Shown here piece by piece: positions 1 through 64,000 of a DNA stretch of 64,000 nt; the first letter of the stretch is position 1; every line of letters starts with the position of its first letter. The DNA is from Actinomycetota bacterium. Lineage in GTDB: Bacteria; Actinomycetota; Acidimicrobiia; IMCC26256; JAENVU01. The notes beneath the pieces were generated by a model. It worked only from the letters and a program-made list of their open reading frames with translations, ran no database searches and had not been told where the DNA came from. A program made the position numbers and the translations under genes. The DNA lies in assembly GCA_016870395.1 (NCBI GenBank), contig VGBT01000004.1, positions 1 through 64,000 on the forward strand, in the 5' to 3' direction.

Positions 1-22
1 CGTTGCAGGGGCACAGGCACCT

Positions 23-74
23 CCCGGATTGATGCGAGAAGAGCGCGCTCCGCTCCTCTGCGCACAATCCCGGG
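23..74. repeat. family B palindrome, copy 1
   Basis: Imperfect inverted repeat of about 52 nt. The outer arms are CCCGGATTG and CAATCCCGGG; the inner arms are GAAGAGCG and CGCTCCTC around a short CGCTC loop. The same arm sequences recur at 23687-23739 and 61586-61638, which makes this a dispersed repeat and not a chance hairpin. It sits in the spacer past the 3' end of the acyl-CoA dehydrogenase and could act as a terminator or as a mobile palindromic element. Confidence 0.65.
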
Positions 75-87
75 CGCCAGACAAGGT

Positions 88-134
88 GGGATCGTTGCGA
101 GAGGAGCGCTGGGCCCTCCTGAACGAACAAGCCC
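88..134. repeat. family B palindrome, degenerate copy 2
   Basis: A second, weaker inverted repeat directly after copy 1. It has GGG...CGTTGCGAGAGGAG on the left and CTCCTGAACGAAC...CCC on the right. The GCGAGAGGAGCGC core matches the consensus of the other family B copies, but pairing is poorer. This looks like an eroded tandem neighbour of copy 1. Confidence 0.45.
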
Positions 135-256
135 GGGGAAGGGTGGGGGAAGGGGGGAGGTCGGGGGGGTCGAAGGCGAGCGTACCGGCGGCTGGTGACA
201 ACGACGGCCGCCGCGAGCAGACAGTCGGCGCCCGAGTCGCGACAGGGAACCGGGAG

Positions 257-2431
257 TTACGGGTCGCGCGGGAGGCCGAGCACTCGTTCGCCGATGATAT
301 TGCGCTGGATCTCGCTCGTGCCGCCGGCGATGGTGAGGTTCCGGGTGAACAGGAACTGGTGCGACCAGCCCATCGGCACGCCGTCGAACACTGCGCCACC
401 TGGACCGCACAGTCCGAGCCCCACCTCCTGCACCTTCTGGTCGTGCTCGACGCCGAGCAGCTTGCGCACCGACGCCTCCGAGCCGGACGGGTCGGCACCG
501 CCGAGCGCGGTGAGCGTGAGCCGGAACCTCAGCACCGCGAGCGCGTAGTCGCGCACGACGAGCTCCCCGGTCTCGGCCAGCACCGCGGTGTCGTGATCGA
601 GCCCGCGGGCACGGACGGCGTCGAGAATCCCTCGCACGCCTCGACCGATCGTCGAGCCGCTGCCCATGAACACCCGCTCGTTCGCGAGCGAGGTGCGCGT
701 CGCGCGCCAACCGTCGTGCTCCCGCCCGACCAGGCAGTCGTCAGGCACGAACACGTCGTCGAAGAAGACCTCGTTGAAGAACGCGTGCCCGGTGAGCTCG
801 CGCAGCGGCCGGATCTCGATCCCCGGCGTGCTCATGTCGAGTATGAAGAACGAGATGCCGTCGTGCTTCGGGGCGTCGGGGTTCGTGCGCGCGAGGAGGA
901 TGCCCCAATCGGCTTCCTTGGCCATCGAGGTCCACACCTTCTGCCCGTTGACGACCCAGCCGCCCTCGACGCGCTCGGCCCGCGTCGACAGGCCCGCGAG
1001 ATCGGAGCCCGCGCCGGGCTCGCTGAATAGCTGGCACCAGCCGATCTCACCGCGCAGCGTCGGTGGGATCCAGCGCTCCTGCTGCTCCGAAGTGCCGTAC
1101 ACCATGAGCGGCGGCAGCGCCCACGCCCCGATGTTGATCCCCGGGCGGACGATCTTCGCGGCGCGGAACTCCGCGTCGACGACGACCTGCTCGACTGCGC
1201 CGGCGTCGCGCCCCCAGGGCTTCGGCCACTGCGGCGCGATGTACCCGGCCTCCGCGATCTTCACGCGCTGCTCGTCCGGGCCCATCCCGTGAAGCGATGC
1301 AAGAAACGTCCGCAGCTCAGCGCGGAGCCCCTCGGCTTCTTCGGGGAGGTCGACGGCCAGCCTCCGGCGCGCGCCCCCGAGGGCCGCCTCGCACGCCCGT
1401 ACCTTCCACGTGCTCGGACTGCCGAGGAGCGCGCGGGTGACGAGCGCGCGACGAAGGTAGACGTGCGCATCGTGCTCCCATGTAAAGCCGATACCGCCCA
1501 GCACCTGGATGCAGTCCTTCGCGGTCTCGACGAACCCTTCGATCGCGAGCGCGGCCGTGGACGCCGCGGTCAAGGGCGCGACTTCCGGATCCCCGGCCGC
1601 GCGCGCCGCGTCCCACACCGCCGCGCGAGCCAGCTCCGTGCGCGCGAGCATGTTGGCGCAGCGGTGCTTCACGCCCTGGAACTGCCCGATCGGCCGCCCG
1701 AATTGGTGCCGGTCGCGTGCGTAGGCTGCCGCAGTGTCGACGCACCACTGCGACGCGCCGACGGCCTCGGCCGCGAAGAGCACTGCCGCCAGGTCACGAG
1801 CGACGTGCACGGGGAGGTCGCCGAGCACCCGGCTCGCCGGCAGCGCGACGTCGACGGTCAGCTCGGCGACCCGGCGGGTCGGGTCGAGCGACGGAAGCTC
1901 GCGCGCTTCGTACTCCCCCTGGAGCAGCACCACCCCGGTCCCGCCCGCGTCGGCGAGCACGAGCTCGGCCACATGGCCGGAGAGCACGGGTGAGCAGGTG
2001 CCCCGCACCACCAGTCGCCCGTCGTCGCGCGTCTCGGCGTCGAGGGCGCCGTCGAGTGCGACGGCGCCCACGAAACCGCCGGCCGCCAGCCCCGACAGGT
2101 ACTCCCCCGCCTCCGGCATCCCCCCGTCGACCGCCGCCTGGAGCACCGCGGCCGCGAGCACGTGGCCGAGGAAGGGGCCGGGCGCGCCGACGCGGCCGAG
2201 CTCCTCGAGCACGATCGCGAGCTCGACGAGCGAGTAGCCCTCGCCGTCGTTCTCCTCGGCCACGTGGATACCCGTCCAGCCCTGGCCGAGCAGGTCCTGC
2301 CAGAAGATCGGCAGCGTCTCGTAGTCGGCATCGAGCAGCGCGCGCGGCACCGACGGCGGGCAGTGGCGTTCGGCCCAGCCCCGGACCGCGTCGTGCAGGG
2401 CGAGGTGCTCGTCTGTGATCCCGATCGGCAT
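257..2431 (-). CDS. fused two-domain acyl-CoA dehydrogenase (FadE type)
   Basis: A 724-residue protein, about twice the usual length, made of two acyl-CoA dehydrogenase units in tandem. Residues 1 to about 350 form the shorter, divergent unit (FGRPIGQFQGVKH; LGGIGFTWEHD). Residues about 365-724 form a full unit with the FAD/substrate segment FSEPGAGSDLAGL and the C-terminal GGTSEIQRNIIGERVLG. Known fused relatives are mycobacterial FadE34-like enzymes, which oxidise acyl-CoAs of polycyclic or side-chain substrates; the exact substrate cannot be read here. It starts 6 nt after a TAGGAT -10 box, so the mRNA looks leaderless. It is divergent from the amidohydrolase at 2489 across a perfect operator palindrome. 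A split pair of the same two units exists at 47660-49752. Confidence 0.9.
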   Translation of the reverse strand: MPIGITDEHLALHDAVRGWAERHCPPSVPRALLDADYETLPIFWQDLLGQGWTGIHVAEENDGEGYSLVELAIVLEELGRVGAPGPFLGHVLAAAVLQAAVDGGMPEAGEYLSGLAAGGFVGAVALDGALDAETRDDGRLVVRGTCSPVLSGHVAELVLADAGGTGVVLLQGEYEARELPSLDPTRRVAELTVDVALPASRVLGDLPVHVARDLAAVLFAAEAVGASQWCVDTAAAYARDRHQFGRPIGQFQGVKHRCANMLARTELARAAVWDAARAAGDPEVAPLTAASTAALAIEGFVETAKDCIQVLGGIGFTWEHDAHVYLRRALVTRALLGSPSTWKVRACEAALGGARRRLAVDLPEEAEGLRAELRTFLASLHGMGPDEQRVKIAEAGYIAPQWPKPWGRDAGAVEQVVVDAEFRAAKIVRPGINIGAWALPPLMVYGTSEQQERWIPPTLRGEIGWCQLFSEPGAGSDLAGLSTRAERVEGGWVVNGQKVWTSMAKEADWGILLARTNPDAPKHDGISFFILDMSTPGIEIRPLRELTGHAFFNEVFFDDVFVPDDCLVGREHDGWRATRTSLANERVFMGSGSTIGRGVRGILDAVRARGLDHDTAVLAETGELVVRDYALAVLRFRLTLTALGGADPSGSEASVRKLLGVEHDQKVQEVGLGLCGPGGAVFDGVPMGWSHQFLFTRNLTIAGGTSEIQRNIIGERVLGLPRDP

Positions 2432-2437
2432 CGTTCG

Positions 2438-2481
2438 ATCCTACGGATGCATCTGACGGCCCGTCAGATTGGACCTAGGCT
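2438..2481. promoter_or_regulatory. divergent promoter with TGACG-N3-CGTCA operator
   Basis: The 19-nt palindrome ATCTGACGGCCCGTCAGAT (2451-2469) is perfect around its central base. It is flanked by two outward -10 boxes: TAGGAT (minus strand, 2438-2443) for the acyl-CoA dehydrogenase and TAGGCT (plus strand, 2476-2481) for the amidohydrolase. One bound dimer could control both genes. It belongs to the operator family repeated through the window. Confidence 0.75.
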
Positions 2482-2488
2482 CGCGGCG

Positions 2489-4207
2489 ATGCAGGATGTC
2501 ATCATCACCGGCGGCACCCTCGTCGACGGCACCGGCGCCCCGCCGCGGCGAGCGGACGTGGCCGTCGACGACGGCCGGATCACCGAGGTGGGCGAGCTCA
2601 CCGATCCCGACGCGCGCGAGGTGATCGACGCCGGTGGACTCCTCGTCACACCGGGCTTCGTCGACGTGCACACCCACTTTGACGGTCAGGTCACGTGGGA
2701 CCCACTGCTCACGCCGACGTGCTGGCACGGCGTGACCACCGTCGTGATGGGCAACTGCGGCGTCGGATTCGCGCCCGCGGCCCCCGACAAGCACGACTGG
2801 CTGATTGGGCTCATGGAGGGCGTCGAGGACATCCCGGGCTCGGCACTGTCCGAGGGCATGCAGTGGGGCTGGGAGTCGTTCCCCGAGTACCTCGACGCGG
2901 TCGAGCGCGCCCCGAAGATGCTCGACGTCGGCGCGCACGTCCCCCACGGCGCGGTGCGGGCATACGTGATGGGCGAGCGCGGGGCGAAGAACGAGCCTGC
3001 CACGCCCAACGACATCGAGGCAATGGCCGCGATCGTGCGCGAGGGAATGCAGGCCGGCGCGCTCGGCTTCTCGACGTCGCGCACCATCGCGCACATGGCG
3101 ATCGACGGTGAGCCCGTTCCGGGCACGTTCGCCGCGGAGGACGAGCTGTTCGGCATCGGTCGCGTGCTCGGCGAGCTCGGCACCGGCATCTTCGAGCTCG
3201 CGCCCGCGGGCGCGCTCGGCGAGGACCTCGCGGCACCCGAACGAGAGATGGCCTGGATGCGCAAGCTTGCGGCCGCGATCGGCCGTCCGGTCAGCTACGT
3301 GCTCACGCAGAACGACCACGACCCCGACGCGTGGAAGCGCATGCTCGCGCTCGCCGCCGACGCGGCCGCCGAAGGCGCGCACGTGCACCCCCAGGTTGCA
3401 GGCCGTCCGATCACCCTCCTGCTGGGACTGCAGACCTTCCATCCGTTCGCGTACTGCCCGAGCTGGCGCGAGGTCGGCCTTCTCGACCTGTCCGAGCGGG
3501 TCGCGCGGATGCGCGATCCCGAGGTTCGGCGGCGCCTCGTCGGAGAGGCCCAGACGCCCGACCCGGCGATGACGCAGTTCCTCGATCCGGCGAAGGCGTT
3601 CCCGCTCGGCGACCCGCCGAACTACGAACCCGACCCGTCGACGAGCATCGCGGCACGCGCGGCAAGCGCGGGCCGCGATGTCTACGACTTGTACTACGAC
3701 CTGCTCCTTGCCGACGAAGGCCGCGCGCTGGTGATGCGGCCGCTGCTCAACTTCTCCTACGGCAACCTCGACCCCGTCCGCGAGATGCTCCTGCACCCCA
3801 CCACCGCGTGGGGGCTCGGAGACGGCGGCGCGCACTGCGGCACCATGTGCGACGCGTCGACACCCACGTACATGCTCACGCACTGGGCCCGTGATCGCGA
3901 CCGCGATCGGCTCCCGGTGGAGTGGATCGTGCGCAAGATCACCTCGGACACCGCGTCGCTCTACGGACTGGGCGATCGCGGCGTGGTCCGCCCCGGTCTC
4001 CGGGCCGACCTCAACGTGATCGACCACGAGCGCCTACGCCTGCACGCTCCCGAGATGGTGCACGACCTCCCGGGCGACGCGCGCCGGTTCGTGCAGCGTT
4101 CGGAGGGCTACGTGGCCACGATGGTGGGCGGTCGGGTCACCCTCGTCGAAGGCGAGGACACCGGCAAACGGCCCGGCACTCTCATCCGCGGAGCGCGTCC
4201 GTCCTGA
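2489..4207 (+). CDS. amidohydrolase family 3, N-acyl-D-amino-acid deacylase-like
   Basis: A 572-residue metal-dependent hydrolase. The N-terminal beta-strand MQDVIITGGTLVDGTG and the metal motif VDVHTHFDGQ (residues about 57-66) are characteristic of the D-aminoacylase branch of the amidohydrolase superfamily. NCGVGFAP and the late GDGGAHCG segment are also typical. Such enzymes hydrolyse N-acyl-D-amino acids or related amides; the substrate here is unknown. The ATG at 2489 is chosen because it lies 7 nt after TAGGCT (leaderless); upstream extension would run through the operator. Its 3' end overlaps the convergent patatin gene by 26 bp. It shares an operator with the fused acyl-CoA dehydrogenase. 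Confidence 0.9.
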   Translation: MQDVIITGGTLVDGTGAPPRRADVAVDDGRITEVGELTDPDAREVIDAGGLLVTPGFVDVHTHFDGQVTWDPLLTPTCWHGVTTVVMGNCGVGFAPAAPDKHDWLIGLMEGVEDIPGSALSEGMQWGWESFPEYLDAVERAPKMLDVGAHVPHGAVRAYVMGERGAKNEPATPNDIEAMAAIVREGMQAGALGFSTSRTIAHMAIDGEPVPGTFAAEDELFGIGRVLGELGTGIFELAPAGALGEDLAAPEREMAWMRKLAAAIGRPVSYVLTQNDHDPDAWKRMLALAADAAAEGAHVHPQVAGRPITLLLGLQTFHPFAYCPSWREVGLLDLSERVARMRDPEVRRRLVGEAQTPDPAMTQFLDPAKAFPLGDPPNYEPDPSTSIAARAASAGRDVYDLYYDLLLADEGRALVMRPLLNFSYGNLDPVREMLLHPTTAWGLGDGGAHCGTMCDASTPTYMLTHWARDRDRDRLPVEWIVRKITSDTASLYGLGDRGVVRPGLRADLNVIDHERLRLHAPEMVHDLPGDARRFVQRSEGYVATMVGGRVTLVEGEDTGKRPGTLIRGARPS

Positions 4208-5525
4208 CGCCGCAGCCACCGGGCGGCAGCGGCGCGCCCATGGACGCGCGCTGCTCGACGAGGCGGGCGAGGCCGTCGAGCTCCGCGAACCGGCGCTCCT
4301 GGCACTCGGCGTCGGTGAGCTCCTCGGGCTCCGTGGTCACGAACGGCCCGGGAACCGGACCCTCGAGGTCGCGCAGGCGCATGCGAGATCTGGTGATCTC
4401 CGCGGTGAGCATCCGCTCCTCGTCGCCGAGCTCGAGCAGCACATCGGCCGCGCGCAGGTAGCCGTAGTCGAGCGACGCGCCGATCAGCGTCCGGTCGACC
4501 GTGAGCACGTCGTGCACGTCGAACTCGGGCGCGACCATCTCGAGCCGGCCGCGCCAGCCGATCGGGGGCTCCATGTCCTTGACCAGCGTCTCGTCGGGGG
4601 CGATGTCGGAGCTGACCCGCCGCGCGAGGTCGAGCAGACCCCGGTTCTCGACGTCGGCGATGGGCTCGACACCGGGAGCCGACGCGACGACGGCGAAGAC
4701 GAGGCCCGACGCGCCCACGAGCCCGACCGCCGGCTCGACCGGCAGGATCTCACGTACCCCCGCATCCACGTAGTGCTCTTCGCCAAGGCGCGCCGGGGGG
4801 AAGATCACGGGAATCGACGACGACGCGACGGCCGCGTCGACAATCGAGACCGGATCCCCGTTCCTGCGGGACCCGTCGCGACCGAGCAACTCGCCACGCT
4901 CGGTCACGTAGCGCAGCTCACCGGTCTCGAGGCAGACCGCGCCGATGCGCAACGTGATCCCCGAGCTCGGGATGCGCTCCGGCACCAGACGCGCTTCGAG
5001 CATGGCGCGGATCGGGTCGTTCCGCAGCAGCGACCGCGCGCGCAGCGCCTGGCGGACCGCCTCGAGCGTGCCGTCGGCATCCGGAGGGTTGCGCACCATC
5101 TCGCCGAGCATCCGCAACACGACGCGCGCCTGGCTGCCGGCGGCACCGTGCTCGGCCGCCCGGCCCCGCATCTCGGAGGCCCACGCCGAGTGCCCCCGCA
5201 GCTTCTCGAGCCACGGATCCGCGATCCACAGGTCGCCGTTGTCCTGCAGCCCGTGCCAGATCGCGACCAGCTCGTCGATCGCGCGCCGCCCGGAACCGGG
5301 ATCGTCACCCTCGGCGAGCTTCGCGCCGTTGATCGCGCCGACCGACGATCCGCAGACGACCGACGGCCGCACCCTCACCTCGTCGTAGAGGAAGCGGAGC
5401 ACGCCGGCCTGGAAGCTGCCTTGCGAACCCCCTCCGCTGAGCGCGAGCCCCACGGGCCGGCGCGTGACCGAGCGGCGCAGGTTGCCGAGCGCGCGGCGCG
5501 CTCCACGCGACAGGTCGGCTCGCAC
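4182..5525 (-). CDS. patatin-like phospholipase / lipid acyl hydrolase
   Basis: A 447-residue patatin-domain protein. The oxyanion motif GGGSQGSFQAG (about 31-41), nucleophile motif GSSVG with Ser61, and DAG with Asp254 supply the Ser-Asp dyad. Function: hydrolysis of phospholipid or neutral-lipid acyl esters, probably releasing fatty acids. There is no signal peptide, so it is probably cytosolic or peripheral to the membrane. It is third in a minus-strand run after a lipoprotein and a ferredoxin, starting 10 nt after the ferredoxin stop, so it is probably co-transcribed. The C-terminal half (residues 300-447) is less recognisable. Confidence 0.9.
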   Translation of the reverse strand: MRADLSRGARRALGNLRRSVTRRPVGLALSGGGSQGSFQAGVLRFLYDEVRVRPSVVCGSSVGAINGAKLAEGDDPGSGRRAIDELVAIWHGLQDNGDLWIADPWLEKLRGHSAWASEMRGRAAEHGAAGSQARVVLRMLGEMVRNPPDADGTLEAVRQALRARSLLRNDPIRAMLEARLVPERIPSSGITLRIGAVCLETGELRYVTERGELLGRDGSRRNGDPVSIVDAAVASSSIPVIFPPARLGEEHYVDAGVREILPVEPAVGLVGASGLVFAVVASAPGVEPIADVENRGLLDLARRVSSDIAPDETLVKDMEPPIGWRGRLEMVAPEFDVHDVLTVDRTLIGASLDYGYLRAADVLLELGDEERMLTAEITRSRMRLRDLEGPVPGPFVTTEPEELTDAECQERRFAELDGLARLVEQRASMGAPLPPGGCGVRTDALRG

Positions 5526-5535
5526 GGGCGGCGCG

Positions 5536-5745
5536 CTAGACGATCTTCTCGCCGTTCCGAGTGATCGAGATGGCCTGGGTCGGACAACCCTGACCCGCGA
5601 GGATGACCTTGTCCTCGGGGTCGCCGACCGGGTCGGTGACGATCGCGACGCCGTCGTCGTCGAGGTCGAAGGTGTTCGGGGCCCAGAACGAGCAGTTCCC
5701 CGACCCCATGCACACCTCGCGGTCGATCACGATCTCGAGCGCCAC
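5536..5745 (-). CDS. [3Fe-4S] ferredoxin, P450-partner type
   Basis: A 69-residue small ferredoxin. Three cluster cysteines are visible: Cys12 and Cys18 (CMGSGNC) and Cys54 (GCPTQ). The position that would be the fourth ligand is Ser15, so a 3Fe-4S cluster is expected. Ferredoxins of this type pass electrons to CYP enzymes in actinobacteria; P450 genes lie at 7898 and 39325 but neither is adjacent. The GTG start is preceded by GAGAGGGGACCAG. Acidic residues 27-31 may form the partner-binding face. Confidence 0.9.
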   Translation of the reverse strand: MALEIVIDREVCMGSGNCSFWAPNTFDLDDDGVAIVTDPVGDPEDKVILAGQGCPTQAISITRNGEKIV

Positions 5746-5781
5746 CTGGTCCCCTCTCGTCCGTCTTCGGCTGCGCCGACG

Positions 5782-6090
5782 CTACCCGACCTCGTTGGCG
5801 ATCTTCTCGGCGAGCGCCCTGACCTCCGCTTCGTGGTTCTTCGGCGTTCCCGAGCCGAGCGCGATGTCGTTGTACGACAGCGCGTAGACCTTGCCGTCGG
5901 TCACGAACTGCAGGTCGGTCCCGGCGGCGGCGGTCTCGTCGTCCGAGCCGCTCGCCGCGGTCTCGTTCGCCGTGTCGGCGCCGTTCCCCGAACTGGACCC
6001 GCCATCGTCGCCCCCACACGCGGCGACGGCGAGGACCCGCGCCAGGGGGAGCGCACACGAGACCCCGAGCCACTTGGATCGTGCCGACAT
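5782..6090 (-). CDS. small secreted lipoprotein, unknown function
   Basis: A 102-residue protein with a lipoprotein signal peptide ending AVAACGG (predicted lipid-anchored Cys at about residue 24). It is followed by a Gly/Ser/Asp/Thr-rich low-complexity linker and a short C-terminal domain (LQFVTDGKVYALSYNDIALGSG) with no family I recognise. The ATG at 6090 is chosen because a clear GGAGGTG Shine-Dalgarno lies 5 nt upstream. First gene of the lipoprotein-ferredoxin-patatin run; the 36-nt gap to the ferredoxin allows co-transcription. Confidence 0.7.
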   Translation of the reverse strand: MSARSKWLGVSCALPLARVLAVAACGGDDGGSSSGNGADTANETAASGSDDETAAAGTDLQFVTDGKVYALSYNDIALGSGTPKNHEAEVRALAEKIANEVG

Positions 6091-6153
6091 TGCCACACCT
6101 CCGCGGGGGTCCCACGCCGAAGGGGTCCTGCGCCTCACGAGGCCGAGCCCGAC

Positions 6154-6173
6154 TGACATTGCCGTCATACACT
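6154..6173 (+). promoter_or_regulatory. operator abutting -10 of amidohydrolase gene
   Basis: TGAC-ATTGCC-GTCA occupies 6154-6167 and is followed without a gap by the -10 box TACACT (6168-6173). Eight nt later comes the ATG at 6182. This is the clearest plus-strand example of the window's operator-next-to-minus-10 arrangement. Confidence 0.7.
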
Positions 6174-6181
6174 ACGTCGCG

Positions 6182-7429
6182 ATGACCGGGACCCAGTGGA
6201 AGCTCAACTGGCAGCGTCACGAGGCCCACGGCCTGCTCCCCGACCCCGAGCCGAGACCGATTCGGCACACGATCATCTCGGTCGACGACCACCTCGTCGA
6301 GCCGCCGACGATGTTCGACGGGCGGCTGCCGCGCGCGCTGGCCGACTGCGCGCCACGGGTGGTCGAAACCGTCGAGGGCCACGAGGTCTGGGAGTTCGAC
6401 GGGAGCATCTTCTTCCAGGTCGGGCTCAACGCGGTCGTCGGTCGCCCCCGCGAGGACTGGCTCGTCGAGCCGACGCGCTTCGCGGACATGCGCGCGGGCT
6501 GCTACGACCCCGACGCCCGCGTGCACGACATGGACCTCAACGGCGTATGGGCGTCGGTCAACTTCCCGAGCCAGATCACCGGCTTCTGCGGCGCGGTGTT
6601 CTCGCGGTGCTCGAACCCCGAGCTGGGGCTGGCCGTCACGCGGGCCTGGAACGACTGGTTTTACGACGAGTGGTACGGCGCGCACCCCGATCGGTTCGTG
6701 CCGATGGGCATCACCTTCCTCGGCGACGCCGAACAGGCTGCGGCGGAAATCCGGCGCAACGCGGCGCGCGGGTTCACCGCGGTGACCCTGCCGGAGCAGC
6801 CGCACCGGATCGGCATGCCGAGCATCTTCTCGGGCTGGTGGGACCCGGTGATCGAGGCGTGTGCGGAGACCGACACCGTGATCTGCCTGCACGTCGGCTC
6901 CACCGGGACCGTCGACGTTCCCCCCGACTCGCCGCTGGTCGCGTTGAGCGCCACGTTGTTCGGTCAGCTTTCCCTCGGCTCGTGCGCGGAGTGGGTGTGG
7001 TCGGGCTACGGGGTGAAGCACCCCGACCTGCAGATCGTGATGAGCGAAGGTGGGATCGGCTGGGTCGCGATGCTCCACGACCGGCTCGAGAACGTCGTCG
7101 ACCGTTCGGGCTACGGCTCGTACTTTCCCGGCGACGGCGAGCTACGGCCGGCCGACGTGCTCCGTCGCAACTTCTGGTTCGCCACGCTCGACGACCCGTC
7201 GACGATCGTGACCCGAGACGTGATCGGTGTCGACCGCATCACGTTCGAGACCGACTACCCCCACGGCGACGGCACCTGGCCCGACTCCCAGCAGGTGTTC
7301 GAGGAGGTCTTCGGCGGTCTGCCCGCCGACGAGGTCGCGATGATCAGCCACGAGAACGCTGCGGCGCTGTTCCGCCACCCGCTCCCCCCGCGCGACAGCC
7401 CCCACGCCGCCGGCCTCCGCCCCCACTGA
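6182..7429 (+). CDS. amidohydrolase 2 family (ACMSD-like) protein, paralogue 1
   Basis: A 415-residue TIM-barrel metal hydrolase or decarboxylase. The N-terminal SVDDHLVEPP supplies a D-x-H type metal site in place of the usual HxH. The later segments CLHVGSTG, SEGGIGW and ETDYPHGDGTWP match the amidohydrolase-2 superfamily that includes ACMSD and gamma-resorcylate decarboxylase. Its substrate is unknown. Two paralogues with the same SVDDH-VEPP opening are at 38045 and 51683. The ATG lies 8 nt after TACACT, so it is probably leaderless and under the adjacent operator. It is convergent with the DoxX gene. Confidence 0.88.
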   Translation: MTGTQWKLNWQRHEAHGLLPDPEPRPIRHTIISVDDHLVEPPTMFDGRLPRALADCAPRVVETVEGHEVWEFDGSIFFQVGLNAVVGRPREDWLVEPTRFADMRAGCYDPDARVHDMDLNGVWASVNFPSQITGFCGAVFSRCSNPELGLAVTRAWNDWFYDEWYGAHPDRFVPMGITFLGDAEQAAAEIRRNAARGFTAVTLPEQPHRIGMPSIFSGWWDPVIEACAETDTVICLHVGSTGTVDVPPDSPLVALSATLFGQLSLGSCAEWVWSGYGVKHPDLQIVMSEGGIGWVAMLHDRLENVVDRSGYGSYFPGDGELRPADVLRRNFWFATLDDPSTIVTRDVIGVDRITFETDYPHGDGTWPDSQQVFEEVFGGLPADEVAMISHENAAALFRHPLPPRDSPHAAGLRPH

Positions 7430-7499
7430 CCGACCTCGGCACGCTGTGGTCCGCATTGCGAACCGATTCGCGGCGAGAACAGGCTGGGCTCGGGTGGTC

Positions 7500-7889
7500 T
7501 CAGGCGGTGCGGGCCACCTTGATCGCCTCCCGGATCATCGGGACCTGCATCGGGAGGCGCACCCACGCAGCGACCGCCGAATCGAACGGCGGCTTTGCGC
7601 CCGGGATACCGCCGTCGAGCGCGGCCTGGATGTTCGCCGGGTACACGCCCACGAGCACCGCAACGGTCAGCCAGGCCCCGGCCCTGCGCGTGCGCGGGGC
7701 GCACAGCAGCGCAGCGCAGGCCAGCTCGACCGCGCCACTCGCGTACGTCCACGCACGCGGCCTGCCCGGCAGCCACCGGGGCACCATCGGGTCGTAGAGG
7801 TCGGGCTTGGCGAAGTGCGAGATCCCGGCGCCCCCCATGAGGAGCACCGTCTGCCAGGGAAAGCGTGATCGGGTCTGTGCGACGTTCAT
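7500..7889 (-). CDS. DoxX-like small membrane protein
   Basis: A 129-residue integral membrane protein with about four hydrophobic segments (near residues 12-30, 45-63, 70-85 and 100-118) and the DoxX-type opening LLMGGAGISHFAKPDLYDPMVPRW. DoxX proteins are membrane subunits linked to quinone or redox chemistry; many have no proven function. The ATG at 7889 follows TAGGGT by 5 nt, so the gene may have its own promoter although it begins 8 nt after the P450 stop. Downstream spacer 7430-7499 has only a small GCGAA/TTCGC hairpin. Confidence 0.8.
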   Translation of the reverse strand: MNVAQTRSRFPWQTVLLMGGAGISHFAKPDLYDPMVPRWLPGRPRAWTYASGAVELACAALLCAPRTRRAGAWLTVAVLVGVYPANIQAALDGGIPGAKPPFDSAVAAWVRLPMQVPMIREAIKVARTA

Positions 7890-7897
7890 GCCCGACC

Positions 7898-9085
7898 CTA
7901 GGCCGCGTCGAACAGCACGGGCAGCGTCGTGGGCGACCGGAACCGCTCGCCGTGGATGTGCACGTCGTCGGCCTCCCAGCGCTCCGGGTCGGCGCGCAGG
8001 TTCGGGCACCGGTCGAGGAGGCGGCTGACCGCACTGGCCATCTCCATGCGCGCGAGGTGCATGCCGAGGCACATGTGGACCCCGTGGCCGAAGCTGATGT
8101 GGGGCACCGCCGGTCGGAACAGGTCAAAGTCGTCAGGGTGGTTCCAGCGGGTCGGGTCGTGGTTGGCCGAGCCCACGTTCACCGTGACCATCTCGCCGGC
8201 CTCGATCGTCACGTCGCCGACCCGCGTGGTGCGCGCGCACTCGCGCGAGGTAATCAGCAAGGGTGGCTCCCACCGAATCGACTCCTCGATCGCCTGTCCG
8301 ACCAGCGCGCGGTCGTCGCGCAGCGCCTGCATCTGGTCGGGGTTGGTAAGCAGGCCGAACAGGAACGAGCCGGTGGCTCGGTAGGTGGTCTCGGCGCCGG
8401 CGGGAAGCAACAGGCGCAGGAACGAAAAGATCTCCTCGTCGCGCAGCCGTTCGCCGTCGAGCTCGGCCTGGGTGAGCTCGCTGATGATGTCGGTGCCCGG
8501 ATCGGCACGGCGCTCCTCGACGATGTCGGCGAAGTAGTCGCGCAGCTCGGCGCTCGCGGTGATGCCCTCGTCGGGCCGTACCGACACGTTGATCACGGCG
8601 AGCGCGCGCGGGTGGAAGAAAGAGTGGTCCTCGCGCGGCAGCCCGAGCACTTCCGCGATCACCATCGCCGGGTACTGGTAGGTGAACTCCGAGACCAGCT
8701 CGGCCGAGCCGCGCGCCGCGAAGCCGTCGATCATCTCGTCGACGACGGGTACGACGAGATCGGCATCCCAGTGCGCGAGCGTCTTCTGCCGGAACCCCTG
8801 CGCGACAAGTGACCGCAGCCGCTTGTGCTCGGGCTCGTCCATCCCGACGAGCGGGTACGGGCCCATCACGACGCTCATGAGCTCGCGGATCACGCCGGAC
8901 GGGTACGCGACGTTGTCCCGCATGACCTGGGACACCAGGTCGTAGGTGTAGATCTCCCACTGGCCGTCGGGGTTGCGGGCCACCGGGGTGTCGCGGCGGA
9001 GCGCGTGGAACCTCGGATATGGGTCGCGCACGTCGCCCGCGACCCCTGAGAACTGCCCCATGACGTCGAACGCTGCATATGACAT
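7898..9085 (-). CDS. cytochrome P450
   Basis: A 395-residue soluble class I CYP. The I-helix oxygen-activation motif is LLPAGAETT, the ExxR is ESIRW, and the heme loop FGHGVHMCLG places the thiolate at Cys339. Function: NAD(P)H/ferredoxin-driven monooxygenation; the substrate is not deducible. Upstream is an FGGY kinase (57 nt away), downstream a DoxX protein. The ATG follows TACCCT by 7 nt, giving a leaderless start, with a TGAC half-site just upstream. A second P450 of similar size is at 39325. Confidence 0.95.
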   Translation of the reverse strand: MSYAAFDVMGQFSGVAGDVRDPYPRFHALRRDTPVARNPDGQWEIYTYDLVSQVMRDNVAYPSGVIRELMSVVMGPYPLVGMDEPEHKRLRSLVAQGFRQKTLAHWDADLVVPVVDEMIDGFAARGSAELVSEFTYQYPAMVIAEVLGLPREDHSFFHPRALAVINVSVRPDEGITASAELRDYFADIVEERRADPGTDIISELTQAELDGERLRDEEIFSFLRLLLPAGAETTYRATGSFLFGLLTNPDQMQALRDDRALVGQAIEESIRWEPPLLITSRECARTTRVGDVTIEAGEMVTVNVGSANHDPTRWNHPDDFDLFRPAVPHISFGHGVHMCLGMHLARMEMASAVSRLLDRCPNLRADPERWEADDVHIHGERFRSPTTLPVLFDAA

Positions 9086-9142
9086 GGACGTCAGGGTAAC
9101 GGTCCCGGGGCAAGATCCGCGGCGACCGGCGCCCGCCCGCGC

Positions 9143-10492
9143 CTATCGGGACAGCTCGAGGAACCGGAAGTAGCGCTCGGCGCAGGGCTCGAGCCAGGCG
9201 GGGTCGGGCTTGACAGTCCGACCGGGCCGCGCCCACCGGCTCGCGCTCACCATCCCGCCCGACTCGAGGCCCGCGGCGCAGCGCGCGAAGAACGCCGAGC
9301 CGAGCGCAGCGCCCTCGGGCACGGCGGTGCATTCGACGGGGAGCCCGGTGCAGTCGGCCAGCGCCTGCACCCAGTCGTCGACCCGCGTGCCACCCCCCGT
9401 CGCCACGATGCGCCTCGGGCTGGTGCCGTGCGCGGCCCGCACCGCATCGATCGCGCGGCGGGCGACGAACCCCGACGCCTCGAACGCGGCGCGCCGGATC
9501 GCGGCGACGTCGTGGGTGAGGTCGAGGTCGGTGAGCAGCGCGCGGCGATCAGGGTCGTGCAGCGGGGTTCGCTCCCCGCGCGGGTAGGGCGCCCACACCG
9601 GTACCCGGTCGGGCCGCGGACGGTCGTCGGGCGCGACCTCGCGCAGCGAGCTGGTGGCCCAGTTGACGAACAGGCCGCCAACGTTAGACGGCCCGCCCGC
9701 GAGAAGCTTGCCCTTGGCCGTGTGCGGGATCACCCAGTAGCCCGGCACCTCGGCCTCGTTCGTAGTGACGGTGTTGACGATCAACGTGGTGCCGAGGAGC
9801 GCGAGCACGTCGCCGTCGTGGTCGGCGCCGGCCACGACCTGATCGGCGAGCGCGTCGATGCAGCCCGACGCAAGCACCGGTCCGCTGACCTCGCCGCCGA
9901 CGCGTCCGCACTCCCACGCAGTGGGCACGAGTCGCGGCAGCTGCTCGACCCCGATGTCGAGCTCCGCAGCGAGCGCCGGGTCCCAGCCGGTCCAGTCAAA
10001 GAGGGGGTACGCGGTTGCCGCGGTCGAGGTGTCGAGCACGGCCTCGCCGCCGAGCGCGTGGTTGGCCACGGCCGTGGCAGGCCAGAAGCCCGTGGCGTCG
10101 GGCCGCTGCGCGACCGTCCAGCGCAGGAACGCGAGCAACTCGCCGCTCTCCGCCGGACTCGCCGCCGCGCCACTCGAGCGGCCACGGCCGTCGCCGTAGA
10201 GGAGTCCCGGCGTGCACGGCATCCCCGCGTCGTCGACGGCCGTGAGCGACGGCACCATTGCGCTCACGCTCACGCCGACCGGCGCCTCATCGAGCCCCAG
10301 CGCGTCGAGCGCGGCGAGCGGACCCCGATGCCATGCCGCCGCGGCGTCGTGCTGGAAGCGGTCGGGCGCGGGGATCTGGATCTCGTGGGGAACCCGCGAT
10401 TGCGCGACGACGTTCCCATCGGGGTCGGCGGCGAGCGCCTTGACCGACGATGTGCCGATGTCGATCCCGACGGCGAGCTGCTGATCGCTCAT
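9143..10492 (-). CDS. FGGY-family carbohydrate kinase
   Basis: A 449-residue ASKHA-fold kinase. The N-terminal phosphate loop GIDIGTSSVKAL and C-terminal ATP-binding VATGGGTRVDDWVQALAD are clear. Substrates of the family include gluconate, xylulose, ribulose and glycerol; nothing in the sequence decides which. It heads a minus-strand run kinase-P450-DoxX with a 57-nt gap to the P450, an unusual pairing. A second, longer FGGY kinase is at 27191. No operator palindrome is visible upstream. Confidence 0.88.
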   Translation of the reverse strand: MSDQQLAVGIDIGTSSVKALAADPDGNVVAQSRVPHEIQIPAPDRFQHDAAAAWHRGPLAALDALGLDEAPVGVSVSAMVPSLTAVDDAGMPCTPGLLYGDGRGRSSGAAASPAESGELLAFLRWTVAQRPDATGFWPATAVANHALGGEAVLDTSTAATAYPLFDWTGWDPALAAELDIGVEQLPRLVPTAWECGRVGGEVSGPVLASGCIDALADQVVAGADHDGDVLALLGTTLIVNTVTTNEAEVPGYWVIPHTAKGKLLAGGPSNVGGLFVNWATSSLREVAPDDRPRPDRVPVWAPYPRGERTPLHDPDRRALLTDLDLTHDVAAIRRAAFEASGFVARRAIDAVRAAHGTSPRRIVATGGGTRVDDWVQALADCTGLPVECTAVPEGAALGSAFFARCAAGLESGGMVSASRWARPGRTVKPDPAWLEPCAERYFRFLELSR

Positions 10493-10556
10493 GATGGGAC
10501 TGCCTTCATTGGTCGGTTCCGGTGCCCTCCGTCGGCCCGCGTGCGCTGTGGGTCAC

Positions 10557-11351
10557 CTACGCCTCCTGCCCCAGCGCGGCGAGGACGTCGTCATGGAGCA
10601 GGCCGTTGCTCGACACCGCGCTTCCCCCCGCCGCAGTGCGATTGCCTTCGAGGTCGGTGAAGCGGCCGCCGGCCTCCTCGACGATGACGAGCAAAGGGGC
10701 GAGGTCCCAGAGGTTCACGATCGGCTCCGCGGCAATGTCGGCCGCGCCCTCGGCGACAAGCATGTGCTGCCAGAAGTCGCCGACACCCCGAGACCGCCAC
10801 ACGCGGCGCGCGAGGTCGAGGAATTGCTTCGAATTCCCGCGGTGACGCTCCCACGACGGGACATCGGAGTAGCAGAGGTGCGCGTCGGCGAGGTCGGCGA
10901 CGGCGGAGACCTCGATCGGACGCCCGTCGACAAACGCTCCCTGCCCCCGCTCGGCCCACCAGGTGTGCCCGAGCGCCGGCGCCGACACCACCCCGATGCG
11001 CAGCTCGCCTCCCTCCTCGAGCGCGATGAGCGTCGCCCAAATCGGAAGCCCGCGCACGTAGCTCGCGGTGCCGTCGATCGGGTCGACGATCCATCGCCGG
11101 GGACCCTCACCGGCGACGCCGAGCTCCTCGCCGAGCACCGCGTCGGCCGGGCGGGCATCGGCGATGCGTTCGCGGATGAGCTGCTCGGCGGCACGGTCGG
11201 CGTCGGTGACGTGGGTGGTGTCGGGCTTGCGGTCGGTCACCAAGTCGTGCGCGCGGAAGCGACGCAGCGTGAGCTCGTCGGCGAGAGCCGCGAGCTCCAG
11301 GGCGAGGGTCAGATCGTCGTCGATGGGAGCGAAGTTAGCCGGGCCATGCAC
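10557..11351 (-). CDS. hisN: inositol-monophosphatase-family phosphatase, probable histidinol-phosphatase
   Basis: A 264-residue Mg-dependent phosphatase. Metal motifs: LGEELG, the WIVDPIDGTASYVRG signature, and NLWDLAPLLVIVEEAGG. The LALELAALADELTLRRFRA opening, the TDADRAAE segment and the GVVSAPALGHTWWAERG segment closely resemble actinobacterial HisN (histidinol-phosphate phosphatase), the penultimate step of histidine synthesis. The start is uncertain: I use the GTG at 11351, as no in-frame ATG lies near. Divergent from the lipoprotein at 11385 with only 33 bp between. No catabolic operator is present, in keeping with a housekeeping role. Confidence 0.8.
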   Translation of the reverse strand: MHGPANFAPIDDDLTLALELAALADELTLRRFRAHDLVTDRKPDTTHVTDADRAAEQLIRERIADARPADAVLGEELGVAGEGPRRWIVDPIDGTASYVRGLPIWATLIALEEGGELRIGVVSAPALGHTWWAERGQGAFVDGRPIEVSAVADLADAHLCYSDVPSWERHRGNSKQFLDLARRVWRSRGVGDFWQHMLVAEGAADIAAEPIVNLWDLAPLLVIVEEAGGRFTDLEGNRTAAGGSAVSSNGLLHDDVLAALGQEA

Positions 11352-11384
11352 ACGACCCCGGCCCCGATCCGGCATGCTGGTCGC

Positions 11385-11879
11385 ATGCGACGGGCAGCAG
11401 CACTCTTCCTCGTCGGAGTGGCGGCCGTGCTGGCGGCCTGCGGGCGCGACGACGACTCGGCGAAGGGCACCAGCACCTCCTCGCGCTTGTCGAGCACCAC
11501 CACGTCGACAACCTCGGCGTCGTCCATTACCACGACCACCAGCGCCGCCGGGAGCTCCACCACCACGACCCCCGCCGACGCGGGCACCTGCGGCCCGCAG
11601 TACTTCGCCATCGACGCGGCGATCCGGGGCAGCGACATGGTCGGCCTCGCCGCCGTGGCGGACAAGTTCTCGGTCGTCGACTGCCGAATCTCGGCGGCGA
11701 ACCCGATCTGGGCGGCGGCGAGCGCCGTTCCGACCCCGGGGAACGAGGCGACGTTCGAGGGTGGAGTCGTGGTGCTCGAGCGCATCGGGTCGATCTGGAC
11801 TGTGCACGCGGTGGGGACCGACCAGGTGGGCTGCGACGCGCCCGCGCCGGTCCCGAACGAGCTCGACCTCCCCTGCTAA
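11385..11879 (+). CDS. lipoprotein with Ser/Thr-rich linker, unknown function
   Basis: A 164-residue exported lipoprotein. The signal peptide MRRAAALFLVGVAAVLAACG has the lipobox LAAC with Cys19. Residues about 25-65 are almost entirely Ser/Thr/Ala, a flexible wall-spanning linker. The C-terminal domain (about 68-164) carries four Cys (TCGPQ, DCRIS, GCDAP, final DLPC), which suggests two disulfides outside the cell. I recognise no family. It is divergent from hisN and convergent with the thiolase across a family A palindrome. Confidence 0.75.
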   Translation: MRRAAALFLVGVAAVLAACGRDDDSAKGTSTSSRLSSTTTSTTSASSITTTTSAAGSSTTTTPADAGTCGPQYFAIDAAIRGSDMVGLAAVADKFSVVDCRISAANPIWAAASAVPTPGNEATFEGGVVVLERIGSIWTVHAVGTDQVGCDAPAPVPNELDLPC

Positions 11880-11897
11880 CCCCATCCCCTCCAGGGT

Positions 11898-11942
11898 TTT
11901 GGCGTCACCACACCGCGATAATCGCGGTTCTCTGACGCCAAA
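11898..11942. repeat. family A 45-nt double palindrome, copy 1
   Basis: Outer arms TTTGGCGTC / GACGCCAAA (9 bp, extendable to about 13 with one mismatch: GGGT and GCCC flanks). Inside them are 5-nt spacers, and in the centre ACCGCGAT-A-ATCGCGGT. Three further copies of exactly 45 nt are at 24766, 41811 and 47649. This copy lies between convergent genes (lipoprotein and thiolase), 18 nt after one stop and 30 nt from the other. Confidence 0.9.
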
Positions 11943-11972
11943 GCCCCGAGGGCCGGGCCGCCGAGTGAGGTG

Positions 11973-13142
11973 TCAGACCTCGATCACCGTCGCCGAGCCC
12001 ATGCCGCCACCTGCGCACATGCTCGCGACGCCGATTCCCCCGCCGCGCCGGCGCAGCTCGTGGACGAGCGTCACGATCATGCGCGTGCCGGTGCACGCGA
12101 CGGGGTGGCCGAGGCTGCAGCCCGAACCGTTCACGTTGGTGATCTCGTGGGGGATGCCCAGGATCCGCGTGCTGGCCACACACATCGACGCGAACGCCTC
12201 GTTGATCTCGTAGACGGCGACATCGCCGACGCCGAGGCCCGCACGGTCGAGCGCCTTCGGGATGGCGTACGTCGGCCCGAGACCCGTGTCGGCAGGTGCC
12301 ACACCCGCGGACGCCCAGGAACGCACTACCGCGAGCGGCTGGAGCCCGTTCGCCTTCGCGTAGTCGGCGTCGACCAGCATCATCGCGGCGGCAGCGTCGT
12401 TGAGTCCCGAGGAGTTGCCCGCGGTGATGGAGAATCCCTCGATCTCCGGGTGCAGCGGCTTGAGCGACGCCAGCTTCTCCATCGACGTTCCCCGCCGCGG
12501 GTGCTCGTCGACGGAGAAGCTGACCGTCTCGCCGCCGCGCTTGGTCACCTCGATCGGGAAGATCTCGTCCTCGAACTTGCCCGCGTCGATCGCGGCGACG
12601 GCACGCTCGTGCGACGCGCAGGCCCAGGCGTCCATCTCCTCGCGGGTGACGCCGGCCTTCTGCGCGGAGTTCCAGCCGACCGTGATCGACATGTCGAACG
12701 CGGGTGCCTCCGGGGTTTCCGGGTGGCTCGGCGACATCCACGGCGCCATATCGTCGGTGCCGAGCGTGCGCTTCGTCGCCGCGGGTGACGTGGAGATTGA
12801 CTCGGTGCCTCCGGCGATCACCACGCGGTCCATGCCCGCCCGGATGCTCGCGGCGGCGCCCTGCACCGACGCCATGCCAGAGGCGCAGTGCCGGTTCAGT
12901 GCGACCCCGGGCACGTTGGTGAGCCCGAGGTCGACCGCCGCATAGCGGGCGATGTCGCCGCCGCCCTGGAGCGACTCGCCCACCTGGAGGTCGTCGACCT
13001 CGTCACCTGGGACCCCGGAGCGCTCGAGGGCCTCGCCGACCGCGTACCTGGCCAGGTCGAACGCGCTCACGTCCAGCAGCGTGCCTTTGCGCGCGGTGCC
13101 GATCGCGGTGCGGGCGGCGGAGACGATGACGGCGTCACCCAT
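11973..13142 (-). CDS. acetyl-CoA acyltransferase (thiolase, FadA type)
   Basis: A 389-residue degradative thiolase. The nucleophile is Cys86 in LNRHCASGM, the base His346 in LGHPVACTG, and the second cysteine Cys376 in SMCAGGGMG, so all catalytic residues are intact. Reaction: CoA-dependent cleavage of 3-ketoacyl-CoA, the last step of a beta-oxidation round. The ATG is preceded by a purine-rich GAGGGGGAACCTC leader. The promoter has TACGAT abutting a perfect operator palindrome, linking it to the catabolic set. It is convergent with the lipoprotein at 11385. Confidence 0.95.
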   Translation of the reverse strand: MGDAVIVSAARTAIGTARKGTLLDVSAFDLARYAVGEALERSGVPGDEVDDLQVGESLQGGGDIARYAAVDLGLTNVPGVALNRHCASGMASVQGAAASIRAGMDRVVIAGGTESISTSPAATKRTLGTDDMAPWMSPSHPETPEAPAFDMSITVGWNSAQKAGVTREEMDAWACASHERAVAAIDAGKFEDEIFPIEVTKRGGETVSFSVDEHPRRGTSMEKLASLKPLHPEIEGFSITAGNSSGLNDAAAAMMLVDADYAKANGLQPLAVVRSWASAGVAPADTGLGPTYAIPKALDRAGLGVGDVAVYEINEAFASMCVASTRILGIPHEITNVNGSGCSLGHPVACTGTRMIVTLVHELRRRGGGIGVASMCAGGGMGSATVIEV

Positions 13143-13179
13143 GGTGAGGTTCCCCCTCGAAAATCCGGCTGGTGCCGGG

Positions 13180-13205
13180 ATCGTAGCCTGACGCCACCGT
13201 CAGGC
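13180..13205 (-). promoter_or_regulatory. operator and -10 box of the thiolase gene
   Basis: GCCTGACG-CCAC-CGTCAGGC (13186-13205) is a perfect 8+4+8 palindrome. On the minus strand it is followed at once by TACGAT (13180-13185), the likely -10 of the thiolase. Same arrangement as at 6154, 27119, 33174 and 36226. The PHP-domain gene begins transcribing away elsewhere, so the thiolase is the likely target. Confidence 0.75.
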
Positions 13206-13217
13206 TTTCTGGGCGGC

Positions 13218-13859
13218 TCAGGCCCGGAAGCGCGCGGGGCGGACGTGACCAGCGCGGATCTCGGTGGCGAGTTCCTCCGCGGTGTGCACCGCCCGGTCGA
13301 GCTCGGTGGCGTAGGTGCCGACCCGGCCGGGCGCGTGGGCGTCGGACGCGCCGACCGACGGGCGCGGCGCCACCGTGAGCGCCGCCGCCGTGAGCGTGTG
13401 TTCGAGCGCGGTGGTCTGGGTGCTCGCGGCCTCGATCGCGTGCACGACCTCCCACTGCGGCAACGCGGCGATCTCCTCGGCGGTCGGCGGGACGCGCCCG
13501 CCCCTCACCGCCCGCTCCCCGGCGTAGCGCCGGAGTGGGTGCGGGAGCACAAGCGCGGTGTCGGACTCCTCGCACTCGTCGACGAGCTCGTCGAGCCGGT
13601 ACCCCATCCACAACGGCTTGCGCAGCGGCCCGAACACGAGGACGTGACCGACGTCGGTCGTGAGCTCCACCCCGGAGATCAGCGGGAAGTCGACCAGGCG
13701 CGACGCATCCGCGAGCTCGTCGTCGGGCCAGCGCACGTCGTGCTCCGTGATGCACAGCGCATCGAGCCCACGAGCCCGGGCGTCGGCCACGAGCTCCTCC
13801 AGCGTCGCGCGCGAGCAGTTGGAGCGCGGCGTGGTGTGCGCGTGAAGGTCGATCAGCAC
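13218..13859 (-). CDS. PHP-domain phosphoesterase
   Basis: A 213-residue PHP-fold protein with the metal motifs in order: LIDLHAHT (residues about 2-9), CITEHD, VLPHPL, and VGASDAHAPG near the C-terminus. Relatives hydrolyse phosphate esters or 3'-5' phosphoadenosine/nucleotide ends; histidinol phosphatases are another branch. At 213 residues it is the compact single-domain form. It starts 11 nt after the MBL/Rieske stop, so the two are probably co-transcribed. Its own function is unknown. Confidence 0.8.
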   Translation of the reverse strand: MLIDLHAHTTPRSNCSRATLEELVADARARGLDALCITEHDVRWPDDELADASRLVDFPLISGVELTTDVGHVLVFGPLRKPLWMGYRLDELVDECEESDTALVLPHPLRRYAGERAVRGGRVPPTAEEIAALPQWEVVHAIEAASTQTTALEHTLTAAALTVAPRPSVGASDAHAPGRVGTYATELDRAVHTAEELATEIRAGHVRPARFRA

Positions 13860-13870
13860 GGCGCGGCGAC

Positions 13871-15424
13871 TCAGTAGTCGACGACGCGCTCGGTGCGGAG
13901 GCGGTGCTCCGCCTCACCGCTCGTGAGGCAGCGGCCGGTCTCGAGGTCGAACTCCCAGTGGTGCACGCGGCACTCGAGCACGCCGCCGTGGACCACCCCG
14001 AAGCGCTCGAGGTCGGCCCGCAGGTGCGGACAGCGCTTCTGCACCAGGTAGTCGCCGCAGCGGAACGACTCGGTGCCGACCTCGACTCGGCTCGCGTAGT
14101 AGCCCTCGCAGAAGGCCATGCGCTCCACGGACAGACACTTGAAGAACGTGTACACGTACTCGTTGTACGGACCGTCGCGATGGGCGCGGAACCGGCACGA
14201 AAGGAACAGACGGTTCACCCAGTCCTCGTCGCGCGCCTCGATCAGCGCCTCCACGAGCGCCCGCTCGACCTCGAACCGGTAGGGACAGTCCTCACCCGCC
14301 CATTCGCGCACCTCGCCGACCGGGAAGTCGATCACGACCGCGACCCCCGCGTCGGAATCGCTGAGGTCGAGGAGCACCGGCGCGCCGACCCCGGCCCGCG
14401 TGAGAGGCGCCAGCTCGAGGAGCGGCTCGAACCACTCCTTCAGCTCACGCACGACGTCGAAGCGGCGACGTGGCCACGACGCGCGCTCGTCCGCGAGCCA
14501 CCCGGCGTAGTCGGCCCGGTAGCGCTCGAGGTAGCCGCGCTTGTCGGCGAAGATCGACTCCGGCGCGAGCTCGCCGCCGGGCTGGGTGAAGGTACAGCCC
14601 GAGTGCGTGATCTCGGCGACCGTCCCCGGCACGAGCAGCTCGCCGCCGCTGATCCCCCCTTGCTCCAGCAGCGCCAGGAACACCGTCTGGTCGGGGAAGA
14701 TGTTGGCCGGGTCGTCGTCGAGGTCGTTGACGCCGAAGAGGTCGTCGTCGAGGAAGCACGGCGGGCCGGCGACGGGGAACACGTGGGGCGCGCCGACGTC
14801 GCGCAGGTAGTGCATCGCGCGCTCCATTTGGTCCTCGCGCTTGCGAATCCCGAGCGCCCTGCGCTCCGCGGGTGGGAAGTCGTACACCATCGGGTACCAG
14901 ATCGCGCCCGAGAACTGGGTGAAGTGCGCGTCGTAGGGACCGAGCGCCTCGAGCTCGTGCAGGTCGCGGGGTCGGGCGTCGTTCTGATTGAGGATGCGAG
15001 CGCTCGCGTCGCCCAAAACGAGCGCCGAGTCGCCGGCCGGACCGTCGGCCGGCGCGGTCATCGCGACGATCCCCACCTCGAGCGCGCCGAGCCGCACCGG
15101 CTTCGCATGCTCGGTGTGAACGAAGCGGGTGAACCCGACTGCCCGCAGGGCGCGCTCGAGGTGGTCGAGCTCGAACGCCGGCAGCAGCACCTGGGCTCGC
15201 TTGTCGACGTGCGCCTCGAGGAACGCCGGGTCGAAGTGGTCGAGGTGCAGGTGCGAAACGTAGAGGTAGTCGGGGTTCGCGAAGGGCTCGACGTCGAGTC
15301 GGTCGTTGCGGGGGAAGGGGAACCATGAACCGAAGTACGCGGGGCTGAACCACGGGTCACACAGCACCGAGCCGCCCTCGGTCTCGACAAACATCCCCAC
15401 GTGGCCGAGGAAGGTGACGCGCAT
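13871..15424 (-). CDS. metallo-beta-lactamase fold fused to C-terminal Rieske domain
   Basis: A 517-residue two-domain protein. Residues 1 to about 260 are an MBL-fold hydrolase/oxidase domain with HLHLDH (58-63). A middle segment (about 270-440) is unassigned. The C-terminal Rieske [2Fe-2S] motif is Cys465-P-His467 and Cys485-RV-His488. The best-known combination of these folds is CMP-N-acetylneuraminate hydroxylase (CMAH), but there the Rieske domain is N-terminal, so the order is reversed here. A hydroxylase or oxygenase fed by ferredoxin is one reading; the substrate is unknown. The start follows a region with an operator half facing the divergent SDR. The PHP gene follows 11 nt downstream. 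Confidence 0.8.
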   Translation of the reverse strand: MRVTFLGHVGMFVETEGGSVLCDPWFSPAYFGSWFPFPRNDRLDVEPFANPDYLYVSHLHLDHFDPAFLEAHVDKRAQVLLPAFELDHLERALRAVGFTRFVHTEHAKPVRLGALEVGIVAMTAPADGPAGDSALVLGDASARILNQNDARPRDLHELEALGPYDAHFTQFSGAIWYPMVYDFPPAERRALGIRKREDQMERAMHYLRDVGAPHVFPVAGPPCFLDDDLFGVNDLDDDPANIFPDQTVFLALLEQGGISGGELLVPGTVAEITHSGCTFTQPGGELAPESIFADKRGYLERYRADYAGWLADERASWPRRRFDVVRELKEWFEPLLELAPLTRAGVGAPVLLDLSDSDAGVAVVIDFPVGEVREWAGEDCPYRFEVERALVEALIEARDEDWVNRLFLSCRFRAHRDGPYNEYVYTFFKCLSVERMAFCEGYYASRVEVGTESFRCGDYLVQKRCPHLRADLERFGVVHGGVLECRVHHWEFDLETGRCLTSGEAEHRLRTERVVDY

Positions 15425-15472
15425 GGCGCCAGCCTGCCAGACGGTCCGGGGCGGGAACGGCACCCAGAGACC

Positions 15473-15494
15473 TGACACGCGTGTCGGATAGCGT
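15473..15494 (+). promoter_or_regulatory. operator-like palindrome upstream of SDR operon
   Basis: TGAC-ACGCGT-GTCG (15473-15486), centred on the perfect GACACGCGTGTC, is followed 2 nt later by TAGCGT (15489-15494), a plausible -10 for the plus-strand SDR at 15519. It lies between divergent genes, so it may also act on the MBL/Rieske gene. Confidence 0.6.
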
Positions 15495-15518
15495 CGCGGG
15501 ACGCGGACTGGAGGGGTC

Positions 15519-16442
15519 ATGGGCTGGCTCGACGGGAAGGTCGCCATCGTCACCGGCGCGGGCCGCGGAATCGGTCGCGGCGAGGCGATCCTCTTGGCCG
15601 CCGAGGGCGCGCGCGTCGTCGTCAACGACCTCGGCACTGCGCGCGAGGGCGACGGCACCGACCGCTCCCCGGCCCAGTCGGTGGTCGACGAGATCACCGC
15701 GGCCGGTGGGGAGGCCGTCGCCACCTACGACGACGTGTCCACCTGGAAGGGCGCGGAGGCGACCGTGGCGCGCGCGGTCGAGACGTACGGGCGCCTCGAC
15801 GTGCTCGTGAACAACGCCGGCATCCTGCGCGACGCGATGAGCTTCTCGATGACCGAGGAGCAGTGGGACGACGTGATCCGCGTCCACCTCAAGGGCCACT
15901 TCGCGACCAGCCACTTCGCCTGCCGCTACTGGCGTGGGCAGTCGAAGGTGGCGGGTGACGCTCCCGTCGGCGGGCGGATCGTGAACACGGCGAGCGAGTC
16001 GGGCCTGTTCGGCATGGCCGGCCAGGCGAACTACTCCGCCGCGAAGGCCGGTATCGCATCGCTCACGATCGTGCTCGCCCGCGAGATGCGCAAGTACGGC
16101 GTCACCGTCAACGCCATCGCGCCGCGGGCACGCACCCGCATGACCAGTGGCGTCCCCGGCGCCGACGAGTTCATGATTGCCAAGCCGGGCGAGTACGACG
16201 AGTGGAGCCCCGACAACGTGGCACCGGTCGTCGGGTTCCTCGCTTCGGAGGCCGCCGCCGACGTGAGCGGCCAGATCTTCGTGGTCTGGGGCAGCCACGT
16301 GTACCTGATGCGCGGCTGGTCGCTCGTGCACGACTTCGACGCGGGCGCGAGGCGCTGGGCGATCGGCGATCTCGTCGCTGGCAAGGCCGATCTGTTCGCA
16401 CCCGCGCCGCGCGGCTCGAAGATCCCGGTTATGGGCTTCTGA
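15519..16442 (+). CDS. SDR-family 3-hydroxyacyl-CoA dehydrogenase-like (HSD17B4-like)
   Basis: A 307-residue short-chain dehydrogenase. The nucleotide-binding motif is TGAGRGIGRG, followed by LVNNAGI and the catalytic YSAAK. The insert DLGTAREGDGTDRSP after strand 2 and the long C-terminus resemble the dehydrogenase domain of the peroxisomal multifunctional protein (17beta-HSD type 4) and actinobacterial homologues that oxidise 3-hydroxyacyl-CoAs. Ribosome binding by GGAGGGG. Followed 51 nt later by an acyl-CoA ligase and then a MaoC-like dehydratase, which together supply activation, hydration and oxidation. Confidence 0.85.
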   Translation: MGWLDGKVAIVTGAGRGIGRGEAILLAAEGARVVVNDLGTAREGDGTDRSPAQSVVDEITAAGGEAVATYDDVSTWKGAEATVARAVETYGRLDVLVNNAGILRDAMSFSMTEEQWDDVIRVHLKGHFATSHFACRYWRGQSKVAGDAPVGGRIVNTASESGLFGMAGQANYSAAKAGIASLTIVLAREMRKYGVTVNAIAPRARTRMTSGVPGADEFMIAKPGEYDEWSPDNVAPVVGFLASEAAADVSGQIFVVWGSHVYLMRGWSLVHDFDAGARRWAIGDLVAGKADLFAPAPRGSKIPVMGF

Positions 16443-16493
16443 GCCCGTCCAGCCACCGGTCCACCGGACCACGAACGGAAGGCGAACCCGCCG

Positions 16494-18029
16494 ATGCCCG
16501 AATGGGGAGACCTCCAAGTCGACCAGCTGCGCTTCATGGCAGGGCGCTACGGGACCGAGGTCGCGTACCGCGACCTCGACGCGGGCACGCAGGTGACCTT
16601 CGCCGAGTGGGACGAGCAGTCGAACCGACTCGCCCGCGCCCTGGTGGAACGCGGCGTGGCCGCGGGCGATCGGGTGTCGGTGTACCTGCCGAGCGAGGAG
16701 GCGCTGCGCTGGATCGTGACCTACGCCGCGGTACACAAGGCCGGCGCCGTCGCCGTGCCCACCAACACGCGACTGTCGGCGCCCGAGCTCGTCACCATCC
16801 TCGGACACGCCGAGGCGAGCGCCCTCGTCACCTGCGCCGAACTGCTCGACACCGCGGTAAAAGTGCGCAAGGAGGTGTCGCCGCTGCGGGTGGTGCTGAG
16901 CGCTGGCCGTGCCGGAGACCACGACGGCGTCGACGACTACGACGCCGCGCTCTCCACCGACGGCTCCGACTTCCAGGTACCGCGCACCGTCGACGACCTC
17001 GCCGACATCATGTACACGTCGGGCACCACCGGGCTGCCGAAGGGCGTTGCCGTGCGGCATCGCAACGTGGCGATGATTCCGAACCACGAGCCGCAGTGGA
17101 CCGGCGGTGGGTGGATACACGGCGCGCCGATGTTCACGTTCGCGGGCATCGCCTTCATCTACAACCCGATGAAGATGGGGTTGCGCGGCGACTACCTGCC
17201 GAAGTTCGACGCCGGCCGCTGGCTCGCGATCGTGGCGAGCGAGCGGCCGACCATGGCGTTCCTCGTGCCCGCGATGGCCGAGCTGCTCGTCGCCCATCCC
17301 GACTTCGAGCAGCCCGACCTCACCAGCCTGCACTCGGTGTCGATCGGGAGCGCGCCGCTCGCGCCGAGGACGCTGCTGCGCCTCCAGAAGCGCCTCCCCG
17401 ACGCGACGGTCTCGAACTCGTACGGCATGACCGAGGCCGGGGCGGCCTACATCGTGATGCCCAAGGACCAGGTCACGAAGCGCATCGGCTCCGTGGGCAA
17501 GCCCATCCCGCCGATGGAGCTAAAGATCGTCGACGAGCAAGACACCGAGTGCGCGCCGCGCGAGGTCGGCGAGCTGCTGACCCGGATGTTGGGCTCGCAG
17601 CGTGAGTACTACAAGGATCCCGACGCGACGTCGAGCACGTGGACGGCGGACGGCTGGCTGCGCAGCGGCGATCTCGCGTACCTCGACGAAGACGGCTTCC
17701 TCTACATCGCCGGACGCAAGAAGGACATGATCATCCGCGGCGGCAACAACGTCTACCCCGTCGACATCGAAGCCGTGCTGCTCGAGCACCCCGACGTGCA
17801 AGAGGCCGCGGTAGTCGGCATCCCGCACCCCGTGCTCGGCGAGGACGTGGCCGCGTTCGTGGTGCTGAAGGAACCCGCGCAGCCCGACATCGACGCTCTC
17901 CTCGGGTTCTGCGCGGAGCGGCTCGCCGACTACAAACGCCCCCGCCACCTCACGTTCGTCGGCGAGCTCCCCCGCAACGCGACCGGCAAGGTGATGAAGC
18001 ACCTCCTCCGGCACCCCGCCGCGCCGTAG
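16494..18029 (+). CDS. acyl-CoA synthetase (AMP-binding, FadD type)
   Basis: A 511-residue ANL-superfamily ligase. The P-loop is MYTSGTTGLPKGVA, the A5 motif is SYGMTEAG, A7 is SGDLAYLDEDG, A8 is IAGRKKDMIIRGG, and the C-terminal catalytic lysine is in PRNATGKVMK. All motifs are intact, in contrast to the ligase at 19677. Reaction: ATP-dependent acyl-AMP formation then thioesterification to CoA. The substrate acid is unknown. It lies downstream of the SDR in the same direction. Confidence 0.92.
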   Translation: MPEWGDLQVDQLRFMAGRYGTEVAYRDLDAGTQVTFAEWDEQSNRLARALVERGVAAGDRVSVYLPSEEALRWIVTYAAVHKAGAVAVPTNTRLSAPELVTILGHAEASALVTCAELLDTAVKVRKEVSPLRVVLSAGRAGDHDGVDDYDAALSTDGSDFQVPRTVDDLADIMYTSGTTGLPKGVAVRHRNVAMIPNHEPQWTGGGWIHGAPMFTFAGIAFIYNPMKMGLRGDYLPKFDAGRWLAIVASERPTMAFLVPAMAELLVAHPDFEQPDLTSLHSVSIGSAPLAPRTLLRLQKRLPDATVSNSYGMTEAGAAYIVMPKDQVTKRIGSVGKPIPPMELKIVDEQDTECAPREVGELLTRMLGSQREYYKDPDATSSTWTADGWLRSGDLAYLDEDGFLYIAGRKKDMIIRGGNNVYPVDIEAVLLEHPDVQEAAVVGIPHPVLGEDVAAFVVLKEPAQPDIDALLGFCAERLADYKRPRHLTFVGELPRNATGKVMKHLLRHPAAP

Positions 18030-18082
18030 CCGTCACCTCTGACACGGCGGCGGCAGGGCGCGCTAACGTCCCCGGCCGGACC

Positions 18083-18096
18083 TGACGTGGGCGTCA
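18083..18096 (+). promoter_or_regulatory. operator-like palindrome upstream of MaoC-like gene
   Basis: TGAC-GTGGGC-GTCA, a 14-nt N6-type palindrome (the inner bases GTGGGC also allow TGACG/CGTCA pairing). It lies 40 nt before the GTG at 18137 and just after a TAACGT box (18064-18069), so a bound repressor would sit at or past the transcription start. Confidence 0.6.
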
Positions 18097-18136
18097 CCCA
18101 CGAGATCACCGGCACAGAGGACGAGGAGCGCGGACG

Positions 18137-18595
18137 GTGGCACTCGACGAGCTCAAGGGCACGATTGGCGAGACCCAGACCGTGCGGATCGAACGTGGCC
18201 CCGTGCGCGTGTTCGCCCAGGCGCTGCTCGACGCCGACCCGATCTACGACGGCGACGATGCGCCGGTGCCCCCGACGTTCCCGTTCGTGATGCCGTTCTG
18301 GGGCTCCCTCGGCTCCGGGGGCGCGGCCGGGCTCCCCATCGAGAAGCTGCGCGGCCCCGGCCGGGCGATCCTGCACGGGGAGCAGGCCTTCGAGTACTTC
18401 TCCTGGCCGAAGGTGGGCGACGTCCTCGTGGGCACGCCGACGGTCACCGACGTGTACGAGAAGGAGCGCTCGAACGGCGGGAAGCTCGAGTTCTACGTAC
18501 AGGAGACCGCGTGGAAGGACCAAGCGAGCGGCGAGCCCGTGCTCACGTCGATCTTCACGCTCGTGATCAACGTGCGCCCGCCCAAGCAGGACTGA
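18137..18595 (+). CDS. MaoC-like (hot-dog) dehydratase, single domain
   Basis: A 152-residue protein resembling the N-terminal hot-dog half of actinobacterial enoyl-CoA hydratases (FAS1-type dehydratase N-domain). It has the GPVRVFAQALLDADPIY opening, PPTFPFVMPFWG, and LHGEQAFEYFSWPKVGD. Single-domain forms often pair with a second MaoC subunit to make the active hydratase; no partner is next to it. The GTG start is preceded by GAGGACGAGGAG. It is third in the SDR-ligase-hydratase run but has its own operator-like site. Confidence 0.8.
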   Translation: MALDELKGTIGETQTVRIERGPVRVFAQALLDADPIYDGDDAPVPPTFPFVMPFWGSLGSGGAAGLPIEKLRGPGRAILHGEQAFEYFSWPKVGDVLVGTPTVTDVYEKERSNGGKLEFYVQETAWKDQASGEPVLTSIFTLVINVRPPKQD

Positions 18596-18623
18596 TCGCT
18601 ACAGGCGACGCGCAAACCCTCGA

Positions 18624-18671
18624 AACTGTCGCGGGTATCTCACGCCAGGGCACGAGATAGACGCGACAGTT
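18624..18671. repeat. nested inverted repeat between convergent genes (family C, single copy)
   Basis: Outer arms AACTGTCGCG / CGCGACAGTT (10 bp, perfect), then GG/GA mismatches, inner arms TATCTC / GAGATA, and a 12-nt loop. Only one copy seen. It sits midway between the convergent hydratase stop (18595) and alpha/beta-hydrolase stop (18704). Likely role: bidirectional terminator or transcript 3' end. The layout (outer arm, small internal loop, inner arm) parallels family A. Confidence 0.65.
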
Positions 18672-18703
18672 GCGGGTGGGGTTGGCGCGACGGTGGTCGA
18701 CCG

Positions 18704-19601
18704 CTACCAGGAGACGTCGGTGAGGAAGCCACGCACGAGGTTCGTGGTCGACTCGGGGTTGTCGCCTGCGGCGTGGTGACCGGCGGCCTCGATCGTGGCC
18801 AGGCGCGCGTCCGCCAGCATCCCCACGATCTCCTCCGCCCCCTCGTTCGACACCACGTCGCTCGCCGAGCCCCGCAGCACGAGCACCGGGCAGCCGACCG
18901 TGCGCAGCTCGTCGTCGAGGCCGGCAACGAGCTTGCGCCAGCCGCCCCGCTCCACCGGCAGTTCGGCAGCACGAAGCCGGCGACCGTAGGAGTGTTTCCA
19001 CTCCCAGCGCCCGTCGGCGCGCTGGCGCAGGTTGCGCCGCAGGCTGTCCACCCGCACCTGCTTGCGCTGCGGGAGGTACTCGGCCACCTCGGCCGCGGCC
19101 TCCTCGAGCGAGCCGAACGACTCGTGCTTGCCCATGAAGTCGATGATGCGCTTCACGCCCTCGTCATCGAGGCGGTGCGCGATGTCGACGAGCGTGATCG
19201 CGGCCACGAGCTCCGGGCGGGCCACGGCGAGCGCGAGGCTCACCAGCCCGCCGAGCGACGCCCCCACGAGCGCGACCCTGCTGAGCCCGAACTCCTGCAT
19301 CAGCGCCGAGATCGTCGCCGCGAGCAACTGGCGGCTCATGTCGTCGACCGGGTCGGAGTCGCCGTGCCAGGGCAGATCGGGCGCGAGCACGTGGTACCGG
19401 TCGCGCAGCGCCGCCCCGAGCTCCTCCCACATATAGGCGGTCTGGCCGCCACCGTGCAGGCACAGCACCGCCGGTGCTCCCGACGGCCCCCAAATCGAGG
19501 TAGTGGACCTGCCGATCCTCGACCAGCACAAAACCGCTGCGACCGTCGCGCGGTACGTCGTGACGAGGGAGTTCGGAGGCGATGGCCTCGCCTGCGCTCA
19601 C
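18704..19601 (-). pseudogene. alpha/beta hydrolase with a one-base frameshift
   Basis: Residues after the break read as a good alpha/beta-hydrolase: LCLHGGGQT oxyanion loop, VGASLGG nucleophile elbow, and a C-terminal AAGHHAAG histidine. The N-terminal strand FVLVEDRQVHYLDLG is in a different frame. Removing one base from the C5 run at 19487-19491 joins the frames as YLDLG-PSGAPAVL, exactly what the family expects. Either a real single-base insertion or a homopolymer sequencing/assembly error. The upstream GTG at 19601 is the likely original start; a 10-codon frame (19598-19630) ends in a TGA that overlaps it. Confidence 0.75.
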
Positions 19602-19640
19602 GACTTGCCGACTCCCCGGCCGTCGCTCATGGGGAGATCC

Positions 19641-19654
19641 TGACACGCACGTCA
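19641..19654. promoter_or_regulatory. operator-like palindrome between divergent hydrolase and ligase
   Basis: TGAC-ACGCAC-GTCA, N6 type, 22 nt before the plus-strand ATG at 19677 and 11 nt upstream of the minus-strand ATG at 19630. Minus-strand CAGGAT overlapping the left arm could be the -10 of the hydrolase; CAGCAT 7 nt before 19677 could serve the ligase. Confidence 0.65.
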
Positions 19655-19676
19655 CCTCCGTGGCAGCATCGCAGCG

Positions 19677-21215
19677 ATGGACCCGCTGCACGCCCTGACG
19701 CTCGCCGACGTGCTCCGGGAGCACGCGCGGTCATGGCCCGAGCGGGTCGCGACGGTGGACGGCGAGCGGCGGATCACCTACCGCGAGCTGCAGGACCGCA
19801 CGTGCCGGCTCGCCCACGCGCTCGCCGCCGTCGGCGTCGGGCCCGGCGACCGGATGCTGTGGTGCGGGCAGAACTCGGCCCGGGTGCTCGAGCTCCTGCT
19901 CGCCGCGGCCAAGCTCGGCGCGGCGCTCTGTCCCGCGAACTGGCGCCTGAGCGCCGACGAGCTCGCGTTCGTCATCGAAGACCTCGAGCCTGCGGTCACC
20001 GTTTGGCAGGAGGAGGAAGTCGGCGACGCCGTGCGAACGGCGCGCGACGCCACTGGCGCGCCCGGCCGATGGATCGCGCACGACGCACCCGACGAGTACG
20101 AGCCGTTCCTCGCGCAGGGTGACCCCGACGACGACTTCGGGGACCGCGACCCGGCCGAGAGCGTGCTGTTCGTGTACACCTCCGCCTGGAGCGGACAGCC
20201 CGCGGCCGCGATGCTCTCGCACACCGCGGTCGTGACCCAGGGACTCGTTTTCGGTCGGGCGGCGGACATCGGCCCCGAGTCCGTGTACCTGAACAGCGGT
20301 CCGCTGTTCCACCTCGCGACGGCGATGCAGACCTTTGCGACCTTCGTCGCCGCGGGCGCCAACGTGTTCACCCGTCGCGTCGACGCCGAAGAGCTCTGCC
20401 GGCTCATCGACGCCGAGCGCTGCACCGGCGCGTTCCTCGTCGGGCCCACGATCAAGCAGATCCTCGCGGTCAACGCCGACGGTCGCTTCGACCTCAAGAG
20501 CCTCCGAACTCCGGCGGGCAAGCCGGCGTGGACCGAGATGATCACGGTCGACACCAGCCCGATGGCTCGCAACCCGGCCGGCTACGGCCAGACCGAAGTG
20601 ATGGGACTGCTCACCACGAACCTGACGGCAGAGCCCACCGTCGGAACGAACGGCCGCGCGCTCCCGGGCGTGCAGATCCGGATCGTCGACCCCGACGACC
20701 GCGACGTGCCCGACGGGGAAACCGGGGAGATCGTCGCCCGCGGCGCCACGGTAATGAACGGCTACTGGAACCGGCCCGACGAGACCGCGCGACGGCTCCG
20801 GGGCGGCTGGCATCACACCAACGACCTCGGGCGGCGCGAGGTGGACGGCAGCATCAGCTTCATCGGCCCGAAGGCGCGTCTCATCAAGAGCGCGACCGAG
20901 AACATCTACCCGGCCGAGGTCGAAGCGACGCTCGCATCTCATCCCGCCGTTGCCGAGTGCGCGGTGATCGGCACTCCCGACCGGCAGTGGACCCAGAGCG
21001 TGAAGGCGATTGTCGTGTTGCGTGACGGCGAGACGGTCACTGAAGCGGAGCTCGTCGCGCACGTGCGCGAGCGCATCGCGTCGTACAAGAAGCCCCGCAC
21101 CGTCGCCTTCGTCGATCGCCTCCCCCGCGTCGGCTTTGCCGTCGACTACGACACGCTCGACGAGCAGTTCGGCGGGGGCGGGTACCCCGGCGGGCCGGGA
21201 GTCGGCGCCCGATGA
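19677..21215 (+). CDS. atypical acyl-CoA synthetase-like protein with altered ATP-binding motifs
   Basis: A 512-residue ANL-fold protein. The fold is clear (ITYRELQDRTCRLAHAL; GYGQTEVMGL; TGEIVARGATVMNGYW; PAEVEATLASHPAVAECAVIG). Two key motifs are unusual. The P-loop reads YTSAWSGQPAAAMLSH where YTSGTTGxPKGVxxSH is normal, losing the Lys. The A10 region reads LPRVGFAVDYDTL where PRxxxGKVxK is normal, losing the catalytic Lys. The tail GGYPGGPG is Gly/Pro-rich. Adenylation may be slow, or the protein may bind acyl substrates for another purpose. It overlaps DUF2889 by ATGA, so the two are translated together. Confidence 0.85.
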   Translation: MDPLHALTLADVLREHARSWPERVATVDGERRITYRELQDRTCRLAHALAAVGVGPGDRMLWCGQNSARVLELLLAAAKLGAALCPANWRLSADELAFVIEDLEPAVTVWQEEEVGDAVRTARDATGAPGRWIAHDAPDEYEPFLAQGDPDDDFGDRDPAESVLFVYTSAWSGQPAAAMLSHTAVVTQGLVFGRAADIGPESVYLNSGPLFHLATAMQTFATFVAAGANVFTRRVDAEELCRLIDAERCTGAFLVGPTIKQILAVNADGRFDLKSLRTPAGKPAWTEMITVDTSPMARNPAGYGQTEVMGLLTTNLTAEPTVGTNGRALPGVQIRIVDPDDRDVPDGETGEIVARGATVMNGYWNRPDETARRLRGGWHHTNDLGRREVDGSISFIGPKARLIKSATENIYPAEVEATLASHPAVAECAVIGTPDRQWTQSVKAIVVLRDGETVTEAELVAHVRERIASYKKPRTVAFVDRLPRVGFAVDYDTLDEQFGGGGYPGGPGVGAR

Positions 21216-22021
21216 GCACGACACCCCGCGACGGCAGCGCGCCCGTCGTGCGCGTCGGCGCGCCCGAGGGCGCGTACCGGCGGCGCATCCGCCTCGTCGC
21301 ACTCGGCGCGGACGTCGTCTGGGGCGGGCTCGAGGACGACTTCCACCACTTCGAGGTGACCCTCCACCACGACCAGCGTCACGTGACGAAAGCGACGATG
21401 CAGGCCATTCGGTGGCCGTGGACCACCTGCCCCGACGCGGGCCGAGCCCTCGACGGGCTCGCCGGCATGGTGCTCTCGGAGCGCTGCACCGCGGTCGCGG
21501 GGGCGGTCGACCCCCATCTCGCGTGCACGCACCAGTTCGACCTCGCGGGCCTGTGCGTCTCGCACGCCGCACGCCGACTCGAACACCGCCAGTACGACGT
21601 CGAGGTGCCGACCCCGCGCGACGGCGCGCTCGTCCCCCGTCTGCGGCGCGACGGGTCGCTCCTGTTGGAGTGGCGCCTCGAGCTCCAGCCCAACGGCTTC
21701 CGCGCGCTGGTCGCTCCCCCGCCGTTCACCGACGCGCCGTGGAAGGGAGGCTTCATGCGCTGGGCCGACGAACACTTCGATCCCGAGCACGCGGAGGCTG
21801 CCATCGTACTGCGCCGCGCGTGCGACATCGGCATGGGCCGGGGCATGGACCTCGAGGCCATTCCGGTCGCCCAGGAGCTCGCCGGGATCATGACCGGCGT
21901 CTGCTACACGATGCAGCCGGAGCGGATGCCCGTCGCGCTTCGCGCGCTCGGCACGATCCGCGACTTCTCGGAGCATCCCGACGCGCTTCTCAACGGACGG
22001 CCGCTCACACCACCGGAGTGA
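21212..22021 (+). CDS. DUF2889 protein
   Basis: A 269-residue protein matching DUF2889: YRRRIRLVALGADVVWGGLEDDFHHFEVTLHHD, then IRWPWTTCPDAGRALDGLAGM. The function is not established; these genes recur beside CoA-dependent catabolic genes in actinobacteria and proteobacteria. A C-x(n)-C pattern and many His could bind metal, but this is a guess. Its ATG overlaps the ligase stop (ATGA). Its 3' end overlaps the remnant molybdopterin oxidoreductase by about 17 bp. Confidence 0.8.
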   Translation: MSTTPRDGSAPVVRVGAPEGAYRRRIRLVALGADVVWGGLEDDFHHFEVTLHHDQRHVTKATMQAIRWPWTTCPDAGRALDGLAGMVLSERCTAVAGAVDPHLACTHQFDLAGLCVSHAARRLEHRQYDVEVPTPRDGALVPRLRRDGSLLLEWRLELQPNGFRALVAPPPFTDAPWKGGFMRWADEHFDPEHAEAAIVLRRACDIGMGRGMDLEAIPVAQELAGIMTGVCYTMQPERMPVALRALGTIRDFSEHPDALLNGRPLTPPE

Positions 22022-23616
22022 CGCGCACGCGCACGTGTAGACGGGCGCGGCGCCCAGGTCGGCGGTCTCCTGACCGGTGAACGAGTTCGCCGAACCGCCG
22101 CCGCGCGGGTCGCGGTGCCACCAGTTGGACCACAGCACCGCGGTGCCGGGCAGCATGGCGTCGGACACCTGCACCTCGGCGGTCGGCTCTCCGTGCGCGC
22201 TGGTGAGCTGGGCCGAAGCGCCATCGGTCGTGTCGATCTCGTCTGCATCGACCGGGGTGAGCATCACCACTGCGCTGCCCGCGACCTTGCGCAGCCGCTC
22301 GTGGTTGGTGAGCTGCGAGTTGAGGACGTGGTGCGACTTCGGTGTCGGCAACACCAGACCGTCGCCCGGATGCGGATCGTCGAGCGCGCCAGCCACCGGA
22401 TCGAGCCCGGTTGCCGCCGCGAGGTCGTCATTGCGCAGCATCACCTTCGCGTCGGGTGCGGTGACCCCGTCGACCCGGACGACGCCCTGCTCCTCGAGGG
22501 TCTGGCGCTGCTCCGCCGTGTAGCCGTCGAGGTAGGTCGCCAGCAGGGTCTCGTCGTCGTGCAGCGGCGCGTCGTCGAGCCGGCGAGAGATCTCCGCGTT
22601 GGGACACGGATCGTCACGCGGCGCGATCACAGGGCGGTTCAGTGACAGGTAGTAGTGGCCCAACGACCAAAGCACGTCGAGGTGCTCGAGCTGGGTGGTG
22701 GCTGGCAGCACGACGTCGGCACAGCGGACCGTGTCGGTCGGCATGAGCTCGAGCACGACGGTGAACAGGTCGTCGCGGGCGAGACCGCGGGCGACTGCGT
22801 TGCTGTCGGGGCACACAACGGCCGGGTTGCAGTTGTTCACGACGAGCGCGCGGATGTCGTCGCGCTGGCGCTCAACGCCCATGCGCGTCCTGTCGACCGT
22901 ACGTTCGACCGGGTCTCGACGCAGGTCGGAACGTGACATGTCCGCATCGCGGTCCGCGAAGCTGCTCGCGGTGTGCATGTGCGCACCCTTACCGGAGTAG
23001 CGCCACGCGGCGGTCGCGGCCGGCAGCGCCAGCACCGCCCGGAATGCTTGCCCCGACTGCGCGAAGTGGTTCGCACCGGGCCCCAGCTTCACGAAGCCCG
23101 GGCGGGCCGATGCCCACAGGCGGGCGACGTCTTCAATCGCCTCAACCGCAAGGCCAGTCGAGCGGGCCGCGTGGGTCGGCGACCACTCCGCGGCGCGGGC
23201 CCGCAGGTCGTCGGCGACACCGAGGCGGTGGAAGAACCGTCGGTCCATCGACGCGGCCCGCAACACGCCCTGGGTGCCCATGTTGGTGCACGGCACGATC
23301 GACGCGGGCCCCCGGGCGTCGATCGCCCGCGAGAGGCCGTCTCCCACCGCGGCCAGGGCCTCCTCCCAGGGCGCCTCGCGGAACGCGTGCGCGCCCTCGG
23401 GTCCGTCTTGCAGGAGCGGGGTGAGGATCCACTCGGGGGCTACACCCGCTCCTCGTAGTGGTTGACCCTGGCACAGAGGTGCCCAGCCGTGAACGGACGG
23501 TCCTTGCGGCCCCGCACCCCGGTGACGACGCCGTCGTCGACCGTCGCGGTTCACGAGCACGTGTCCGGGCAGTCGTGCGGGCAGCAGCCTCGGACCTCCA
23601 CCTTCGCCTTCGGCAC
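22005..23616 (-). pseudogene. decayed molybdopterin oxidoreductase (DMSO reductase family)
   Basis: Clear homology spread over broken frames. The start (GTG 23616) gives the [4Fe-4S] motif CCPHDCPDTCS, then a TGA (23551-23553) where the family has Trp. The frame resumes as TATVDDGVVTGVRGRKDRPF...CARVNHYEERV and is cut by TAG at 23440-23442 with a frameshift; the next frame opens EWILTPLLQDGPEG. Around 23200-23235 FFHRLG runs straight into EWSPTHAARSTG, skipping roughly 100-130 residues usual in this family. The distal part (KLGPGANHFAQSGQ; NNCNPAVVCPDSN; DTVRCADVVLPATTQLEH; LNSQLTNHERLRK) is intact. Near 22025-22040 a one-base loss moves the ending YTC-VRVTPVV-stop out of frame. Four independent lesions make function very unlikely. 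Confidence 0.88.
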
Positions 23617-23620
23617 CTGG

Positions 23621-23648
23621 AGTCGAATCACCCCAGTCGAATCACCCC
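23621..23648. repeat. two tandem copies of a 14-bp repeat
   Basis: AGTCGAATCACCCC occurs twice head-to-tail (23621-23634 and 23635-23648), exact, immediately upstream of the remnant oxidoreductase start. On the gene's strand it reads GGGGTGATTCGACT. Either a promoter iteron of the former gene or a slippage duplication. Confidence 0.8.
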
Positions 23649-23686
23649 GCCACCGCTCCTGACCGCCCGGTTCGCCGGCCCCGCTC

Positions 23687-23739
23687 CCCCAGTTTGTGGG
23701 TCGGGGAGCGCATATCGCTCCTTTCTGCACAAACCCGGG
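23687..23739. repeat. family B palindrome, copy 3
   Basis: Imperfect inverted repeat: CCAGTTTGTG and CACAAACCCGGG as outer arms; GGGGAGCG and CGCTCCTT as inner arms around CATAT. It shares both arm sequences with 23-74 and 61586-61638. It lies in a degraded, gene-free spacer between the remnant oxidoreductase and the SDR. Confidence 0.75.
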
Positions 23740-23744
23740 TCAGG

Positions 23745-23927
23745 GCGCGGAGTGGGGGCGAGCCTGGGCGTAGCGGTGGTCATCCGAGTCGCCCCGAGAT
23801 CGCGCCAGCGCGCCAGTTCGTCCCGGGACCGGATCGGGCCGCCGATGCAGACCTCGTCGGGCTCGCCGGCTCGACCGTGCTCCGCGAGCGCTCACGATGT
23901 CGAGCCCCTAAACCACGCGGGCGGCCA
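23745..23927 (-). pseudogene. possible C-terminal remnant of a luciferase-like oxidoreductase
   Basis: Read on the minus strand, this spacer gives GEPDEVC...IRSRDELARWRDLGATRMTT. This resembles the usual C-terminal ending of F420-dependent luciferase-like enzymes (GxPEEVxxxVxxWRDLGATHxxxxT). No start, no upstream body and no proper stop are present. Placed beside an obviously decayed oxidoreductase, it suggests a region of gene loss. The match is short and by eye. Confidence 0.3.
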
Positions 23928-24707
23928 TCACGTGGTGTACGAGCCGTCGTCCTGGCGGTGCCAGCCGCCCGCAGCACCGTTGCCTCCGTCGACGTGAAGC
24001 ACCGTGCCGGTGACGAAACCGGAGAGCGAGGGGTTCGCGAGGTAGACCACGGCCGCGGCAACGTCGTCGACGTCGCCGGCTCGGGGCAACGGAGTCCTCA
24101 CGGGAACGTCGCCGATGCCTGGCGTGGGGATAACGTCGGGCGCGACGCAGTTCACACGGATGTGGCGGGAACCGAGCTCGAGGGCGAGCGACTGGGTGAG
24201 GCTCGTCACCGCTGCCTTCATCGCGCTGTACACGGCGAAGCCGGGCCCGGCGCGATGCGCCTCGATCGAAGTGACGTTGACGATCGCACCACCGGGCGCC
24301 GGCATCAACGGGACCGCAGCGCGCACGCAGTTGGTGACGCTGGTGAAGTTCTCCCGCACCAGGGCGTCCTGGCCCTTGTCGTTGACGTCGAGGAAGGACG
24401 CGTGGAACCCGCCGCCGGCGTTGTTGACGAGGGTGTCGACCCGCCCGAACGACTCGCCGACGTCCGTGAGCCAGGTTCGCACCTGGGCGCCGTCGCGCAC
24501 GTCGAGGACGCTCGTGCGGACGCGGCGGCCCATGGCCTCGACTTCGGCCGCGCAGGTGGCGAGATCGTCGGCGTCACGATCACAGAGGGCCAGGTCGGCG
24601 CCGAAGGCTGCGAGCGCGAGGGCGGTTGCCCGCCCGATGCCGACGGCCGCACCCGTCACGAGGGCCACGTGATCGTGGAGCCGGACGGCGTCTGGGGTCA
24701 GGACCAT
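23928..24707 (-). CDS. short-chain dehydrogenase/reductase
   Basis: A 259-residue classical SDR: VTGAAVGIGRAT cofactor loop, DTLVNNAGGG, and catalytic YSAMK with the preceding Ser in NVTSIEAH. Asp43 in the LCDRDADD segment favours NAD(H). Probable 3-hydroxyacyl or alcohol dehydrogenase; substrate unknown. The tail GNGAAGGWHRQDDGSYTT is longer than usual. Leaderless start, 9 nt after TAGCCT, with an operator palindrome 8 nt further upstream. Confidence 0.88.
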   Translation of the reverse strand: MVLTPDAVRLHDHVALVTGAAVGIGRATALALAAFGADLALCDRDADDLATCAAEVEAMGRRVRTSVLDVRDGAQVRTWLTDVGESFGRVDTLVNNAGGGFHASFLDVNDKGQDALVRENFTSVTNCVRAAVPLMPAPGGAIVNVTSIEAHRAGPGFAVYSAMKAAVTSLTQSLALELGSRHIRVNCVAPDVIPTPGIGDVPVRTPLPRAGDVDDVAAAVVYLANPSLSGFVTGTVLHVDGGNGAAGGWHRQDDGSYTT

Positions 24708-24716
24708 CGACGGCCG

Positions 24717-24744
24717 AGGCTACCGGGACCTGACACCGCCGTCA
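24717..24744 (-). promoter_or_regulatory. operator and -10 of SDR gene
   Basis: TGAC-ACCGCC-GTCA (24731-24744) lies 8 nt upstream of minus-strand TAGCCT (24717-24722), itself 9 nt from the ATG at 24707. Confidence 0.65.
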
Positions 24745-24765
24745 TGTCCCCTCCCTCCCCAGTGC

Positions 24766-24810
24766 TTTGGCGTCGCCACACCGCGATAATCGCGGTCTGC
24801 TGACGCCAAA
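24766..24810. repeat. family A 45-nt double palindrome, copy 2
   Basis: TTTGGCGTC and GACGCCAAA outer arms; spacers GCCAC and CTGCT; centre ACCGCGAT-A-ATCGCGGT identical to copy 1. It lies 20 nt past the gpmA stop and upstream of the SDR promoter, on neither coding strand. Confidence 0.9.
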
Positions 24811-24830
24811 GGACCGGGGGCGGGGGTGGG

Positions 24831-25556
24831 TCAGCCGGCTTGCTTGGCGACGGCCGCGGCGGCCTCTGCGGCGGCCTCGGGGTCCAGGTACGCGCCCCGC
24901 ACCACCTGCATCCGCTCGTCGAGCGCGTACACGAGCGGCTGGCCCGTCGGGATGTTGCACTCGACGATCTCGGCCTCCGACATCCCGTCGAGGTGCTTCT
25001 TCAGCGCCCGCAGCGAGTTGCCGTGTGCCGCCACGAGCACGGTGAGCCCGGCCGCCAGGTCGGGCACGATCCCGTCGTACCAGTACGGCAGCATCCGGTC
25101 GACCACGTCGGCCAGGCACTCCGAGCGCGGGATCAGGTCGGCCGGCAGGTGGGCGTAGCGCTCGTCGATCGACGCGTCGTCCTCGAGCGGCGGCGGCGGG
25201 ACGTCGTAGGAGCGCCGCCACGCCTTCACCTGGTCGAGACCGAACTCCTCGGCGGTCTGGCGCTTGTCCTTGCCCTGCAGGTCGCCGTAGTGGCGCTCGT
25301 TGAGCCGCCAAGACCGCCGCACCGGGATCCACAGCCGTCCGCACGCCTCGAGCGCGAGCTGCGCGGTGCGAATCGCCCGGATCTGCAGCGACGTGTGCAC
25401 CACGTCGGGCAGCAGGCCGTGCTCGGCCAGCAGCTCGCCACCGTGGACGGCCTCCTGCTCCCCCTGCTCGGTGAGGTCGGCGTCGACCCAGCCCGTGAAG
25501 AGGTTCTCGAGGTTCCAGGTGCTCTGGCCGTGGCGCAGCAGGATCAGCGTGGACAT
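24831..25556 (-). CDS. gpmA: 2,3-bisphosphoglycerate-dependent phosphoglycerate mutase
   Basis: A 241-residue histidine-phosphatase-superfamily mutase. The phosphohistidine motif is [10 protein letters not shown], followed by [13 protein letters not shown] and the second His in [10 protein letters not shown], all as in GpmA. Reaction: 3-phosphoglycerate to 2-phosphoglycerate in glycolysis/gluconeogenesis. The tail is Ala-rich (about 225-241). The ATG at 25556 lies 8 nt after TAGGCT (leaderless); the GTG two codons upstream is less likely. No catabolic operator is present. Confidence 0.93.
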
Positions 25557-25605
25557 GACCACCGAGCCTATGCAGCCGTTCCCCCCGACCGCCGACGCAA
25601 GCGCC

Positions 25606-27078
25606 CTACGAGGGCGGGAGCCCGACGGTCTTGGTCTCGAGGTACTCCTCGAAGCCCGGCATGCCGTGCTCGCGCCCGAGGCCGGACTCCTTGTACCCGC
25701 CGAACGGCGAGTCGGGGCCGAACCATTGGCCGTTGTTCACCGAGACCGTGCCGGTCCGCAGCCGCTTCGCGATCGCGTACGCGCGGTCGAGATCGCCGCC
25801 GTTGACCGCGCCCGAGAGGCCGTAGCGCGAGTTGTTGGCGATCCGCACCGCGTCGTCGTCGGTGTCGTAGGGGATCACCGCGAGCACCGGCCCGAAGATC
25901 TCCTCCTGCGCGATCGTCGAATCGGGGTCGACGTCGACGAAGAGCGTCGGCTCGACGTAGTAGCCCTTGTCGAGATGCGCGGGGCGGCCGCCGCCCACCA
26001 CCAGCCGCGCGCCTTCGGTCTTGCCCTTCTCGATGTAGCCGAGCACCCGCTCACGCTGACGCGCGTTGATAAGCGGACCCTGCAGGTTCTCCGGGTCGTT
26101 CGGGTCTCCGTACTTCCAACCCTCGAACGCGGCTTTCAGCAGCTCGACGCCCTCGTCGTAGCGCGAGCGCGGCAGCAACATCCGGGTAGTGATCGCGCAG
26201 CCCTGACCCCCGTGCATGCACACCATCGCGCCCGAGCGGCATTGCGCCTCGAGATCGGCGTCGTCGAGGATGATGTTGGCCGACTTGCCGCCAAGCTCGA
26301 GAAACACACGCTTCAGGCTCTCGGCACCGCGCGCCATGATCCGCTTGCCCGTCGCGGTGGAACCCGTGAACGAGATCATGTCGACGCGCTCGTCGCCGCT
26401 CAGCACTTCGCCGACAACCGCCGCGTCACCCGCGGTCACGACGTTGAGGACGCCCGCCGGGATGTCGGTGTACTCCGCGGCGACGCGCCCGATGTACGTG
26501 GCACTCCAAGGAGTGTCGGGCGCCGGCTTCAGGATCACCGTGTTGCCGGCCGCGAGGGCGGGGACGATCTTCGAGAGGTTCAACATGAAGGGGAAATTCC
26601 ACGGCGTGATCGCGCCGACCACGCCGACCGGCTCGCGCAGCACCCGGCGGGCCGAGCGCATGCCGAAGAACTCGTGCTCCGGCAGGTCGTGCTCCCAGTC
26701 GATCCGGTCGATGCACTCGATGTCCCACTCCATGTCGTCGATGCACGCGTCCTGCTGGATCGCGTAGGTGAGCGTGACGGGCGCGCCCACCTCGGCGACG
26801 ATCTGGGGGCGCAGCGCCTCGCGCTCCTTGGCCAGGCCCTCCTGGAGCTGGCGCAGGCAGCGCTTGCGCAGCTCGCGGTCGTTCGCCCAGTCGGTCTCGT
26901 CGAAGGCCCGCCGCGCCGCCGCGACCGCGCGCTCCATGTCGCCCACGCCCGCGTCGGCGACCTGCCCGATCTCCTCCTCGGTGGCCGGGTTCACGTTCGC
27001 GTAGGTCGCACCCGACGCGGCTTCGACCAGCTCGCCGTCGATGAGCATGCGGTGCTCACCGGAAACGGATGCGGCCAT
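25606..27078 (-). CDS. aldehyde dehydrogenase (NAD-dependent)
   Basis: A 490-residue ALDH-superfamily enzyme. Catalytic Cys294 is in [11 protein letters not shown], general base Glu261 is in LELGGKSAN, and ITPWNFP and FTGS are the cofactor motifs. It oxidises an aldehyde to the acid. A substrate clue comes from context: it is divergent, across a shared operator, from an FGGY kinase and a sphingosine-phosphate-lyase-like PLP enzyme whose product would be an aldehyde. The ATG at 27078 has GAGAGGGGAG upstream. Confidence 0.92.
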
Positions 27079-27118
27079 GGGGCTCCCCTCTCGCTCACGG
27101 CCTGTCGGCCCTGCGCGC

Positions 27119-27143
27119 AGGCTACCTGACACGCGAGTCAGGT
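27119..27143. promoter_or_regulatory. shared operator between aldehyde dehydrogenase and kinase-lyase genes
   Basis: ACCTGAC-ACGCGA-GTCAGGT (27124-27143), perfect 7-bp arms. It abuts the minus-strand -10 TAGCCT (27119-27124) of the aldehyde dehydrogenase. The plus-strand kinase starts 47 nt away. One site can thus regulate both divergent units. Confidence 0.8.
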
Positions 27144-27190
27144 GGGACCGGCCTGGTACCTTCGGCCGGCCCCTCACCGCGGGAGTCGGG

Positions 27191-28726
27191 ATGGCCTGCG
27201 CGCTCGGCATCGACGTCGGCAGCACCAACGTGAAGACGGCCCTGGTCACCGACGCCGGCCGCGTCGTCGCGAGCGCACAGCGGCGCCTGGAGACCCGGCG
27301 CGCCGACGTGGTTGCCGAGCAGGATCCCGACGCGCTCTGGGCCGCCGTCGCCGACGCCGTCGCCAAGACCACGGCCGCTGCGCCCGCCGAGGCCGCGGCC
27401 GTCACCACCCTCGTGTGCGCCAGCCAGTACAGCTCGATCGTGCCCGTGGACGCGGACGGGAAGGCGCTCGCACCGCTGATCACCTACATGGACCGGCGCG
27501 GCACCGACCAGTGCTTCGCGATCTGGGGCGAGCACCCGGCAGCGGTCGAGACCTGGCTGGAGCGCCAGGGCATCCCTCCGATCGGCGGCGGACTCTCGCT
27601 CGCCCACCTCCTCTACGTGCGTGACGACCGACCTGAGGTGTATGCAGCGACCGACGCGTTCTGCGAGCCGATGGACTTCGTCAACCTCCGCCTCACCGGG
27701 CGGGTCGCCGCAACCCAGGGAACCATGTTCGCGTCGCAGCTCTGCGACAACCGGACGCTGCACGGCACAACCTACGACGACGACCTCGTTCGCATGGCGG
27801 GGCTCGACGCGGCGAAGCTGCCCCCGCTGATCCGTCCGGCCGATGCGGTTGGTCGTCTGCTCCCCCACGTGGCCGAGCGGCTCGGGCTTCCCGCGACGAC
27901 CACCGTGTACGCGGCGGTGAACGACAGCCAGGCTGCGGCCGTCGCGACGGGAGTCGCCGACCCGGCGCGCGCCGCGCTCGTCATCGGCACCACGAGCGTC
28001 GTGCTCCAGAGCATCCCCGAGCGGCGCGCGACCGACCTCGACCACGACATCCTCTCGATGCCCTCGGCGCTCGACCACTACCTGGTCTGGGCCGAGAACG
28101 GCCTCGGCGGCAAGGCGCTCGAACACGTGCTCGACCATCTCGTGTACGCCACCGACGCGCTCGGCGACCACGGCACCCCCGACGCGTTCGCGTTCCTCGA
28201 CCGCGCGCTCGCGTCCACCCCGGCCGCTGCGAACGGCGTGCTGTTCCTCCCCTGGCTCGGCGGCTCGCTCGCGCCCGACGCCAACCCGGCGATGCGGGGC
28301 GGGTTCCTCAACCTCTCGCTCAACACGACCCGCGCCGACCTCGTGCGGGCCTCGGTCGAGGGCCTCGCGTACAACGCGCGCTGGCTCGTCGACGCGGTGG
28401 AGGGCTACAGCGGCCGCCCGATCGCGCGCATGGTCTTCGGCGGCGGCGGCGCGCGCTCGACCGTCTGGGCGCAGATCCTCGCCGACGTGCTCGACCGCCC
28501 GTTCAACACGCTCGCAGAGCCCGAGACCATCACAGCGCGCGGCGCCGCGCTGCTGGCGCTGGTGCGCGACGGCGTACTCGCCGAAACGGAGGCTGGCACC
28601 ATGGTCCCCGTCGCCGCGACCTACGAGCCCACGTTCGAGCACCGCGCCGCGTACGACACCATGTTCGACCAGTTCGTCGCGGCCTTCGCCCAGACGAAGC
28701 CGATCTTCGAAGCGCTCAACGGCTGA
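27191..28726 (+). CDS. FGGY-family kinase (xylulokinase-like)
   Basis: A 511-residue ASKHA kinase: GIDVGSTNVKTALV phosphate loop, ITYMDRRG, DSQAAAVATGVAD, and GGGGARSTVWAQILADVL adenosine loop. Xylulokinase and related sugar kinases are the closest branch. The PLP lyase follows 29 nt downstream in the same direction with its own GAAGGAG site, so the kinase product may be the lyase substrate. The ATG at 27191 is preceded by a weak GGGAG. Confidence 0.88.
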   Translation: MACALGIDVGSTNVKTALVTDAGRVVASAQRRLETRRADVVAEQDPDALWAAVADAVAKTTAAAPAEAAAVTTLVCASQYSSIVPVDADGKALAPLITYMDRRGTDQCFAIWGEHPAAVETWLERQGIPPIGGGLSLAHLLYVRDDRPEVYAATDAFCEPMDFVNLRLTGRVAATQGTMFASQLCDNRTLHGTTYDDDLVRMAGLDAAKLPPLIRPADAVGRLLPHVAERLGLPATTTVYAAVNDSQAAAVATGVADPARAALVIGTTSVVLQSIPERRATDLDHDILSMPSALDHYLVWAENGLGGKALEHVLDHLVYATDALGDHGTPDAFAFLDRALASTPAAANGVLFLPWLGGSLAPDANPAMRGGFLNLSLNTTRADLVRASVEGLAYNARWLVDAVEGYSGRPIARMVFGGGGARSTVWAQILADVLDRPFNTLAEPETITARGAALLALVRDGVLAETEAGTMVPVAATYEPTFEHRAAYDTMFDQFVAAFAQTKPIFEALNG

Positions 28727-28755
28727 GCGGCCCAGGCAACACGAAGGAGCACGCC

Positions 28756-30150
28756 ATGGCGAACGAGTTCCCCTACGCCGAGCGCTTCGGCGTGCACCGC
28801 GTGCTGCCCGAGCGCCCCACGTCGCACGAGGAGATCCTCGCGGAGCTCACCGCGATGGCCCAGGCCGAGGACGCGGCCTGGGAGGACGGCTCCTGCTCCG
28901 GCACGATGTACTGCGGCGACCACGAGCACTACGACTTCATGACCCAGGCCTTCGGGAAGTTCGGCCACGTCAACGTGCTCCAGCGCGACATCTGCCCGAG
29001 CGCCACTGTCTTCGAGGGCGAGATCGTCGCGATGGCGCTCTCGCTCTTCCATCCTGAGGCGATCACCGGCTCGACGCCGGCGGGCTCGGTGACCTCGGGC
29101 GGCTCCGAGAGCATCGTCTCCGCGCTGCTCGCCTACCGCGATCAGGCCCGCGCCGAACGCGGCATCGAGCGGCCCAACTTCGTGAAGCCTCTGAGCGCGC
29201 ACCCGGCGTTCGACAAGGGCGGGCACCTGTTCGGGATCGAGGTGCGCGACGCGCCGATCGATCCCGAGACCACGGGTGCAGACGTCGACGCGATGGCCGA
29301 CCTGATCGACGACGACACCATCGCGATCGTCGGCTCGGCCGGCAACTACGGCTACGGCACGATCGACCCCATGGCCGACCTCTCCGAGCTGGCGGTCGAC
29401 CGCGGGATCGGCATGCACGTGGACGGCTGCCTGGGCGGCTTCATCCTGCCCTTCGGCGAGATGCTCGGCTACGAGCCGATCCCGCCGTTCGACTTCCGCC
29501 TCCCCGGCGTCACCACCATCTCCGCCGACACCCACAAGTACGGGTACGGCTTCAAGGGCACCTCCACGCTGCTGTTCCGCGACGAGTCCCTGCGCCGCTG
29601 CCTCTACTTCTTCAAAACCGACTGGAACGGCGGCAAGTACATGTCGCCGGGGATCGCGGGGAGCCGATCGGGCGGGCTCCTCGCGGCGACGTGGTCGAGC
29701 ATGGTGCACCTCGGCCGCGAGGGGTACCTCGAGCGGGCGCGCCGCGTCTTCGAGACGTCGTTCGCGATGCAGGACGCGGTGCGCAGCCACCCCGAGCTGC
29801 GGATCCTGGGGCGACCCACCTTCTGCTTCGCGTTCACGAGCGACAAGCTCGACATCTACCACGTCAACGACTTCATGAAGGGCCGCGGCTGGCGCTTCAA
29901 CGGGCTGCAGTACCCCGACGCGCTGCACATGGCGGTGACGGGACCCCAGACGCAGCCGGGAGTGGCCGACCGGTTCGCGGCCGACCTGGCCGAGGCAATC
30001 CCGTACGCCCGCGAGCATGCCGGCGAACCGCCGCACACCGGGGCGATCTACGGCGGCGCGCCGGGCGGGGCGACACCCGAGGTCGACGGGTTCATCAAGG
30101 ACGTGATGGCCGGGCTGCTCGACACCATGCAGTCGGTACCGCCCGAGTAG
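28756..30150 (+). CDS. PLP-dependent lyase/decarboxylase, sphingosine-1-phosphate lyase-like
   Basis: A 464-residue fold-type I PLP enzyme. The Schiff-base lysine is Lys261 in SADTHKYGYGFKGTS, Asp223 (HVDGC) would contact the pyridine N, and SAHPAFDKGG gives the stacking His149. TSGGSESI is the phosphate cup. The THKYGYxxKGTS pattern is that of sphingosine-1-phosphate lyases (Dpl1/SPL), which split a phosphorylated amino alcohol into an aldehyde and phosphoethanolamine; group II amino-acid decarboxylases are the wider family. Flanked by a kinase upstream and a divergent aldehyde dehydrogenase. Confidence 0.85.
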   Translation: MANEFPYAERFGVHRVLPERPTSHEEILAELTAMAQAEDAAWEDGSCSGTMYCGDHEHYDFMTQAFGKFGHVNVLQRDICPSATVFEGEIVAMALSLFHPEAITGSTPAGSVTSGGSESIVSALLAYRDQARAERGIERPNFVKPLSAHPAFDKGGHLFGIEVRDAPIDPETTGADVDAMADLIDDDTIAIVGSAGNYGYGTIDPMADLSELAVDRGIGMHVDGCLGGFILPFGEMLGYEPIPPFDFRLPGVTTISADTHKYGYGFKGTSTLLFRDESLRRCLYFFKTDWNGGKYMSPGIAGSRSGGLLAATWSSMVHLGREGYLERARRVFETSFAMQDAVRSHPELRILGRPTFCFAFTSDKLDIYHVNDFMKGRGWRFNGLQYPDALHMAVTGPQTQPGVADRFAADLAEAIPYAREHAGEPPHTGAIYGGAPGGATPEVDGFIKDVMAGLLDTMQSVPPE

Positions 30151-30219
30151 GCGCTCGCACGCGGGTCCCGACCGCCCGATGCCCGACGACCCTGACGGTT
30201 TCGTTTACGGTCGAGAACT

Positions 30220-31758
30220 GTGCGGATCGCGGCCGTCGACCTCGGCTCGAACTCCTTCCATCTCGTCGTGGCCGAGGTCGGGCCCGACGGCACCTTCGCA
30301 CCGCTCGTGCGCGAGAAGGAGATGCTGCGCCTCGGCGATGTCGTGAGCCGCGAGGGCCGCGTCACCGACGAGGCGGCCGACGCCGCGGTGAACACGATGC
30401 GCCGGTTCCGGCTGCTCGCCGAGGCTGCCGGCGCCACCGAGGTGCTCGCCTGCGCCACCTCGGCGCTGCGTACCGCCGCGAACGGCGACAAAGTGCTCGA
30501 CCGCATCGCGGAAGAGGCCGGGATCGACGCCGACGCGATCGACGGTCTCGAGGAGGCCCGGCTGATCTTCGGCGCGATTCGCGCCGCGGTCACCATCGAC
30601 CCGTCGCCGGCCGTCTGCTTCGACCTCGGCGGCGGCAGTCTCGAGATCATGGTGGGAGACGCCGGCGGGCTCGTGTGGGCCGCGAGCGAGCGGCTCGGGG
30701 TCGCGCGCCTCTCCGCCCAGCTCGTGCACTCGGACCCGATCTCGAAGGTCGATTGCCGGCGACTGCACGAACACATCGTGGAGGTGCTCGCACCGCGCGC
30801 CGTCGAGGTGGCGGCGTACGAGCCGAAGCTGGCGATCGGCAGCAGCGGGACCTTCGAGAACCTGGCGCACATGGTCGCGGCGCGTCGCGACGAGTCAGTG
30901 CCGCGCTCGCTGAACCAGCTCACCTTCTCGCGTGCGGAGCTGCGTCCTCTCCACGAGGAGCTCCTCGCATCGAGCAGCGCGCAGCGCCGGCGCTTCGTCG
31001 GGCTCGACACCAAGCGGGCCGACCTGATCGTCGCGGGAGTCGAGGTTCTCGACGTGATCATGGACCTGTTCGCCGTCGACCAGCTGACGATCAGCGAGTG
31101 GGCGCTGCGCGAGGGCATGGTGCTCGACGCGCTCGGTCGCCACGATCCCGAGGACTGGTCCGACGACCCGCATGCGATCCGGCGGTCTTCGGTACAGGCG
31201 CTCGCCCGCCGGTGCTCCTGGCCCGAGGCGCACTCGCGCCACGTCGCGAAGCTCGCTCTCGACTTGTTCGACCAGACCCGCGAGCTGCACGGCTGCACCG
31301 ACGAGGACCGCGAATTGCTCGAGTACGCCGCGCTGCTCCACGACGTCGGTGAGCACGTCGCCCACGACGGTCACGACCGTCACGCGGCGTACCTCGTGGC
31401 GCACGGCCAGCTGCGGGGCTTCCCGCCCGAGGAGGTCGTCCTGCTCACCGCGCTCGTCCGCTGGCATCGCCGGGGAGTCCCCAAGGCGTCCGACGACCTA
31501 GTCGGCGAGCTCAGCGAAAAGCAGCGCGAGCGGGTCCGGCGGCTCGCGGCGATCCTGCGCGTCGCCGACGGGCTGGATCGCAGCCGCAAGCAGGTGGTCA
31601 CCGACCTCGCCGCGCGCGTGAACCCGTCGATGGTGCTGCTCCGCTTGAGGACCGTCGGCGATCCCGAGCTCGAGCTCTGGGGCGCGCGGCGCAAGCGCGA
31701 GCTCTTCGAGCGGGTATACAAGTGCGACCTCGAGCTCACCGCGCATCCCGCCGGGTGA
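30220..31758 (+). CDS. Ppx/GppA family phosphatase with C-terminal HD domain
   Basis: A 512-residue ASKHA phosphatase. Residues 1 to about 300 form the Ppx/GppA core (AAVDLGSNSFHLVV; VFDLGGGSLEIM as CFDLGGGS; IGSSGTFENLA; WALREGMVLDAL). Residues about 315-500 form an HD-type domain (ALLHDVGEHVAHDGHDRH). Such proteins hydrolyse polyphosphate and/or pppGpp. The GTG at 30220 is 8 nt after TACGGT, leaderless. Located after the kinase-lyase unit but with its own promoter. Confidence 0.9.
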   Translation: MRIAAVDLGSNSFHLVVAEVGPDGTFAPLVREKEMLRLGDVVSREGRVTDEAADAAVNTMRRFRLLAEAAGATEVLACATSALRTAANGDKVLDRIAEEAGIDADAIDGLEEARLIFGAIRAAVTIDPSPAVCFDLGGGSLEIMVGDAGGLVWAASERLGVARLSAQLVHSDPISKVDCRRLHEHIVEVLAPRAVEVAAYEPKLAIGSSGTFENLAHMVAARRDESVPRSLNQLTFSRAELRPLHEELLASSSAQRRRFVGLDTKRADLIVAGVEVLDVIMDLFAVDQLTISEWALREGMVLDALGRHDPEDWSDDPHAIRRSSVQALARRCSWPEAHSRHVAKLALDLFDQTRELHGCTDEDRELLEYAALLHDVGEHVAHDGHDRHAAYLVAHGQLRGFPPEEVVLLTALVRWHRRGVPKASDDLVGELSEKQRERVRRLAAILRVADGLDRSRKQVVTDLAARVNPSMVLLRLRTVGDPELELWGARRKRELFERVYKCDLELTAHPAG

Positions 31759-31771
31759 CCCCCGGGCCTGC

Positions 31772-32167
31772 TCACTCGGTGGACGCTCGACCGTCGGCGA
31801 ACGCGAGCACCTCACGTGCCGTGGCAAGCGCGCCGGCCGACTGGGATGCGGTGTAGGCCTCAGCCGGTATCCCGCCGGGAAGCGCGTCGGGATACCGGGT
31901 CGGGATGTAGAACTGGTCGAGCGCTCCCCAGTCGGGACATCTCGGCTGAACCTGCGGATCGAGCAGGGTGACCTCGCCGCAGAGCGTCCGAACGCTGTGG
32001 CCGAGGACCACGTCGGCGCCTGCCGCGTAGAGCACACCCTTCAGGGCCTTCCCTGCCGCCTGTTGGGCGAGGAAGCAGGCCGTCGCGTGCCGGCCGTGCT
32101 CGGCCAGGAGCGCCGCGTCGTCGAGGTCACGCCGTGCCTGCTCGATCCAACGGGCGCCTTCGCTCAC
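31772..32167 (-). CDS. HEPN-domain protein
   Basis: A 131-residue all-helical protein with the HEPN signature WIEQARRDLDDAALLAEHGRHATACFLAQQAAGKALKGVL. Its ATG overlaps the stop of the upstream nucleotidyltransferase (ATGA at 32164-32167), the normal HEPN/MNT gene pair. In characterised pairs the HEPN protein is an RNase toxin and the MNT protein AMPylates and blocks it. The catalytic Rx4-6H motif is not clear, so toxicity is not assured. Confidence 0.85.
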   Translation of the reverse strand: MSEGARWIEQARRDLDDAALLAEHGRHATACFLAQQAAGKALKGVLYAAGADVVLGHSVRTLCGEVTLLDPQVQPRCPDWGALDQFYIPTRYPDALPGGIPAEAYTASQSAGALATAREVLAFADGRASTE

Positions 32168-32502
32168 AACAGGCGCCGCCCGCTCCGCCTGACCCCGTCG
32201 ATGAAGCGGCCGCCTGCCGCGGCCTCGTCCGGCGTGTAGACGAAGACGTCGACCGGCACGCTCAAATCGAGCTCGGCCAGCAGCGTCTCGACACGTCGCG
32301 ACGGAGACTCGTCGGTCACGCGTACCACCAGCAGGTCGAGATCACTCGTCGCATGGACCCCGCCGCCCACCATGGATCCGAACACCCACGCCTCGACGAC
32401 ACCCTGGAGCGACCGGAGCCCGTCGATGGCGCGCGCGAGCTCGGCTTCGAGCTCGCTGCGGCGCGCCGCCGCGCCTCCCCATCGAACGGTGGTGGTGCTC
32501 AT
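32164..32502 (-). CDS. MNT-type minimal nucleotidyltransferase
   Basis: A 112-residue nucleotidyltransferase. The active-site motif is VFGSMVGGGVHATSDLDLLV (G-S ... D-x-D, residues about 41-60), with a third acidic residue plausible at VDVFVYT. Probable partner (antitoxin or AMPylator) of the overlapping HEPN gene. It starts 9 nt downstream of the TetR stop, so the three genes could form one transcript with the regulator first. Confidence 0.87.
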   Translation of the reverse strand: MSTTTVRWGGAAARRSELEAELARAIDGLRSLQGVVEAWVFGSMVGGGVHATSDLDLLVVRVTDESPSRRVETLLAELDLSVPVDVFVYTPDEAAAGGRFIDGVRRSGRRLL

Positions 32503-32511
32503 CGCGCCAGT

Positions 32512-33165
32512 CTACGGGCGTCGGGCCTCGCTGCCCGCGACGGTCTCGCCGGCGCCGGAGGTCGTCGTGGCGACGATGCGGGCGGTCGTCTCGACGACGT
32601 CAGACCGGGAGACGCCGTACACCTCGAGATCGGTGTGAAACGCCGCCATGCGCTCGATCATCGCGACCAGCGCGGCCGCGGCCGCAAACGGGGTCAAGCC
32701 CTCGGCGCCCGAGTGCTCCACCTTGGTGGCGAGCGCCTCGGTTAGCGGTTGGAGCGCGGCGTTACGCACGTCGCGGAAGCGCTGATCACCCTCCTGCGCG
32801 GCGAGGTTGCGCGTGCGGAGGATCGCTCGGTGGTGGTCCCAGTAGGTGAGGAAGCCGTCGACGAGCTCTCGGGCCAGGGCGAGCCCGTCGTCGCCGTCCC
32901 AGGGCCTCGCGAGGAGCTGGCCGAGCGGCGCGGACTGCTCCCCCACCTCCTCCGCGAGCACGAGGACCGCCTCCTCGACGTCGCGGAAGTACTGGTAGAA
33001 GGTCGCCGGGGAGGTGCCGACCTCGCGGGCGATCTCGACCACGCGCAGGTCGCGCAGGCCGCTGCTCTCGAGCTGCTCGCTCGTCGCCTCGAGCAGGCGG
33101 CGCCGGGTCTCGATCCCCCGCTTGCCCAGCGGTCGCCCGTCGAGGGCGACCGCGTCGTCAATCAC
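32512..33165 (-). CDS. TetR-family transcriptional regulator
   Basis: A 217-residue regulator. The N-terminal helix-turn-helix (about residues 17-62) is clear: RRRLLEATSEQLESSGL, VVEIAREVGTSPATFYQYFRDVEEAV. The C-terminal ligand domain is unremarkable; the resemblance to actinobacterial regulators of lipid/steroid genes is general. The GTG at 33165 is chosen because it lies 8 nt after TACTCT, giving a leaderless start. A palindrome related to the window's catabolic operators abuts that -10, so autoregulation is likely and it is my candidate for the regulator of the dispersed operator set. Confidence 0.9.
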   Translation of the reverse strand: MIDDAVALDGRPLGKRGIETRRRLLEATSEQLESSGLRDLRVVEIAREVGTSPATFYQYFRDVEEAVLVLAEEVGEQSAPLGQLLARPWDGDDGLALARELVDGFLTYWDHHRAILRTRNLAAQEGDQRFRDVRNAALQPLTEALATKVEHSGAEGLTPFAAAAALVAMIERMAAFHTDLEVYGVSRSDVVETTARIVATTTSGAGETVAGSEARRP

Positions 33166-33173
33166 GGGCCAGG

Positions 33174-33197
33174 AGAGTATCTGACTCCCCTTCAGAA
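33174..33197 (-). promoter_or_regulatory. autoregulatory-type operator and -10 of the TetR gene
   Basis: Minus-strand TCTGA-N7-TCAGA (33180-33196; one half GTCAGA, the other TTCTGA) abuts TACTCT (33174-33179). The right half GTCAGA-TA is identical to that at 36226-36249. Weaker than the best sites but in the same position relative to the -10. Confidence 0.6.
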
Positions 33198-33901
33198 CGG
33201 GACAGCACTCGGAGCGCGTCACATCCAACACGACTACTCGCGCAGAGCGCCGGCTACCGACCCGACCAACGATTGGACAGTCCAACTGCGATCAGCGGCG
33301 CCCCGAACCAGAAGGCCCACTGCCAGGTCGGACTGGTTGCGCCAAGTACCACTTGGCGTTAGGCACGTTGGCCTCAGCCATCTCTAGCGGAAGGTTCTGA
33401 AGCGGTTCGCGCGCCACCACCTGGTAGGAGTGAACTCCACTGGTCTTACAGATCAGAGTGGCGAAGAAATATTGTTGTAGAAGCCGTTCCCACCAACGAG
33501 TGCTTTAGCCCGCCTCGCCACAGCGCGATTCGGGCGTTGATTCTGCAGATCACGCGCCACATTGTTGTAGCCATTCGGTCCAGCTGCCCCGGGGTAGGGA
33601 AGTCCGTGCGGCGTGCATCGACCCCCAGCGAGATACTGATCGTTCGCTGATCTACAGCGGCTCAGTTCAGCTGAGAACCGTCGATGCTCCAACGCGCTTT
33701 CGATAGAAGAGGGAGTTATCTCCTCAGAAGAGGGAGTTATCTCCTCCGTCCCCACCACAGCCGCCGGCTACCCACGAGCATTACGACCAGTTACACAGAA
33801 TTTCCGACAGACCCGAACCTCGATCGTGCCCCCCAGCAGAAGTCAAGCCCTCAGAACGAGGTGAAGCAGGTGGGGCGCGGTCCGAAGCGTGTTGCCCTAC
33901 C
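33198..33901. other. lower-GC gap with repeats and no supported gene
   Basis: About 700 bp of visibly lower GC and poor codon bias. Contents: an 8-bp perfect hairpin CGCCAAGT-ACC-ACTTGGCG (33340-33358); a CTCAG/CTGAG inverted repeat (33661-33675); an exact 21-bp tandem repeat (33705-33746). One minus-strand frame at 33453-33758 (101 codons) contains NGYNN and NGFYNN and a duplicated EEITPSS from the tandem repeat. I recognise no family and give it little weight. The base composition suggests foreign or decayed DNA next to the TetR/HEPN/MNT genes. Confidence 0.55.
33705..33746. repeat. exact 21-bp tandem repeat, two units
   Basis: AGAAGAGGGAGTTATCTCCT plus C, present at 33705-33725 and again at 33726-33746 without mismatch. 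Each unit has internal dyad symmetry (GAGGGAG / CTCCTC around TTAT), so the pair offers two adjacent binding-site-like elements or a slippage product. Confidence 0.85.
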
Positions 33902-34606
33902 TCACAGCGGGTCGCCGCGGGAGAGGAGCGTGCCCGGGAACGGGGTCATCAGCTCCTCGCGCCACACCGTGAGGTGCTCCAGAGACCGCGCCCGCCACCG
34001 CGCCACACGCTCGTCGCCCGCGTCGATCGCGCGGCCGAGCGACTCGTGGCCGGCGGGGTCGGTGGCCCACACCGTGCACACCTCGGTGTCTGTCATCAAC
34101 ACCTCGTAGAGGCCCACGAGCGCGTGACCGTGGTCGGCGACGATCGGCGCCCACTCCTCGCGCACCGCGGCCAGGTAGTCGGGTCCGGCGCCGGGCCGGC
34201 ACCGCGACAGCTCGTGCACGAGCACGGAGCCGATCACCCCGTCGCGGCGCAGATCCGCGATCGTGGGGCACCCGGGCACCGCGCCGAGCAGGCGGTCGAC
34301 GCCGCCGCTGCGCACCTCGAGTGCCGTCTTCCACCACTCGTTGAGCGCGGGGTTGCGCGTGCGGGCAAGGTTGGTCGACTCCATGAGCCGGCGCCAGCCC
34401 GCACGGCCTCCGATGCACTCCCAGATGTTCACCACCTGCGGCCACCGACCGGTGGAGCCCATCGTGTAGAAGGTGCCGAGCAGGGCGAGGCCCTTGCCCG
34501 CCGCCGCGTCGCAGTCGAACGCGACGGTGTGCTCCATGTAGCGCATCGCACCTTCGCCGACGATGTCGACGTACTCGTGCAGGTAGAGCGCCCGATCCTC
34601 GGTCAC
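33902..34606 (-). CDS. hypothetical protein, two-repeat NIPSNAP/dimeric-barrel-like
   Basis: A 234-residue protein I cannot assign firmly. It appears to hold two alpha+beta repeats: residues about 1-105 (LYLHEYVDIVGEGAMRYME ... VVNIWECIGGRAGWRRLM) and about 115-225 (VHELSRCRPGAGPDYLAAV ... VLMTDTEVCTVWATD). The VNIWE and CTVWATD strands resemble ferredoxin-like NIPSNAP/EthD subunits. Its GTG overlaps the DUF35 stop (GTGA). Last gene of the thiolase-DUF35 operon, so it probably serves the same pathway. Confidence 0.6.
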   Translation of the reverse strand: MTEDRALYLHEYVDIVGEGAMRYMEHTVAFDCDAAAGKGLALLGTFYTMGSTGRWPQVVNIWECIGGRAGWRRLMESTNLARTRNPALNEWWKTALEVRSGGVDRLLGAVPGCPTIADLRRDGVIGSVLVHELSRCRPGAGPDYLAAVREEWAPIVADHGHALVGLYEVLMTDTEVCTVWATDPAGHESLGRAIDAGDERVARWRARSLEHLTVWREELMTPFPGTLLSRGDPL

Positions 34607-35058
34607 GGGGCTGCTACCCCGGATGGATCGGCCGGGTCGAAGTCCACGAACGCGACCTCGTCGCTCGCCGGCCGGAACGTGGCGCGCACCCGCATGCCGA
34701 TCCGCGCATCCTCCGGGGCGACGTTCGGCAGCTGGGCGAGGAAGCGCGCGCCCGCCTCGTCGAGGTCGACCAGCGCGACGAGGTACGGGGCCTGCTCCTT
34801 GAACGGCGGGATGCCGTGCTGGCGGATCACCGTGAACGAGTGCACCGTTCCGAGCCCGTTGGCGGTCACCCATTCGAGGTGCTCGCTCCCGCAATGCGGG
34901 CACAGAACGCGCGGGTAGTGGTGGTGCTGCCCGCAGTCGGCGCAGCGCTGCACCCGCAGCTCGCCGCGCACGGTGCCCGCGAAGAACTCCGTCGCCTCCG
35001 GCGTGACCCGCGGGATCAGGTACTTGGGGATGCCGGTGTCGGGTGACTCTTTCCTCAT
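34603..35058 (-). CDS. DUF35 zinc-ribbon/OB-fold acyl-CoA-binding protein
   Basis: A 151-residue DUF35 protein. The zinc ribbon uses Cys39, Cys42, Cys53 and Cys56 (CADCG, CPHCG). The OB-fold follows with GTVHSFTVIRQ and PYLVALVDLDEAGARFLAQL. Proteins of this type pair with thiolase-fold enzymes; in steroid side-chain degradation the ChsH2 DUF35 domain binds the Ltp2 aldolase. The gene overlaps both neighbours by 4 bp, so a 1:1 complex with the thiolase-like protein is likely. Confidence 0.9.
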   Translation of the reverse strand: MRKESPDTGIPKYLIPRVTPEATEFFAGTVRGELRVQRCADCGQHHHYPRVLCPHCGSEHLEWVTANGLGTVHSFTVIRQHGIPPFKEQAPYLVALVDLDEAGARFLAQLPNVAPEDARIGMRVRATFRPASDEVAFVDFDPADPSGVAAP

Positions 35059-36218
35059 CGCACCGGCTCCGTTCCGAGGACGACGGTGGCCATGGAGGAG
35101 AGCCAGCCCCCGCTGCCGTGCGCCACCGCGATCTCCGCGCCGCTCACCTGGCTGTCACCCGCCTCGCCGCGCAGCTGGCGGATCGCCTCGCAGAGCAGGA
35201 ACAGACCCCGCATCCCCGGATGGGTCGCCGAGAGCCCGCCGCCGTCGGTGTTGGTCGGCAGCGCGCCACCGAGGCGCAGCGCGCCCGACGCCACGAACGG
35301 CCCGCCCTCCCCCTTCGGCGCGAAGCCGAGGTCCTCGAGGCAGACCAGGACGGTGTAGGTGAACGAGTCGTACATCTGGAACGTGTCGACGTCGGCCGCG
35401 GTGATCCCCGCCTCGGCGAACACCTTCGGGCCGGTGACCGCGGCGGCGGTGCGAGTGAGGTCGGGCATGCCCTGGATCGAGTGGTGGGTCATCGCCCCCG
35501 CCGCGCCGCGCACGAACACGGGGCGCGCCCGCAAGGCCCGCGCCCGGTCCTCGGTGGTGAGGATGATGCAGCATCCGCCGTCGGAGACGACGCAGCAGTC
35601 GAGCTTGTGCAGCGGGTCGGCCACCAGCTTCGAGCCGAGCACGTCGTCGACGGTGATCGGGTCGCGATACATCGCGTGCGGGTTGCGGGCCGCGTGCTCG
35701 CGGGTCTGCACCGAGATCGACGCGAGCTGCTCGGGGGTGGTGCCGTACTCGTGCATGTGGCGCTGGGCGGCCATCGCGTAGGCGCCGACAAGCGTGAGGC
35801 CGGTCGGCAGCTCGTAGGCCATCGGGTGCGGCAGCGCGATTCCCCCGCCACCGGACCGCCCGGTGCCGAGCGACCTGCCAGCCGTGGACAGCTCGTTGTT
35901 GCCGTAGACGATCGCGACGGTGTCGACGTCGCCTGCGGCGATCGCGCGGTACGCGTGCTGCGCGTGGAACTCGAAGCTCGACCCGCCGCAGCTCGTGGAG
36001 TCGAGCCACTCGGGCGTGAGGCCGAGGTACTCGGCGAGCATCACCTCGTGCAGGCCGCCGTAGCCCGCCGAGGCGAGGCCCTCCACGTCGGACTTCGCGA
36101 GCCCGGCGTCGTCGAGCGCGCGCCGAAAGGCCTGTGCCTCGAGCATCAGCCCCGTCATCTCGGGGGTCCTCGGCCCGTCCGAGAGGCCCACCCCCACCAC
36201 GCACACCCGCCGATTCAC
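35055..36218 (-). CDS. thiolase-fold lipid-transfer-type enzyme (Ltp2/SCP-x like)
   Basis: A 387-residue thiolase-superfamily protein. STSCGGSSFEFHAQHAYRAI holds the first-Cys region and THPGMRGL the His region. The position of the second catalytic Cys reads AHGSGGWLSSMATVVL, without Cys. MYDSFTYTVLVCLEDLGF is the Tyr-containing segment of Ltp2-type aldolases. Together with the overlapping DUF35 gene this suggests a retro-aldolase or atypical thiolase acting on a branched acyl-CoA, not a standard FadA. GTG start 7 nt after TACCAT, leaderless; an operator abuts the -10. Confidence 0.85.
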   Translation of the reverse strand: MNRRVCVVGVGLSDGPRTPEMTGLMLEAQAFRRALDDAGLAKSDVEGLASAGYGGLHEVMLAEYLGLTPEWLDSTSCGGSSFEFHAQHAYRAIAAGDVDTVAIVYGNNELSTAGRSLGTGRSGGGGIALPHPMAYELPTGLTLVGAYAMAAQRHMHEYGTTPEQLASISVQTREHAARNPHAMYRDPITVDDVLGSKLVADPLHKLDCCVVSDGGCCIILTTEDRARALRARPVFVRGAAGAMTHHSIQGMPDLTRTAAAVTGPKVFAEAGITAADVDTFQMYDSFTYTVLVCLEDLGFAPKGEGGPFVASGALRLGGALPTNTDGGGLSATHPGMRGLFLLCEAIRQLRGEAGDSQVSGAEIAVAHGSGGWLSSMATVVLGTEPVR

Positions 36219-36225
36219 CGGCGGG

Positions 36226-36249
36226 ATGGTATCTGACGCTCCGTCAGAT
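36226..36249. promoter_or_regulatory. divergent operator for Ltp2-like and ThDP-like operons
   Basis: ATCTGACG-CTC-CGTCAGAT (36231-36249) shares a base with the minus-strand -10 TACCAT (36226-36231) of the thiolase. The plus-strand gene starts at 36267 with CAGGAT 6 nt before its GTG. Near-identical to the sites at 2451 and 52936. Confidence 0.8.
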
Positions 36250-36266
36250 CGTGCCAGGATGGGCCG

Positions 36267-37199
36267 GTGCACCTGCTCGGCGCGCACGTGTCCGACCTGT
36301 CCGTCGAGCTCGCGCGCGCGCTCGACGGGGTCACCATGCCTGGTGCGCTCGCGTACGCGCTCGGCCTCGACTCTCCGGCACGGCCCCCGGGCGGTTCCGT
36401 GCTCCTCGACCAGCCCCGCGGCCGGGTCGCAATGCTCGCCGGCCCCGACGTGCTGACGTTCCGGGCCGTCGACGGGCTGCGCGAGTTCGCGGTTGCCGCG
36501 CACGTCGGCGTCGCGAACACCTGGGGCGCGAAGGGCGTGTTCCCGTGGGACAGCCCGCATCACCTCGGCACGTGTGGGCTCCAGGCAGACGACTTCCCGC
36601 TGCTCGGGTTCGCGGACCTCGACGTGCTGTGGGTCACCGGGATCGACGAAGCCGAGTCGCCCCGGGCGCGCATCGAGCTGGGCGCACGCATCGAGGTGAT
36701 CGATCCGCGCGACCTCGCGCCGCTCGCCTCGCACGTCGCGCGCTCACCGCACCCGATCGAGACTCCACCGCTGTTCGCGCGGCTCGCGGCGGTGGCCCAG
36801 CCGGGTTACGTCGACGACCGGCACCCCCGCCACCCGGCCCGCGCGGTCATGGACCTGAAGCGGTCGCTGGCTCCGGGCGCGCTGGTCGTGGCCGAGCCCG
36901 GACCTACCGGCCTGTGGATAGCGCGCACGTTCCCCACCGACGGGCCCGGGACGGTGGTGGTCCCCGCGACGAGCACCCCTGGCGTCGCCGCGGCGAGCGC
37001 GCTCGCGGCTGCCGCCCACGGGATCCCCACCGCGCTCGTCGCTCTCGCGCCCGCCGACGCGACCGTCGCAGAGGCGTCTACGGTCGCCGACCGGCACGAT
37101 TTCCCGTTCACCGTCCACGAGTGGGGCGACGACGTCGACCTCTCCCTCACCCAGGTGCTAGTGGAGGCCGCCGGTCCCGTCGTAGCGTGGCCGGGATGA
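36267..37199 (+). CDS. ThDP-enzyme central-domain-like protein, function unknown
   Basis: A 310-residue protein. Residues about 10-130 recall the central (TPP_enzyme_M) domain of acetolactate-synthase-type enzymes: LREFAVAAHVGVANTWGAKGVFPWDSPHHLGTCG, then LGFADLDVLWVTGID. The N-terminal pyrimidine-binding and C-terminal GDG pyrophosphate domains of complete enzymes are not evident; the second half has only GALVVAEPGPTGLWIARTFP. It may be a stand-alone acyl-CoA or nucleotide-binding module. GTG start; ATGA overlap with the following SDR. Divergent from the Ltp2-like gene over a shared operator. Confidence 0.55.
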   Translation: MHLLGAHVSDLSVELARALDGVTMPGALAYALGLDSPARPPGGSVLLDQPRGRVAMLAGPDVLTFRAVDGLREFAVAAHVGVANTWGAKGVFPWDSPHHLGTCGLQADDFPLLGFADLDVLWVTGIDEAESPRARIELGARIEVIDPRDLAPLASHVARSPHPIETPPLFARLAAVAQPGYVDDRHPRHPARAVMDLKRSLAPGALVVAEPGPTGLWIARTFPTDGPGTVVVPATSTPGVAAASALAAAAHGIPTALVALAPADATVAEASTVADRHDFPFTVHEWGDDVDLSLTQVLVEAAGPVVAWPG

Positions 37200-37969
37200 C
37201 CGATCCCCGTACCCACCTCCGAACAACTGCCGTCACCGGTGCGTCGTCGGGCATCGGACGGGCAACCGCGATCGCGCTGGGCGCGCTCGGCTGGAACGTC
37301 GCCGTCGGGGCACGTCGCGCCGAACGCCTCGCGGAGACGGCCGCCGCGGTCGAGAACGCCGGCGGCCGCGCGATCGCCGCCCCGCTCGACGTCACCGACG
37401 CCGCGTCCATCGACGCCTTCTTCGCGACCGTCGAGGATGCCGTCGGGCCGGTGGACGTGCTCGTCAACAACGCCGGGATCGCCTCCCCGGCCCACCTGGT
37501 CGACACCGACCCGGCGGCGCTCGCCCGCGAGCTCGGCACCAACCTGCTCGGGCCTCTCCTGTGCACCCGGCGCGCACTCGGTCCGATGCTCGACGCCGGC
37601 TCCGGCGACGTCGTGTTCGTCACCTCCGACGTCGCGCGGGCGCCAAGACCCGGGATGGTGGGATACAGCGCGTCGAAGGTCGCGCTCGAGACCGTCGCTC
37701 GCGTCGTCGGCATGGAGGTGGAGGGCCGGGGCGTGCGGACCACCGTCGTGCGGATCGGGCCCACGGTCAGCGACTTCGCGGCGAGCTGGGAGCCCGGCGT
37801 CTTCGAGCACCTGGTGGCCGACTGGCCCCGCTTCGGCCTCCAGCGCCACTTCGCGACGATGGACCCGAGCGACGTGGCGGCCGCGGTGGTGCACGCGCTG
37901 ACCCGCCCCGCCCACATGCAGGTCGAGATGATCGAGGTGCAGCCGCTCGCACCACGCGACGGCACCTGA
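37196..37969 (+). CDS. short-chain dehydrogenase/reductase
   Basis: A 257-residue SDR: VTGASSGIGRAT cofactor loop, DVLVNNAGIASPAH, catalytic YSASK with Ser in VTSDVARAP. The basic VGARRAERL segment after strand 2 favours NADP(H). The ATG overlaps the upstream gene by ATGA. Probably an alcohol or 3-hydroxyacyl oxidoreductase in the same operator-controlled unit. Confidence 0.88.
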   Translation: MTDPRTHLRTTAVTGASSGIGRATAIALGALGWNVAVGARRAERLAETAAAVENAGGRAIAAPLDVTDAASIDAFFATVEDAVGPVDVLVNNAGIASPAHLVDTDPAALARELGTNLLGPLLCTRRALGPMLDAGSGDVVFVTSDVARAPRPGMVGYSASKVALETVARVVGMEVEGRGVRTTVVRIGPTVSDFAASWEPGVFEHLVADWPRFGLQRHFATMDPSDVAAAVVHALTRPAHMQVEMIEVQPLAPRDGT

Positions 37970-37994
37970 GGTGCCCTACCGCAGTCGGGTTAGC

Positions 37995-38010
37995 CTGATG
38001 CGGACATCAG
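37995..38010 (+). promoter_or_regulatory. weaker operator-like palindrome before amidohydrolase
   Basis: CTGATG-CGGA-CATCAG, 6-bp perfect arms, variant half-site TGAT in place of TGAC. TAGCCT (37991-37996) overlaps its left arm. It lies 35 nt before the ATG at 38045. Confidence 0.5.
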
Positions 38011-38044
38011 ATCGCGAGCTCGAGGTAGGGGCAAGGGGGAGACA

Positions 38045-39328
38045 ATGAGGCTCGACGACATGATCATCGTCAGCGTTGACGATCACGTGGTGGAGCCGCC
38101 CGACATGTTTGAGCGCCACCTCCCGGCGAAGTACGCCGATCTCGCGCCGAAGATGGTGCACAAGGGCGACGGCACCGACGTGTGGCGCTTCGGACAGATC
38201 GAGATCCCGAACGTCGGGCTCAACGCGGTGGCCGGACGACCCAAGGAGGAGTACGGGATCGAGCCGACCTCCTTCGAGGAACTGCGCCCGGGCTGCTTCG
38301 ACGTCTCCAAGCGCGTCCTCGACATGGACGCGAACGGCGTGCTCGGCTCGCTCAACTTCCCGAGCCTCCCGGGCTTCGCCGGTCGCTTGTTCGCGTCGAT
38401 GGACGACAAGGACGCCGCGAAGGTGCTCACGCAGTCCTACAACGACTGGCACATCGACGAGTGGTGCGGGTACGCCCCTGATCGGTTCATCCCGCTCGCG
38501 ATCCCGATGATCTGGGACCCGCACGCGCTCGCGGAGGAGATCCGCCGCGTGGCCAAGAAGGGCTGCCACGCGGTCACGTTCCCCGAGAACCCGCAGCCCC
38601 TCGGGGTGCCCAGCCTGCACTCGGATTACTGGGACCCGTTCTGGGAGGCGTGCTCCGACGAGGGGACGATCGTCTGCATGCACATCGGGTCGTCGAGCAA
38701 GCTCGTGATGACCGCCGACGACGCGCCGATCGACGTGATGATCGTGCTTCAGCCGATGAACATCGTCCAATGCGCAGCCGACCTGATCCACTCACCGGTG
38801 CTGCGGAAGTTCCCCGACCTCACCGTCGCGCTCTCCGAGGGCGGGATCGGCTGGATCCCGTACTTCCTCGAACGCCTCGACCACTCGTACCGGACCCACA
38901 AGGCCTGGACGGGCGCCGACTTCGGCGGGAAGCTGCCAAGCGAGGTGTTCCTCGAGCGCGTGGTGCTCTGCTACATCTCCGACGGCGTCGGCGTGCGACT
39001 CGCACGCGACATCGGCGTCGACCGCATCACCGTCGAGATCGACTATCCGCACTCCGACGCCAACTGGCCGAAGGCCCCGGAGAAGCTGATGGAGGAGTTC
39101 GCGGCGGCGGACCTCGCCGACTCGGAGATCGACGCGATCACCCACGAGAACGCGATGCGGTTCTTCCGCTACGACCCGTTCTCGACCCGACCGCGGGAGC
39201 AGTGCACCGTCGGCGCGTTGCGAGCCGAGGCCGGCGATTGGGACGTGTCGGAACGCTCGACGGCCCGCACACAGAAAGCCAAGCGCGAAGGGTACGTGAA
39301 GATCAACGATCTTACTGCCACGGCGTGA
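38045..39328 (+). CDS. amidohydrolase 2 family (ACMSD-like) protein, paralogue 2
   Basis: A 427-residue TIM-barrel metal enzyme. IIVSVDDHVVEPPDMFERHLP, CMHIGSSSKL, SEGGIGWIPYFLERLDH and EIDYPHSDANWPKAPE follow the same order as in the proteins at 6182 and 51683. Like them it has DDH in place of the N-terminal HxH. A basic C-terminal tail (about 395-427) is extra. AAGGGGGAG gives a good ribosome site. The downstream P450 GTG overlaps its stop, so the two are translationally coupled, suggesting a hydroxylated product or shared substrate. Confidence 0.9.
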   Translation: MRLDDMIIVSVDDHVVEPPDMFERHLPAKYADLAPKMVHKGDGTDVWRFGQIEIPNVGLNAVAGRPKEEYGIEPTSFEELRPGCFDVSKRVLDMDANGVLGSLNFPSLPGFAGRLFASMDDKDAAKVLTQSYNDWHIDEWCGYAPDRFIPLAIPMIWDPHALAEEIRRVAKKGCHAVTFPENPQPLGVPSLHSDYWDPFWEACSDEGTIVCMHIGSSSKLVMTADDAPIDVMIVLQPMNIVQCAADLIHSPVLRKFPDLTVALSEGGIGWIPYFLERLDHSYRTHKAWTGADFGGKLPSEVFLERVVLCYISDGVGVRLARDIGVDRITVEIDYPHSDANWPKAPEKLMEEFAAADLADSEIDAITHENAMRFFRYDPFSTRPREQCTVGALRAEAGDWDVSERSTARTQKAKREGYVKINDLTATA

Positions 39329-40500
39329 GCACTGCAGTCCGGTACGACCCGTACGCGTACGCGACGCACGAGGACCCGTACCCCGTCTACCGCCGGCTGC
39401 GGGACGAGGCCCCCGCGTACGTCGACGAGGAACGAGGCTTTTGGGCGCTGTCGCGCCACGACGACGTGCGCGCCGCGCTCGACGACGTCGCGACGTTCTC
39501 GTCCACCGGGGGCATCACCCTCGACAGCGACACAGGCACGCTCGAGCCGATGCTCATCGAGATGGACCCGCCCCGCCACACCGCGCTACGGGCGCTCGTG
39601 AGCCGGGCGTTCACCCCCCGCCGGGTCGCCGAGCTCGAAGGGCCCGTGCGGACCATCTCGCGCGAGCTCATCTCCCGGTTCGACGCCGAGCGGATCGACG
39701 GGATCGGGGACTTCGCGGCCCGCCTGCCGATGGCGGTGATCTCCGCGATGCTCGGTGTGCCACCCGACGATCAGGACCAGCTGCGTACCTGGTCGGATTC
39801 CCTGCTGCACCGAGAAGAAGGCTCGAGCGTCCTGACCCCGGAGGGAATCGAAGGCGCCGCGCACCTGTACGGCTACATCGACCGGCTCGTCGCGGCCCGC
39901 CACTGCGCGAGGGGCCCCGATCTCGTCAGCGCACTGGTCACGCTGCAAGTGGACGAGGGCGCCCTCACCCATCAGGAGGTGCTCGGCTTCTGCTTTCTCC
40001 TGATCATCGCCGGCAACGAGACCACTACGAAGCTCCTCGGCAACGCGCTCTACTGGCTGGCCGAACACCCCGACCAGCGCGCGCTGCTGCAGGCCGACCT
40101 CGCGGCGATCCCGCCCGCCGTCGAGGAGGTGCTGCGCTACGACACCTCCACCCAGGGCCTCGCGCGCCGGCTCACCCGCGACGTGACCCTGCACGGCGTG
40201 ACTCTCCCTGCGGGGATGAAGGGGCTACTGCTGTTCGCGGCCGCCAACCGCGACGAGCGCCGCTGGGCCGACCCCGACCGGTTCGACGTGACCCGCAACC
40301 CGGCCGGCCATCTCGCGTTCGGACACGGAATCCACCACTGCCTGGGCGCGTCGCTGGCCCGACTCGAGACCCGGGTCGCGCTCGAGGAGCTGCTCCCGGC
40401 ACTCGGCGACTACGTGGTCGATCACGACGGATGCGAGCGCGTCCACTCCGGCAACGTCCGCGGGTTCGTCCACCTGCCCTTCCGCTGCCCGTCTCGGTGA
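39325..40500 (+). CDS. cytochrome P450
   Basis: A 391-residue class I CYP: I-helix LLIIAGNETTTKL, ExxR EEVLRYDTS, heme loop FGHGIHHCLG with Cys339. The GTG at 39325 is chosen because GTGA overlaps the amidohydrolase stop. The only visible [3Fe-4S] ferredoxin gene is far away at 5536. Followed 19 nt later by a methyltransferase. Substrate unknown, but coupling to the amidohydrolase is notable. Confidence 0.95.
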   Translation: MSTAVRYDPYAYATHEDPYPVYRRLRDEAPAYVDEERGFWALSRHDDVRAALDDVATFSSTGGITLDSDTGTLEPMLIEMDPPRHTALRALVSRAFTPRRVAELEGPVRTISRELISRFDAERIDGIGDFAARLPMAVISAMLGVPPDDQDQLRTWSDSLLHREEGSSVLTPEGIEGAAHLYGYIDRLVAARHCARGPDLVSALVTLQVDEGALTHQEVLGFCFLLIIAGNETTTKLLGNALYWLAEHPDQRALLQADLAAIPPAVEEVLRYDTSTQGLARRLTRDVTLHGVTLPAGMKGLLLFAAANRDERRWADPDRFDVTRNPAGHLAFGHGIHHCLGASLARLETRVALEELLPALGDYVVDHDGCERVHSGNVRGFVHLPFRCPSR

Positions 40501-40519
40501 CGCTGGCCGTGGCATCGCC

Positions 40520-41287
40520 GTGAGCAAGCGCACCGACGACTACCAGCGCACCAACCGGGAGTTCTGGGACGCAGACGCCGACGACTACCAGGACGCCCAC
40601 ACGTCCCAGCTCGACGACGGCGTGGAGGCCTGGGGCGTCTGGCAGATCCCCGAGCGCGACCTGCAGGTGCTCGGCGAGGTCGACGGGGCGGACGTTCTCG
40701 AGCTCGGGTGCGGCGCCGCCCAGTCGTCCGTTCAGCTCGCCGCCCGTGGCGCGCGGATGACGGCGCTGGACCAGTCGGTGGGCCAGCTCCGACACGCCCG
40801 TGACCACGTCCGCGCGGCGGACGCGCCGGTGCGTTTGGTGTGCGCCAGCGCGACCGCGCTGCCCTTGCGCCCCGAGAGCTTCGACGTCGTGTTCTGCGAC
40901 CACGGCGCGATGAGCTTCACCGACCCGTTCGCCTCGGTGCCGGAGGTGCAGCGCGTGCTTCGGCCCGGAGGGCTCCTCGCGTTCAACATCTCCACGTTGC
41001 TGCGGTTCCTGTGCTTCCCCGAGGCCGATCCTGACGCGCTCGTCAGCCGCCGCCTCCACCAGAAGGCGTTCGGGCGACGGATGTTCGACTGGGGCGACGG
41101 CACGATCGACTTCCAGATGCTCCACGGCGACTGGATCCAGTGCTTCCGTACCAACGGCTTCGACGTCGAGGACCTGATCGAGCTGCGCGCGCCGAAGGGC
41201 GCGACAACGACCTACGGCGAGTACGCCAACTACCGATGGGCACGGCGCTGGCCGTGCGAGGAGATCTGGAAGGTACGCAAGCGGTGA
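40520..41287 (+). CDS. class I SAM-dependent methyltransferase
   Basis: A 255-residue methyltransferase: motif I DVLELGCGAAQSS, motif II MTALDQSVGQL, post-I FDVVFCDHGAMSF and VLRPGGLLAFNIST. Methyl-group acceptor unknown. GTG start 19 nt after the P450 stop. The following 2H-phosphoesterase overlaps its stop (GTGA), so four plus-strand genes from 38045 form one tight unit. Confidence 0.9.
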   Translation: MSKRTDDYQRTNREFWDADADDYQDAHTSQLDDGVEAWGVWQIPERDLQVLGEVDGADVLELGCGAAQSSVQLAARGARMTALDQSVGQLRHARDHVRAADAPVRLVCASATALPLRPESFDVVFCDHGAMSFTDPFASVPEVQRVLRPGGLLAFNISTLLRFLCFPEADPDALVSRRLHQKAFGRRMFDWGDGTIDFQMLHGDWIQCFRTNGFDVEDLIELRAPKGATTTYGEYANYRWARRWPCEEIWKVRKR

Positions 41288-41823
41288 TCCGCCGTACCGG
41301 GCTGCTGGTTCCCGTGGAAGCCGTCGAGGCGCTCGTGGGCGCGATCCGCGGGCGATGGGACCCGGTCGCGCACCGCGGTGTCCCCGCCCACGTGACGGTG
41401 CTCTACCCGTTCGTTCCCGCCGACGGGCTCAGCGCGGTCGAGGTCGAAGCGGTACGCGACGCTCTGGCGCCGATCCCCGCGTTCACGTTCGAGTTCTTGC
41501 GCACGGGTCGCTTCGGCGACACCGTGCTGTACCTCGCGCCTGAGCCGGACGCGCCGTTCCGGGCGCTGACCACTGCGCTGGTCGCACGCTTCCCGGAGCA
41601 GCTGCCCTACGAAGGCGAGTTCGACGACGTGGTGCCACACCTGACCGTGGCCGACGCGCTGGCAGCCCCGCTCGGAGAGCTCGAGGCGACTGTGCGCGCC
41701 GGGCTGCCGATCGCGGCGCGTGCCACGGAGGTCTGGCTCATGGTGGAGGGCGACGACAACCGCTGGACCACCCACACCACCTTCCCCCTCCACCTCTGGC
41801 CCCACGGGGCTTTGGCGTCATGA
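41284..41823 (+). CDS. 2'-5' RNA ligase-like 2H phosphoesterase
   Basis: A 179-residue protein with two HxT motifs, HVTVLYPF (about residues 36-43) and VPHLTVAD (about 120-127), the signature of the 2H superfamily. Members cleave or form 2'-5' or cyclic phosphodiester bonds in RNA and small nucleotides. The stop codon and last four codons (ALAS) fall inside a family A palindrome, so the C-terminus was fixed or altered by that element. Confidence 0.85.
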   Translation: MIRRTGLLVPVEAVEALVGAIRGRWDPVAHRGVPAHVTVLYPFVPADGLSAVEVEAVRDALAPIPAFTFEFLRTGRFGDTVLYLAPEPDAPFRALTTALVARFPEQLPYEGEFDDVVPHLTVADALAAPLGELEATVRAGLPIAARATEVWLMVEGDDNRWTTHTTFPLHLWPHGALAS

Positions 41824-41855
41824 AACCGCGACTATCGCGGTCTGCTGACGCCAAA
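41811..41855. repeat. family A 45-nt double palindrome, copy 3
   Basis: TTTGGCGTC / GACGCCAAA outer arms, spacers ATGAA and CTGCT, centre ACCGCGA-CTA-TCGCGGT (compensated variant). It overlaps the end of the 2H phosphoesterase gene by 13 nt and ends 18 nt before the convergent ligase stop. Confidence 0.9.
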
Positions 41856-41872
41856 GCCCTGGAGGGGGTGGG

Positions 41873-43477
41873 TCAGCGGCGGTCGAAGGTGATCCCGGCG
41901 GCCTCGCGATCCCAGGTCGTCGCGGTGATGCCGTCGTCGCGCAGCTCGTACTTGAGGACCCGGCCGACAGGGTTGCGCGGGAGGTCCGTCCGGAACTCCA
42001 CGTAGCGCGGGATGGCGAAGTAGGGGACGCGCTCAGCCATCCATCGGCAGAGGTCCTCCTCCGACAGCGTGGCCCCCTCGCTGAGCACCGCGGTGACCTT
42101 CACGTCGTCCTCGCCCTGCTCGCTCGGGACTGCGTGGACCGCGCCATCCTTCACGGCCTCGTGCGCGAGCAGCGTCCGCTCCATCTCGAAGCTCGAGATG
42201 TTCTCGCCGCGGCGGCGCAGACAGTCCTTCTTCCTGTCGACGAAGTACAGGAAGCCGTCGGCGTCGAGGCGGCCCAGGTCTCCGGTGTGAAACCACAGGT
42301 TGCGCAGCACCTCGACCGTCGCCTCCGGGCGGCCCCAGTAGCCGGCGAACATGAGGTTGGGACCCTTGGGTCGGCAGACGATCTCGCCGATCTCGCCGAC
42401 GGGCACCTCGCAGTCGTCGTCGTCGACGAGGCGCACGTCGAACTCGTGGGTGTTGGGCTTGCCGGCCGCGCCCGCCTTGTTGAGCTCCCCGGCCCGCAGC
42501 ATCGAGATGAGCGACGCCTCGGTCAGCCCGTACCCCCCGCTGAAGGTCGCGCAGCCGAAACGCTCCCGCCAGATCCGGTCGGTGTCGGGTGGCATCGGAG
42601 CGGCAGCGCACAGCCGAAGCCGATGGCCCTCCTGGTCGGGATGGTCCTCGGCATTCGCGATGAGGATCGCCAAGGAACCGAGCATCGACAGGATCGTCGC
42701 GCCGGTGCGGCGCACCTCGGGCCAGAAGCGGCTCACCGAAAACTTGCGGGCGATCGACGCGCGACCGCCGGTGAGCAGCGTCCCCACCACGCACACCGAG
42801 ATCGCGTTGAGATGGAACAACGGCAGCGGCGTGAGCACCACGTCGTCGGGCCGGCGCTCCCAGGCCCGGGCGACCTGGCGTGCGAGCGAGACGACGTAGT
42901 GGTGCGGGAGCATGCAGCCCTTCGACGGGCCCGTGGTGCCCGCGGTGTAGACGAGGCAGGCCAGGTCGGCCGGATGCACGCGGGGGTCCGGCACCGGGCC
43001 GGCAGGCGCCGCAGCGAGCAGCGCGTCCCACGAGGTCGTCGCGACGGTGGAGATGGGCTCGTCGGGGTCGCCGACCACGATCGCCGCACCGAGCTCGGGA
43101 AGCTCGGAACCCGCCACCGCGGCAATCCGTCCGGCGAGCTCACCCTGCACGACGATCACCCGGGCCCCCGAGTCATCGAGGACATGGCGCAAGAACTCGC
43201 CCTTGTAAGCGGTGTTGATCGGGACCTGGATCGCTCCCAGCTTCAGCGCGGCGAAGAAGGACACCACCTGCTCCGAAGTGTTCTCGAGAAACGTCGCGAC
43301 CCGATCGCCACGTCCGACCCCGAGCGTCGCGAGGCCGTGGGCCAGGCGATCCGCCGCCTCGTCGACTTCCCGGGCGCTCAACGCCCGGCCTTCGAAGTCG
43401 AGGTACGGACCGTCGGGATCGACCGCCAAGCGCGCCCCGAGGGCGGCCAGGACGGTGGTCTGGTCGGAGCCAGTCAT
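41873..43477 (-). CDS. acyl-CoA synthetase, CaiC-like AMP-binding protein
   Basis: A 534-residue ANL ligase. P-loop VYTAGTTGPSKGCMLPHH, A5 GYGLTEASL, A7 TGDLGRLDADG, A8 VDRKKDCLRRRGENIS. The opening FLENTSEQVVSFFAALKLGAIQVPINTAYKG resembles carnitine/crotonobetaine-CoA ligases. In A10 the usual GK is GR (PRNPVGRVLKYEL), so the catalytic Lys is replaced or shifted to the nearby VLK. Leaderless ATG 8 nt after TAGTGT, which overlaps an operator palindrome, as expected for repression. Confidence 0.88.
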   Translation of the reverse strand: MTGSDQTTVLAALGARLAVDPDGPYLDFEGRALSAREVDEAADRLAHGLATLGVGRGDRVATFLENTSEQVVSFFAALKLGAIQVPINTAYKGEFLRHVLDDSGARVIVVQGELAGRIAAVAGSELPELGAAIVVGDPDEPISTVATTSWDALLAAAPAGPVPDPRVHPADLACLVYTAGTTGPSKGCMLPHHYVVSLARQVARAWERRPDDVVLTPLPLFHLNAISVCVVGTLLTGGRASIARKFSVSRFWPEVRRTGATILSMLGSLAILIANAEDHPDQEGHRLRLCAAAPMPPDTDRIWRERFGCATFSGGYGLTEASLISMLRAGELNKAGAAGKPNTHEFDVRLVDDDDCEVPVGEIGEIVCRPKGPNLMFAGYWGRPEATVEVLRNLWFHTGDLGRLDADGFLYFVDRKKDCLRRRGENISSFEMERTLLAHEAVKDGAVHAVPSEQGEDDVKVTAVLSEGATLSEEDLCRWMAERVPYFAIPRYVEFRTDLPRNPVGRVLKYELRDDGITATTWDREAAGITFDRR

Positions 43478-43483
43478 CGGAGC

Positions 43484-43497
43484 TGACACTACCGTCA
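43484..43497 (-). promoter_or_regulatory. operator overlapping -10 of CaiC-like ligase
   Basis: TGAC-ACTACC-GTCA. The minus-strand -10 TAGTGT (43486-43491) lies inside the palindrome, 8 nt from the ATG at 43477. A bound protein would block RNA polymerase directly. Confidence 0.7.
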
Positions 43498-43579
43498 CCC
43501 CACCAGGTCCCAACCGAGCCGCCCTGGTGTTCGCCCTCCCGGACGCGTCAAGATGGCACACCACGCATGGTCGATGAGT

Positions 43580-43596
43580 TGCCACCTCGGGTGGCA
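43580..43596 (+). other. short perfect hairpin in leader of GGDEF-EAL gene
   Basis: TGCCAC-CTCGG-GTGGCA, 6-bp arms and 5-nt loop, 21 nt before the ATG at 43617. It may influence translation of the signalling protein. No match to a known riboswitch is apparent. Confidence 0.4.
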
Positions 43597-43616
43597 TAGC
43601 TGGGGCGAGAACTGGG

Positions 43617-46112
43617 ATGCCGGTACCGGCGAGCGAACACGGTCGGGAGCAGCTTCGTGGACCGATCGACGTCGACGCGTTCCGGCTCGCCTTCGACGAC
43701 GCCCCGGTCGGTGTGGCGATCGGCACGGGAGACGGGCCGCTCGTGTACGTCAACGCCGCGATGTGCCGCATCCTCGGTCGATCGGCCGACGAGCTCGACG
43801 GCGAGGCGTTCCTCGCCGCGACCCATCCCGCCGACTGCCTCGTGGTGCGCGGCCACTTCCGGTCGCTCGCGGCCGGCGAGATCGACACCTACGTCTCCGA
43901 GACCCGCTTCCTGCATCCGGATCGCAGCGTGGTCCACGCCCGTGTTCACGTCGCGGCGAGCCGGGACGCCCGCGGCAAGCTCACGTATCTCGTGTGTCAC
44001 GCCGAGGACCTCACCGAGCAACGGCGGACCGAGGGCGAGCTGCGTGAGACCGAGGCGCGCTTCCGGGCCGCGAGCGAGGCCAGCCTCGACTCGCTGATGA
44101 TCTTCGACGCGGTGCGCGACGACGAGGGTCGAGTGGTCGACTTCCTTATCGTCGACGCGAACGACAACGCGGAGCGTCTCTTCGGCCGGCCTCGCGCCAG
44201 GCTGGTCGGGCGCCGGATCGTTGAGGCCTACCCGGAGGTGGTCACGACCGGCGCGTTCGCCCGCTACCGCGAGGTGCTGGAGACCGAAGCACCGTCGGTG
44301 CGCGAGTTCCCGGTCGACGACCCCAACGTCGCCGCCCACTGGCTCCGAGAGCAGATCGTGCCAATCGCCGACGGCATCGCGATCACCGCCAGCAACATCT
44401 CCGAGCGCAAGGCCATCGAACTCGCGCTCCGGGCTACCGAGGCCCGGCTAACCGGCCTCCTCCGCCACTCGAGCGACGTGGTCCTAGTAATCGGACGTCA
44501 CGCACGGACGGTGTACGCAAGCCCCGCGGTCACCGAGGTGCTCGGGTACGCACCCGACGAGTTCCTCGGCTTCGACCTGCTCTCGCTCGTGCACCCCGAC
44601 GACCACACGGGCTGGCTCGAGCAGTGGCAGGCGGTCAACCACCAGCCCGGGACCCGGATCACCGTCGAGGTCCGGGCGCGCCGGGCCGACGGCGTGTACC
44701 GCTGGTGCGAGGTCACGCTCCGAGACCTGAACCGCGATCCCGCGATCGACGGCTACGTCGTGCACTTCCACGACGTCACCGATCGTCGTGAGGCTCAGCA
44801 CGACCTCGCCCAGCGCGCGCTGCACGATGATCTCACCGGCCTCGGCAACCGTGCCCTGTTTCTCGACCGGCTCGCGCTCGCACTGCATCGCAGCGAGCGT
44901 ACGACCGACCACGCCGTCGTGCTCTTCTGCGACCTCGACCACTTCAAGGCGGTGAACGACACTTTGGGCCATTCCGTCGGCGACGCGCTGCTCCGCGAGG
45001 TGGGCGCCCGCCTTCGCAACGCGCTCCGCCCAGGCGACACCGTGGCTCGCATCGGGGGCGACGAGTTTGCGGTGTGCTGCGAGGACGTGCTCGACCACGC
45101 CGAGGCGGCGAAGCTCGGCGAGCGCATTCTCGACGCGTTCCGAGAGCCCTTCACGGTGCTCGGACGCGAGCTTCGTCTCACTACCAGCATCGGCATCGCG
45201 CTCAGTGACACCGCCAGCACGTCGCCGGAGAGTCTGCTGCGCGATGCCGACGCCGCGATGTACGTCGCCAAGGGCAAGGGACGCAGCCGCGCCGAGCGCT
45301 TCGACGAGAGAGCGCGCAACCAGGTGCAGCGACGCCTCGACATCGAGGACGGGCTCCGCCTGGCAGTGGTCGAGGGGCGCCTCGACCTCCGGTGGCAGCC
45401 GATCTTTTCGCTCGCCACGGGCCGAGTAGTCGGAGTCGAGGCGCTCGTGCGCTGGCCGCATCCCGAGCAGGGACTGCTGGGCCCCGACGAGTTCCTCCAC
45501 GTCGCGACTGAGACCGGCCTCGACGCCGAGATCGGCGGTTGGGTCCTGACAACCGCCGCGGCACAAGCCGCCGCCTGGCGCGACCTCGCGCTGGTCGACC
45601 CCGGCACCGTCTGGGTCAACGTCACGGAAAATCAGCTGCGGCGGCGCAGCCTCCTCGGCGACGTGGCCACGCTCATGGCCGAGCACTCCCTCGGCACCGG
45701 GTCGCTCGGGTTCGAGCTCACCGAGCCGATCCTGGCCGAGGCCGACAGTACCCCCGCCATCGCCACCAACCTCGCGGGACTCTCGGGCCTCGGATGCCGC
45801 ATCGCGCTCGACGACTACGGCACCGGCTACTCGTCGCTGCCGGCGATTCGCCGCCACCGGGTCGGCGTGCTCAAGTTGCATCCGGGCCTGTTCGGCCGCG
45901 GGTCAGACGGCACGGTAGGCATGATCGAGCTGATCGTCGCGGTGGGCCATCGGATGGGGCTCGAGATCAGCGCCGAGGGCGTCGAGACGGCCGAGCAATT
46001 GGCGCTGTGCTCGCGCGCGGGATGCAGCTCGGCAGCGGGGTACCACCTCGCCGCGCCGACGCGCGCCGACGCGCTCATCGAGCTGCTGCCCACCGCCGCT
46101 CCCACCCGTTGA
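43617..46112 (+). CDS. PAS-PAS-PAS-GGDEF-EAL cyclic-di-GMP signalling protein
   Basis: An 831-residue soluble sensor. Three PAS domains (about 20-140, 145-270, 275-395) precede GGDEF (about 400-565; intact RIGGDEFAV at 478-486, DLDHFKAVND upstream) and EAL (about 575-825; Glu608-Ala-Leu, FELTEP, DDYGTGYSSL). The diguanylate cyclase site looks complete. The EAL site has changes: the K-I-D motif reads KLH (753-755) and the last QGY reads AGY, so phosphodiesterase activity is doubtful. No membrane segment is seen. Monocistronic. Confidence 0.93.
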   Translation: MPVPASEHGREQLRGPIDVDAFRLAFDDAPVGVAIGTGDGPLVYVNAAMCRILGRSADELDGEAFLAATHPADCLVVRGHFRSLAAGEIDTYVSETRFLHPDRSVVHARVHVAASRDARGKLTYLVCHAEDLTEQRRTEGELRETEARFRAASEASLDSLMIFDAVRDDEGRVVDFLIVDANDNAERLFGRPRARLVGRRIVEAYPEVVTTGAFARYREVLETEAPSVREFPVDDPNVAAHWLREQIVPIADGIAITASNISERKAIELALRATEARLTGLLRHSSDVVLVIGRHARTVYASPAVTEVLGYAPDEFLGFDLLSLVHPDDHTGWLEQWQAVNHQPGTRITVEVRARRADGVYRWCEVTLRDLNRDPAIDGYVVHFHDVTDRREAQHDLAQRALHDDLTGLGNRALFLDRLALALHRSERTTDHAVVLFCDLDHFKAVNDTLGHSVGDALLREVGARLRNALRPGDTVARIGGDEFAVCCEDVLDHAEAAKLGERILDAFREPFTVLGRELRLTTSIGIALSDTASTSPESLLRDADAAMYVAKGKGRSRAERFDERARNQVQRRLDIEDGLRLAVVEGRLDLRWQPIFSLATGRVVGVEALVRWPHPEQGLLGPDEFLHVATETGLDAEIGGWVLTTAAAQAAAWRDLALVDPGTVWVNVTENQLRRRSLLGDVATLMAEHSLGTGSLGFELTEPILAEADSTPAIATNLAGLSGLGCRIALDDYGTGYSSLPAIRRHRVGVLKLHPGLFGRGSDGTVGMIELIVAVGHRMGLEISAEGVETAEQLALCSRAGCSSAAGYHLAAPTRADALIELLPTAAPTR

Positions 46113-46115
46113 GGA

Positions 46116-47663
46116 TCAGGGTCGGATGCCGGTATGGCGCGCCGGCTCCGGAGGCTCCGTCCGGCGCGTAGTGCTGAGCCGCATCGCGTGCAGCAGCACG
46201 TTCCGCAGATCCCGCGGGTCGACGACCTGGTCGTAGCTCAGGTTGTCGGCCGCGCCATAGGCTCCACCGAGTTCGGCCTGGGCCATCAGAGCCCGAAGAT
46301 CGGCATCGACGTTCGCAGCGTCGGCGCCGCTGTCCGCCGGCATTGCCCCGAGCCGGATACCGGGAAACGCGACGGTGACCGTCTGCCCGTCGAAGGGGTT
46401 CATCGCCATCAGCGAGGAGCCGAACCCGTAGGCCTTGCGCAGCGTGACGTGGAGCTTCGGGCTGCGGACGCGGGCCTGGGCCGCGAACATCCGTGCGGCG
46501 TGGCGGAGGATGCCGCTGCGCTCGGCCGCCGTCCCCGCGAGCACCCCGGGGTTGTCGGCGAGGAACAGGACGGGGAGGTGGAACGCGTCGGCGACCTCGA
46601 GGAAGCGAGCGGCCTTGTCGGCGCCTTCGGCGTCGATCGCACCCGCTTTCACCGCGGGCTGGTTGGCCACGACCGCGACGGCATCGCCCCCGAGGCGCGC
46701 CAGCGCGGTGACCACGACCCGGCCGTGGCCGGGTGAGACCTCGAGCGCGCTGTCGGAATCGCAGACGACGTCGATCACGCGGCGGACGTCGTAGGGCCTG
46801 CGGGGGTCGGCGGGGACCACCTCGAGCATGGCGTCGAGCCGTGCGGCACCCGGTCCCGGGGGGTCGGGCGCGACGGGCGGGTGCTGCCAGGCGTTCGACG
46901 GGAGGTACGAAAGGTAGCGGCGGACCAGGTCGAGCGCGGCGCGGTCGTCGGGCGCGGCGTTGTGGGCGACCCCGCTCGTGACGGTGTGGACGGCCGTGCC
47001 GCCGAGGGCCTCGGCCGTCACCTGCTCCCCCGTCGCGGCGGCTACGAGCGGTGGGCCCGCGGCGAAGATCGCCGCGCCTTCCACCATCACCACGAAGTCC
47101 AGGAGCGGCGCGGTGAGTGCGCCATGTCCGGCGCTCGGCCCCATCACGACCGCGACGGTCGGCACGAGGCCGCTGAGCGCCGCGAGCGCCTGCAGGTCGT
47201 TGGGCGCGTGGGGATGCCGCTCGTAGGCGTTCTGGGCCCGCGCGCCGGCACCTTCGAGCAGCATGACGAGCGGGACACGCTCCTGTGCCGCGAGCTGTGC
47301 GAGCCGGTGGCGCTTGGCCATCGTGCCGATGCCGATCGAGCCGCCCATCACCGTGAAGTCCTCGGCGCCGACGAGCACGGGTCGCCCGTCGACGAGACCG
47401 TGCCCCGCGACGAGGCCGTCGGCGGGCGCGGGCGGGGTCGCGCCCCGCTCCAGCGAGCCGACCAGCGCGCCGATCTCGACGAACGACCCCGGGTCGCAGA
47501 GGTGTCGCACCCGCTGGCGGGCGTCAAGGCGATTTGCGTCGTGCCGGGCCTCGAGTCGGTCGGGCCCGCCCATCGCGGCGGCCGCCGTCTCCCGCGCGGC
47601 CAGATCGGCGAGCAGCGGCTCCCAGCCGCCGCCTTCCCCCCACGGGGTTTTGGCGTCGCTCAA
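46116..47663 (-). CDS. acyl-CoA carboxylase carboxyltransferase (PccB/AccD-like)
   Basis: A 515-residue biotin-dependent carboxyltransferase. It has two crotonase-like halves: oxyanion loops GGSIGIGTMAKRHRLAQ and GAGARAQNAYERH in the first, FLADNPGVLAGTAAERSGILRHAARMF and RKAYGFGSSLMAMNPF in the second. It transfers CO2 from biotin to an acyl-CoA (propionyl- or methylcrotonyl-type). The biotin carboxylase partner is not in the window. The start is unusual: the TTG at 47663 lies inside a family A palindrome and overlaps the previous stop (TTGA). The ATG at 47573 is an alternative but would remove the usual WEPLLADLAARE opening. Confidence 0.88.
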   Translation of the reverse strand: MSDAKTPWGEGGGWEPLLADLAARETAAAAMGGPDRLEARHDANRLDARQRVRHLCDPGSFVEIGALVGSLERGATPPAPADGLVAGHGLVDGRPVLVGAEDFTVMGGSIGIGTMAKRHRLAQLAAQERVPLVMLLEGAGARAQNAYERHPHAPNDLQALAALSGLVPTVAVVMGPSAGHGALTAPLLDFVVMVEGAAIFAAGPPLVAAATGEQVTAEALGGTAVHTVTSGVAHNAAPDDRAALDLVRRYLSYLPSNAWQHPPVAPDPPGPGAARLDAMLEVVPADPRRPYDVRRVIDVVCDSDSALEVSPGHGRVVVTALARLGGDAVAVVANQPAVKAGAIDAEGADKAARFLEVADAFHLPVLFLADNPGVLAGTAAERSGILRHAARMFAAQARVRSPKLHVTLRKAYGFGSSLMAMNPFDGQTVTVAFPGIRLGAMPADSGADAANVDADLRALMAQAELGGAYGAADNLSYDQVVDPRDLRNVLLHAMRLSTTRRTEPPEPARHTGIRP

Positions 47664-47693
47664 CCGCGATTCTCCCGGTCTGGTGACGCCAAA
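47649..47693. repeat. family A 45-nt double palindrome, copy 4, inside a gene junction
   Basis: TTTGGCGTC / GACGCCAAA outer arms, spacers GCTCA and CTGGT, centre ACCGCGATTCTCCCGGT, which is partly degenerate. The stop codon of the acyl-CoA dehydrogenase (47660-47662) and the probable TTG start of the carboxyltransferase (47661-47663) lie inside it, so it is translated at the protein ends as ALASPDRENRG and MSDAK. Confidence 0.9.
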
Positions 47694-48613
47694 GCCCTGG
47701 CGGCGGGGGGAGGGAGGGTGCCGGCGACGGCGTCGGCGAGATGCTCGACGGAACCGAACACCGTGTCGAGCACCCAGGCCCGCTTCAGGTAGAGGTGCAC
47801 ATCGACCTCCCAAGTGAAGCCCATGCCCCCGAACACCTGCGTCGCGGCGCGGCCGTTCGCGATCGCGGCCTCGTTGGCCAGCAGCTTCGCGCCGCTGACG
47901 GTCCGCTCGCGATCACCCACGCCTGGGTCGTCGAGCACGCACGCCGCCGTGTGCACGGCCGCCCGCGCGACCTCCGCCCGCACGGCCATGTCGGCACAGA
48001 GGTGCTTCACCGCTTGGAACGAACCGATCGCCCGCTCGAACTGGCGCCGCTCCTTCGCGTAGTCGACGGCCAGCGTCGTGCACGCGTCGGCCATCCCGAC
48101 GAGGTACGCCGCGGTCAGGACGCCCCCCGAGTACCAGAGCCCCCCCGCCGCGTCGGTCTCCCCCACCGGCTCGCCGTCGGGCAGGCCGTCGACGCGCCAC
48201 ACGGGCGTAAGAGGATCGAGCGGCCAGTCCTGGCCGGCACCCACGAGGTCGGCGGCGCCGATCCGCCACACGCCGTCGCGCCGCAGCACGAGCAGGTCGT
48301 CGATCGCGTCGAGGTGCTCAACGAGCACCGCACCCGGCGCGGGGCAACAGCATCCGGCCGTCGGAACCGCACGTCCGAAGCTCCACACCAGCGGACCCGG
48401 CACCAGGGCGCGGCCGAGCTCCTCGTACACGACCGCGGCATCGGTCCAGCCGAAGCCGTCGTCGCGAAGCGAGAACACCCCCGCGCCGGCGAGGTCTTCG
48501 AACACCGAACGGTCGAAGCCCTCGCGGACCCGCGCCATGGGGTACTTGCCCTGGAGCAGCGCGCGGATGCCGTCGCGCAGCGCGACCTGGTCGTCGGAGA
48601 GATCGAAGTTCAC
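47660..48613 (-). CDS. acyl-CoA dehydrogenase, short divergent subunit
   Basis: A 317-residue unit matching the N-terminal half of the fused protein at 257-2431: FDLSDDQVALRDGIRALL, FERAIGSFQAVKHLCADM, QVFGGMGFTWEVDVHLYLKRA. In actinobacterial heterotetrameric FadE pairs such a subunit accompanies a full-length one (here 48610). GTG start overlapping the upstream stop (GTGA). The C-terminal ALASPDRENRG is encoded by a family A palindrome and is probably not ancestral. Confidence 0.88.
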   Translation of the reverse strand: MNFDLSDDQVALRDGIRALLQGKYPMARVREGFDRSVFEDLAGAGVFSLRDDGFGWTDAAVVYEELGRALVPGPLVWSFGRAVPTAGCCCPAPGAVLVEHLDAIDDLLVLRRDGVWRIGAADLVGAGQDWPLDPLTPVWRVDGLPDGEPVGETDAAGGLWYSGGVLTAAYLVGMADACTTLAVDYAKERRQFERAIGSFQAVKHLCADMAVRAEVARAAVHTAACVLDDPGVGDRERTVSGAKLLANEAAIANGRAATQVFGGMGFTWEVDVHLYLKRAWVLDTVFGSVEHLADAVAGTLPPPAARALASPDRENRG

Positions 48614-49752
48614 CGGCTCGACTCCTTCGGCAAGCCGAGGACCCGCTCGCCCAGGATGTTGCGCTGGATCTGACTCGTGCCCGCCGCGATCGTGAGCGCG
48701 AGCGTGCGCAGCCGCTCCTCGACGAACTCGCCCACGCCGTCGACCACGAGGGCGTCGCGCCCGAGCGCGCGCAGCGAGAGCTCGCCGAGCTTCTGGCGCG
48801 CCTCCGAGTAGGCGAGCTTGATCATGAAGGCACCGCGCCCGGAGACTCCACGCGACGCCTGTGTCACGTTGCGCTTGGTCAGCGCCCACACCGCGTCGAG
48901 CTCCGCGGCGACGTGCCCGAGCTCACGGCGTTGTGCCGGGTCACTCACATAGGGCGCAAGATCTTCGACGAGCCGCGTTGCGTCGACCAGCTCGCTGACG
49001 AACGCGGTGCCGCGCTCGAACGACAGCGTCACGTTGGTGACCCGCCAGCCGTCGTTCTCCTCTCCCACCCGGCACTCCACCGGCACCCGCACCTCGTCGA
49101 GGAAGAGCTCCACGAACTCCGAGGACCCCAAGACGGTCTTGAGCGGCCGCACCTCGATTCCCCCCAGGTCCATCGGCAGAATGAGCCACGTGATCCCCTG
49201 GTGCTTCGGCGCATCGGGATCGGTGCGCACGAGCAGCTCGCCGAAGTCGCCGACTTGCCCGAAGCTGCACCAGATCTTCTGACCGGTGACCACGTAGTGA
49301 TCACCGTCACGCACGGCGCGGGTGCGCAGGCTGGCGAGGTCGGAGCCGGCCTCCGGCTCCGAGAAGCCCTGGCACCACACCTCCTCGCCGCGCAGGATCT
49401 TCGGGAGGTGCGCGGCCTTCTGCTCGTCGGTGCCCTCGGCGACGATCGTGGGCCCGGCATGGAGCAGACCGACGAAGTTCACGCCGACGTAGGGCGCGCG
49501 GGCCCGGGTGGTCTCCTCGAGGAACACGAGCTGACGGCTCGGGGAGGCGTCCTGGCCCCCGTACTCCTTCGGCCAGCTGAGCCCGGCGTACCCGGCGTCG
49601 AAGAGCCGACGCTGCCAATCGGTGTCCCAGCGCCTCCGAGCGTCCCAGTCGTCGCGCACCGGCTGGGGCGCGAGCACCGCCAGCTCGGCGGCGAGCCATG
49701 CGCGCAACTCGGCGCGGAATGCCTCGTCCTCGTCTGAGTAGCGCAGGTCCAT
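48610..49752 (-). CDS. acyl-CoA dehydrogenase, full-length subunit
   Basis: A 380-residue acyl-CoA dehydrogenase: AWLAAELAVLAPQPVRDDWDARRRWDTDWQRRLFDAGYAGLSWPKEYGG opening, FSEPEAGSDLASLRTRA flavin/substrate segment, AGTSQIQRNILGERVLGL ending. Likely an alpha2beta2 partner of the overlapping gene. First of three minus-strand genes joined by 4-bp overlaps (dehydrogenase, dehydrogenase, carboxyltransferase). Leaderless ATG 10 nt after TAGGCT; only a TGACG half-site is nearby. Confidence 0.92.
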   Translation of the reverse strand: MDLRYSDEDEAFRAELRAWLAAELAVLAPQPVRDDWDARRRWDTDWQRRLFDAGYAGLSWPKEYGGQDASPSRQLVFLEETTRARAPYVGVNFVGLLHAGPTIVAEGTDEQKAAHLPKILRGEEVWCQGFSEPEAGSDLASLRTRAVRDGDHYVVTGQKIWCSFGQVGDFGELLVRTDPDAPKHQGITWLILPMDLGGIEVRPLKTVLGSSEFVELFLDEVRVPVECRVGEENDGWRVTNVTLSFERGTAFVSELVDATRLVEDLAPYVSDPAQRRELGHVAAELDAVWALTKRNVTQASRGVSGRGAFMIKLAYSEARQKLGELSLRALGRDALVVDGVGEFVEERLRTLALTIAAGTSQIQRNILGERVLGLPKESSR

Positions 49753-49881
49753 GCGGGCGGCGAGCCTACGGGATGCCTGACGCCCCAACGGATACGGGGC
49801 CGCAGCTCCCGCGCAACCCGGCAATCCAGCCGGCGCAGCGGCAGCACACCCCCGGCGCCGATCAACCGGTACCGTGCGCGG

Positions 49882-50220
49882 ATGGTCGACCCGGGAGCCC
49901 AGATCGCCGCGACTCCCGAGCCGCCGTACTACGCGGTGATCTTCACGTCGCTGCGACGCGACCCGCGCCCCGACGACGGCTACGCCGAGACCGCCGCCCG
50001 GATGGAGGCACTTGCCCGCACCGTGCCCGGGTTCCTCGGGATCGAGTCCGCCCCGGACGGGCTCGGCATCACGGTCTGCTACTGGCGCGACGAGGCCGCG
50101 ATCGCCGCGTGGAAGGAGCACGTAGAGCACGCAGCTGCCCAGCAGCGCGGCATCGGAGAGTGGTACGAGCACTACGCGGTACGCGTCGCGCGTGTCGAAC
50201 GCGAGTACGGGAGCGGTTAG
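49882..50220 (+). CDS. antibiotic-biosynthesis-monooxygenase (ABM)-like protein
   Basis: A 112-residue dimeric alpha+beta barrel protein: YAVIFTSLRRDP, ARTVPGFLGIESAPDGLGITVCYWRDEAAIAAWKEHVEHAAAQ. The VCYWRDEAAIAAWK helix is typical of ABM/heme-oxygenase-like small proteins. Function unknown (oxygenase or stress protein). Its stop overlaps the convergent DUF4190-like gene by 4 bp. Confidence 0.82.
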   Translation: MVDPGAQIAATPEPPYYAVIFTSLRRDPRPDDGYAETAARMEALARTVPGFLGIESAPDGLGITVCYWRDEAAIAAWKEHVEHAAAQQRGIGEWYEHYAVRVARVEREYGSG

Positions 50221-50735
50221 AGCCCGACCTTCCGCACGAGCGCGTCGACCCGGGCTTCGAGCGACGAAAGCTCGCGTACGAGGCTCTGGTCTGCCATCCG
50301 CAGGCTCGACTCGAGCGCGCTCAGGTCGCGCGCGATGCTCTTGTCGATCCGGTTGACGTCGGAGGAGACCGAGTCGTCGATCATCTCGATGTCGGCCGTG
50401 ACGTCGTTCTCCACGTTGCTCAGGGCCGCGTTCGTCCTGGTCGGCAAGCGCGGCATGAATGCCGCCCCGGTGACGCCGAGGAGGATCGCGACGGTCCCGA
50501 GCACCGCGCGCGTGTGGTGCCGGCCCTCGACGCCCTGGCGGTTCGCCATGACACCGACGACGACCGCCGCGATGCCAAGTGGGATCGCGGCGCAGAACCA
50601 GACCACGGTCAACCCGAGCACGGTGACCGAGATGCCGAGCACGAGCGTGACAAAGGGGGCCTGACCGAGGACGCCGCGTCTGTGCGCACTGCGCCGATCT
50701 CCTCCTCCAAATCCCAAGGACCCGTTGCCCGTCAC
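50217..50735 (-). CDS. DUF4190-like membrane protein with C-terminal coiled coil
   Basis: A 172-residue protein. Two hydrophobic segments (about 28-50 and 52-64, then 77-95) carry the APFVTLVLGISVTVLGL and IPLGIAAVVVGVMANRQG features of DUF4190. Residues about 100-170 (NVENDVTADIEMIDDSVSSDVNRIDKSIARDLSALESSL ...) are a heptad-rich coiled coil. Role unknown; a small cell-envelope scaffold is a guess. Preceded by a Gly/Arg-rich cytosolic N-terminus. Confidence 0.65.
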   Translation of the reverse strand: MTGNGSLGFGGGDRRSAHRRGVLGQAPFVTLVLGISVTVLGLTVVWFCAAIPLGIAAVVVGVMANRQGVEGRHHTRAVLGTVAILLGVTGAAFMPRLPTRTNAALSNVENDVTADIEMIDDSVSSDVNRIDKSIARDLSALESSLRMADQSLVRELSSLEARVDALVRKVGL

Positions 50736-50801
50736 GGACGGTTCCTCGACTCGCGCCCCTACCGACCTGTGCCGGCACCGGGCGCCGGCGGCCAGATCCG
50801 C

Positions 50802-51566
50802 TCAGTGCGTGAGGCCGGCACGCAGGGTCGCCACCACGTCGCGTTCGACGCCGACGAACCGCACGTAGCCCTCCACCCCGCCGAACCGGTCGCGGAGCGC
50901 GTCGAGCACTGCGTGCATCGCCGCGGCGTCAGCCTGGAAGTGCTCGCCCCCCACCTCGATTGCCCCTTCCTGAAACGCGGCGCGGTTGCGATGCCGGAGC
51001 ACGAGCACCGGCATGCGTTCGGCTGTCAGGGCGTAGTCCGCCGCGATCTCGTCGTCGGGCACGCCGAGCAGCCCGAGCACCAGCGCCGCGACGACGCCGG
51101 TGCGATCCTTGCCGGCCGCGCAGTGGAAGACCAGCGGGTGGTTCCCCGGCTCGGCGATCACGCGCAGCACCCCGGCGAACCGGTCGCCGAATCGTTCCAG
51201 CATGAGCACGTAGAACTCGTCGAGCGGCAGCATCCGGGGTGGTCCCGCGTCGACGCCGGCCGGTTCGATCGGGCCCCGGGTCTCGTCGATGATCGGCATG
51301 TGACAGAAGCGCACGCCGTGCGCCTCGAGCGGGCCGTGCGAGAACTGGTCGACCTCGTGGCCGGCGCGCAGATCGACCACAGTTCCGATGCCGAGGACGT
51401 CGAGCACGTGCCCGACGTCGGTATCGCTCATGAACGACAGCGAGTCGCTGCGAAACACCCGTCCCCGTCGCACGGTCCGCCCGTCGTCGGTGGGGTAGCC
51501 ACCGAGGTCGCGGAAGTTGGCGGGCCCTTCCAGCGGGACAAGGCGCTCCACCGCGTCGTCAGCCAT
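50802..51566 (-). CDS. protein-tyrosine/serine phosphatase (Y_phosphatase3)
   Basis: A 254-residue phosphatase of the atypical PTP (Y_phosphatase3 / MptpB-like) family. The P-loop HCAAGKDRTG gives Cys149 and Arg155 (CX5R). The opening LEGPANFRDLGGYPTDDGRTVRRGRVFRSD is diagnostic. Substrate unknown; homologues act on phosphotyrosine and phosphoinositides. Leaderless ATG 6 nt after TAGCCT, with a weak GACAT/ATGTC palindrome upstream. Confidence 0.9.
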   Translation of the reverse strand: MADDAVERLVPLEGPANFRDLGGYPTDDGRTVRRGRVFRSDSLSFMSDTDVGHVLDVLGIGTVVDLRAGHEVDQFSHGPLEAHGVRFCHMPIIDETRGPIEPAGVDAGPPRMLPLDEFYVLMLERFGDRFAGVLRVIAEPGNHPLVFHCAAGKDRTGVVAALVLGLLGVPDDEIAADYALTAERMPVLVLRHRNRAAFQEGAIEVGGEHFQADAAAMHAVLDALRDRFGGVEGYVRFVGVERDVVATLRAGLTH

Positions 51567-51587
51567 CGCTGCAGGCTACGCCGCGCT

Positions 51588-51602
51588 GACATCAGGCATG
51601 TC
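51588..51602 (-). promoter_or_regulatory. weak palindrome upstream of phosphatase gene
   Basis: GACAT-CAGGC-ATGTC, perfect 5-bp arms, 10 nt upstream of the -10 TAGCCT (51573-51578). Half-site spacing differs from the main operator family, so membership is doubtful. Confidence 0.35.
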
Positions 51603-51682
51603 GCTGAGTGTCCTGGGCTACGCGTGTTCCGCGCCTGAGCGCCGGCACGAGGTGACCGAGCGTCGAGCGTCGTCGCCGCCAC

Positions 51683-52909
51683 TCAGGTGATGTCGAGACC
51701 GAGCATCCTGATCGCGTTGCCACGGCAGATCTTGTAGACGACATCGTCGGGCAGGTGGCCCATCATCCGCTCGGCGACCTCCTTGGTGTGGGGCCAGGTG
51801 GAGTCGGTGTGGGGGTAGTCCGTCTCGAAGGTCACGTTGTCGACCCCGATGCGATGCAGCGACTCGAGGCCGTGGTTGTCACGGAAGAAGCACCCGTAGA
51901 CCTGCCGGTAGTAGTACGTCGACGGCGGCTCGGGGATCGTGTCGCGCACGCCGCCCCAGGCCCGGTGCTCGCTCCAGACGTCGTCGGCGCGCTCGAGGAT
52001 GTAGGGAAGCCAGCCGATCTGGCCCTCGGAGTACGCGAGGCGCAGCTCCGGGAACCGCACCAGGACCCCGGAAAAGAGGAAGTCGGAGAGGCTCGCCATC
52101 GCGTTGCCGAAGCTCAACGTCGCGGCGACGGCCACGGGCGCGTCGACCGACGTGGCGGGCATCTTCGAGCTCGAGCCGATGTGCATGCACACCACGTTGC
52201 CTGTCTCGGCGCACGCAGCGAAGAAGGGATCCCAGTGCCCGCTGTGGATGCTGGGCAGGCCGAGCGCGGGCGGGATCTCGCTGAAGCACACCGCGCGCAC
52301 GCCGCGTGCCGCGTTGCGGCGCACCTCCGCCGCCGCGACCTCCGGATCCCAGAGCGGCAGGATGACGAGTGGCACGAGCGCCCCGGCGCTGTCCCCGCAC
52401 CACTCCTCCACCATCCAGTCGTTGTACGCGTAGATGCAGGCCTCGGCAAGCTCGCGGTCGGTCGCCTCGAGGAACGTCTGGCCACAGAACCGGGCGAACG
52501 TCGGGAACGACAGCGAGGCGTCGACGTGGTTCATCGCCATGTCGTCGACCCGAGCCTTCGGGTCGTAGCACCCCGGACGCATCTCGTCATAGGTGATCGG
52601 CGACATCGTCATGTCGTCCCGGTCGAAGCCGGCCGCCGCGACGTGACGTTTGTTGATGTAGACGAGGTCCTCGTAGACCCAGCAGTCTGCCTTCGGGCCG
52701 TCGGGATCGAAGGTCTGCTCGTAGGTGCCGCCCCCCACGTGACGCATGCTCCCGATCCCGCGCCGCTCCACCTTCGGGCCAGCGTCCCGGAGCCGCGCCG
52801 ACAGCCACGTGGTCCAGAGGTGCGGCGGCTCGACCACGTGGTCGTCCACGCTGACGATCCTGGGGATCTCCGTGCCGGGCTGGGTCGACTGCTCGACGGT
52901 GGCGGTCAC
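51683..52909 (-). CDS. amidohydrolase 2 family (ACMSD-like) protein, paralogue 3
   Basis: A 408-residue TIM-barrel metal enzyme, third of the set: RIVSVDDHVVEPPHLWTTWL, CMHIGSSSKMPATS, AYSEGQIGWLPYILERAD and ETDYPHTDSTWPHTKEVAE. The CMHIGSSSK segment is identical to that of the 38045 paralogue, so those two are closest. GTG start. Under the longest operator of the window (25-nt palindrome at 52936). Confidence 0.9.
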   Translation of the reverse strand: MTATVEQSTQPGTEIPRIVSVDDHVVEPPHLWTTWLSARLRDAGPKVERRGIGSMRHVGGGTYEQTFDPDGPKADCWVYEDLVYINKRHVAAAGFDRDDMTMSPITYDEMRPGCYDPKARVDDMAMNHVDASLSFPTFARFCGQTFLEATDRELAEACIYAYNDWMVEEWCGDSAGALVPLVILPLWDPEVAAAEVRRNAARGVRAVCFSEIPPALGLPSIHSGHWDPFFAACAETGNVVCMHIGSSSKMPATSVDAPVAVAATLSFGNAMASLSDFLFSGVLVRFPELRLAYSEGQIGWLPYILERADDVWSEHRAWGGVRDTIPEPPSTYYYRQVYGCFFRDNHGLESLHRIGVDNVTFETDYPHTDSTWPHTKEVAERMMGHLPDDVVYKICRGNAIRMLGLDIT

Positions 52910-52935
52910 ACTGAGCTCCCCAAGGCCCGTCGGAT

Positions 52936-52960
52936 CTAATCTGACGATCCGTCAGATTAG
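52936..52960 (-). promoter_or_regulatory. 25-nt perfect operator of amidohydrolase paralogue 3
   Basis: CTAATCTGACG-ATC-CGTCAGATTAG: 11-bp perfect arms around ATC, the longest and best example of the TGACG-N3-CGTCA type. It lies 26 nt upstream of the GTG at 52909. Minus-strand TAGATC adjoining the right arm could be the -10. Confidence 0.85.
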
Positions 52961-52981
52961 TGGGCCGCGGTGGCGTTGCCG

Positions 52982-54496
52982 CTAGCAGCGAGCGCCCTCG
53001 GGTGGGGGCTCGAGGTCGACCAGGTACCGGATGGCAAGGTCCTCGAGGCAGCGCGGGCCGTCGAGCAGGGACGTGTGGGTAGAGCCCTCCACCACCACCA
53101 GACGACCGCTGCCGAGCTGGCGGGCCAGGCTCTCGGACCACTCGACCGGTGTCGCCGGGTCGCCGGTGGTGCCGATCACCATGATCGGCGCCGCTCCCGG
53201 CGCGCGCACCGGACCCGTCGTCGCCGTGACTGCAGGTACCGGCCAGAACGAGCACGGGTACCCGAGCCCGGTGTTCGCCGCGCCGAAGTCGGGCGAGGCG
53301 ATCGTCGCGCGTGCCTGGGCCTCGCGCATCTCGGTCACACTCAGCTGGGGGACGTCGATGCAGCTGATCGCGAGGAACGCCGGCCACTCGGCGTCGTAGG
53401 TGCCGTCGGAGCTGCGACCCACGTAGACGTCGAACTCGTCGAGCAGCGCGCTCGGGTCGCCGCGCTCGGCGTCGCGCAGGGCTTCGGCGAGGTCGTCGTA
53501 GGCAGGCGCCCCCTCGTACAGCGGCGACGCCAACGCCAGGTCGAGATGCGTAGGTCCGAGAACCCGCCTGTCGTCGGCGCGAATCTCGCCCCGCTCGGTG
53601 CGAGCCCGCAGCGCCTCGAGACCGCCGCGAGGGTCACCGTCGTGATGGAACGCGCAGTCGTCGTCGGCGGCGCAGTCGTCGAGGAACGCCTGCAGCGCCC
53701 GGTCGAAGCCCTGGGCCTGCTCGATGCCGACGTCCTCGGCCGGTACCGACGGGTCGACGGCACCGTCGAGGATCAAGGCACGAACCCGATCGGGGTACGC
53801 CTGCGCGTACAGCGCGCCGAGGTAGGTGCCGTAGGAGAAGCCCACGTAGGTGAGCTGCTCGTCTCCCAGCGCCTGGCGCAGCAGGTCCATGTCGCGCACC
53901 GTGTCTTGCGACGAGATGTTCGCCAACCAGTCGCCCGATCGCGCTTCGCACTCAGCCGCGAAACGCGCCGCGGCGGTCTCGAGCGCCTCCTGCTCCGCGG
54001 GATCGTCGGGGGCCGAGTCGGGCTCGAACAGGTAGTCGAGCCGGTCACCGCAGTCCACCGGCGCGCTGTCACCGCTGCCCCGGGGATCCCAGGCCACTAC
54101 GTCGAACCGGTCGGTGACCTCGTTCGGAAAGAGGCTCGCGAAATACTCTGCCCACTCGGTCCCGTCTGCCCCCGGACCTCCGGGATTGACGAGCAGCGAT
54201 CCGATCCGCGCCTCGGGATCGGCCTGTGACCCGCGTGCGACGGCGAGCTCCACCTGGTCCCCGTCGGGCTTGTCGTGGTCACGGGGGACGCTCAACGTCG
54301 CGCACTCGCCCTCGTCGCAGTCGTGCCAGACGAGGGGCCCGACCGGGCTGGCACCAGAGGTCGTGGTCGTAGCCCGGGAGGTCGTCGTCGTGGTGCGCGG
54401 CCGTGCCTCGTCGACAACGCCCGACGCGCACGCCGTCACGAGGACCGTGAAGACTGCGACGCAGGGAGCAGCGGCCACGGCCGCGGGCAAGCGCAT
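52982..54496 (-). CDS. secreted tripeptidyl-aminopeptidase-like alpha/beta-hydrolase lipoprotein
   Basis: A 504-residue exported hydrolase. Lipoprotein signal MRLPAAVAAAPCVAVFTVLV with lipobox TAC and Cys23, then a Thr-rich linker. The S33-type peptidase fold has LLVNPGGPGADG, the nucleophile GFSYGTYLG, the acid GTTGDPATP and the His STHTSLL. Six or more Cys suggest extracellular disulfides. Function: removal of N-terminal tripeptides or proline peptides outside the cell. The ATG at 54496 is preferred to 54517 because it gives a normal signal peptide with GGTGGTG upstream. Confidence 0.85.
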   Translation of the reverse strand: MRLPAAVAAAPCVAVFTVLVTACASGVVDEARPRTTTTTSRATTTTSGASPVGPLVWHDCDEGECATLSVPRDHDKPDGDQVELAVARGSQADPEARIGSLLVNPGGPGADGTEWAEYFASLFPNEVTDRFDVVAWDPRGSGDSAPVDCGDRLDYLFEPDSAPDDPAEQEALETAAARFAAECEARSGDWLANISSQDTVRDMDLLRQALGDEQLTYVGFSYGTYLGALYAQAYPDRVRALILDGAVDPSVPAEDVGIEQAQGFDRALQAFLDDCAADDDCAFHHDGDPRGGLEALRARTERGEIRADDRRVLGPTHLDLALASPLYEGAPAYDDLAEALRDAERGDPSALLDEFDVYVGRSSDGTYDAEWPAFLAISCIDVPQLSVTEMREAQARATIASPDFGAANTGLGYPCSFWPVPAVTATTGPVRAPGAAPIMVIGTTGDPATPVEWSESLARQLGSGRLVVVEGSTHTSLLDGPRCLEDLAIRYLVDLEPPPEGARC

Positions 54497-54599
54497 GAAG
54501 GCACCACCGTGCCACATTAGGGGTCGCTCGGCGGCGCGACCCGTTGAAATGCTCGGGCACGCCGGTAGCGTGGGCGATCCTTACGACGAGGAGCCGACG

Positions 54600-56024
54600 A
54601 TGGACCTGCTGATCGGTGGTCGGGCTCGCGCCGCGGCCGACAGCGCGAGGTTCGCAGTACGGGAGCCGGCCACCGGCGCCGAGCTGGCGACCGTGGCGCG
54701 GGCTGGTCTCCCCGACGTCGACGCGGCGCTCCGCGCCGCTACCGAGGCCTTCGACGCCGGCGTCTGGGCGAACCGGAGCGCAACCGAGCGCGGCCGAGTG
54801 CTGCTTCGCGTCGCGACCCTGATGCGCGAGCACGGCGAGGAGCTCGCCGTCCTCGAAGCGCGCAACGCCGGACACCCGATTGCCGACGCCCGCTGGGAGG
54901 TGGAGGCCGCGGCCGGCACCTTCGAGTACTACGCGGGCGCAGCCAACAAGCTTTTCGGCGAGGTCGTCCCGGTGCAGGATCCCGGTCTCGACGTGGTGTT
55001 GCGCGAGCCGGTCGGTGTATGCGCGCTCATCGTGCCCTGGAACTTCCCGCTCCTCATCACGTGCTGGAAAGCCGCACCCGCGCTCGCGTGCGGAAACGCG
55101 GTCGTGATCAAGCCCGCGTCGCTGACCCCGCTGACGGCGCTACGCCTCGGCGAGCTTCTGGTCGAGGCCGGCGTTCCCGAGGGTTGCGTGTCCGTGCTTC
55201 CCGGCCCGGGTGCGACGATCGGCGACGCGCTCGTCGGCGATCCGCGGGTCCACAAGATCGGGTTCACGGGTGAGACGAAGACCGGCGCCGCGATCCTGCG
55301 GACCTCGTCGGAGAACATCGCCCGAGTCAGCCTCGAGCTCGGCGGAAAGTCGGCGTGCGTGGTGTTCGCCGACGCGGACTGGCAGCGGGCTGCCGCGGAG
55401 ACTCCGATGGCGGTGTTCGCGAACGCCGGCCAGGACTGCTGCGCCCGGAGCCGGATCGTGGTGGAACGGCCGGTCTACGACGACTTCGTCGCCGCATTCA
55501 CTCGCCACACCGAGGCCATCCACGTGGGCGCTCCGCTAGATGCGGCGACCGAGATGGGCCCGATGATCTCACCCGCTCAGCGCCAGGTGTCGATCGACTA
55601 CCTCGAGGTCGCCGAGACGGAGGGTGCCGAGCGAGTCACCGGCGGCGAGGTCCCCGATGATCCCGGTGCGTTCCTCACGCCCGCCGTCCTCGCAGGCGTG
55701 CGCAACGAGATGCGCGTCGCGCAGGAGGAGATCTTCGGCCCCGTCGCCTGCGTGATCCCCTTCGACGACGAAGCCGACGCGATCCGGATCGCCAACGACG
55801 TCCCGTACGGGCTATCGGGTTCGGTGTTCACGCGCGACCTCGGGCGGGCGATCCGTGTCAGCCGCGCGATCCGCACGGGCGTCCTGTCGGTCAACACCAA
55901 CCGCAGCGTGCGCACCGAGGCACCGTTCGGTGGCTACAAGCGTTCCGGCCTGGGCCGAGAGCTCGGCATGCACGCCATGCACCACTACACCGAGGTCAAG
56001 AACGTCTTCTTCTCGTCCGAGTGA
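54600..56024 (+). CDS. aldehyde dehydrogenase (NAD-dependent)
   Basis: A 474-residue ALDH. Cys280 (NAGQDCCARSRI), Glu246 (LELGGKSA), VPWNFP and FTGETKTG. The TGETKTG, GQDCCA and GGYKRSGLGRELG patterns resemble gamma-aminobutyraldehyde, betaine-aldehyde or gamma-glutamyl-GABA-aldehyde dehydrogenases. This suggests a link with the glutamine synthetase/amidotransferase pair at 59444-61548, although 3.4 kb apart. ATG at 54600 has GAGGAG upstream. Convergent with the luciferase-like gene. Confidence 0.92.
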   Translation: MDLLIGGRARAAADSARFAVREPATGAELATVARAGLPDVDAALRAATEAFDAGVWANRSATERGRVLLRVATLMREHGEELAVLEARNAGHPIADARWEVEAAAGTFEYYAGAANKLFGEVVPVQDPGLDVVLREPVGVCALIVPWNFPLLITCWKAAPALACGNAVVIKPASLTPLTALRLGELLVEAGVPEGCVSVLPGPGATIGDALVGDPRVHKIGFTGETKTGAAILRTSSENIARVSLELGGKSACVVFADADWQRAAAETPMAVFANAGQDCCARSRIVVERPVYDDFVAAFTRHTEAIHVGAPLDAATEMGPMISPAQRQVSIDYLEVAETEGAERVTGGEVPDDPGAFLTPAVLAGVRNEMRVAQEEIFGPVACVIPFDDEADAIRIANDVPYGLSGSVFTRDLGRAIRVSRAIRTGVLSVNTNRSVRTEAPFGGYKRSGLGRELGMHAMHHYTEVKNVFFSSE

Positions 56025-56038
56025 GGCGCGAGTCGGGC

Positions 56039-56944
56039 TCAGGCGGCGAACGCGGCTGCGAGGTCGGCGAGGAACGGGGCAACGTCGTCCACGGACCGCA
56101 CCGACGGGCCCAGCGTCACCGACACCGACGTGATCCCGGCCGCGGCCAGCTCGGATGCCGACGCGACCATCGCGTCGAGATCGGCACCCCCCTGCGCGTT
56201 TGCCAGCGCGCGCAGCGGGAGCCGCACACCGAGCGCCGACGGGTCTCGCCCGCGCTCACGGAACGCGCCGCGCAGCCGCTCCACGAAGACCGCGATCTCG
56301 TCGAGCGTCACGCCGAGCGGGAGCCAGCCGTCGCCCAGCTCGGCGATCCGCGCCAAGGTCGTGTCGGTCGGTCCACCCCCGAACCAGATCGGGACGCGCG
56401 GCTGCACCGGTCTCGGCAGGCACCACACCTCCGAAAAGTCCGCGGTCGGCGACGAGAACGACACGGGCTGCTCCTGCTCCCACAGCGCACGGCACGCGCG
56501 CAGTGCGTCGTCCATGCGCGCCCCGCGGCCGGCGAACGCCATGCCCGGCTCCGTGAACTCCTCGCGCTGCCACCCCGTCCCGACCCCGAGGTCGACCCGA
56601 CCCCGCGACAGCACGTCGAGCGTCGCGACGGTCTTCGCGAGCAGGGTCACCGGCCGGAGCGGTGCGATCAGCACTCCGGTCCCCAGCCGCACCCGGCTGG
56701 TGACGCCGGCCATCGCCGCGAGAGTGGTCATCGCCTCCAGCCACGGCTCGCTCGGCGGGTACGGGAACTTCCCGAACGGGTAGCGGTCGGTGCGCGCCCC
56801 CATCACGACGTGGTCCGGCATCACGAGCTGGTGCACGCCGGCCTCGTCGGCAGCCCGCGCGACGTCGAGCACGCCGGCGAGATCGTCGCCGAAGAGCCGG
56901 GTGAGCCCGGAGACGGTGACGGAGAGGGTCGGACGCCCCGTCAC
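56039..56944 (-). CDS. luciferase-like (LLM) F420-dependent oxidoreductase
   Basis: A 301-residue TIM-barrel LLM protein: VLDVARAADEAGVHQLVMPDHVVMG, LGTGVLIAPLRPVTLLAKTVATLDVLSRGRVDLGVGTGW, WFGGGPTDTTLARIAELGDGW. The RVDLGVGTGW and IWFGGG motifs are those of actinobacterial F420-dependent dehydrogenases. Substrate unknown. Its ATG overlaps the lysS stop (ATGA), so it may be co-transcribed with lysS. Confidence 0.88.
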   Translation of the reverse strand: MTGRPTLSVTVSGLTRLFGDDLAGVLDVARAADEAGVHQLVMPDHVVMGARTDRYPFGKFPYPPSEPWLEAMTTLAAMAGVTSRVRLGTGVLIAPLRPVTLLAKTVATLDVLSRGRVDLGVGTGWQREEFTEPGMAFAGRGARMDDALRACRALWEQEQPVSFSSPTADFSEVWCLPRPVQPRVPIWFGGGPTDTTLARIAELGDGWLPLGVTLDEIAVFVERLRGAFRERGRDPSALGVRLPLRALANAQGGADLDAMVASASELAAAGITSVSVTLGPSVRSVDDVAPFLADLAAAFAA

Positions 56945-58530
56945 GTGAGCCCGCCCATGCCGGGCTCGGGTCGCAACGTGGGGAAGAGGATCACCTCGCG
57001 GACGCTCGGCGTGCCGGCGAGGAGCATGACGAGCCGGTCGACGCCGATCCCGAGCCCGCCCGTGGGTGGCATGCCGTACTCGAGCGCGCGCACGTAGTCG
57101 AGGTCGACGTCACCCGCCTCCGCGTCGCCGCCCGCCTTCGCCGCCGCTTCGGCCTCGAAGCGCTCGAGCTGCTCGACCGGGTCGTTCAGCTCGCTGTACG
57201 CGTTGGCCAGCTCGCGTCGCGCCACGATGAGCTCGAAGCGCTCGACGAGCGTCGGGTCGTCGCGGTGCGCCCGCGCGAGGGGCGACACCTCACGCGGGTA
57301 GTCGACCACGAACGTCGGCTGGAGGAGCTGCGGCTCGACCAGCTCGTCGAAGACCTCGACCGTGCAGCGCCCCGCACCCCACTCCGGTGCGTAGCCCCGC
57401 TCGAGCCTGTCGAGCACCGCGCGCGCCGCCTCGACGGGCATCGCCGGATGCAGGTCGACGCCGGCGTGCCGCTTGATCAGCTCGACCATCGTCGCCCGCG
57501 GGTACGGCGGCGTGAGGTCGACCTCCAGGTCGCCGTACCGCACGGTCAGGTCCGGGAGCACCGCCCGAGCGGAAGCGACCACGAGGCCCTCCACGAGGTC
57601 CATCATGTCGTGGTAGTCGGCGAACGCCTGGTACGCCTCGAGCATCGTGAACTCGGGGTTGTGCGTGGTGTCGATGCCCTCGTTGCGAAAGACGCGACCG
57701 ACCTCGAAGACACGGTCGAAGCCACCCACGATGAGTCGCTTCAGGTGCAGCTCGAGCGCGATCCGCAAGTACAGGTCGAGGTCGAGCGCGTTGTGGTGCG
57801 TGACGAACGGCCGCGCGGTCGCGCCTCCCTGGATGCTCTGGAGCACCGGGCCCTCGATCTCCTTGAACCCGCGCTCGAGCAGATGGCGCCGGAGCGCGGC
57901 GAGGATCTCGATGCGAACGTGGGCGACCCGACGCGCCTCCTCGTTGACCACGAGATCGACGTAGCGCTGGCGATACCGGGTGTCGACGTCGGCGAGCCCG
58001 TGCCACTTGTCGGGGAGCGGCCGCAGCGCCTTCGCCAGCAGCGTGCACTCCTCCACCTTCACGGAGAGCTCGCCGCGCCGGGTCGTCATCACCGTTCCGG
58101 CTACCCCGACCCAGTCGCCCCGGTCCAGCTCGTCGAACGCGCGGTGGCGCTCCTCGCCGAGCGAGTCGTCGCTCACGAAGAGCTGGATCGTGTCGTCGCG
58201 GTCCTGCAGCGTCGCGAACGACAGCTTGCCCTGGCGGCGCAGCGTGAGCAGCCGACCCGCGATGTGCACGCTCGTGTCCGTCTCGGTGCCGGGCGCGAGG
58301 TCGGCGTGGGCGAAGCGGATCTCGGTGGCCGTGTGCGTGCGGTCGAAGCGCACGGGATACGGGTCGGTGCCGGCGGCTCGCATCGCCTCGACCTTGGCCA
58401 CCCGTTGGGCCCGCAGGTCGGCGGGCTCCGTGTTGTCCGGAGCGTCGGTGGCATAGGGAGCCGGGGCATCACCGGCCCGAGCGGTAGGTTCGGCGGCCTC
58501 GCCCGGAGGGCTCGCGTCGTCGTGAGGCAT
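56941..58530 (-). CDS. lysS: class II lysyl-tRNA synthetase
   Basis: A 529-residue LysRS. An acidic, low-complexity N-terminal extension (about 1-40) precedes the OB-fold anticodon domain (VHIAGRLLTLRRQGKLSFATLQD) and the class II core: motif 1 FKEIEGPVLQSIQGGATARPF, motif 2 FRNEGIDTTHNPEFTMLEAY, motif 3 GLGIGVDRLVMLL. It charges tRNA-Lys. Leaderless ATG 8 nt after TAGCCT. The extension replaces the usual short N-terminus and may be domain-specific to this lineage. Confidence 0.96.
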   Translation of the reverse strand: MPHDDASPPGEAAEPTARAGDAPAPYATDAPDNTEPADLRAQRVAKVEAMRAAGTDPYPVRFDRTHTATEIRFAHADLAPGTETDTSVHIAGRLLTLRRQGKLSFATLQDRDDTIQLFVSDDSLGEERHRAFDELDRGDWVGVAGTVMTTRRGELSVKVEECTLLAKALRPLPDKWHGLADVDTRYRQRYVDLVVNEEARRVAHVRIEILAALRRHLLERGFKEIEGPVLQSIQGGATARPFVTHHNALDLDLYLRIALELHLKRLIVGGFDRVFEVGRVFRNEGIDTTHNPEFTMLEAYQAFADYHDMMDLVEGLVVASARAVLPDLTVRYGDLEVDLTPPYPRATMVELIKRHAGVDLHPAMPVEAARAVLDRLERGYAPEWGAGRCTVEVFDELVEPQLLQPTFVVDYPREVSPLARAHRDDPTLVERFELIVARRELANAYSELNDPVEQLERFEAEAAAKAGGDAEAGDVDLDYVRALEYGMPPTGGLGIGVDRLVMLLAGTPSVREVILFPTLRPEPGMGGLT

Positions 58531-58608
58531 CCGGGTCGAGGCTAGTGGTCCCGATGCAGGGTGCTCCGGATCGTTTCGGGCGCGCCCCCGACCCCTTCGG
58601 AGCAGAAG

Positions 58609-59385
58609 ATGGCGAGGCTCGACGGCAAGGTCGCGATCATCACGGGCGGCGGCAACGGCATGGGGCGCGTCGCGTCGACGCTGTTCGGCGCCGAGGGGGC
58701 GCGGGTCATGGTGGCCGACTTCTCGGGGGCCGGCGGGCGCGAGACCGTCGAGATGGTCGAGGCGGCGGGAGGCGAGGCCGCGTTCGTACAGGTCGACGTC
58801 GCCGACGACGGCCAGGTCGCCGCGATGGTGCGAGCCACGATGGAGCGCTTCGGCGCGCTCCACGTGCTCTACAACAACGCCGGCATCTTCCCGGCCGACG
58901 ACGGCGGCGTCACCGAGACCCCCGAGGCCACCTGGGAGCGGGTCATGGACGTCAACCTCAAGGGCGTGTGGCTCGGCTGCAAGCACGGGATCCCCGCGAT
59001 GCTCGACAGCGGTGGCGGCTCGATCGTCAACGTCGCGTCCTTCGTCGCGCTGATGGGCGCGGCCACGGCGCAGATCGCGTACACCGCGAGCAAGGGCGGC
59101 GTCCTGTCGATGACCCGGGAGATCGCGGTCGAGTACGCGCGGAGGAACATCCGGGCCAACTCGCTCTGCCCCGGCCCGATCGCGACCCCGATGCTCGAGG
59201 AGCTGATGAGCGACCCCGTGCGCAAGCAGCGTCGGCTCGTGCACATCCCGATGGGTCGCCTCGGGCAGGCCGAGGAGCTGGCCAAGGCCGCGCTGTTCCT
59301 GGCCTCCGACGACTCGTCGTTCATGACCGGTACGCAGCTGGTGGTGGACGGCGGCATCACCGCCGCCTACGTGACGCCGGAATAG
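58609..59385 (+). CDS. short-chain dehydrogenase/reductase
   Basis: A 258-residue SDR: IITGGGNGMGRVAS cofactor loop, VLYNNAGIF, catalytic YTASK with Ser in NVASFVAL, ending GTQLVVDGGITAAYVTPE. Asp (VADFSGAGG) favours NAD(H). The ATG at 58609 (MARLDGK) is chosen as the normal family start, with GGAGCAGAAG upstream; the longer GTG frame from 58561 is less likely. Divergent from lysS; no operator palindrome seen. Confidence 0.88.
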   Translation: MARLDGKVAIITGGGNGMGRVASTLFGAEGARVMVADFSGAGGRETVEMVEAAGGEAAFVQVDVADDGQVAAMVRATMERFGALHVLYNNAGIFPADDGGVTETPEATWERVMDVNLKGVWLGCKHGIPAMLDSGGGSIVNVASFVALMGAATAQIAYTASKGGVLSMTREIAVEYARRNIRANSLCPGPIATPMLEELMSDPVRKQRRLVHIPMGRLGQAEELAKAALFLASDDSSFMTGTQLVVDGGITAAYVTPE

Positions 59386-59443
59386 AACGGCCCCACGCCC
59401 CGAGCGCCACCCTGGCGGTTCGTGGGATGCGAGACTCCCGCCC

Positions 59444-60823
59444 ATGACGACGGGACGACTGACGGCCGACGAGCTGCGCTCGCTGGTGGCCGACGGCGAC
59501 ATCGACACCGTGGTGGTCTGCTTCCCCGACCTGCAGGGGCGCCTGATGGGCAAGCGGGTGGTGGGCCACTACTTCGTCGACCACGTGCTCGACGGCGGTC
59601 GGACGATCGAGGCGTGCAATTACCTCATCGCCCTCGACGTAGACATGACGCCGCTCCCCGGCTACGAGTTCGCCAACTGGGAGCAGGGCTACGGCGACTT
59701 CTCCTGCGTCGCCGACCTCGCGACCCTGCGCCGGATCCCGTGGCTCGAGGCGACGGCGCTCGTCCTGTGCGACCTCGTCGACGAGCACACCGGGGAGCCC
59801 GTGGAGGAGTCGCCGCGCCGGATCCTGCGCCGGCAGGTCGAGCGCGCCGCGGCACTCGGCTTCACGGTCAACATCGGCGCCGAGCTCGAGTTCTTCCTCT
59901 TCGAGGACTCCTACCGCGACGCCGCCGCGCGCGGCTACACGAGCCTCACCCCGCACGCCGACGTGATCCAGGACTACCACGTGTTCCAGACGACGCGCGA
60001 CGAGTACCTGATCCGCCAGATCCGCAATGGCGTCGACGCCGCCGGCATCCCCGTCGAGTTCTCCAAGGGCGAGGCGGGCAAGGGGCAGCACGAGATCAAC
60101 CTCGTCTACGCCGACGCGCTCGAGATGGCAGACCGGCACGTGATCTACAAGAACGCCGCGAAGGAAATCGCCTCGGCCAACGGACGCTCGCTCACCTTCA
60201 TGGCCAAGTACGCCATGGAGGAGGTCGGTTCGTCGTGCCACATCCACTCGAGCGTCTGGGACGCCGACGGCGGGCGATCGCTGATGTGGAGCGACGACAC
60301 GCCGGACCACATGTCCGACCTGTTCCGCGGCTGGCTCGCCGGCCTGGTCACGACGGGACGCGAGCTCTCGTGGATGTTCGCCCACTACGTGAACTCGTAC
60401 AAGCGCTACCAACCGGAGTCGTGGGCACCCACCGCGCTCGCGTGGGGCGTCGACAACCGCACGTGCGGGTTCCGCCTCGTCGGCCACGGACAGGGGTTCC
60501 GGGTGGAGTCGCGCATCCCGGGTGCCGACGTGAACCCCTACCTGGCCTTCGCGGCCACGATTGCCGCCGGCCTGCACGGCATCGAGGCCGGGCTGGACCT
60601 CCCGCCCGCGTTCGCCGGCAACGCGTACGACGCCCCCGACCTGCCCCACGTGCCGTCCACCCTCATCGAGGCGATCGAGGCGTTCGAGGCCAGCACGGTG
60701 GCCCTCGACGCCTTCGGACCCGCGGTGCACCACCACCTCGCCAACACCGCCCGCCAGGAGTGGGCCACGTTCAACCGCGCCGTCACCGACTGGGAGCGGC
60801 GCCGCAACTTCGAGCAGATCTGA
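59444..60823 (+). CDS. glutamine synthetase-like, gamma-glutamyl-polyamine synthetase type
   Basis: A 459-residue glutamine-synthetase-fold ligase. GAELEFFLFED, GEAGKGQHEINLVYADALEMADRH, SSCHIHSSVWD and RVESRIPGADVNPYLAFAATI give the metal, ammonia and ATP sites. The size and the FPDLQGRLMGKRV opening fit PuuA/GlnA3-like enzymes, which join glutamate to putrescine or other amines. Immediately followed (1-nt TGATG overlap) by a class I amidotransferase-like hydrolase, as in the Puu pathway. I infer amine catabolism, not nitrogen assimilation. Confidence 0.85.
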   Translation: MTTGRLTADELRSLVADGDIDTVVVCFPDLQGRLMGKRVVGHYFVDHVLDGGRTIEACNYLIALDVDMTPLPGYEFANWEQGYGDFSCVADLATLRRIPWLEATALVLCDLVDEHTGEPVEESPRRILRRQVERAAALGFTVNIGAELEFFLFEDSYRDAAARGYTSLTPHADVIQDYHVFQTTRDEYLIRQIRNGVDAAGIPVEFSKGEAGKGQHEINLVYADALEMADRHVIYKNAAKEIASANGRSLTFMAKYAMEEVGSSCHIHSSVWDADGGRSLMWSDDTPDHMSDLFRGWLAGLVTTGRELSWMFAHYVNSYKRYQPESWAPTALAWGVDNRTCGFRLVGHGQGFRVESRIPGADVNPYLAFAATIAAGLHGIEAGLDLPPAFAGNAYDAPDLPHVPSTLIEAIEAFEASTVALDAFGPAVHHHLANTARQEWATFNRAVTDWERRRNFEQI

Positions 60824-61548
60824 TGGCACGCCCGCTCGTCGCGCTGCCTGCATACCCTGTGAAGGCCGGCCGCGTCGACGGCTGGCGCGACCCCGCGGTC
60901 GCGATCCCCGAGCCCTACGTGGGCGCGCTGCAGCGCGCCGGCGCCCAGGAGGCGGTGCTCGGCCCCGTCGACCTGTCCGACGGCGAGGCCCGCTCGCGGT
61001 TGGACTCGTTCGACGGCCTCCTCCTCGCCGGCGGCGGCGACGTGCTCCCCTCGCACTACGGCCAGCAGCGCGACGAGCGCACCTACGGCACGATCCCCGT
61101 GCGCGACACCTTCGAGATGGCGCTCTGTCGCGCGGCCATCGAGATGGGCCTCCCGATTCTCGCGATCTGCCGCGGCACGCAGGTGCTCAACGTCGTGCGC
61201 GGGGGGACCCTGTCCCAGCACATCTCCGACGAGTTCCCGGGTCACGGCATGCCCGGCGTGGAGGGCGGCCAGAACGTCCATGCGGTCGACCTGACCCCGG
61301 GGACGCGGGTGGCCGGCGCGATGGCCGTGACCGAGGCTGCCTGCTCGTGCCATCACCACCAGGCGATCGACCGGGTCGGCGACGGGCTCACGGTCACGGC
61401 TCGCTCCCCCGACGGGATCGTCGAGGCGGTGGAGCTCGCCGGCGAAACGTGGGTCGTCGCGGTGCAGTGGCACCCCGAGGACACCGCCGCTTCGGATCCG
61501 GTTCAGCAGCGCCTCTTCGACACGTTCGTCGCCCAGTGCGGTCGATGA
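60823..61548 (+). CDS. class I glutamine amidotransferase-like gamma-glutamyl hydrolase (PuuD type)
   Basis: A 241-residue peptidase C26 protein. Nucleophile Cys116 in ILAICRGTQVLNV; His217 and Glu219 in VAVQWHPED. Such enzymes hydrolyse gamma-glutamyl-GABA to release glutamate and GABA. Translationally coupled to the glutamine-synthetase-like gene. Followed by a family B palindrome near its stop, a likely transcript end. Confidence 0.88.
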   Translation: MARPLVALPAYPVKAGRVDGWRDPAVAIPEPYVGALQRAGAQEAVLGPVDLSDGEARSRLDSFDGLLLAGGGDVLPSHYGQQRDERTYGTIPVRDTFEMALCRAAIEMGLPILAICRGTQVLNVVRGGTLSQHISDEFPGHGMPGVEGGQNVHAVDLTPGTRVAGAMAVTEAACSCHHHQAIDRVGDGLTVTARSPDGIVEAVELAGETWVVAVQWHPEDTAASDPVQQRLFDTFVAQCGR

Positions 61549-61585
61549 GACCTGCGACCCCGCGCCTCCGGCACCTCCCCCACCT

Positions 61586-61638
61586 TTCCCCGGTTTGATG
61601 CAGGAGGCGCACTATGCGCTCCTCGCGCAACAAACCCG
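61586..61638. repeat. family B palindrome, copy 4
   Basis: CCGGTTTGATGC and GCAACAAACCCG outer arms; GGAGGCGCA and TGCGCTCCTC inner arms around CTA. Best-paired family B copy. It sits between the convergent amidotransferase stop (61548) and carboxymuconolactone-decarboxylase-like stop (61655). Confidence 0.8.
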
Positions 61639-61654
61639 CGAGCTGCGCGCCTGA

Positions 61655-62239
61655 TCAGGCGTCGGGCGCGAGACCATCGGGAGGCCACACCGCGAGACCG
61701 TCGTCGAGCGGAACCCGCAACGAGCGCAGCACGCCGGAGAGCATCTGATAGGTGCCGATCAGCACGACCAGCTCGACACGCTGCACCTCCTGTGGGAGCG
61801 CCTCGCCCAGCTCGGCCCAGAGGTCGTCCGTGATCGCCTCGCCCGCGAGCGTGACGTCGGTCGCCGCCAGCACCGCGCGCTCGACCGGACCGAAGCGGTC
61901 GTCGTGCTCCCAGTCGCGCACTGCCGCGAGGTCTTCCGACGGCGCGCCGAACATGGGCCCGAGGTGCCAGTGCTGACCCCACTCGTAGTACGAACCGGTG
62001 ACCCAGCCCACCCGCATGATCACGAGCTCACGCAGCCGCGCGTCGATCGTGCCGTGCAGGAGCACGGGATCCAGCGCGTGGTAGAGAGCCTTCGCGAGCG
62101 CCGGACGGTGCAGCAGCACGCGGAACACGTTGATCTCGGCCAGGTAGTCGGGCAGGCCGACGTGCGTCGCGGCCTCGCGCGCCGCGTGGATCGGCAGCGG
62201 CGCGACTCGCTCCGTCGACCCGGACTCGTTCGCGCTCAC
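61655..62239 (-). CDS. carboxymuconolactone decarboxylase/AhpD-family protein lacking CxxC
   Basis: A 194-residue all-helical protein of the CMD/AhpD family: IDARLRELVIMRVGWVTGSYYEWGQHWHLG, then ERAVLAATDVTLAGEAITDDLWAELGEAL. The site that is CxxC in peroxidase members reads YYEWGQH here, so it has no redox cysteine pair. Role uncertain: decarboxylase-like or structural. ATG overlaps the alcohol dehydrogenase stop (ATGA). Confidence 0.85.
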   Translation of the reverse strand: MSANESGSTERVAPLPIHAAREAATHVGLPDYLAEINVFRVLLHRPALAKALYHALDPVLLHGTIDARLRELVIMRVGWVTGSYYEWGQHWHLGPMFGAPSEDLAAVRDWEHDDRFGPVERAVLAATDVTLAGEAITDDLWAELGEALPQEVQRVELVVLIGTYQMLSGVLRSLRVPLDDGLAVWPPDGLAPDA

Positions 62240-63336
62240 GGGACCACCACCGCATGCACCGGGCGGTCACCCTCGGCGTCGCCGGCCATGAGCCGCAGCA
62301 GGTCCGGGGTCGCCTCGAGCCCGCTCGTGGTGTGCGCCAGCCCGCGGAACGGTGACGTGTCGGACGCGAGCAGGTCGAGCGCGGCGCGGTACGCGGCCAC
62401 GTCGACACCCAGGGCACCCAGCATGCGCAGCTCCTTGTAGACGACCATGTCGGGGTGGAAGCCCGGGGTCTCGGCGCTGCCGCGCGTTCCTGCGAGCACC
62501 ACGGTGCCTCCCGGGCGGGCCAGCGCGACCGCCTGCCCCAGTGCGGCAGGGGCCTTCGCGGTGACGTCGACCACGACGTCGGCGAGCGCGCCTCCGGTGA
62601 GGTCGCGCAGCGCCCGCACCGGATCGTCGCGCTCCACGTCGACCGTCGCGTCGGCACCGAGGTCGCGGGCCAGCGCGAGGCGTTTCGCGTCGCGGGTCCC
62701 GGCGCCCGTCACGAGGATCGGCCCGGCACCGGCGCGACGAAGCGCGACGACGGCGGCGAGACCGCGGATGCCGGGGCCGAGCACCGCGACCGCGTCGCCG
62801 GCGGCGGTGCCCGGAACCGTGACCGCCCACCGGATCGCGGCACCGACCGGGTTGAAGAGGGTGGCCTCCACGGGATCGAGCGCGACCGGGACGGCGAGGA
62901 CCTGCGCGTCGGGCGCGAGGTAGAGGTACTCGGCGTACCCGCCCCACAGGCCCGGCGCCCGGTCGAGCGCCATGAAGCCGTACATGTCGGCGAGGCCGTG
63001 GCGCTCGCACCGGCGGTGCACTCCGTCGCGACACGCCGCACAGTCACGGCACGACTGGAAGACCTCGACCGCGACGCGGTCGCCGACCTGCACACCCCAT
63101 CGCGCTGCCGCACGCGAGCCGAGCGCCTCGACCACGCCGACGATCTCGTGGCCGGGGACGAACGCGAACCCGCCCCACAGCTCACCGGTGAACTGCTCGT
63201 GGTCGGTGCCGCACAGACCGCAGGCCTCGACGCGCAGCACGCCGTCGTCGTCGGCGACCTCCGGGATGGGCAACGAACGCGGCTCGAGCCGGCGCGGGGC
63301 CTCCAGGACGAGGGCGCGGGCCGAGGGCACCGTCAC
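62236..63336 (-). CDS. zinc-dependent alcohol dehydrogenase (MDR)
   Basis: A 366-residue medium-chain dehydrogenase. Catalytic zinc ligands CGLCGTDHE and GHEIVG; structural zinc CRDCAACRDGVHRRC; cofactor loop VLGPGIRGLAA. Oxidises an alcohol, probably NAD-dependent. The GTG at 63336 is 7 nt after TAGCCT (leaderless). It is followed by the overlapping CMD-like gene. Confidence 0.92.
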   Translation of the reverse strand: MTVPSARALVLEAPRRLEPRSLPIPEVADDDGVLRVEACGLCGTDHEQFTGELWGGFAFVPGHEIVGVVEALGSRAAARWGVQVGDRVAVEVFQSCRDCAACRDGVHRRCERHGLADMYGFMALDRAPGLWGGYAEYLYLAPDAQVLAVPVALDPVEATLFNPVGAAIRWAVTVPGTAAGDAVAVLGPGIRGLAAVVALRRAGAGPILVTGAGTRDAKRLALARDLGADATVDVERDDPVRALRDLTGGALADVVVDVTAKAPAALGQAVALARPGGTVVLAGTRGSAETPGFHPDMVVYKELRMLGALGVDVAAYRAALDLLASDTSPFRGLAHTTSGLEATPDLLRLMAGDAEGDRPVHAVVVP

Positions 63337-63346
63337 GAGTCGGAGG

Positions 63347-64000
63347 CTAACAGTGACGTCCGGCGAGCGCCGCGTATGCCTCGGCAACCGGACGCCGCCG
63401 CCGCGCCGCGTCGAAGAGACCGACCTCGGTCACCTCGCCGATCGGGCGCGTGAGAGCCGTGTGCCAGTCGTACTGGTCGCCGCGGCTGTACCAGCAGACG
63501 CCACGAACCGGAAGGCCGTCGGCGCGCATCGCGTCGAGGCGTTCGACGATGGCGTCCAGCCACCGCTCGCCGTCGGCGGGGTCGAGACCCAGGTTCGAGG
63601 TCTCCGCGACCCAGAAGGGGGCGCCGTAGCGCGCATGCCAGGCGCGTGCCTCTTCCTCGTATGCGGCGACCCGCTCCTCGACCGTCAGCGCCGACCCGTC
63701 ACCGCCGTGGACGGTAATCGAGACCGGATAGAAGTCGTGGCCGGCCACGACCCGACGTGTGTCGCGCAGCGCGAGTGCGTCGATCTGGACCCGAGTCGAC
63801 TCCTCGACGTGCTCGAACGCGACACCCCGGCCGCCGCGGAGCTCGAGGCCGAAGTGCAGGTCCCAGACGCCATGTACCTCGGCCCGGCGCGCGTCGGCCG
63901 CCTCCCCCAGGTCGGCGTCGCGCACGACCTGGCAGTCGAAGCCCTCGGCCCCGATCCACCAGCCGTCGCGGTCGGCCCGTATCCGTGCGATCGCTTCGAG
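63347..64000 (-). CDS. glycoside hydrolase family 1-like protein, partial
   Basis: The C-terminal 217 codons of a protein that runs off the window's right edge (its start is missing). YDW and RPIGEVTEVGLFDAARRRRPVAEAYAAL resemble the end of TIM-barrel glycosidases (GH1 or clan A relatives), with WVAETSNLG as a likely Glu-bearing strand. Not a confident family. The stop TAG overlaps the -10 box of the alcohol dehydrogenase. Confidence 0.5.
   Translation of the reverse strand, partial: LEAIARIRADRDGWWIGAEGFDCQVVRDADLGEAADARRAEVHGVWDLHFGLELRGGRGVAFEHVEESTRVQIDALALRDTRRVVAGHDFYPVSITVHGGDGSALTVEERVAAYEEEARAWHARYGAPFWVAETSNLGLDPADGERWLDAIVERLDAMRADGLPVRGVCWYSRGDQYDWHTALTRPIGEVTEVGLFDAARRRRPVAEAYAALAGRHC

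Follow-up and report, generated by a model that had tools for sequence, protein, structure and literature searches.

The window, by which we mean the whole stretch of 64,000 nucleotides that was analysed, from an uncultured actinobacterium in the class Acidimicrobiia, carries two divergent gene groups at 33902-37969, and the reading frames of all genes described there are intact. On the minus strand, the genes for a thiolase-fold protein, a DUF35 protein and a third protein form one operon with 4-bp overlaps (ATGA at 35055-35058 between the first two and GTGA at 34603-34606 between DUF35 and the third gene), while the genes for a ThDP-like protein and a short-chain dehydrogenase (SDR) run in the opposite direction and overlap in an ATGA at 37196-37199. 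The features of this locus and its surroundings are as follows.

32512..33165, minus strand: TetR-family regulator (TetR_N, TetR_C_38; Pfam), start by codon model; orthologues similarly placed in many relatives
33902..34606, minus strand: third gene, tandem dimeric alpha+beta barrel of NIPSNAP/ABM/chlorite-dismutase-like fold (AlphaFold, Foldseek, family alignment)
34603..35058, minus strand: DUF35 protein, zinc ribbon and OB fold (Pfam; PDB matches 9myr_B and 6ok1_B)
35055..36218, minus strand: cysteine-less thiolase-fold protein, PRK06158/4u4e branch (motifs, NCBIfam, tree)
36233..36247, no strand: palindrome CTGACGCTCCGTCAG, within the 48-bp divergent intergenic region
36267..37199, plus strand: degenerate ThDP-fold protein, 310 aa, central and PP-like domains (Pfam, NCBIfam, model, alignment)
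37196..37969, plus strand: short-chain dehydrogenase (Pfam 160.6 bits; NCBIfam)
38045..39328, plus strand: amidohydrolase-fold protein, candidate dinuclear oxygenase (ARO), closest to DitZ (8uyr) and PtmU3
39325..40500, plus strand: cytochrome P450 (Pfam); top PDB match CYP125MRCA, several other P450s near-equal
40520..41287, plus strand: class I methyltransferase (Pfam)
41873..43477, minus strand: acyl-CoA ligase (NCBIfam); same neighbourhood in relatives
46116..47663, minus strand: acyl-CoA carboxyltransferase-like protein (NCBIfam TIGR01117, 331 bits, below cut-off)
47660..48613, minus strand: acyl-CoA dehydrogenase (ACAD), small partner; IpdE2 is the nearest NCBIfam model, scored under its cut-off
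48610..49752, minus strand: acyl-CoA dehydrogenase, large partner; top PDB matches the heteromeric ACADs 4x28 and 6wy8/6wy9
51683..52909, minus strand: amidohydrolase-fold protein, the second of DitZ/PtmU3-like type; the operator recurs upstream at 52941-52955

Gene order and the divergent promoter

The search for the same gene order that the original prediction had proposed was productive: homologues keep this order across different Acidimicrobiia families, in many genomes and far beyond chance, and the order recurs partly in Frankia. The genes at 33902-37969 had been taken for a complete small pathway module, but the conserved unit extends past 37969, through 38045-49752, and they are part of a larger cluster that looks built for the degradation of large acyl-CoA molecules. 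The initially proposed gene set is not obligate either, because beside the ThDP-like gene there is usually either the third gene or the thiolase/DUF35 pair, and seldom both; the window genome is the only one with close orthologues of both. This mutual exclusion is statistically weak, with a p value of about 0.05 across ThDP-bearing loci and 0.18 across 61 genomes, kinship being uncorrected in both.

The palindrome CTGACGCTCCGTCAG is located between the divergent starts, a GTG at 36218 for the thiolase gene and position 36267 for the ThDP-like gene. The two arms had been said to share an operator at 36231, and the palindrome, at 36233-36247, does lie between them; as a conserved feature of this divergent promoter, however, it is ruled out, since the best matches there in relatives carry 3-6 mismatches. 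Across the genome, 10 sites were found versus 2 for a reversed-pattern control, and the site upstream of the 51683-type gene is retained in three relatives (L043, L044 and L058). The genome carries steroid-degradation genes, and one of the ten operator sites belongs to an operon of HIP type (steroid ring C/D).

The thiolase-fold protein and its DUF35 partner

Alignment of the 35055-36218 protein places Gly in the nucleophilic-Cys column and Ser in the column of the acid/base Cys of HDCF, thus both SCP2-thiolase cysteines are absent. The absence of the second catalytic Cys had been predicted correctly, with the first, nucleophilic one now added to it. The Cys of SCGGSS was ruled out as the thiolase nucleophile, as the thiolase Cys column corresponds to the second Gly, two residues on. 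The C-terminal AHGSGG, originally read as the key site, is not diagnostic in the PRK06158/4u4e branch; the motifs YDSF and THPG are. The predicted Ltp2-like Tyr segment does hold the catalytic Tyr position (Ltp2 Tyr294, Sal Tyr302), in a YDSF instead of a YDHF motif, while His333 of THPG is the thiolase catalytic His, in the column that holds Tyr344 in Ltp2. YDSF and His333 are both kept in the cluster orthologues.

The protein scored 435.1 bits against the NCBIfam model PRK06158 (NF004811), above the curated cut-off of 421, and only 253 bits against the Ltp2-type model PRK07855, whose cut-off is 469. In the tree, a starred branch separates the Cys-bearing thiolases from Sal, Ltp2 and the thiolase-fold protein; the last of these falls outside the clade of characterised Ltp2 and in its own clade with 4u4e and relatives from Polaromonas and Rhodococcus (support 99/99). 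Relatives of about 50% identity occur on plasmids of many genera, and our literature search found no assayed activity for any member of the PRK06158/4u4e branch. The overlapping partner gene was confirmed as DUF35 by its Pfam domains (OB_ChsH2_C, 74.7 bits; zf-ChsH2, 48.8 bits; PF01796 and PF12172). Its product reads as a canonical C-x2-C-x10-C-x2-C zinc site, and the gene adjoins the cluster-type thiolase in all eight relatives aligned.

The original prediction compared this pair to the retro-aldolase step of steroid side-chain breakdown. The fold without cysteines, the DUF35 partner, the Tyr position and the placement in the cysteine-less clade all agree with that resemblance, but identity with Ltp2 does not hold. 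That the protein performs the Ltp2 step itself, the retro-aldol loss of the C3 side chain at C17, is very improbable even in a genome with steroid-type genes: in addition to the differing motif, His column, clade and model score, no ChsH1/ChsH2-type MaoC hydratase adjoins the 35055 gene in the window, and homology mapping found none at orthologous loci. Moreover, a textbook Ltp2 operon lies elsewhere in the same genome, on contig C17, and does that job; its Ltp2 scores 652.8 bits against PRK07855, possesses YDHF and AY, and is accompanied by FAS1_DH, DUF35, MaoC and two ACAD genes. We conclude that the thiolase-fold protein is not Ltp2.

Since it nevertheless shares the cysteine-less clade of Ltp2 and Sal, we infer retro-aldol cleavage as its best mechanism. 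In Ltp2, the Tyr of YDHF serves as the base and the His as the oxyanion hole (PMC12329534), and in the window protein the candidate pair would be the YDSF Tyr and the THPG His. A different role, as an acyltransferase or Claisen-type condensing enzyme, would be in keeping with the retained thiolase His and with PhlC and BbsB, members of the same superfamily that also use DUF35 partners (PMC12329534); however, with Gly in the nucleophile column, Ser for the HDCF Cys and a tree position on the cysteine-less side, we consider it unlikely. Somewhat better placed, though still doubtful, is the cleavage or formation of another bond, for instance by hydrolysis or decarboxylation of a 3-oxoacyl-CoA during ring degradation and not after hydroxylation. 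Trypanosoma SLP, of the same group, slowly decarboxylates malonyl-CoA (PMC12329534), and the carboxyltransferase-like, ligase and ACAD neighbours would suit many acyl-CoA pathways; the Tyr/His geometry points, by analogy only, to aldol-type chemistry.

The ThDP-like protein and the third gene

The 36267-37199 product was originally described as a central-domain fragment of a ThDP enzyme. The central domain is present (TPP_enzyme_M, PF00205, 35.3 bits, just above cut-off) and the PYR domain with its catalytic Glu is absent, but a confident structure model and Foldseek also revealed a PP fold, and the protein belongs to a conserved family. Alignment with full-length enzymes from two relatives (L064 and L065) showed that the PP-like domain has lost the GDG..N motif and a stretch of about 45 residues, and the homologues from Frankia and Microthrix keep a degenerate PYR remnant without RHE. 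Pseudogene debris was ruled out by homologous frames of 280-350 aa with 26 invariant residues over 25 sequences. The cultivated relative IMCC26256 (L073) is among the carriers of the ThDP-like gene. The protein is a conserved acetolactate synthase derivative that lost its PYR domain and GDG..N, and its cofactor site seems to be gone.

Split ThDP enzymes exist, and the M-domain motifs of this family are strictly conserved, so that a PYR half might be supplied by another subunit. There is little chance of this, given a PP-like domain devoid of GDG, Asn and the 45-residue stretch, and no PYR-domain gene was recognised in the neighbourhoods read, part of whose genes were scanned with Pfam. A literature search on ThDP pseudoenzymes yielded nothing useful. 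The M. tuberculosis gene ilvX (Rv3509c) is counted among the cholesterol-locus genes, without comparison (PMC6429209), and IlvX as a parallel of the ThDP relic is only a lead. The relic itself is a clean case in which a whole domain and a cofactor motif were lost stepwise while the neighbour genes and the core motif were retained.

The third gene was initially an unrecognised two-repeat protein. The two beta-alpha-beta-beta-alpha repeats are borne out by its AlphaFold model (pLDDT 86, pTM 0.85), and the fold proved recognisable as a tandem DABB/NIPSNAP-like barrel, with putative double-domain monooxygenases and the coproheme decarboxylase fold as the top Foldseek matches. Against NIPSNAP (PF07978) it scored 14.2 bits, below the gathering cut-off of 22.3.

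A candidate oxygenase-fed cleavage and its known counterparts

The 38045-39328 protein matches DitZ with 370 bits across the full length and has the motifs D-x-H..E, HIG, SEGG and DYPH in common with DitZ and PtmU3, of the dinuclear oxygenase (ARO) family (PMC10811679, PMC10401708); by analogy with the AROs of PMC10811679, these motifs would provide the metal ligands. Because this 'amidohydrolase' is nearest to the DitZ/PtmU3 oxygenases, its presence suggests that a polycyclic or branched acyl-CoA is hydroxylated and then cleaved in a retro-aldol reaction. In a relative without the ThDP-like gene (L187), the thiolase gene is directly divergent from a homologue of this oxygenase. DUF35, thiolase and oxygenase genes lie in a row in Sphingomonas paeninsulae, and oxygenase and thiolase genes are adjacent in Massilia putida, the thiolases in both being of a different subtype. 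The coupling of thiolase and oxygenase rests on gene neighbourhood, and the Massilia and Sphingomonas thiolases belong to another branch. IpdE2, searched for as a marker, gave no match above cut-off, and literature searches on 4U4E and DitZ found nothing useful.

Our main reading, to which we assign a probability of about 45%, is that the pair is a C-C lyase from the cysteine-less branch of the SCP2-thiolase family, distinct from Ltp2, that acts in a retro-aldol step beside a ThDP-like relic. The substrate would be an acyl-CoA made by the cluster's ligase, polycyclic or branched and probably derived from isoprenoids; its hydroxyl would most likely come from the adjacent DitZ/PtmU3-type oxygenase or from hydration that follows the paired acyl-CoA dehydrogenases. 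The DUF35 protein would dock on the thiolase-fold dimer and shape its cleft, the YDSF Tyr would take the proton from the beta-hydroxyl, the C-C bond would then break by retro-aldol, and the enolate proton would be handled by the THPG His, at a position taken by Tyr344 in Ltp2 and by Gln352 in Sal. The SDR would then oxidise or reduce the cleavage product, the third gene encodes a tandem DABB protein, and the ThDP-like protein, formerly of acetolactate-synthase type, would no longer bind ThDP as known enzymes do and would have another conserved role. Against the retro-aldol model, no MaoC-type hydratase adjoins the thiolase gene, unlike in Ltp2 and Sal.

A more speculative extension, to which we give low odds, is an undescribed route that combines DitZ-type beta-hydroxylation, a thiolase-fold aldolase of a third type (Tyr/Ser and His) and a repurposed acetolactate-synthase relic. 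If true, a hindered polycyclic acyl-CoA would be hydroxylated and then cleaved, and the new function of the relic could be acyl-CoA binding, a scaffold or new catalysis. DUF35-thiolase pairs are abundant and mostly labelled 'acetyl-CoA acetyltransferase'; here, the missing cysteines and the true Ltp2 elsewhere argue against both the thiolase label and an easy Ltp2 label, and the YDSF Tyr and THPG His are residues open to testing.

Among the closest known systems, 4u4e ('Thiolase', PDB; 316 bits, about 47% identity over the whole length) has YDSF, THPG and no nucleophilic Cys, but Val before GG where the window protein has Cys. The Ltp2-ChsH2(DUF35) aldolase (6ok1; PMC12329534) has in common the thiolase fold, the DUF35 partner, the Tyr position and the lack of the thiolase Cys, whereas the window protein has Ser for the third motif residue (His in Ltp2), the thiolase His for Tyr344, no hydratase partner and a separate clade. 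The bile acid aldolase Sal-Shy (9myr; PMC12329534) is similar in its Gly at the nucleophile site, its Tyr base position and its DUF35 partner; it differs in that Sal, which acts on a C5 side chain, has YDCY with a catalytic Cys in place of YDSF and Gln352 in place of His, and in that the window DUF35 protein has a canonical C4 zinc site (C3H1 in Shy) and no MaoC-domain fusion. The 38045-39328 protein resembles the AROs DitZ (8uyr) and PtmU3 (6omp) in full-length score and motifs, but no Rieske partner was recognised adjoining it. The third protein shares the two-repeat ferredoxin-like fold of the NIPSNAP/ABM-type dimeric alpha+beta barrels while forming a sequence family of its own below the NIPSNAP cut-off. 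Finally, the ThDP-like protein shares the central and PP-like domain fold of acetolactate synthase-type enzymes (PRK08322, 24pi, 4rjk), from which it differs by its lost PYR domain, catalytic Glu and GDG..N and by a shorter C-terminal part.

Gene order around the thiolase and its relatives

The window is part of contig C4 of the source genome (2.98 Mb, 97 contigs) and has a G+C content of 71%. The original prediction had described a thiolase/DUF35 operon with a third gene, a divergent ThDP-like/SDR pair and an operator shared by the two arms, a description that was right in substance:

35055-36218 (-), thiolase-fold gene, 4-base overlap with the DUF35 gene
34603-35058 (-), DUF35 gene, 4-base overlaps with the thiolase-fold and third genes
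33902-34606 (-), third gene, 4-base overlap with the DUF35 gene
36267-37199 (+), ThDP-like gene, 4-base overlap with the SDR
37196-37969 (+), SDR, 4-base overlap with the ThDP-like gene
38045-39328 (+), oxygenase homologue, next gene after the SDR

The proposed search of other genomes, whose named hits comprise MAGs of Acidimicrobiia and, with part of the order only, the complete genome IMCC26256, revealed a recurrent frame of ALDH, Ppx, TetR, ThDP-like, SDR, oxygenase, P450, methyltransferase, ligase and ACAD genes, with the third gene and the DUF35/thiolase pair as variable members between TetR and the ThDP-like gene. Some loci carry the third gene without the thiolase (L037, L038, L039, L052, L055, L056, L059), others the thiolase/DUF35 pair without the third gene (L040, L042, L045, L046, L048, L051, L053, L060), and others neither (e.g. 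L043, L044, L047, L050). Close orthologues of both (thiolase at least 696 bits, third gene at least 386) were found only in this genome among 61, and the mutual exclusion across these genomes is suggestive and statistically weak. In genomes lacking the ThDP-like gene, the thiolase retains some of its TetR, DUF35, ligase, oxygenase and ACAD neighbours (L182-L187). Some Frankia relatives hold the third gene and the ThDP-like gene, either together with the oxygenase homologue (L101, L107-L109, L113) or without it (L106, L111); because the trio stands together in some of them, it is likely the older core of the cluster.

A CoA-transferase family III gene (Pfam) lies between the third gene and TetR at L052:7086-8321 and is absent there in the window; the gene at the same place in L055 (5214-6449) was read likewise, the Pfam basis coming from L052 only. 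A PAS-GGDEF-EAL protein (43617-46112) is encoded within the conserved catabolic cluster, and several relatives retain it. Two public MAG contigs titled 'Bifidobacterium breve', L068 (CAMBEL010000013.1) and L072 (CAMDSG010000004.1), bear the Acidimicrobiia gene order, and their organism label looks wrong.

Proteins encoded beside the thiolase

The third protein, previously called an unrecognised two-repeat protein, does consist of two beta-alpha-beta-beta-alpha repeats, but its fold is recognisable as DABB-type, closest to double-domain monooxygenase-like and coproheme-decarboxylase-type proteins. Members of its family are found at a distance from the ThDP-like gene as well, adjoining oxygenase homologues and paired ACADs.

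The ThDP-like protein yielded a confident AlphaFold model (pLDDT 94.8), which Foldseek matched to acetolactate-synthase-type enzymes over their central and PP domains. Alignment with full-length relatives revealed the loss of the PYR domain with its RHE Glu, the GDG..N motif and ~45 PP-domain residues; Frankia and Microthrix-type homologues (~420-485 aa) retain a PYR-like remnant that lacks the Glu and have already lost GDG..N. The predicted central-domain fragment holds for the central domain, but a shortened PP-like domain is present too and the protein is a conserved relic (26 invariant positions over 25 sequences), whose function cannot be ordinary ThDP catalysis. Our preferred guess is that it binds acyl-CoA or a nucleotide.

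The oxygenase homologue matches DitZ over its full length (370 bits) and PtmU3 at 127 bits. The name DitZ follows the style of the abietane diterpenoid (dit) genes; our literature search yielded nothing on this protein. Within PF04909, PtmU3 and AibH2 are dinuclear monooxygenases (PMC10811679, PMC10401708). Two further amidohydrolase-fold homologues in the window, 51683-52909 and 6182-7429, share 37-40% mutual identity with it and each other. Beyond 38045-39328 the cluster encodes a P450, a methyltransferase, an acyl-CoA ligase and a carboxyltransferase-like protein, as well as a paired ACAD; the large ACAD partner most closely resembles heteromeric ACADs of the steroid type. The DUF35, thiolase and oxygenase genes are consecutive in Sphingomonas paeninsulae, as are the latter two in Massilia putida, whereas by alignment and tree both thiolases are of YDGF type and on a different branch from the window thiolase. 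Elsewhere in the window, 13871-15463 encodes a protein with Rv3818-like SCP2 and Rieske domains, not adjoining the oxygenases and possibly their electron carrier.

The operator and steroid genes elsewhere in the genome

The divergent starts are separated by 48 bp that contain CTGACGCTCCGTCAG (36233-36247), of which the genome holds 10 exact sites, versus 2 for the reversed pattern. The others are found near ACAD, amidohydrolase-fold, SDR, CoA-transferase/ACAD and transporter genes and, in a HIP-type operon on contig C3, between an SDR gene and the enoyl-CoA hydratase gene divergent from it. In this genome, the thiolase/ThDP-like promoter is thereby linked with a catabolic regulon. An operator shared by both arms had been predicted; the palindrome does lie between the starts, but relatives do not conserve it at this promoter. 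Apart from the one at 36233-36247, the window has two copies: 2453-2467 precedes a fused ACAD gene (257-2431), and 52941-52955 lies upstream of the DitZ-like gene 51683-52909, the latter placement being kept in L043, L044 and L058.

The C3 stretch (L134, G000:C3:140000-159900) encodes an SDR of PRK07856, an enoyl-CoA hydratase of PRK07938 and two CoA-transferase subunits, besides a DUF35/thiolase pair, a ligase, ACADs and a thiolase. By comparison with the KstR2 regulon we read this set as a HIP (ring C/D) operon and the subunits as putative IpdA/IpdB, for which computed support reaches CoA-transferase only. A KshA_C protein is also present in the genome. On contig C17, at L149:2989-7879, a lipid-transfer protein with YDHF/AY motifs (652.8 bits in PRK07855) is encoded in a row with two ACADs, a FAS1-type dehydratase and DUF35 and MaoC proteins; this is a textbook Ltp2 operon encoding the genome's real Ltp2. 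In this operon (L149 = G000:C17:12000-31900) ChsH2 is split, with FAS1_DH and DUF35 as separate genes and both hydratase parts present.

The thiolase-fold protein compared with Ltp2 and Sal

Among solved structures, the window thiolase is closest to 4u4e (316 bits), an uncharacterised 'thiolase', ahead of Ltp2 (6ok1, 179) and Sal (9myr, 178). It belongs to NCBIfam PRK06158 (435.1 bits, cut-off 421). In motif alignments, with residue roles taken from PMC12329534, Gly occupies the nucleophile column, HDCF is replaced by YDSF and the GHP His is retained (THPG). A starred branch of the maximum-likelihood tree parts Cys-bearing thiolases from cysteine-less proteins, and the window thiolase and its orthologues group with 4u4e and Polaromonas and Rhodococcus relatives (99/99). 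Descent and residues thus place it on the family's aldolase side. Its reading as an Ltp2 did not survive: the protein scores 253 bits in the Ltp2-type model PRK07855, well under the cut-off of 469, carries YDSF and a His at the Tyr344 position, and in the tree the C17 protein, not this one, is paired with T. curvata Ltp2 (100/99), making it very unlikely that the window thiolase is Ltp2 itself. Retro-aldol cleavage is our best guess for its reaction, at a probability of roughly 45%.

The protein is ordinary in two respects: it is 1 of ~15 thiolase-fold proteins in the genome, and its branch is common, with ~50% identical relatives on plasmids of Rhodococcus, Streptomyces, Polaromonas, roseobacters and a haloarchaeon. 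What is unusual is its oxygenase neighbour, the adjoining ThDP relic and its active-site combination: Ltp2 pairs YDHF with Tyr344 and Sal pairs YDCY with Gln, whereas the window thiolase pairs YDSF with His.
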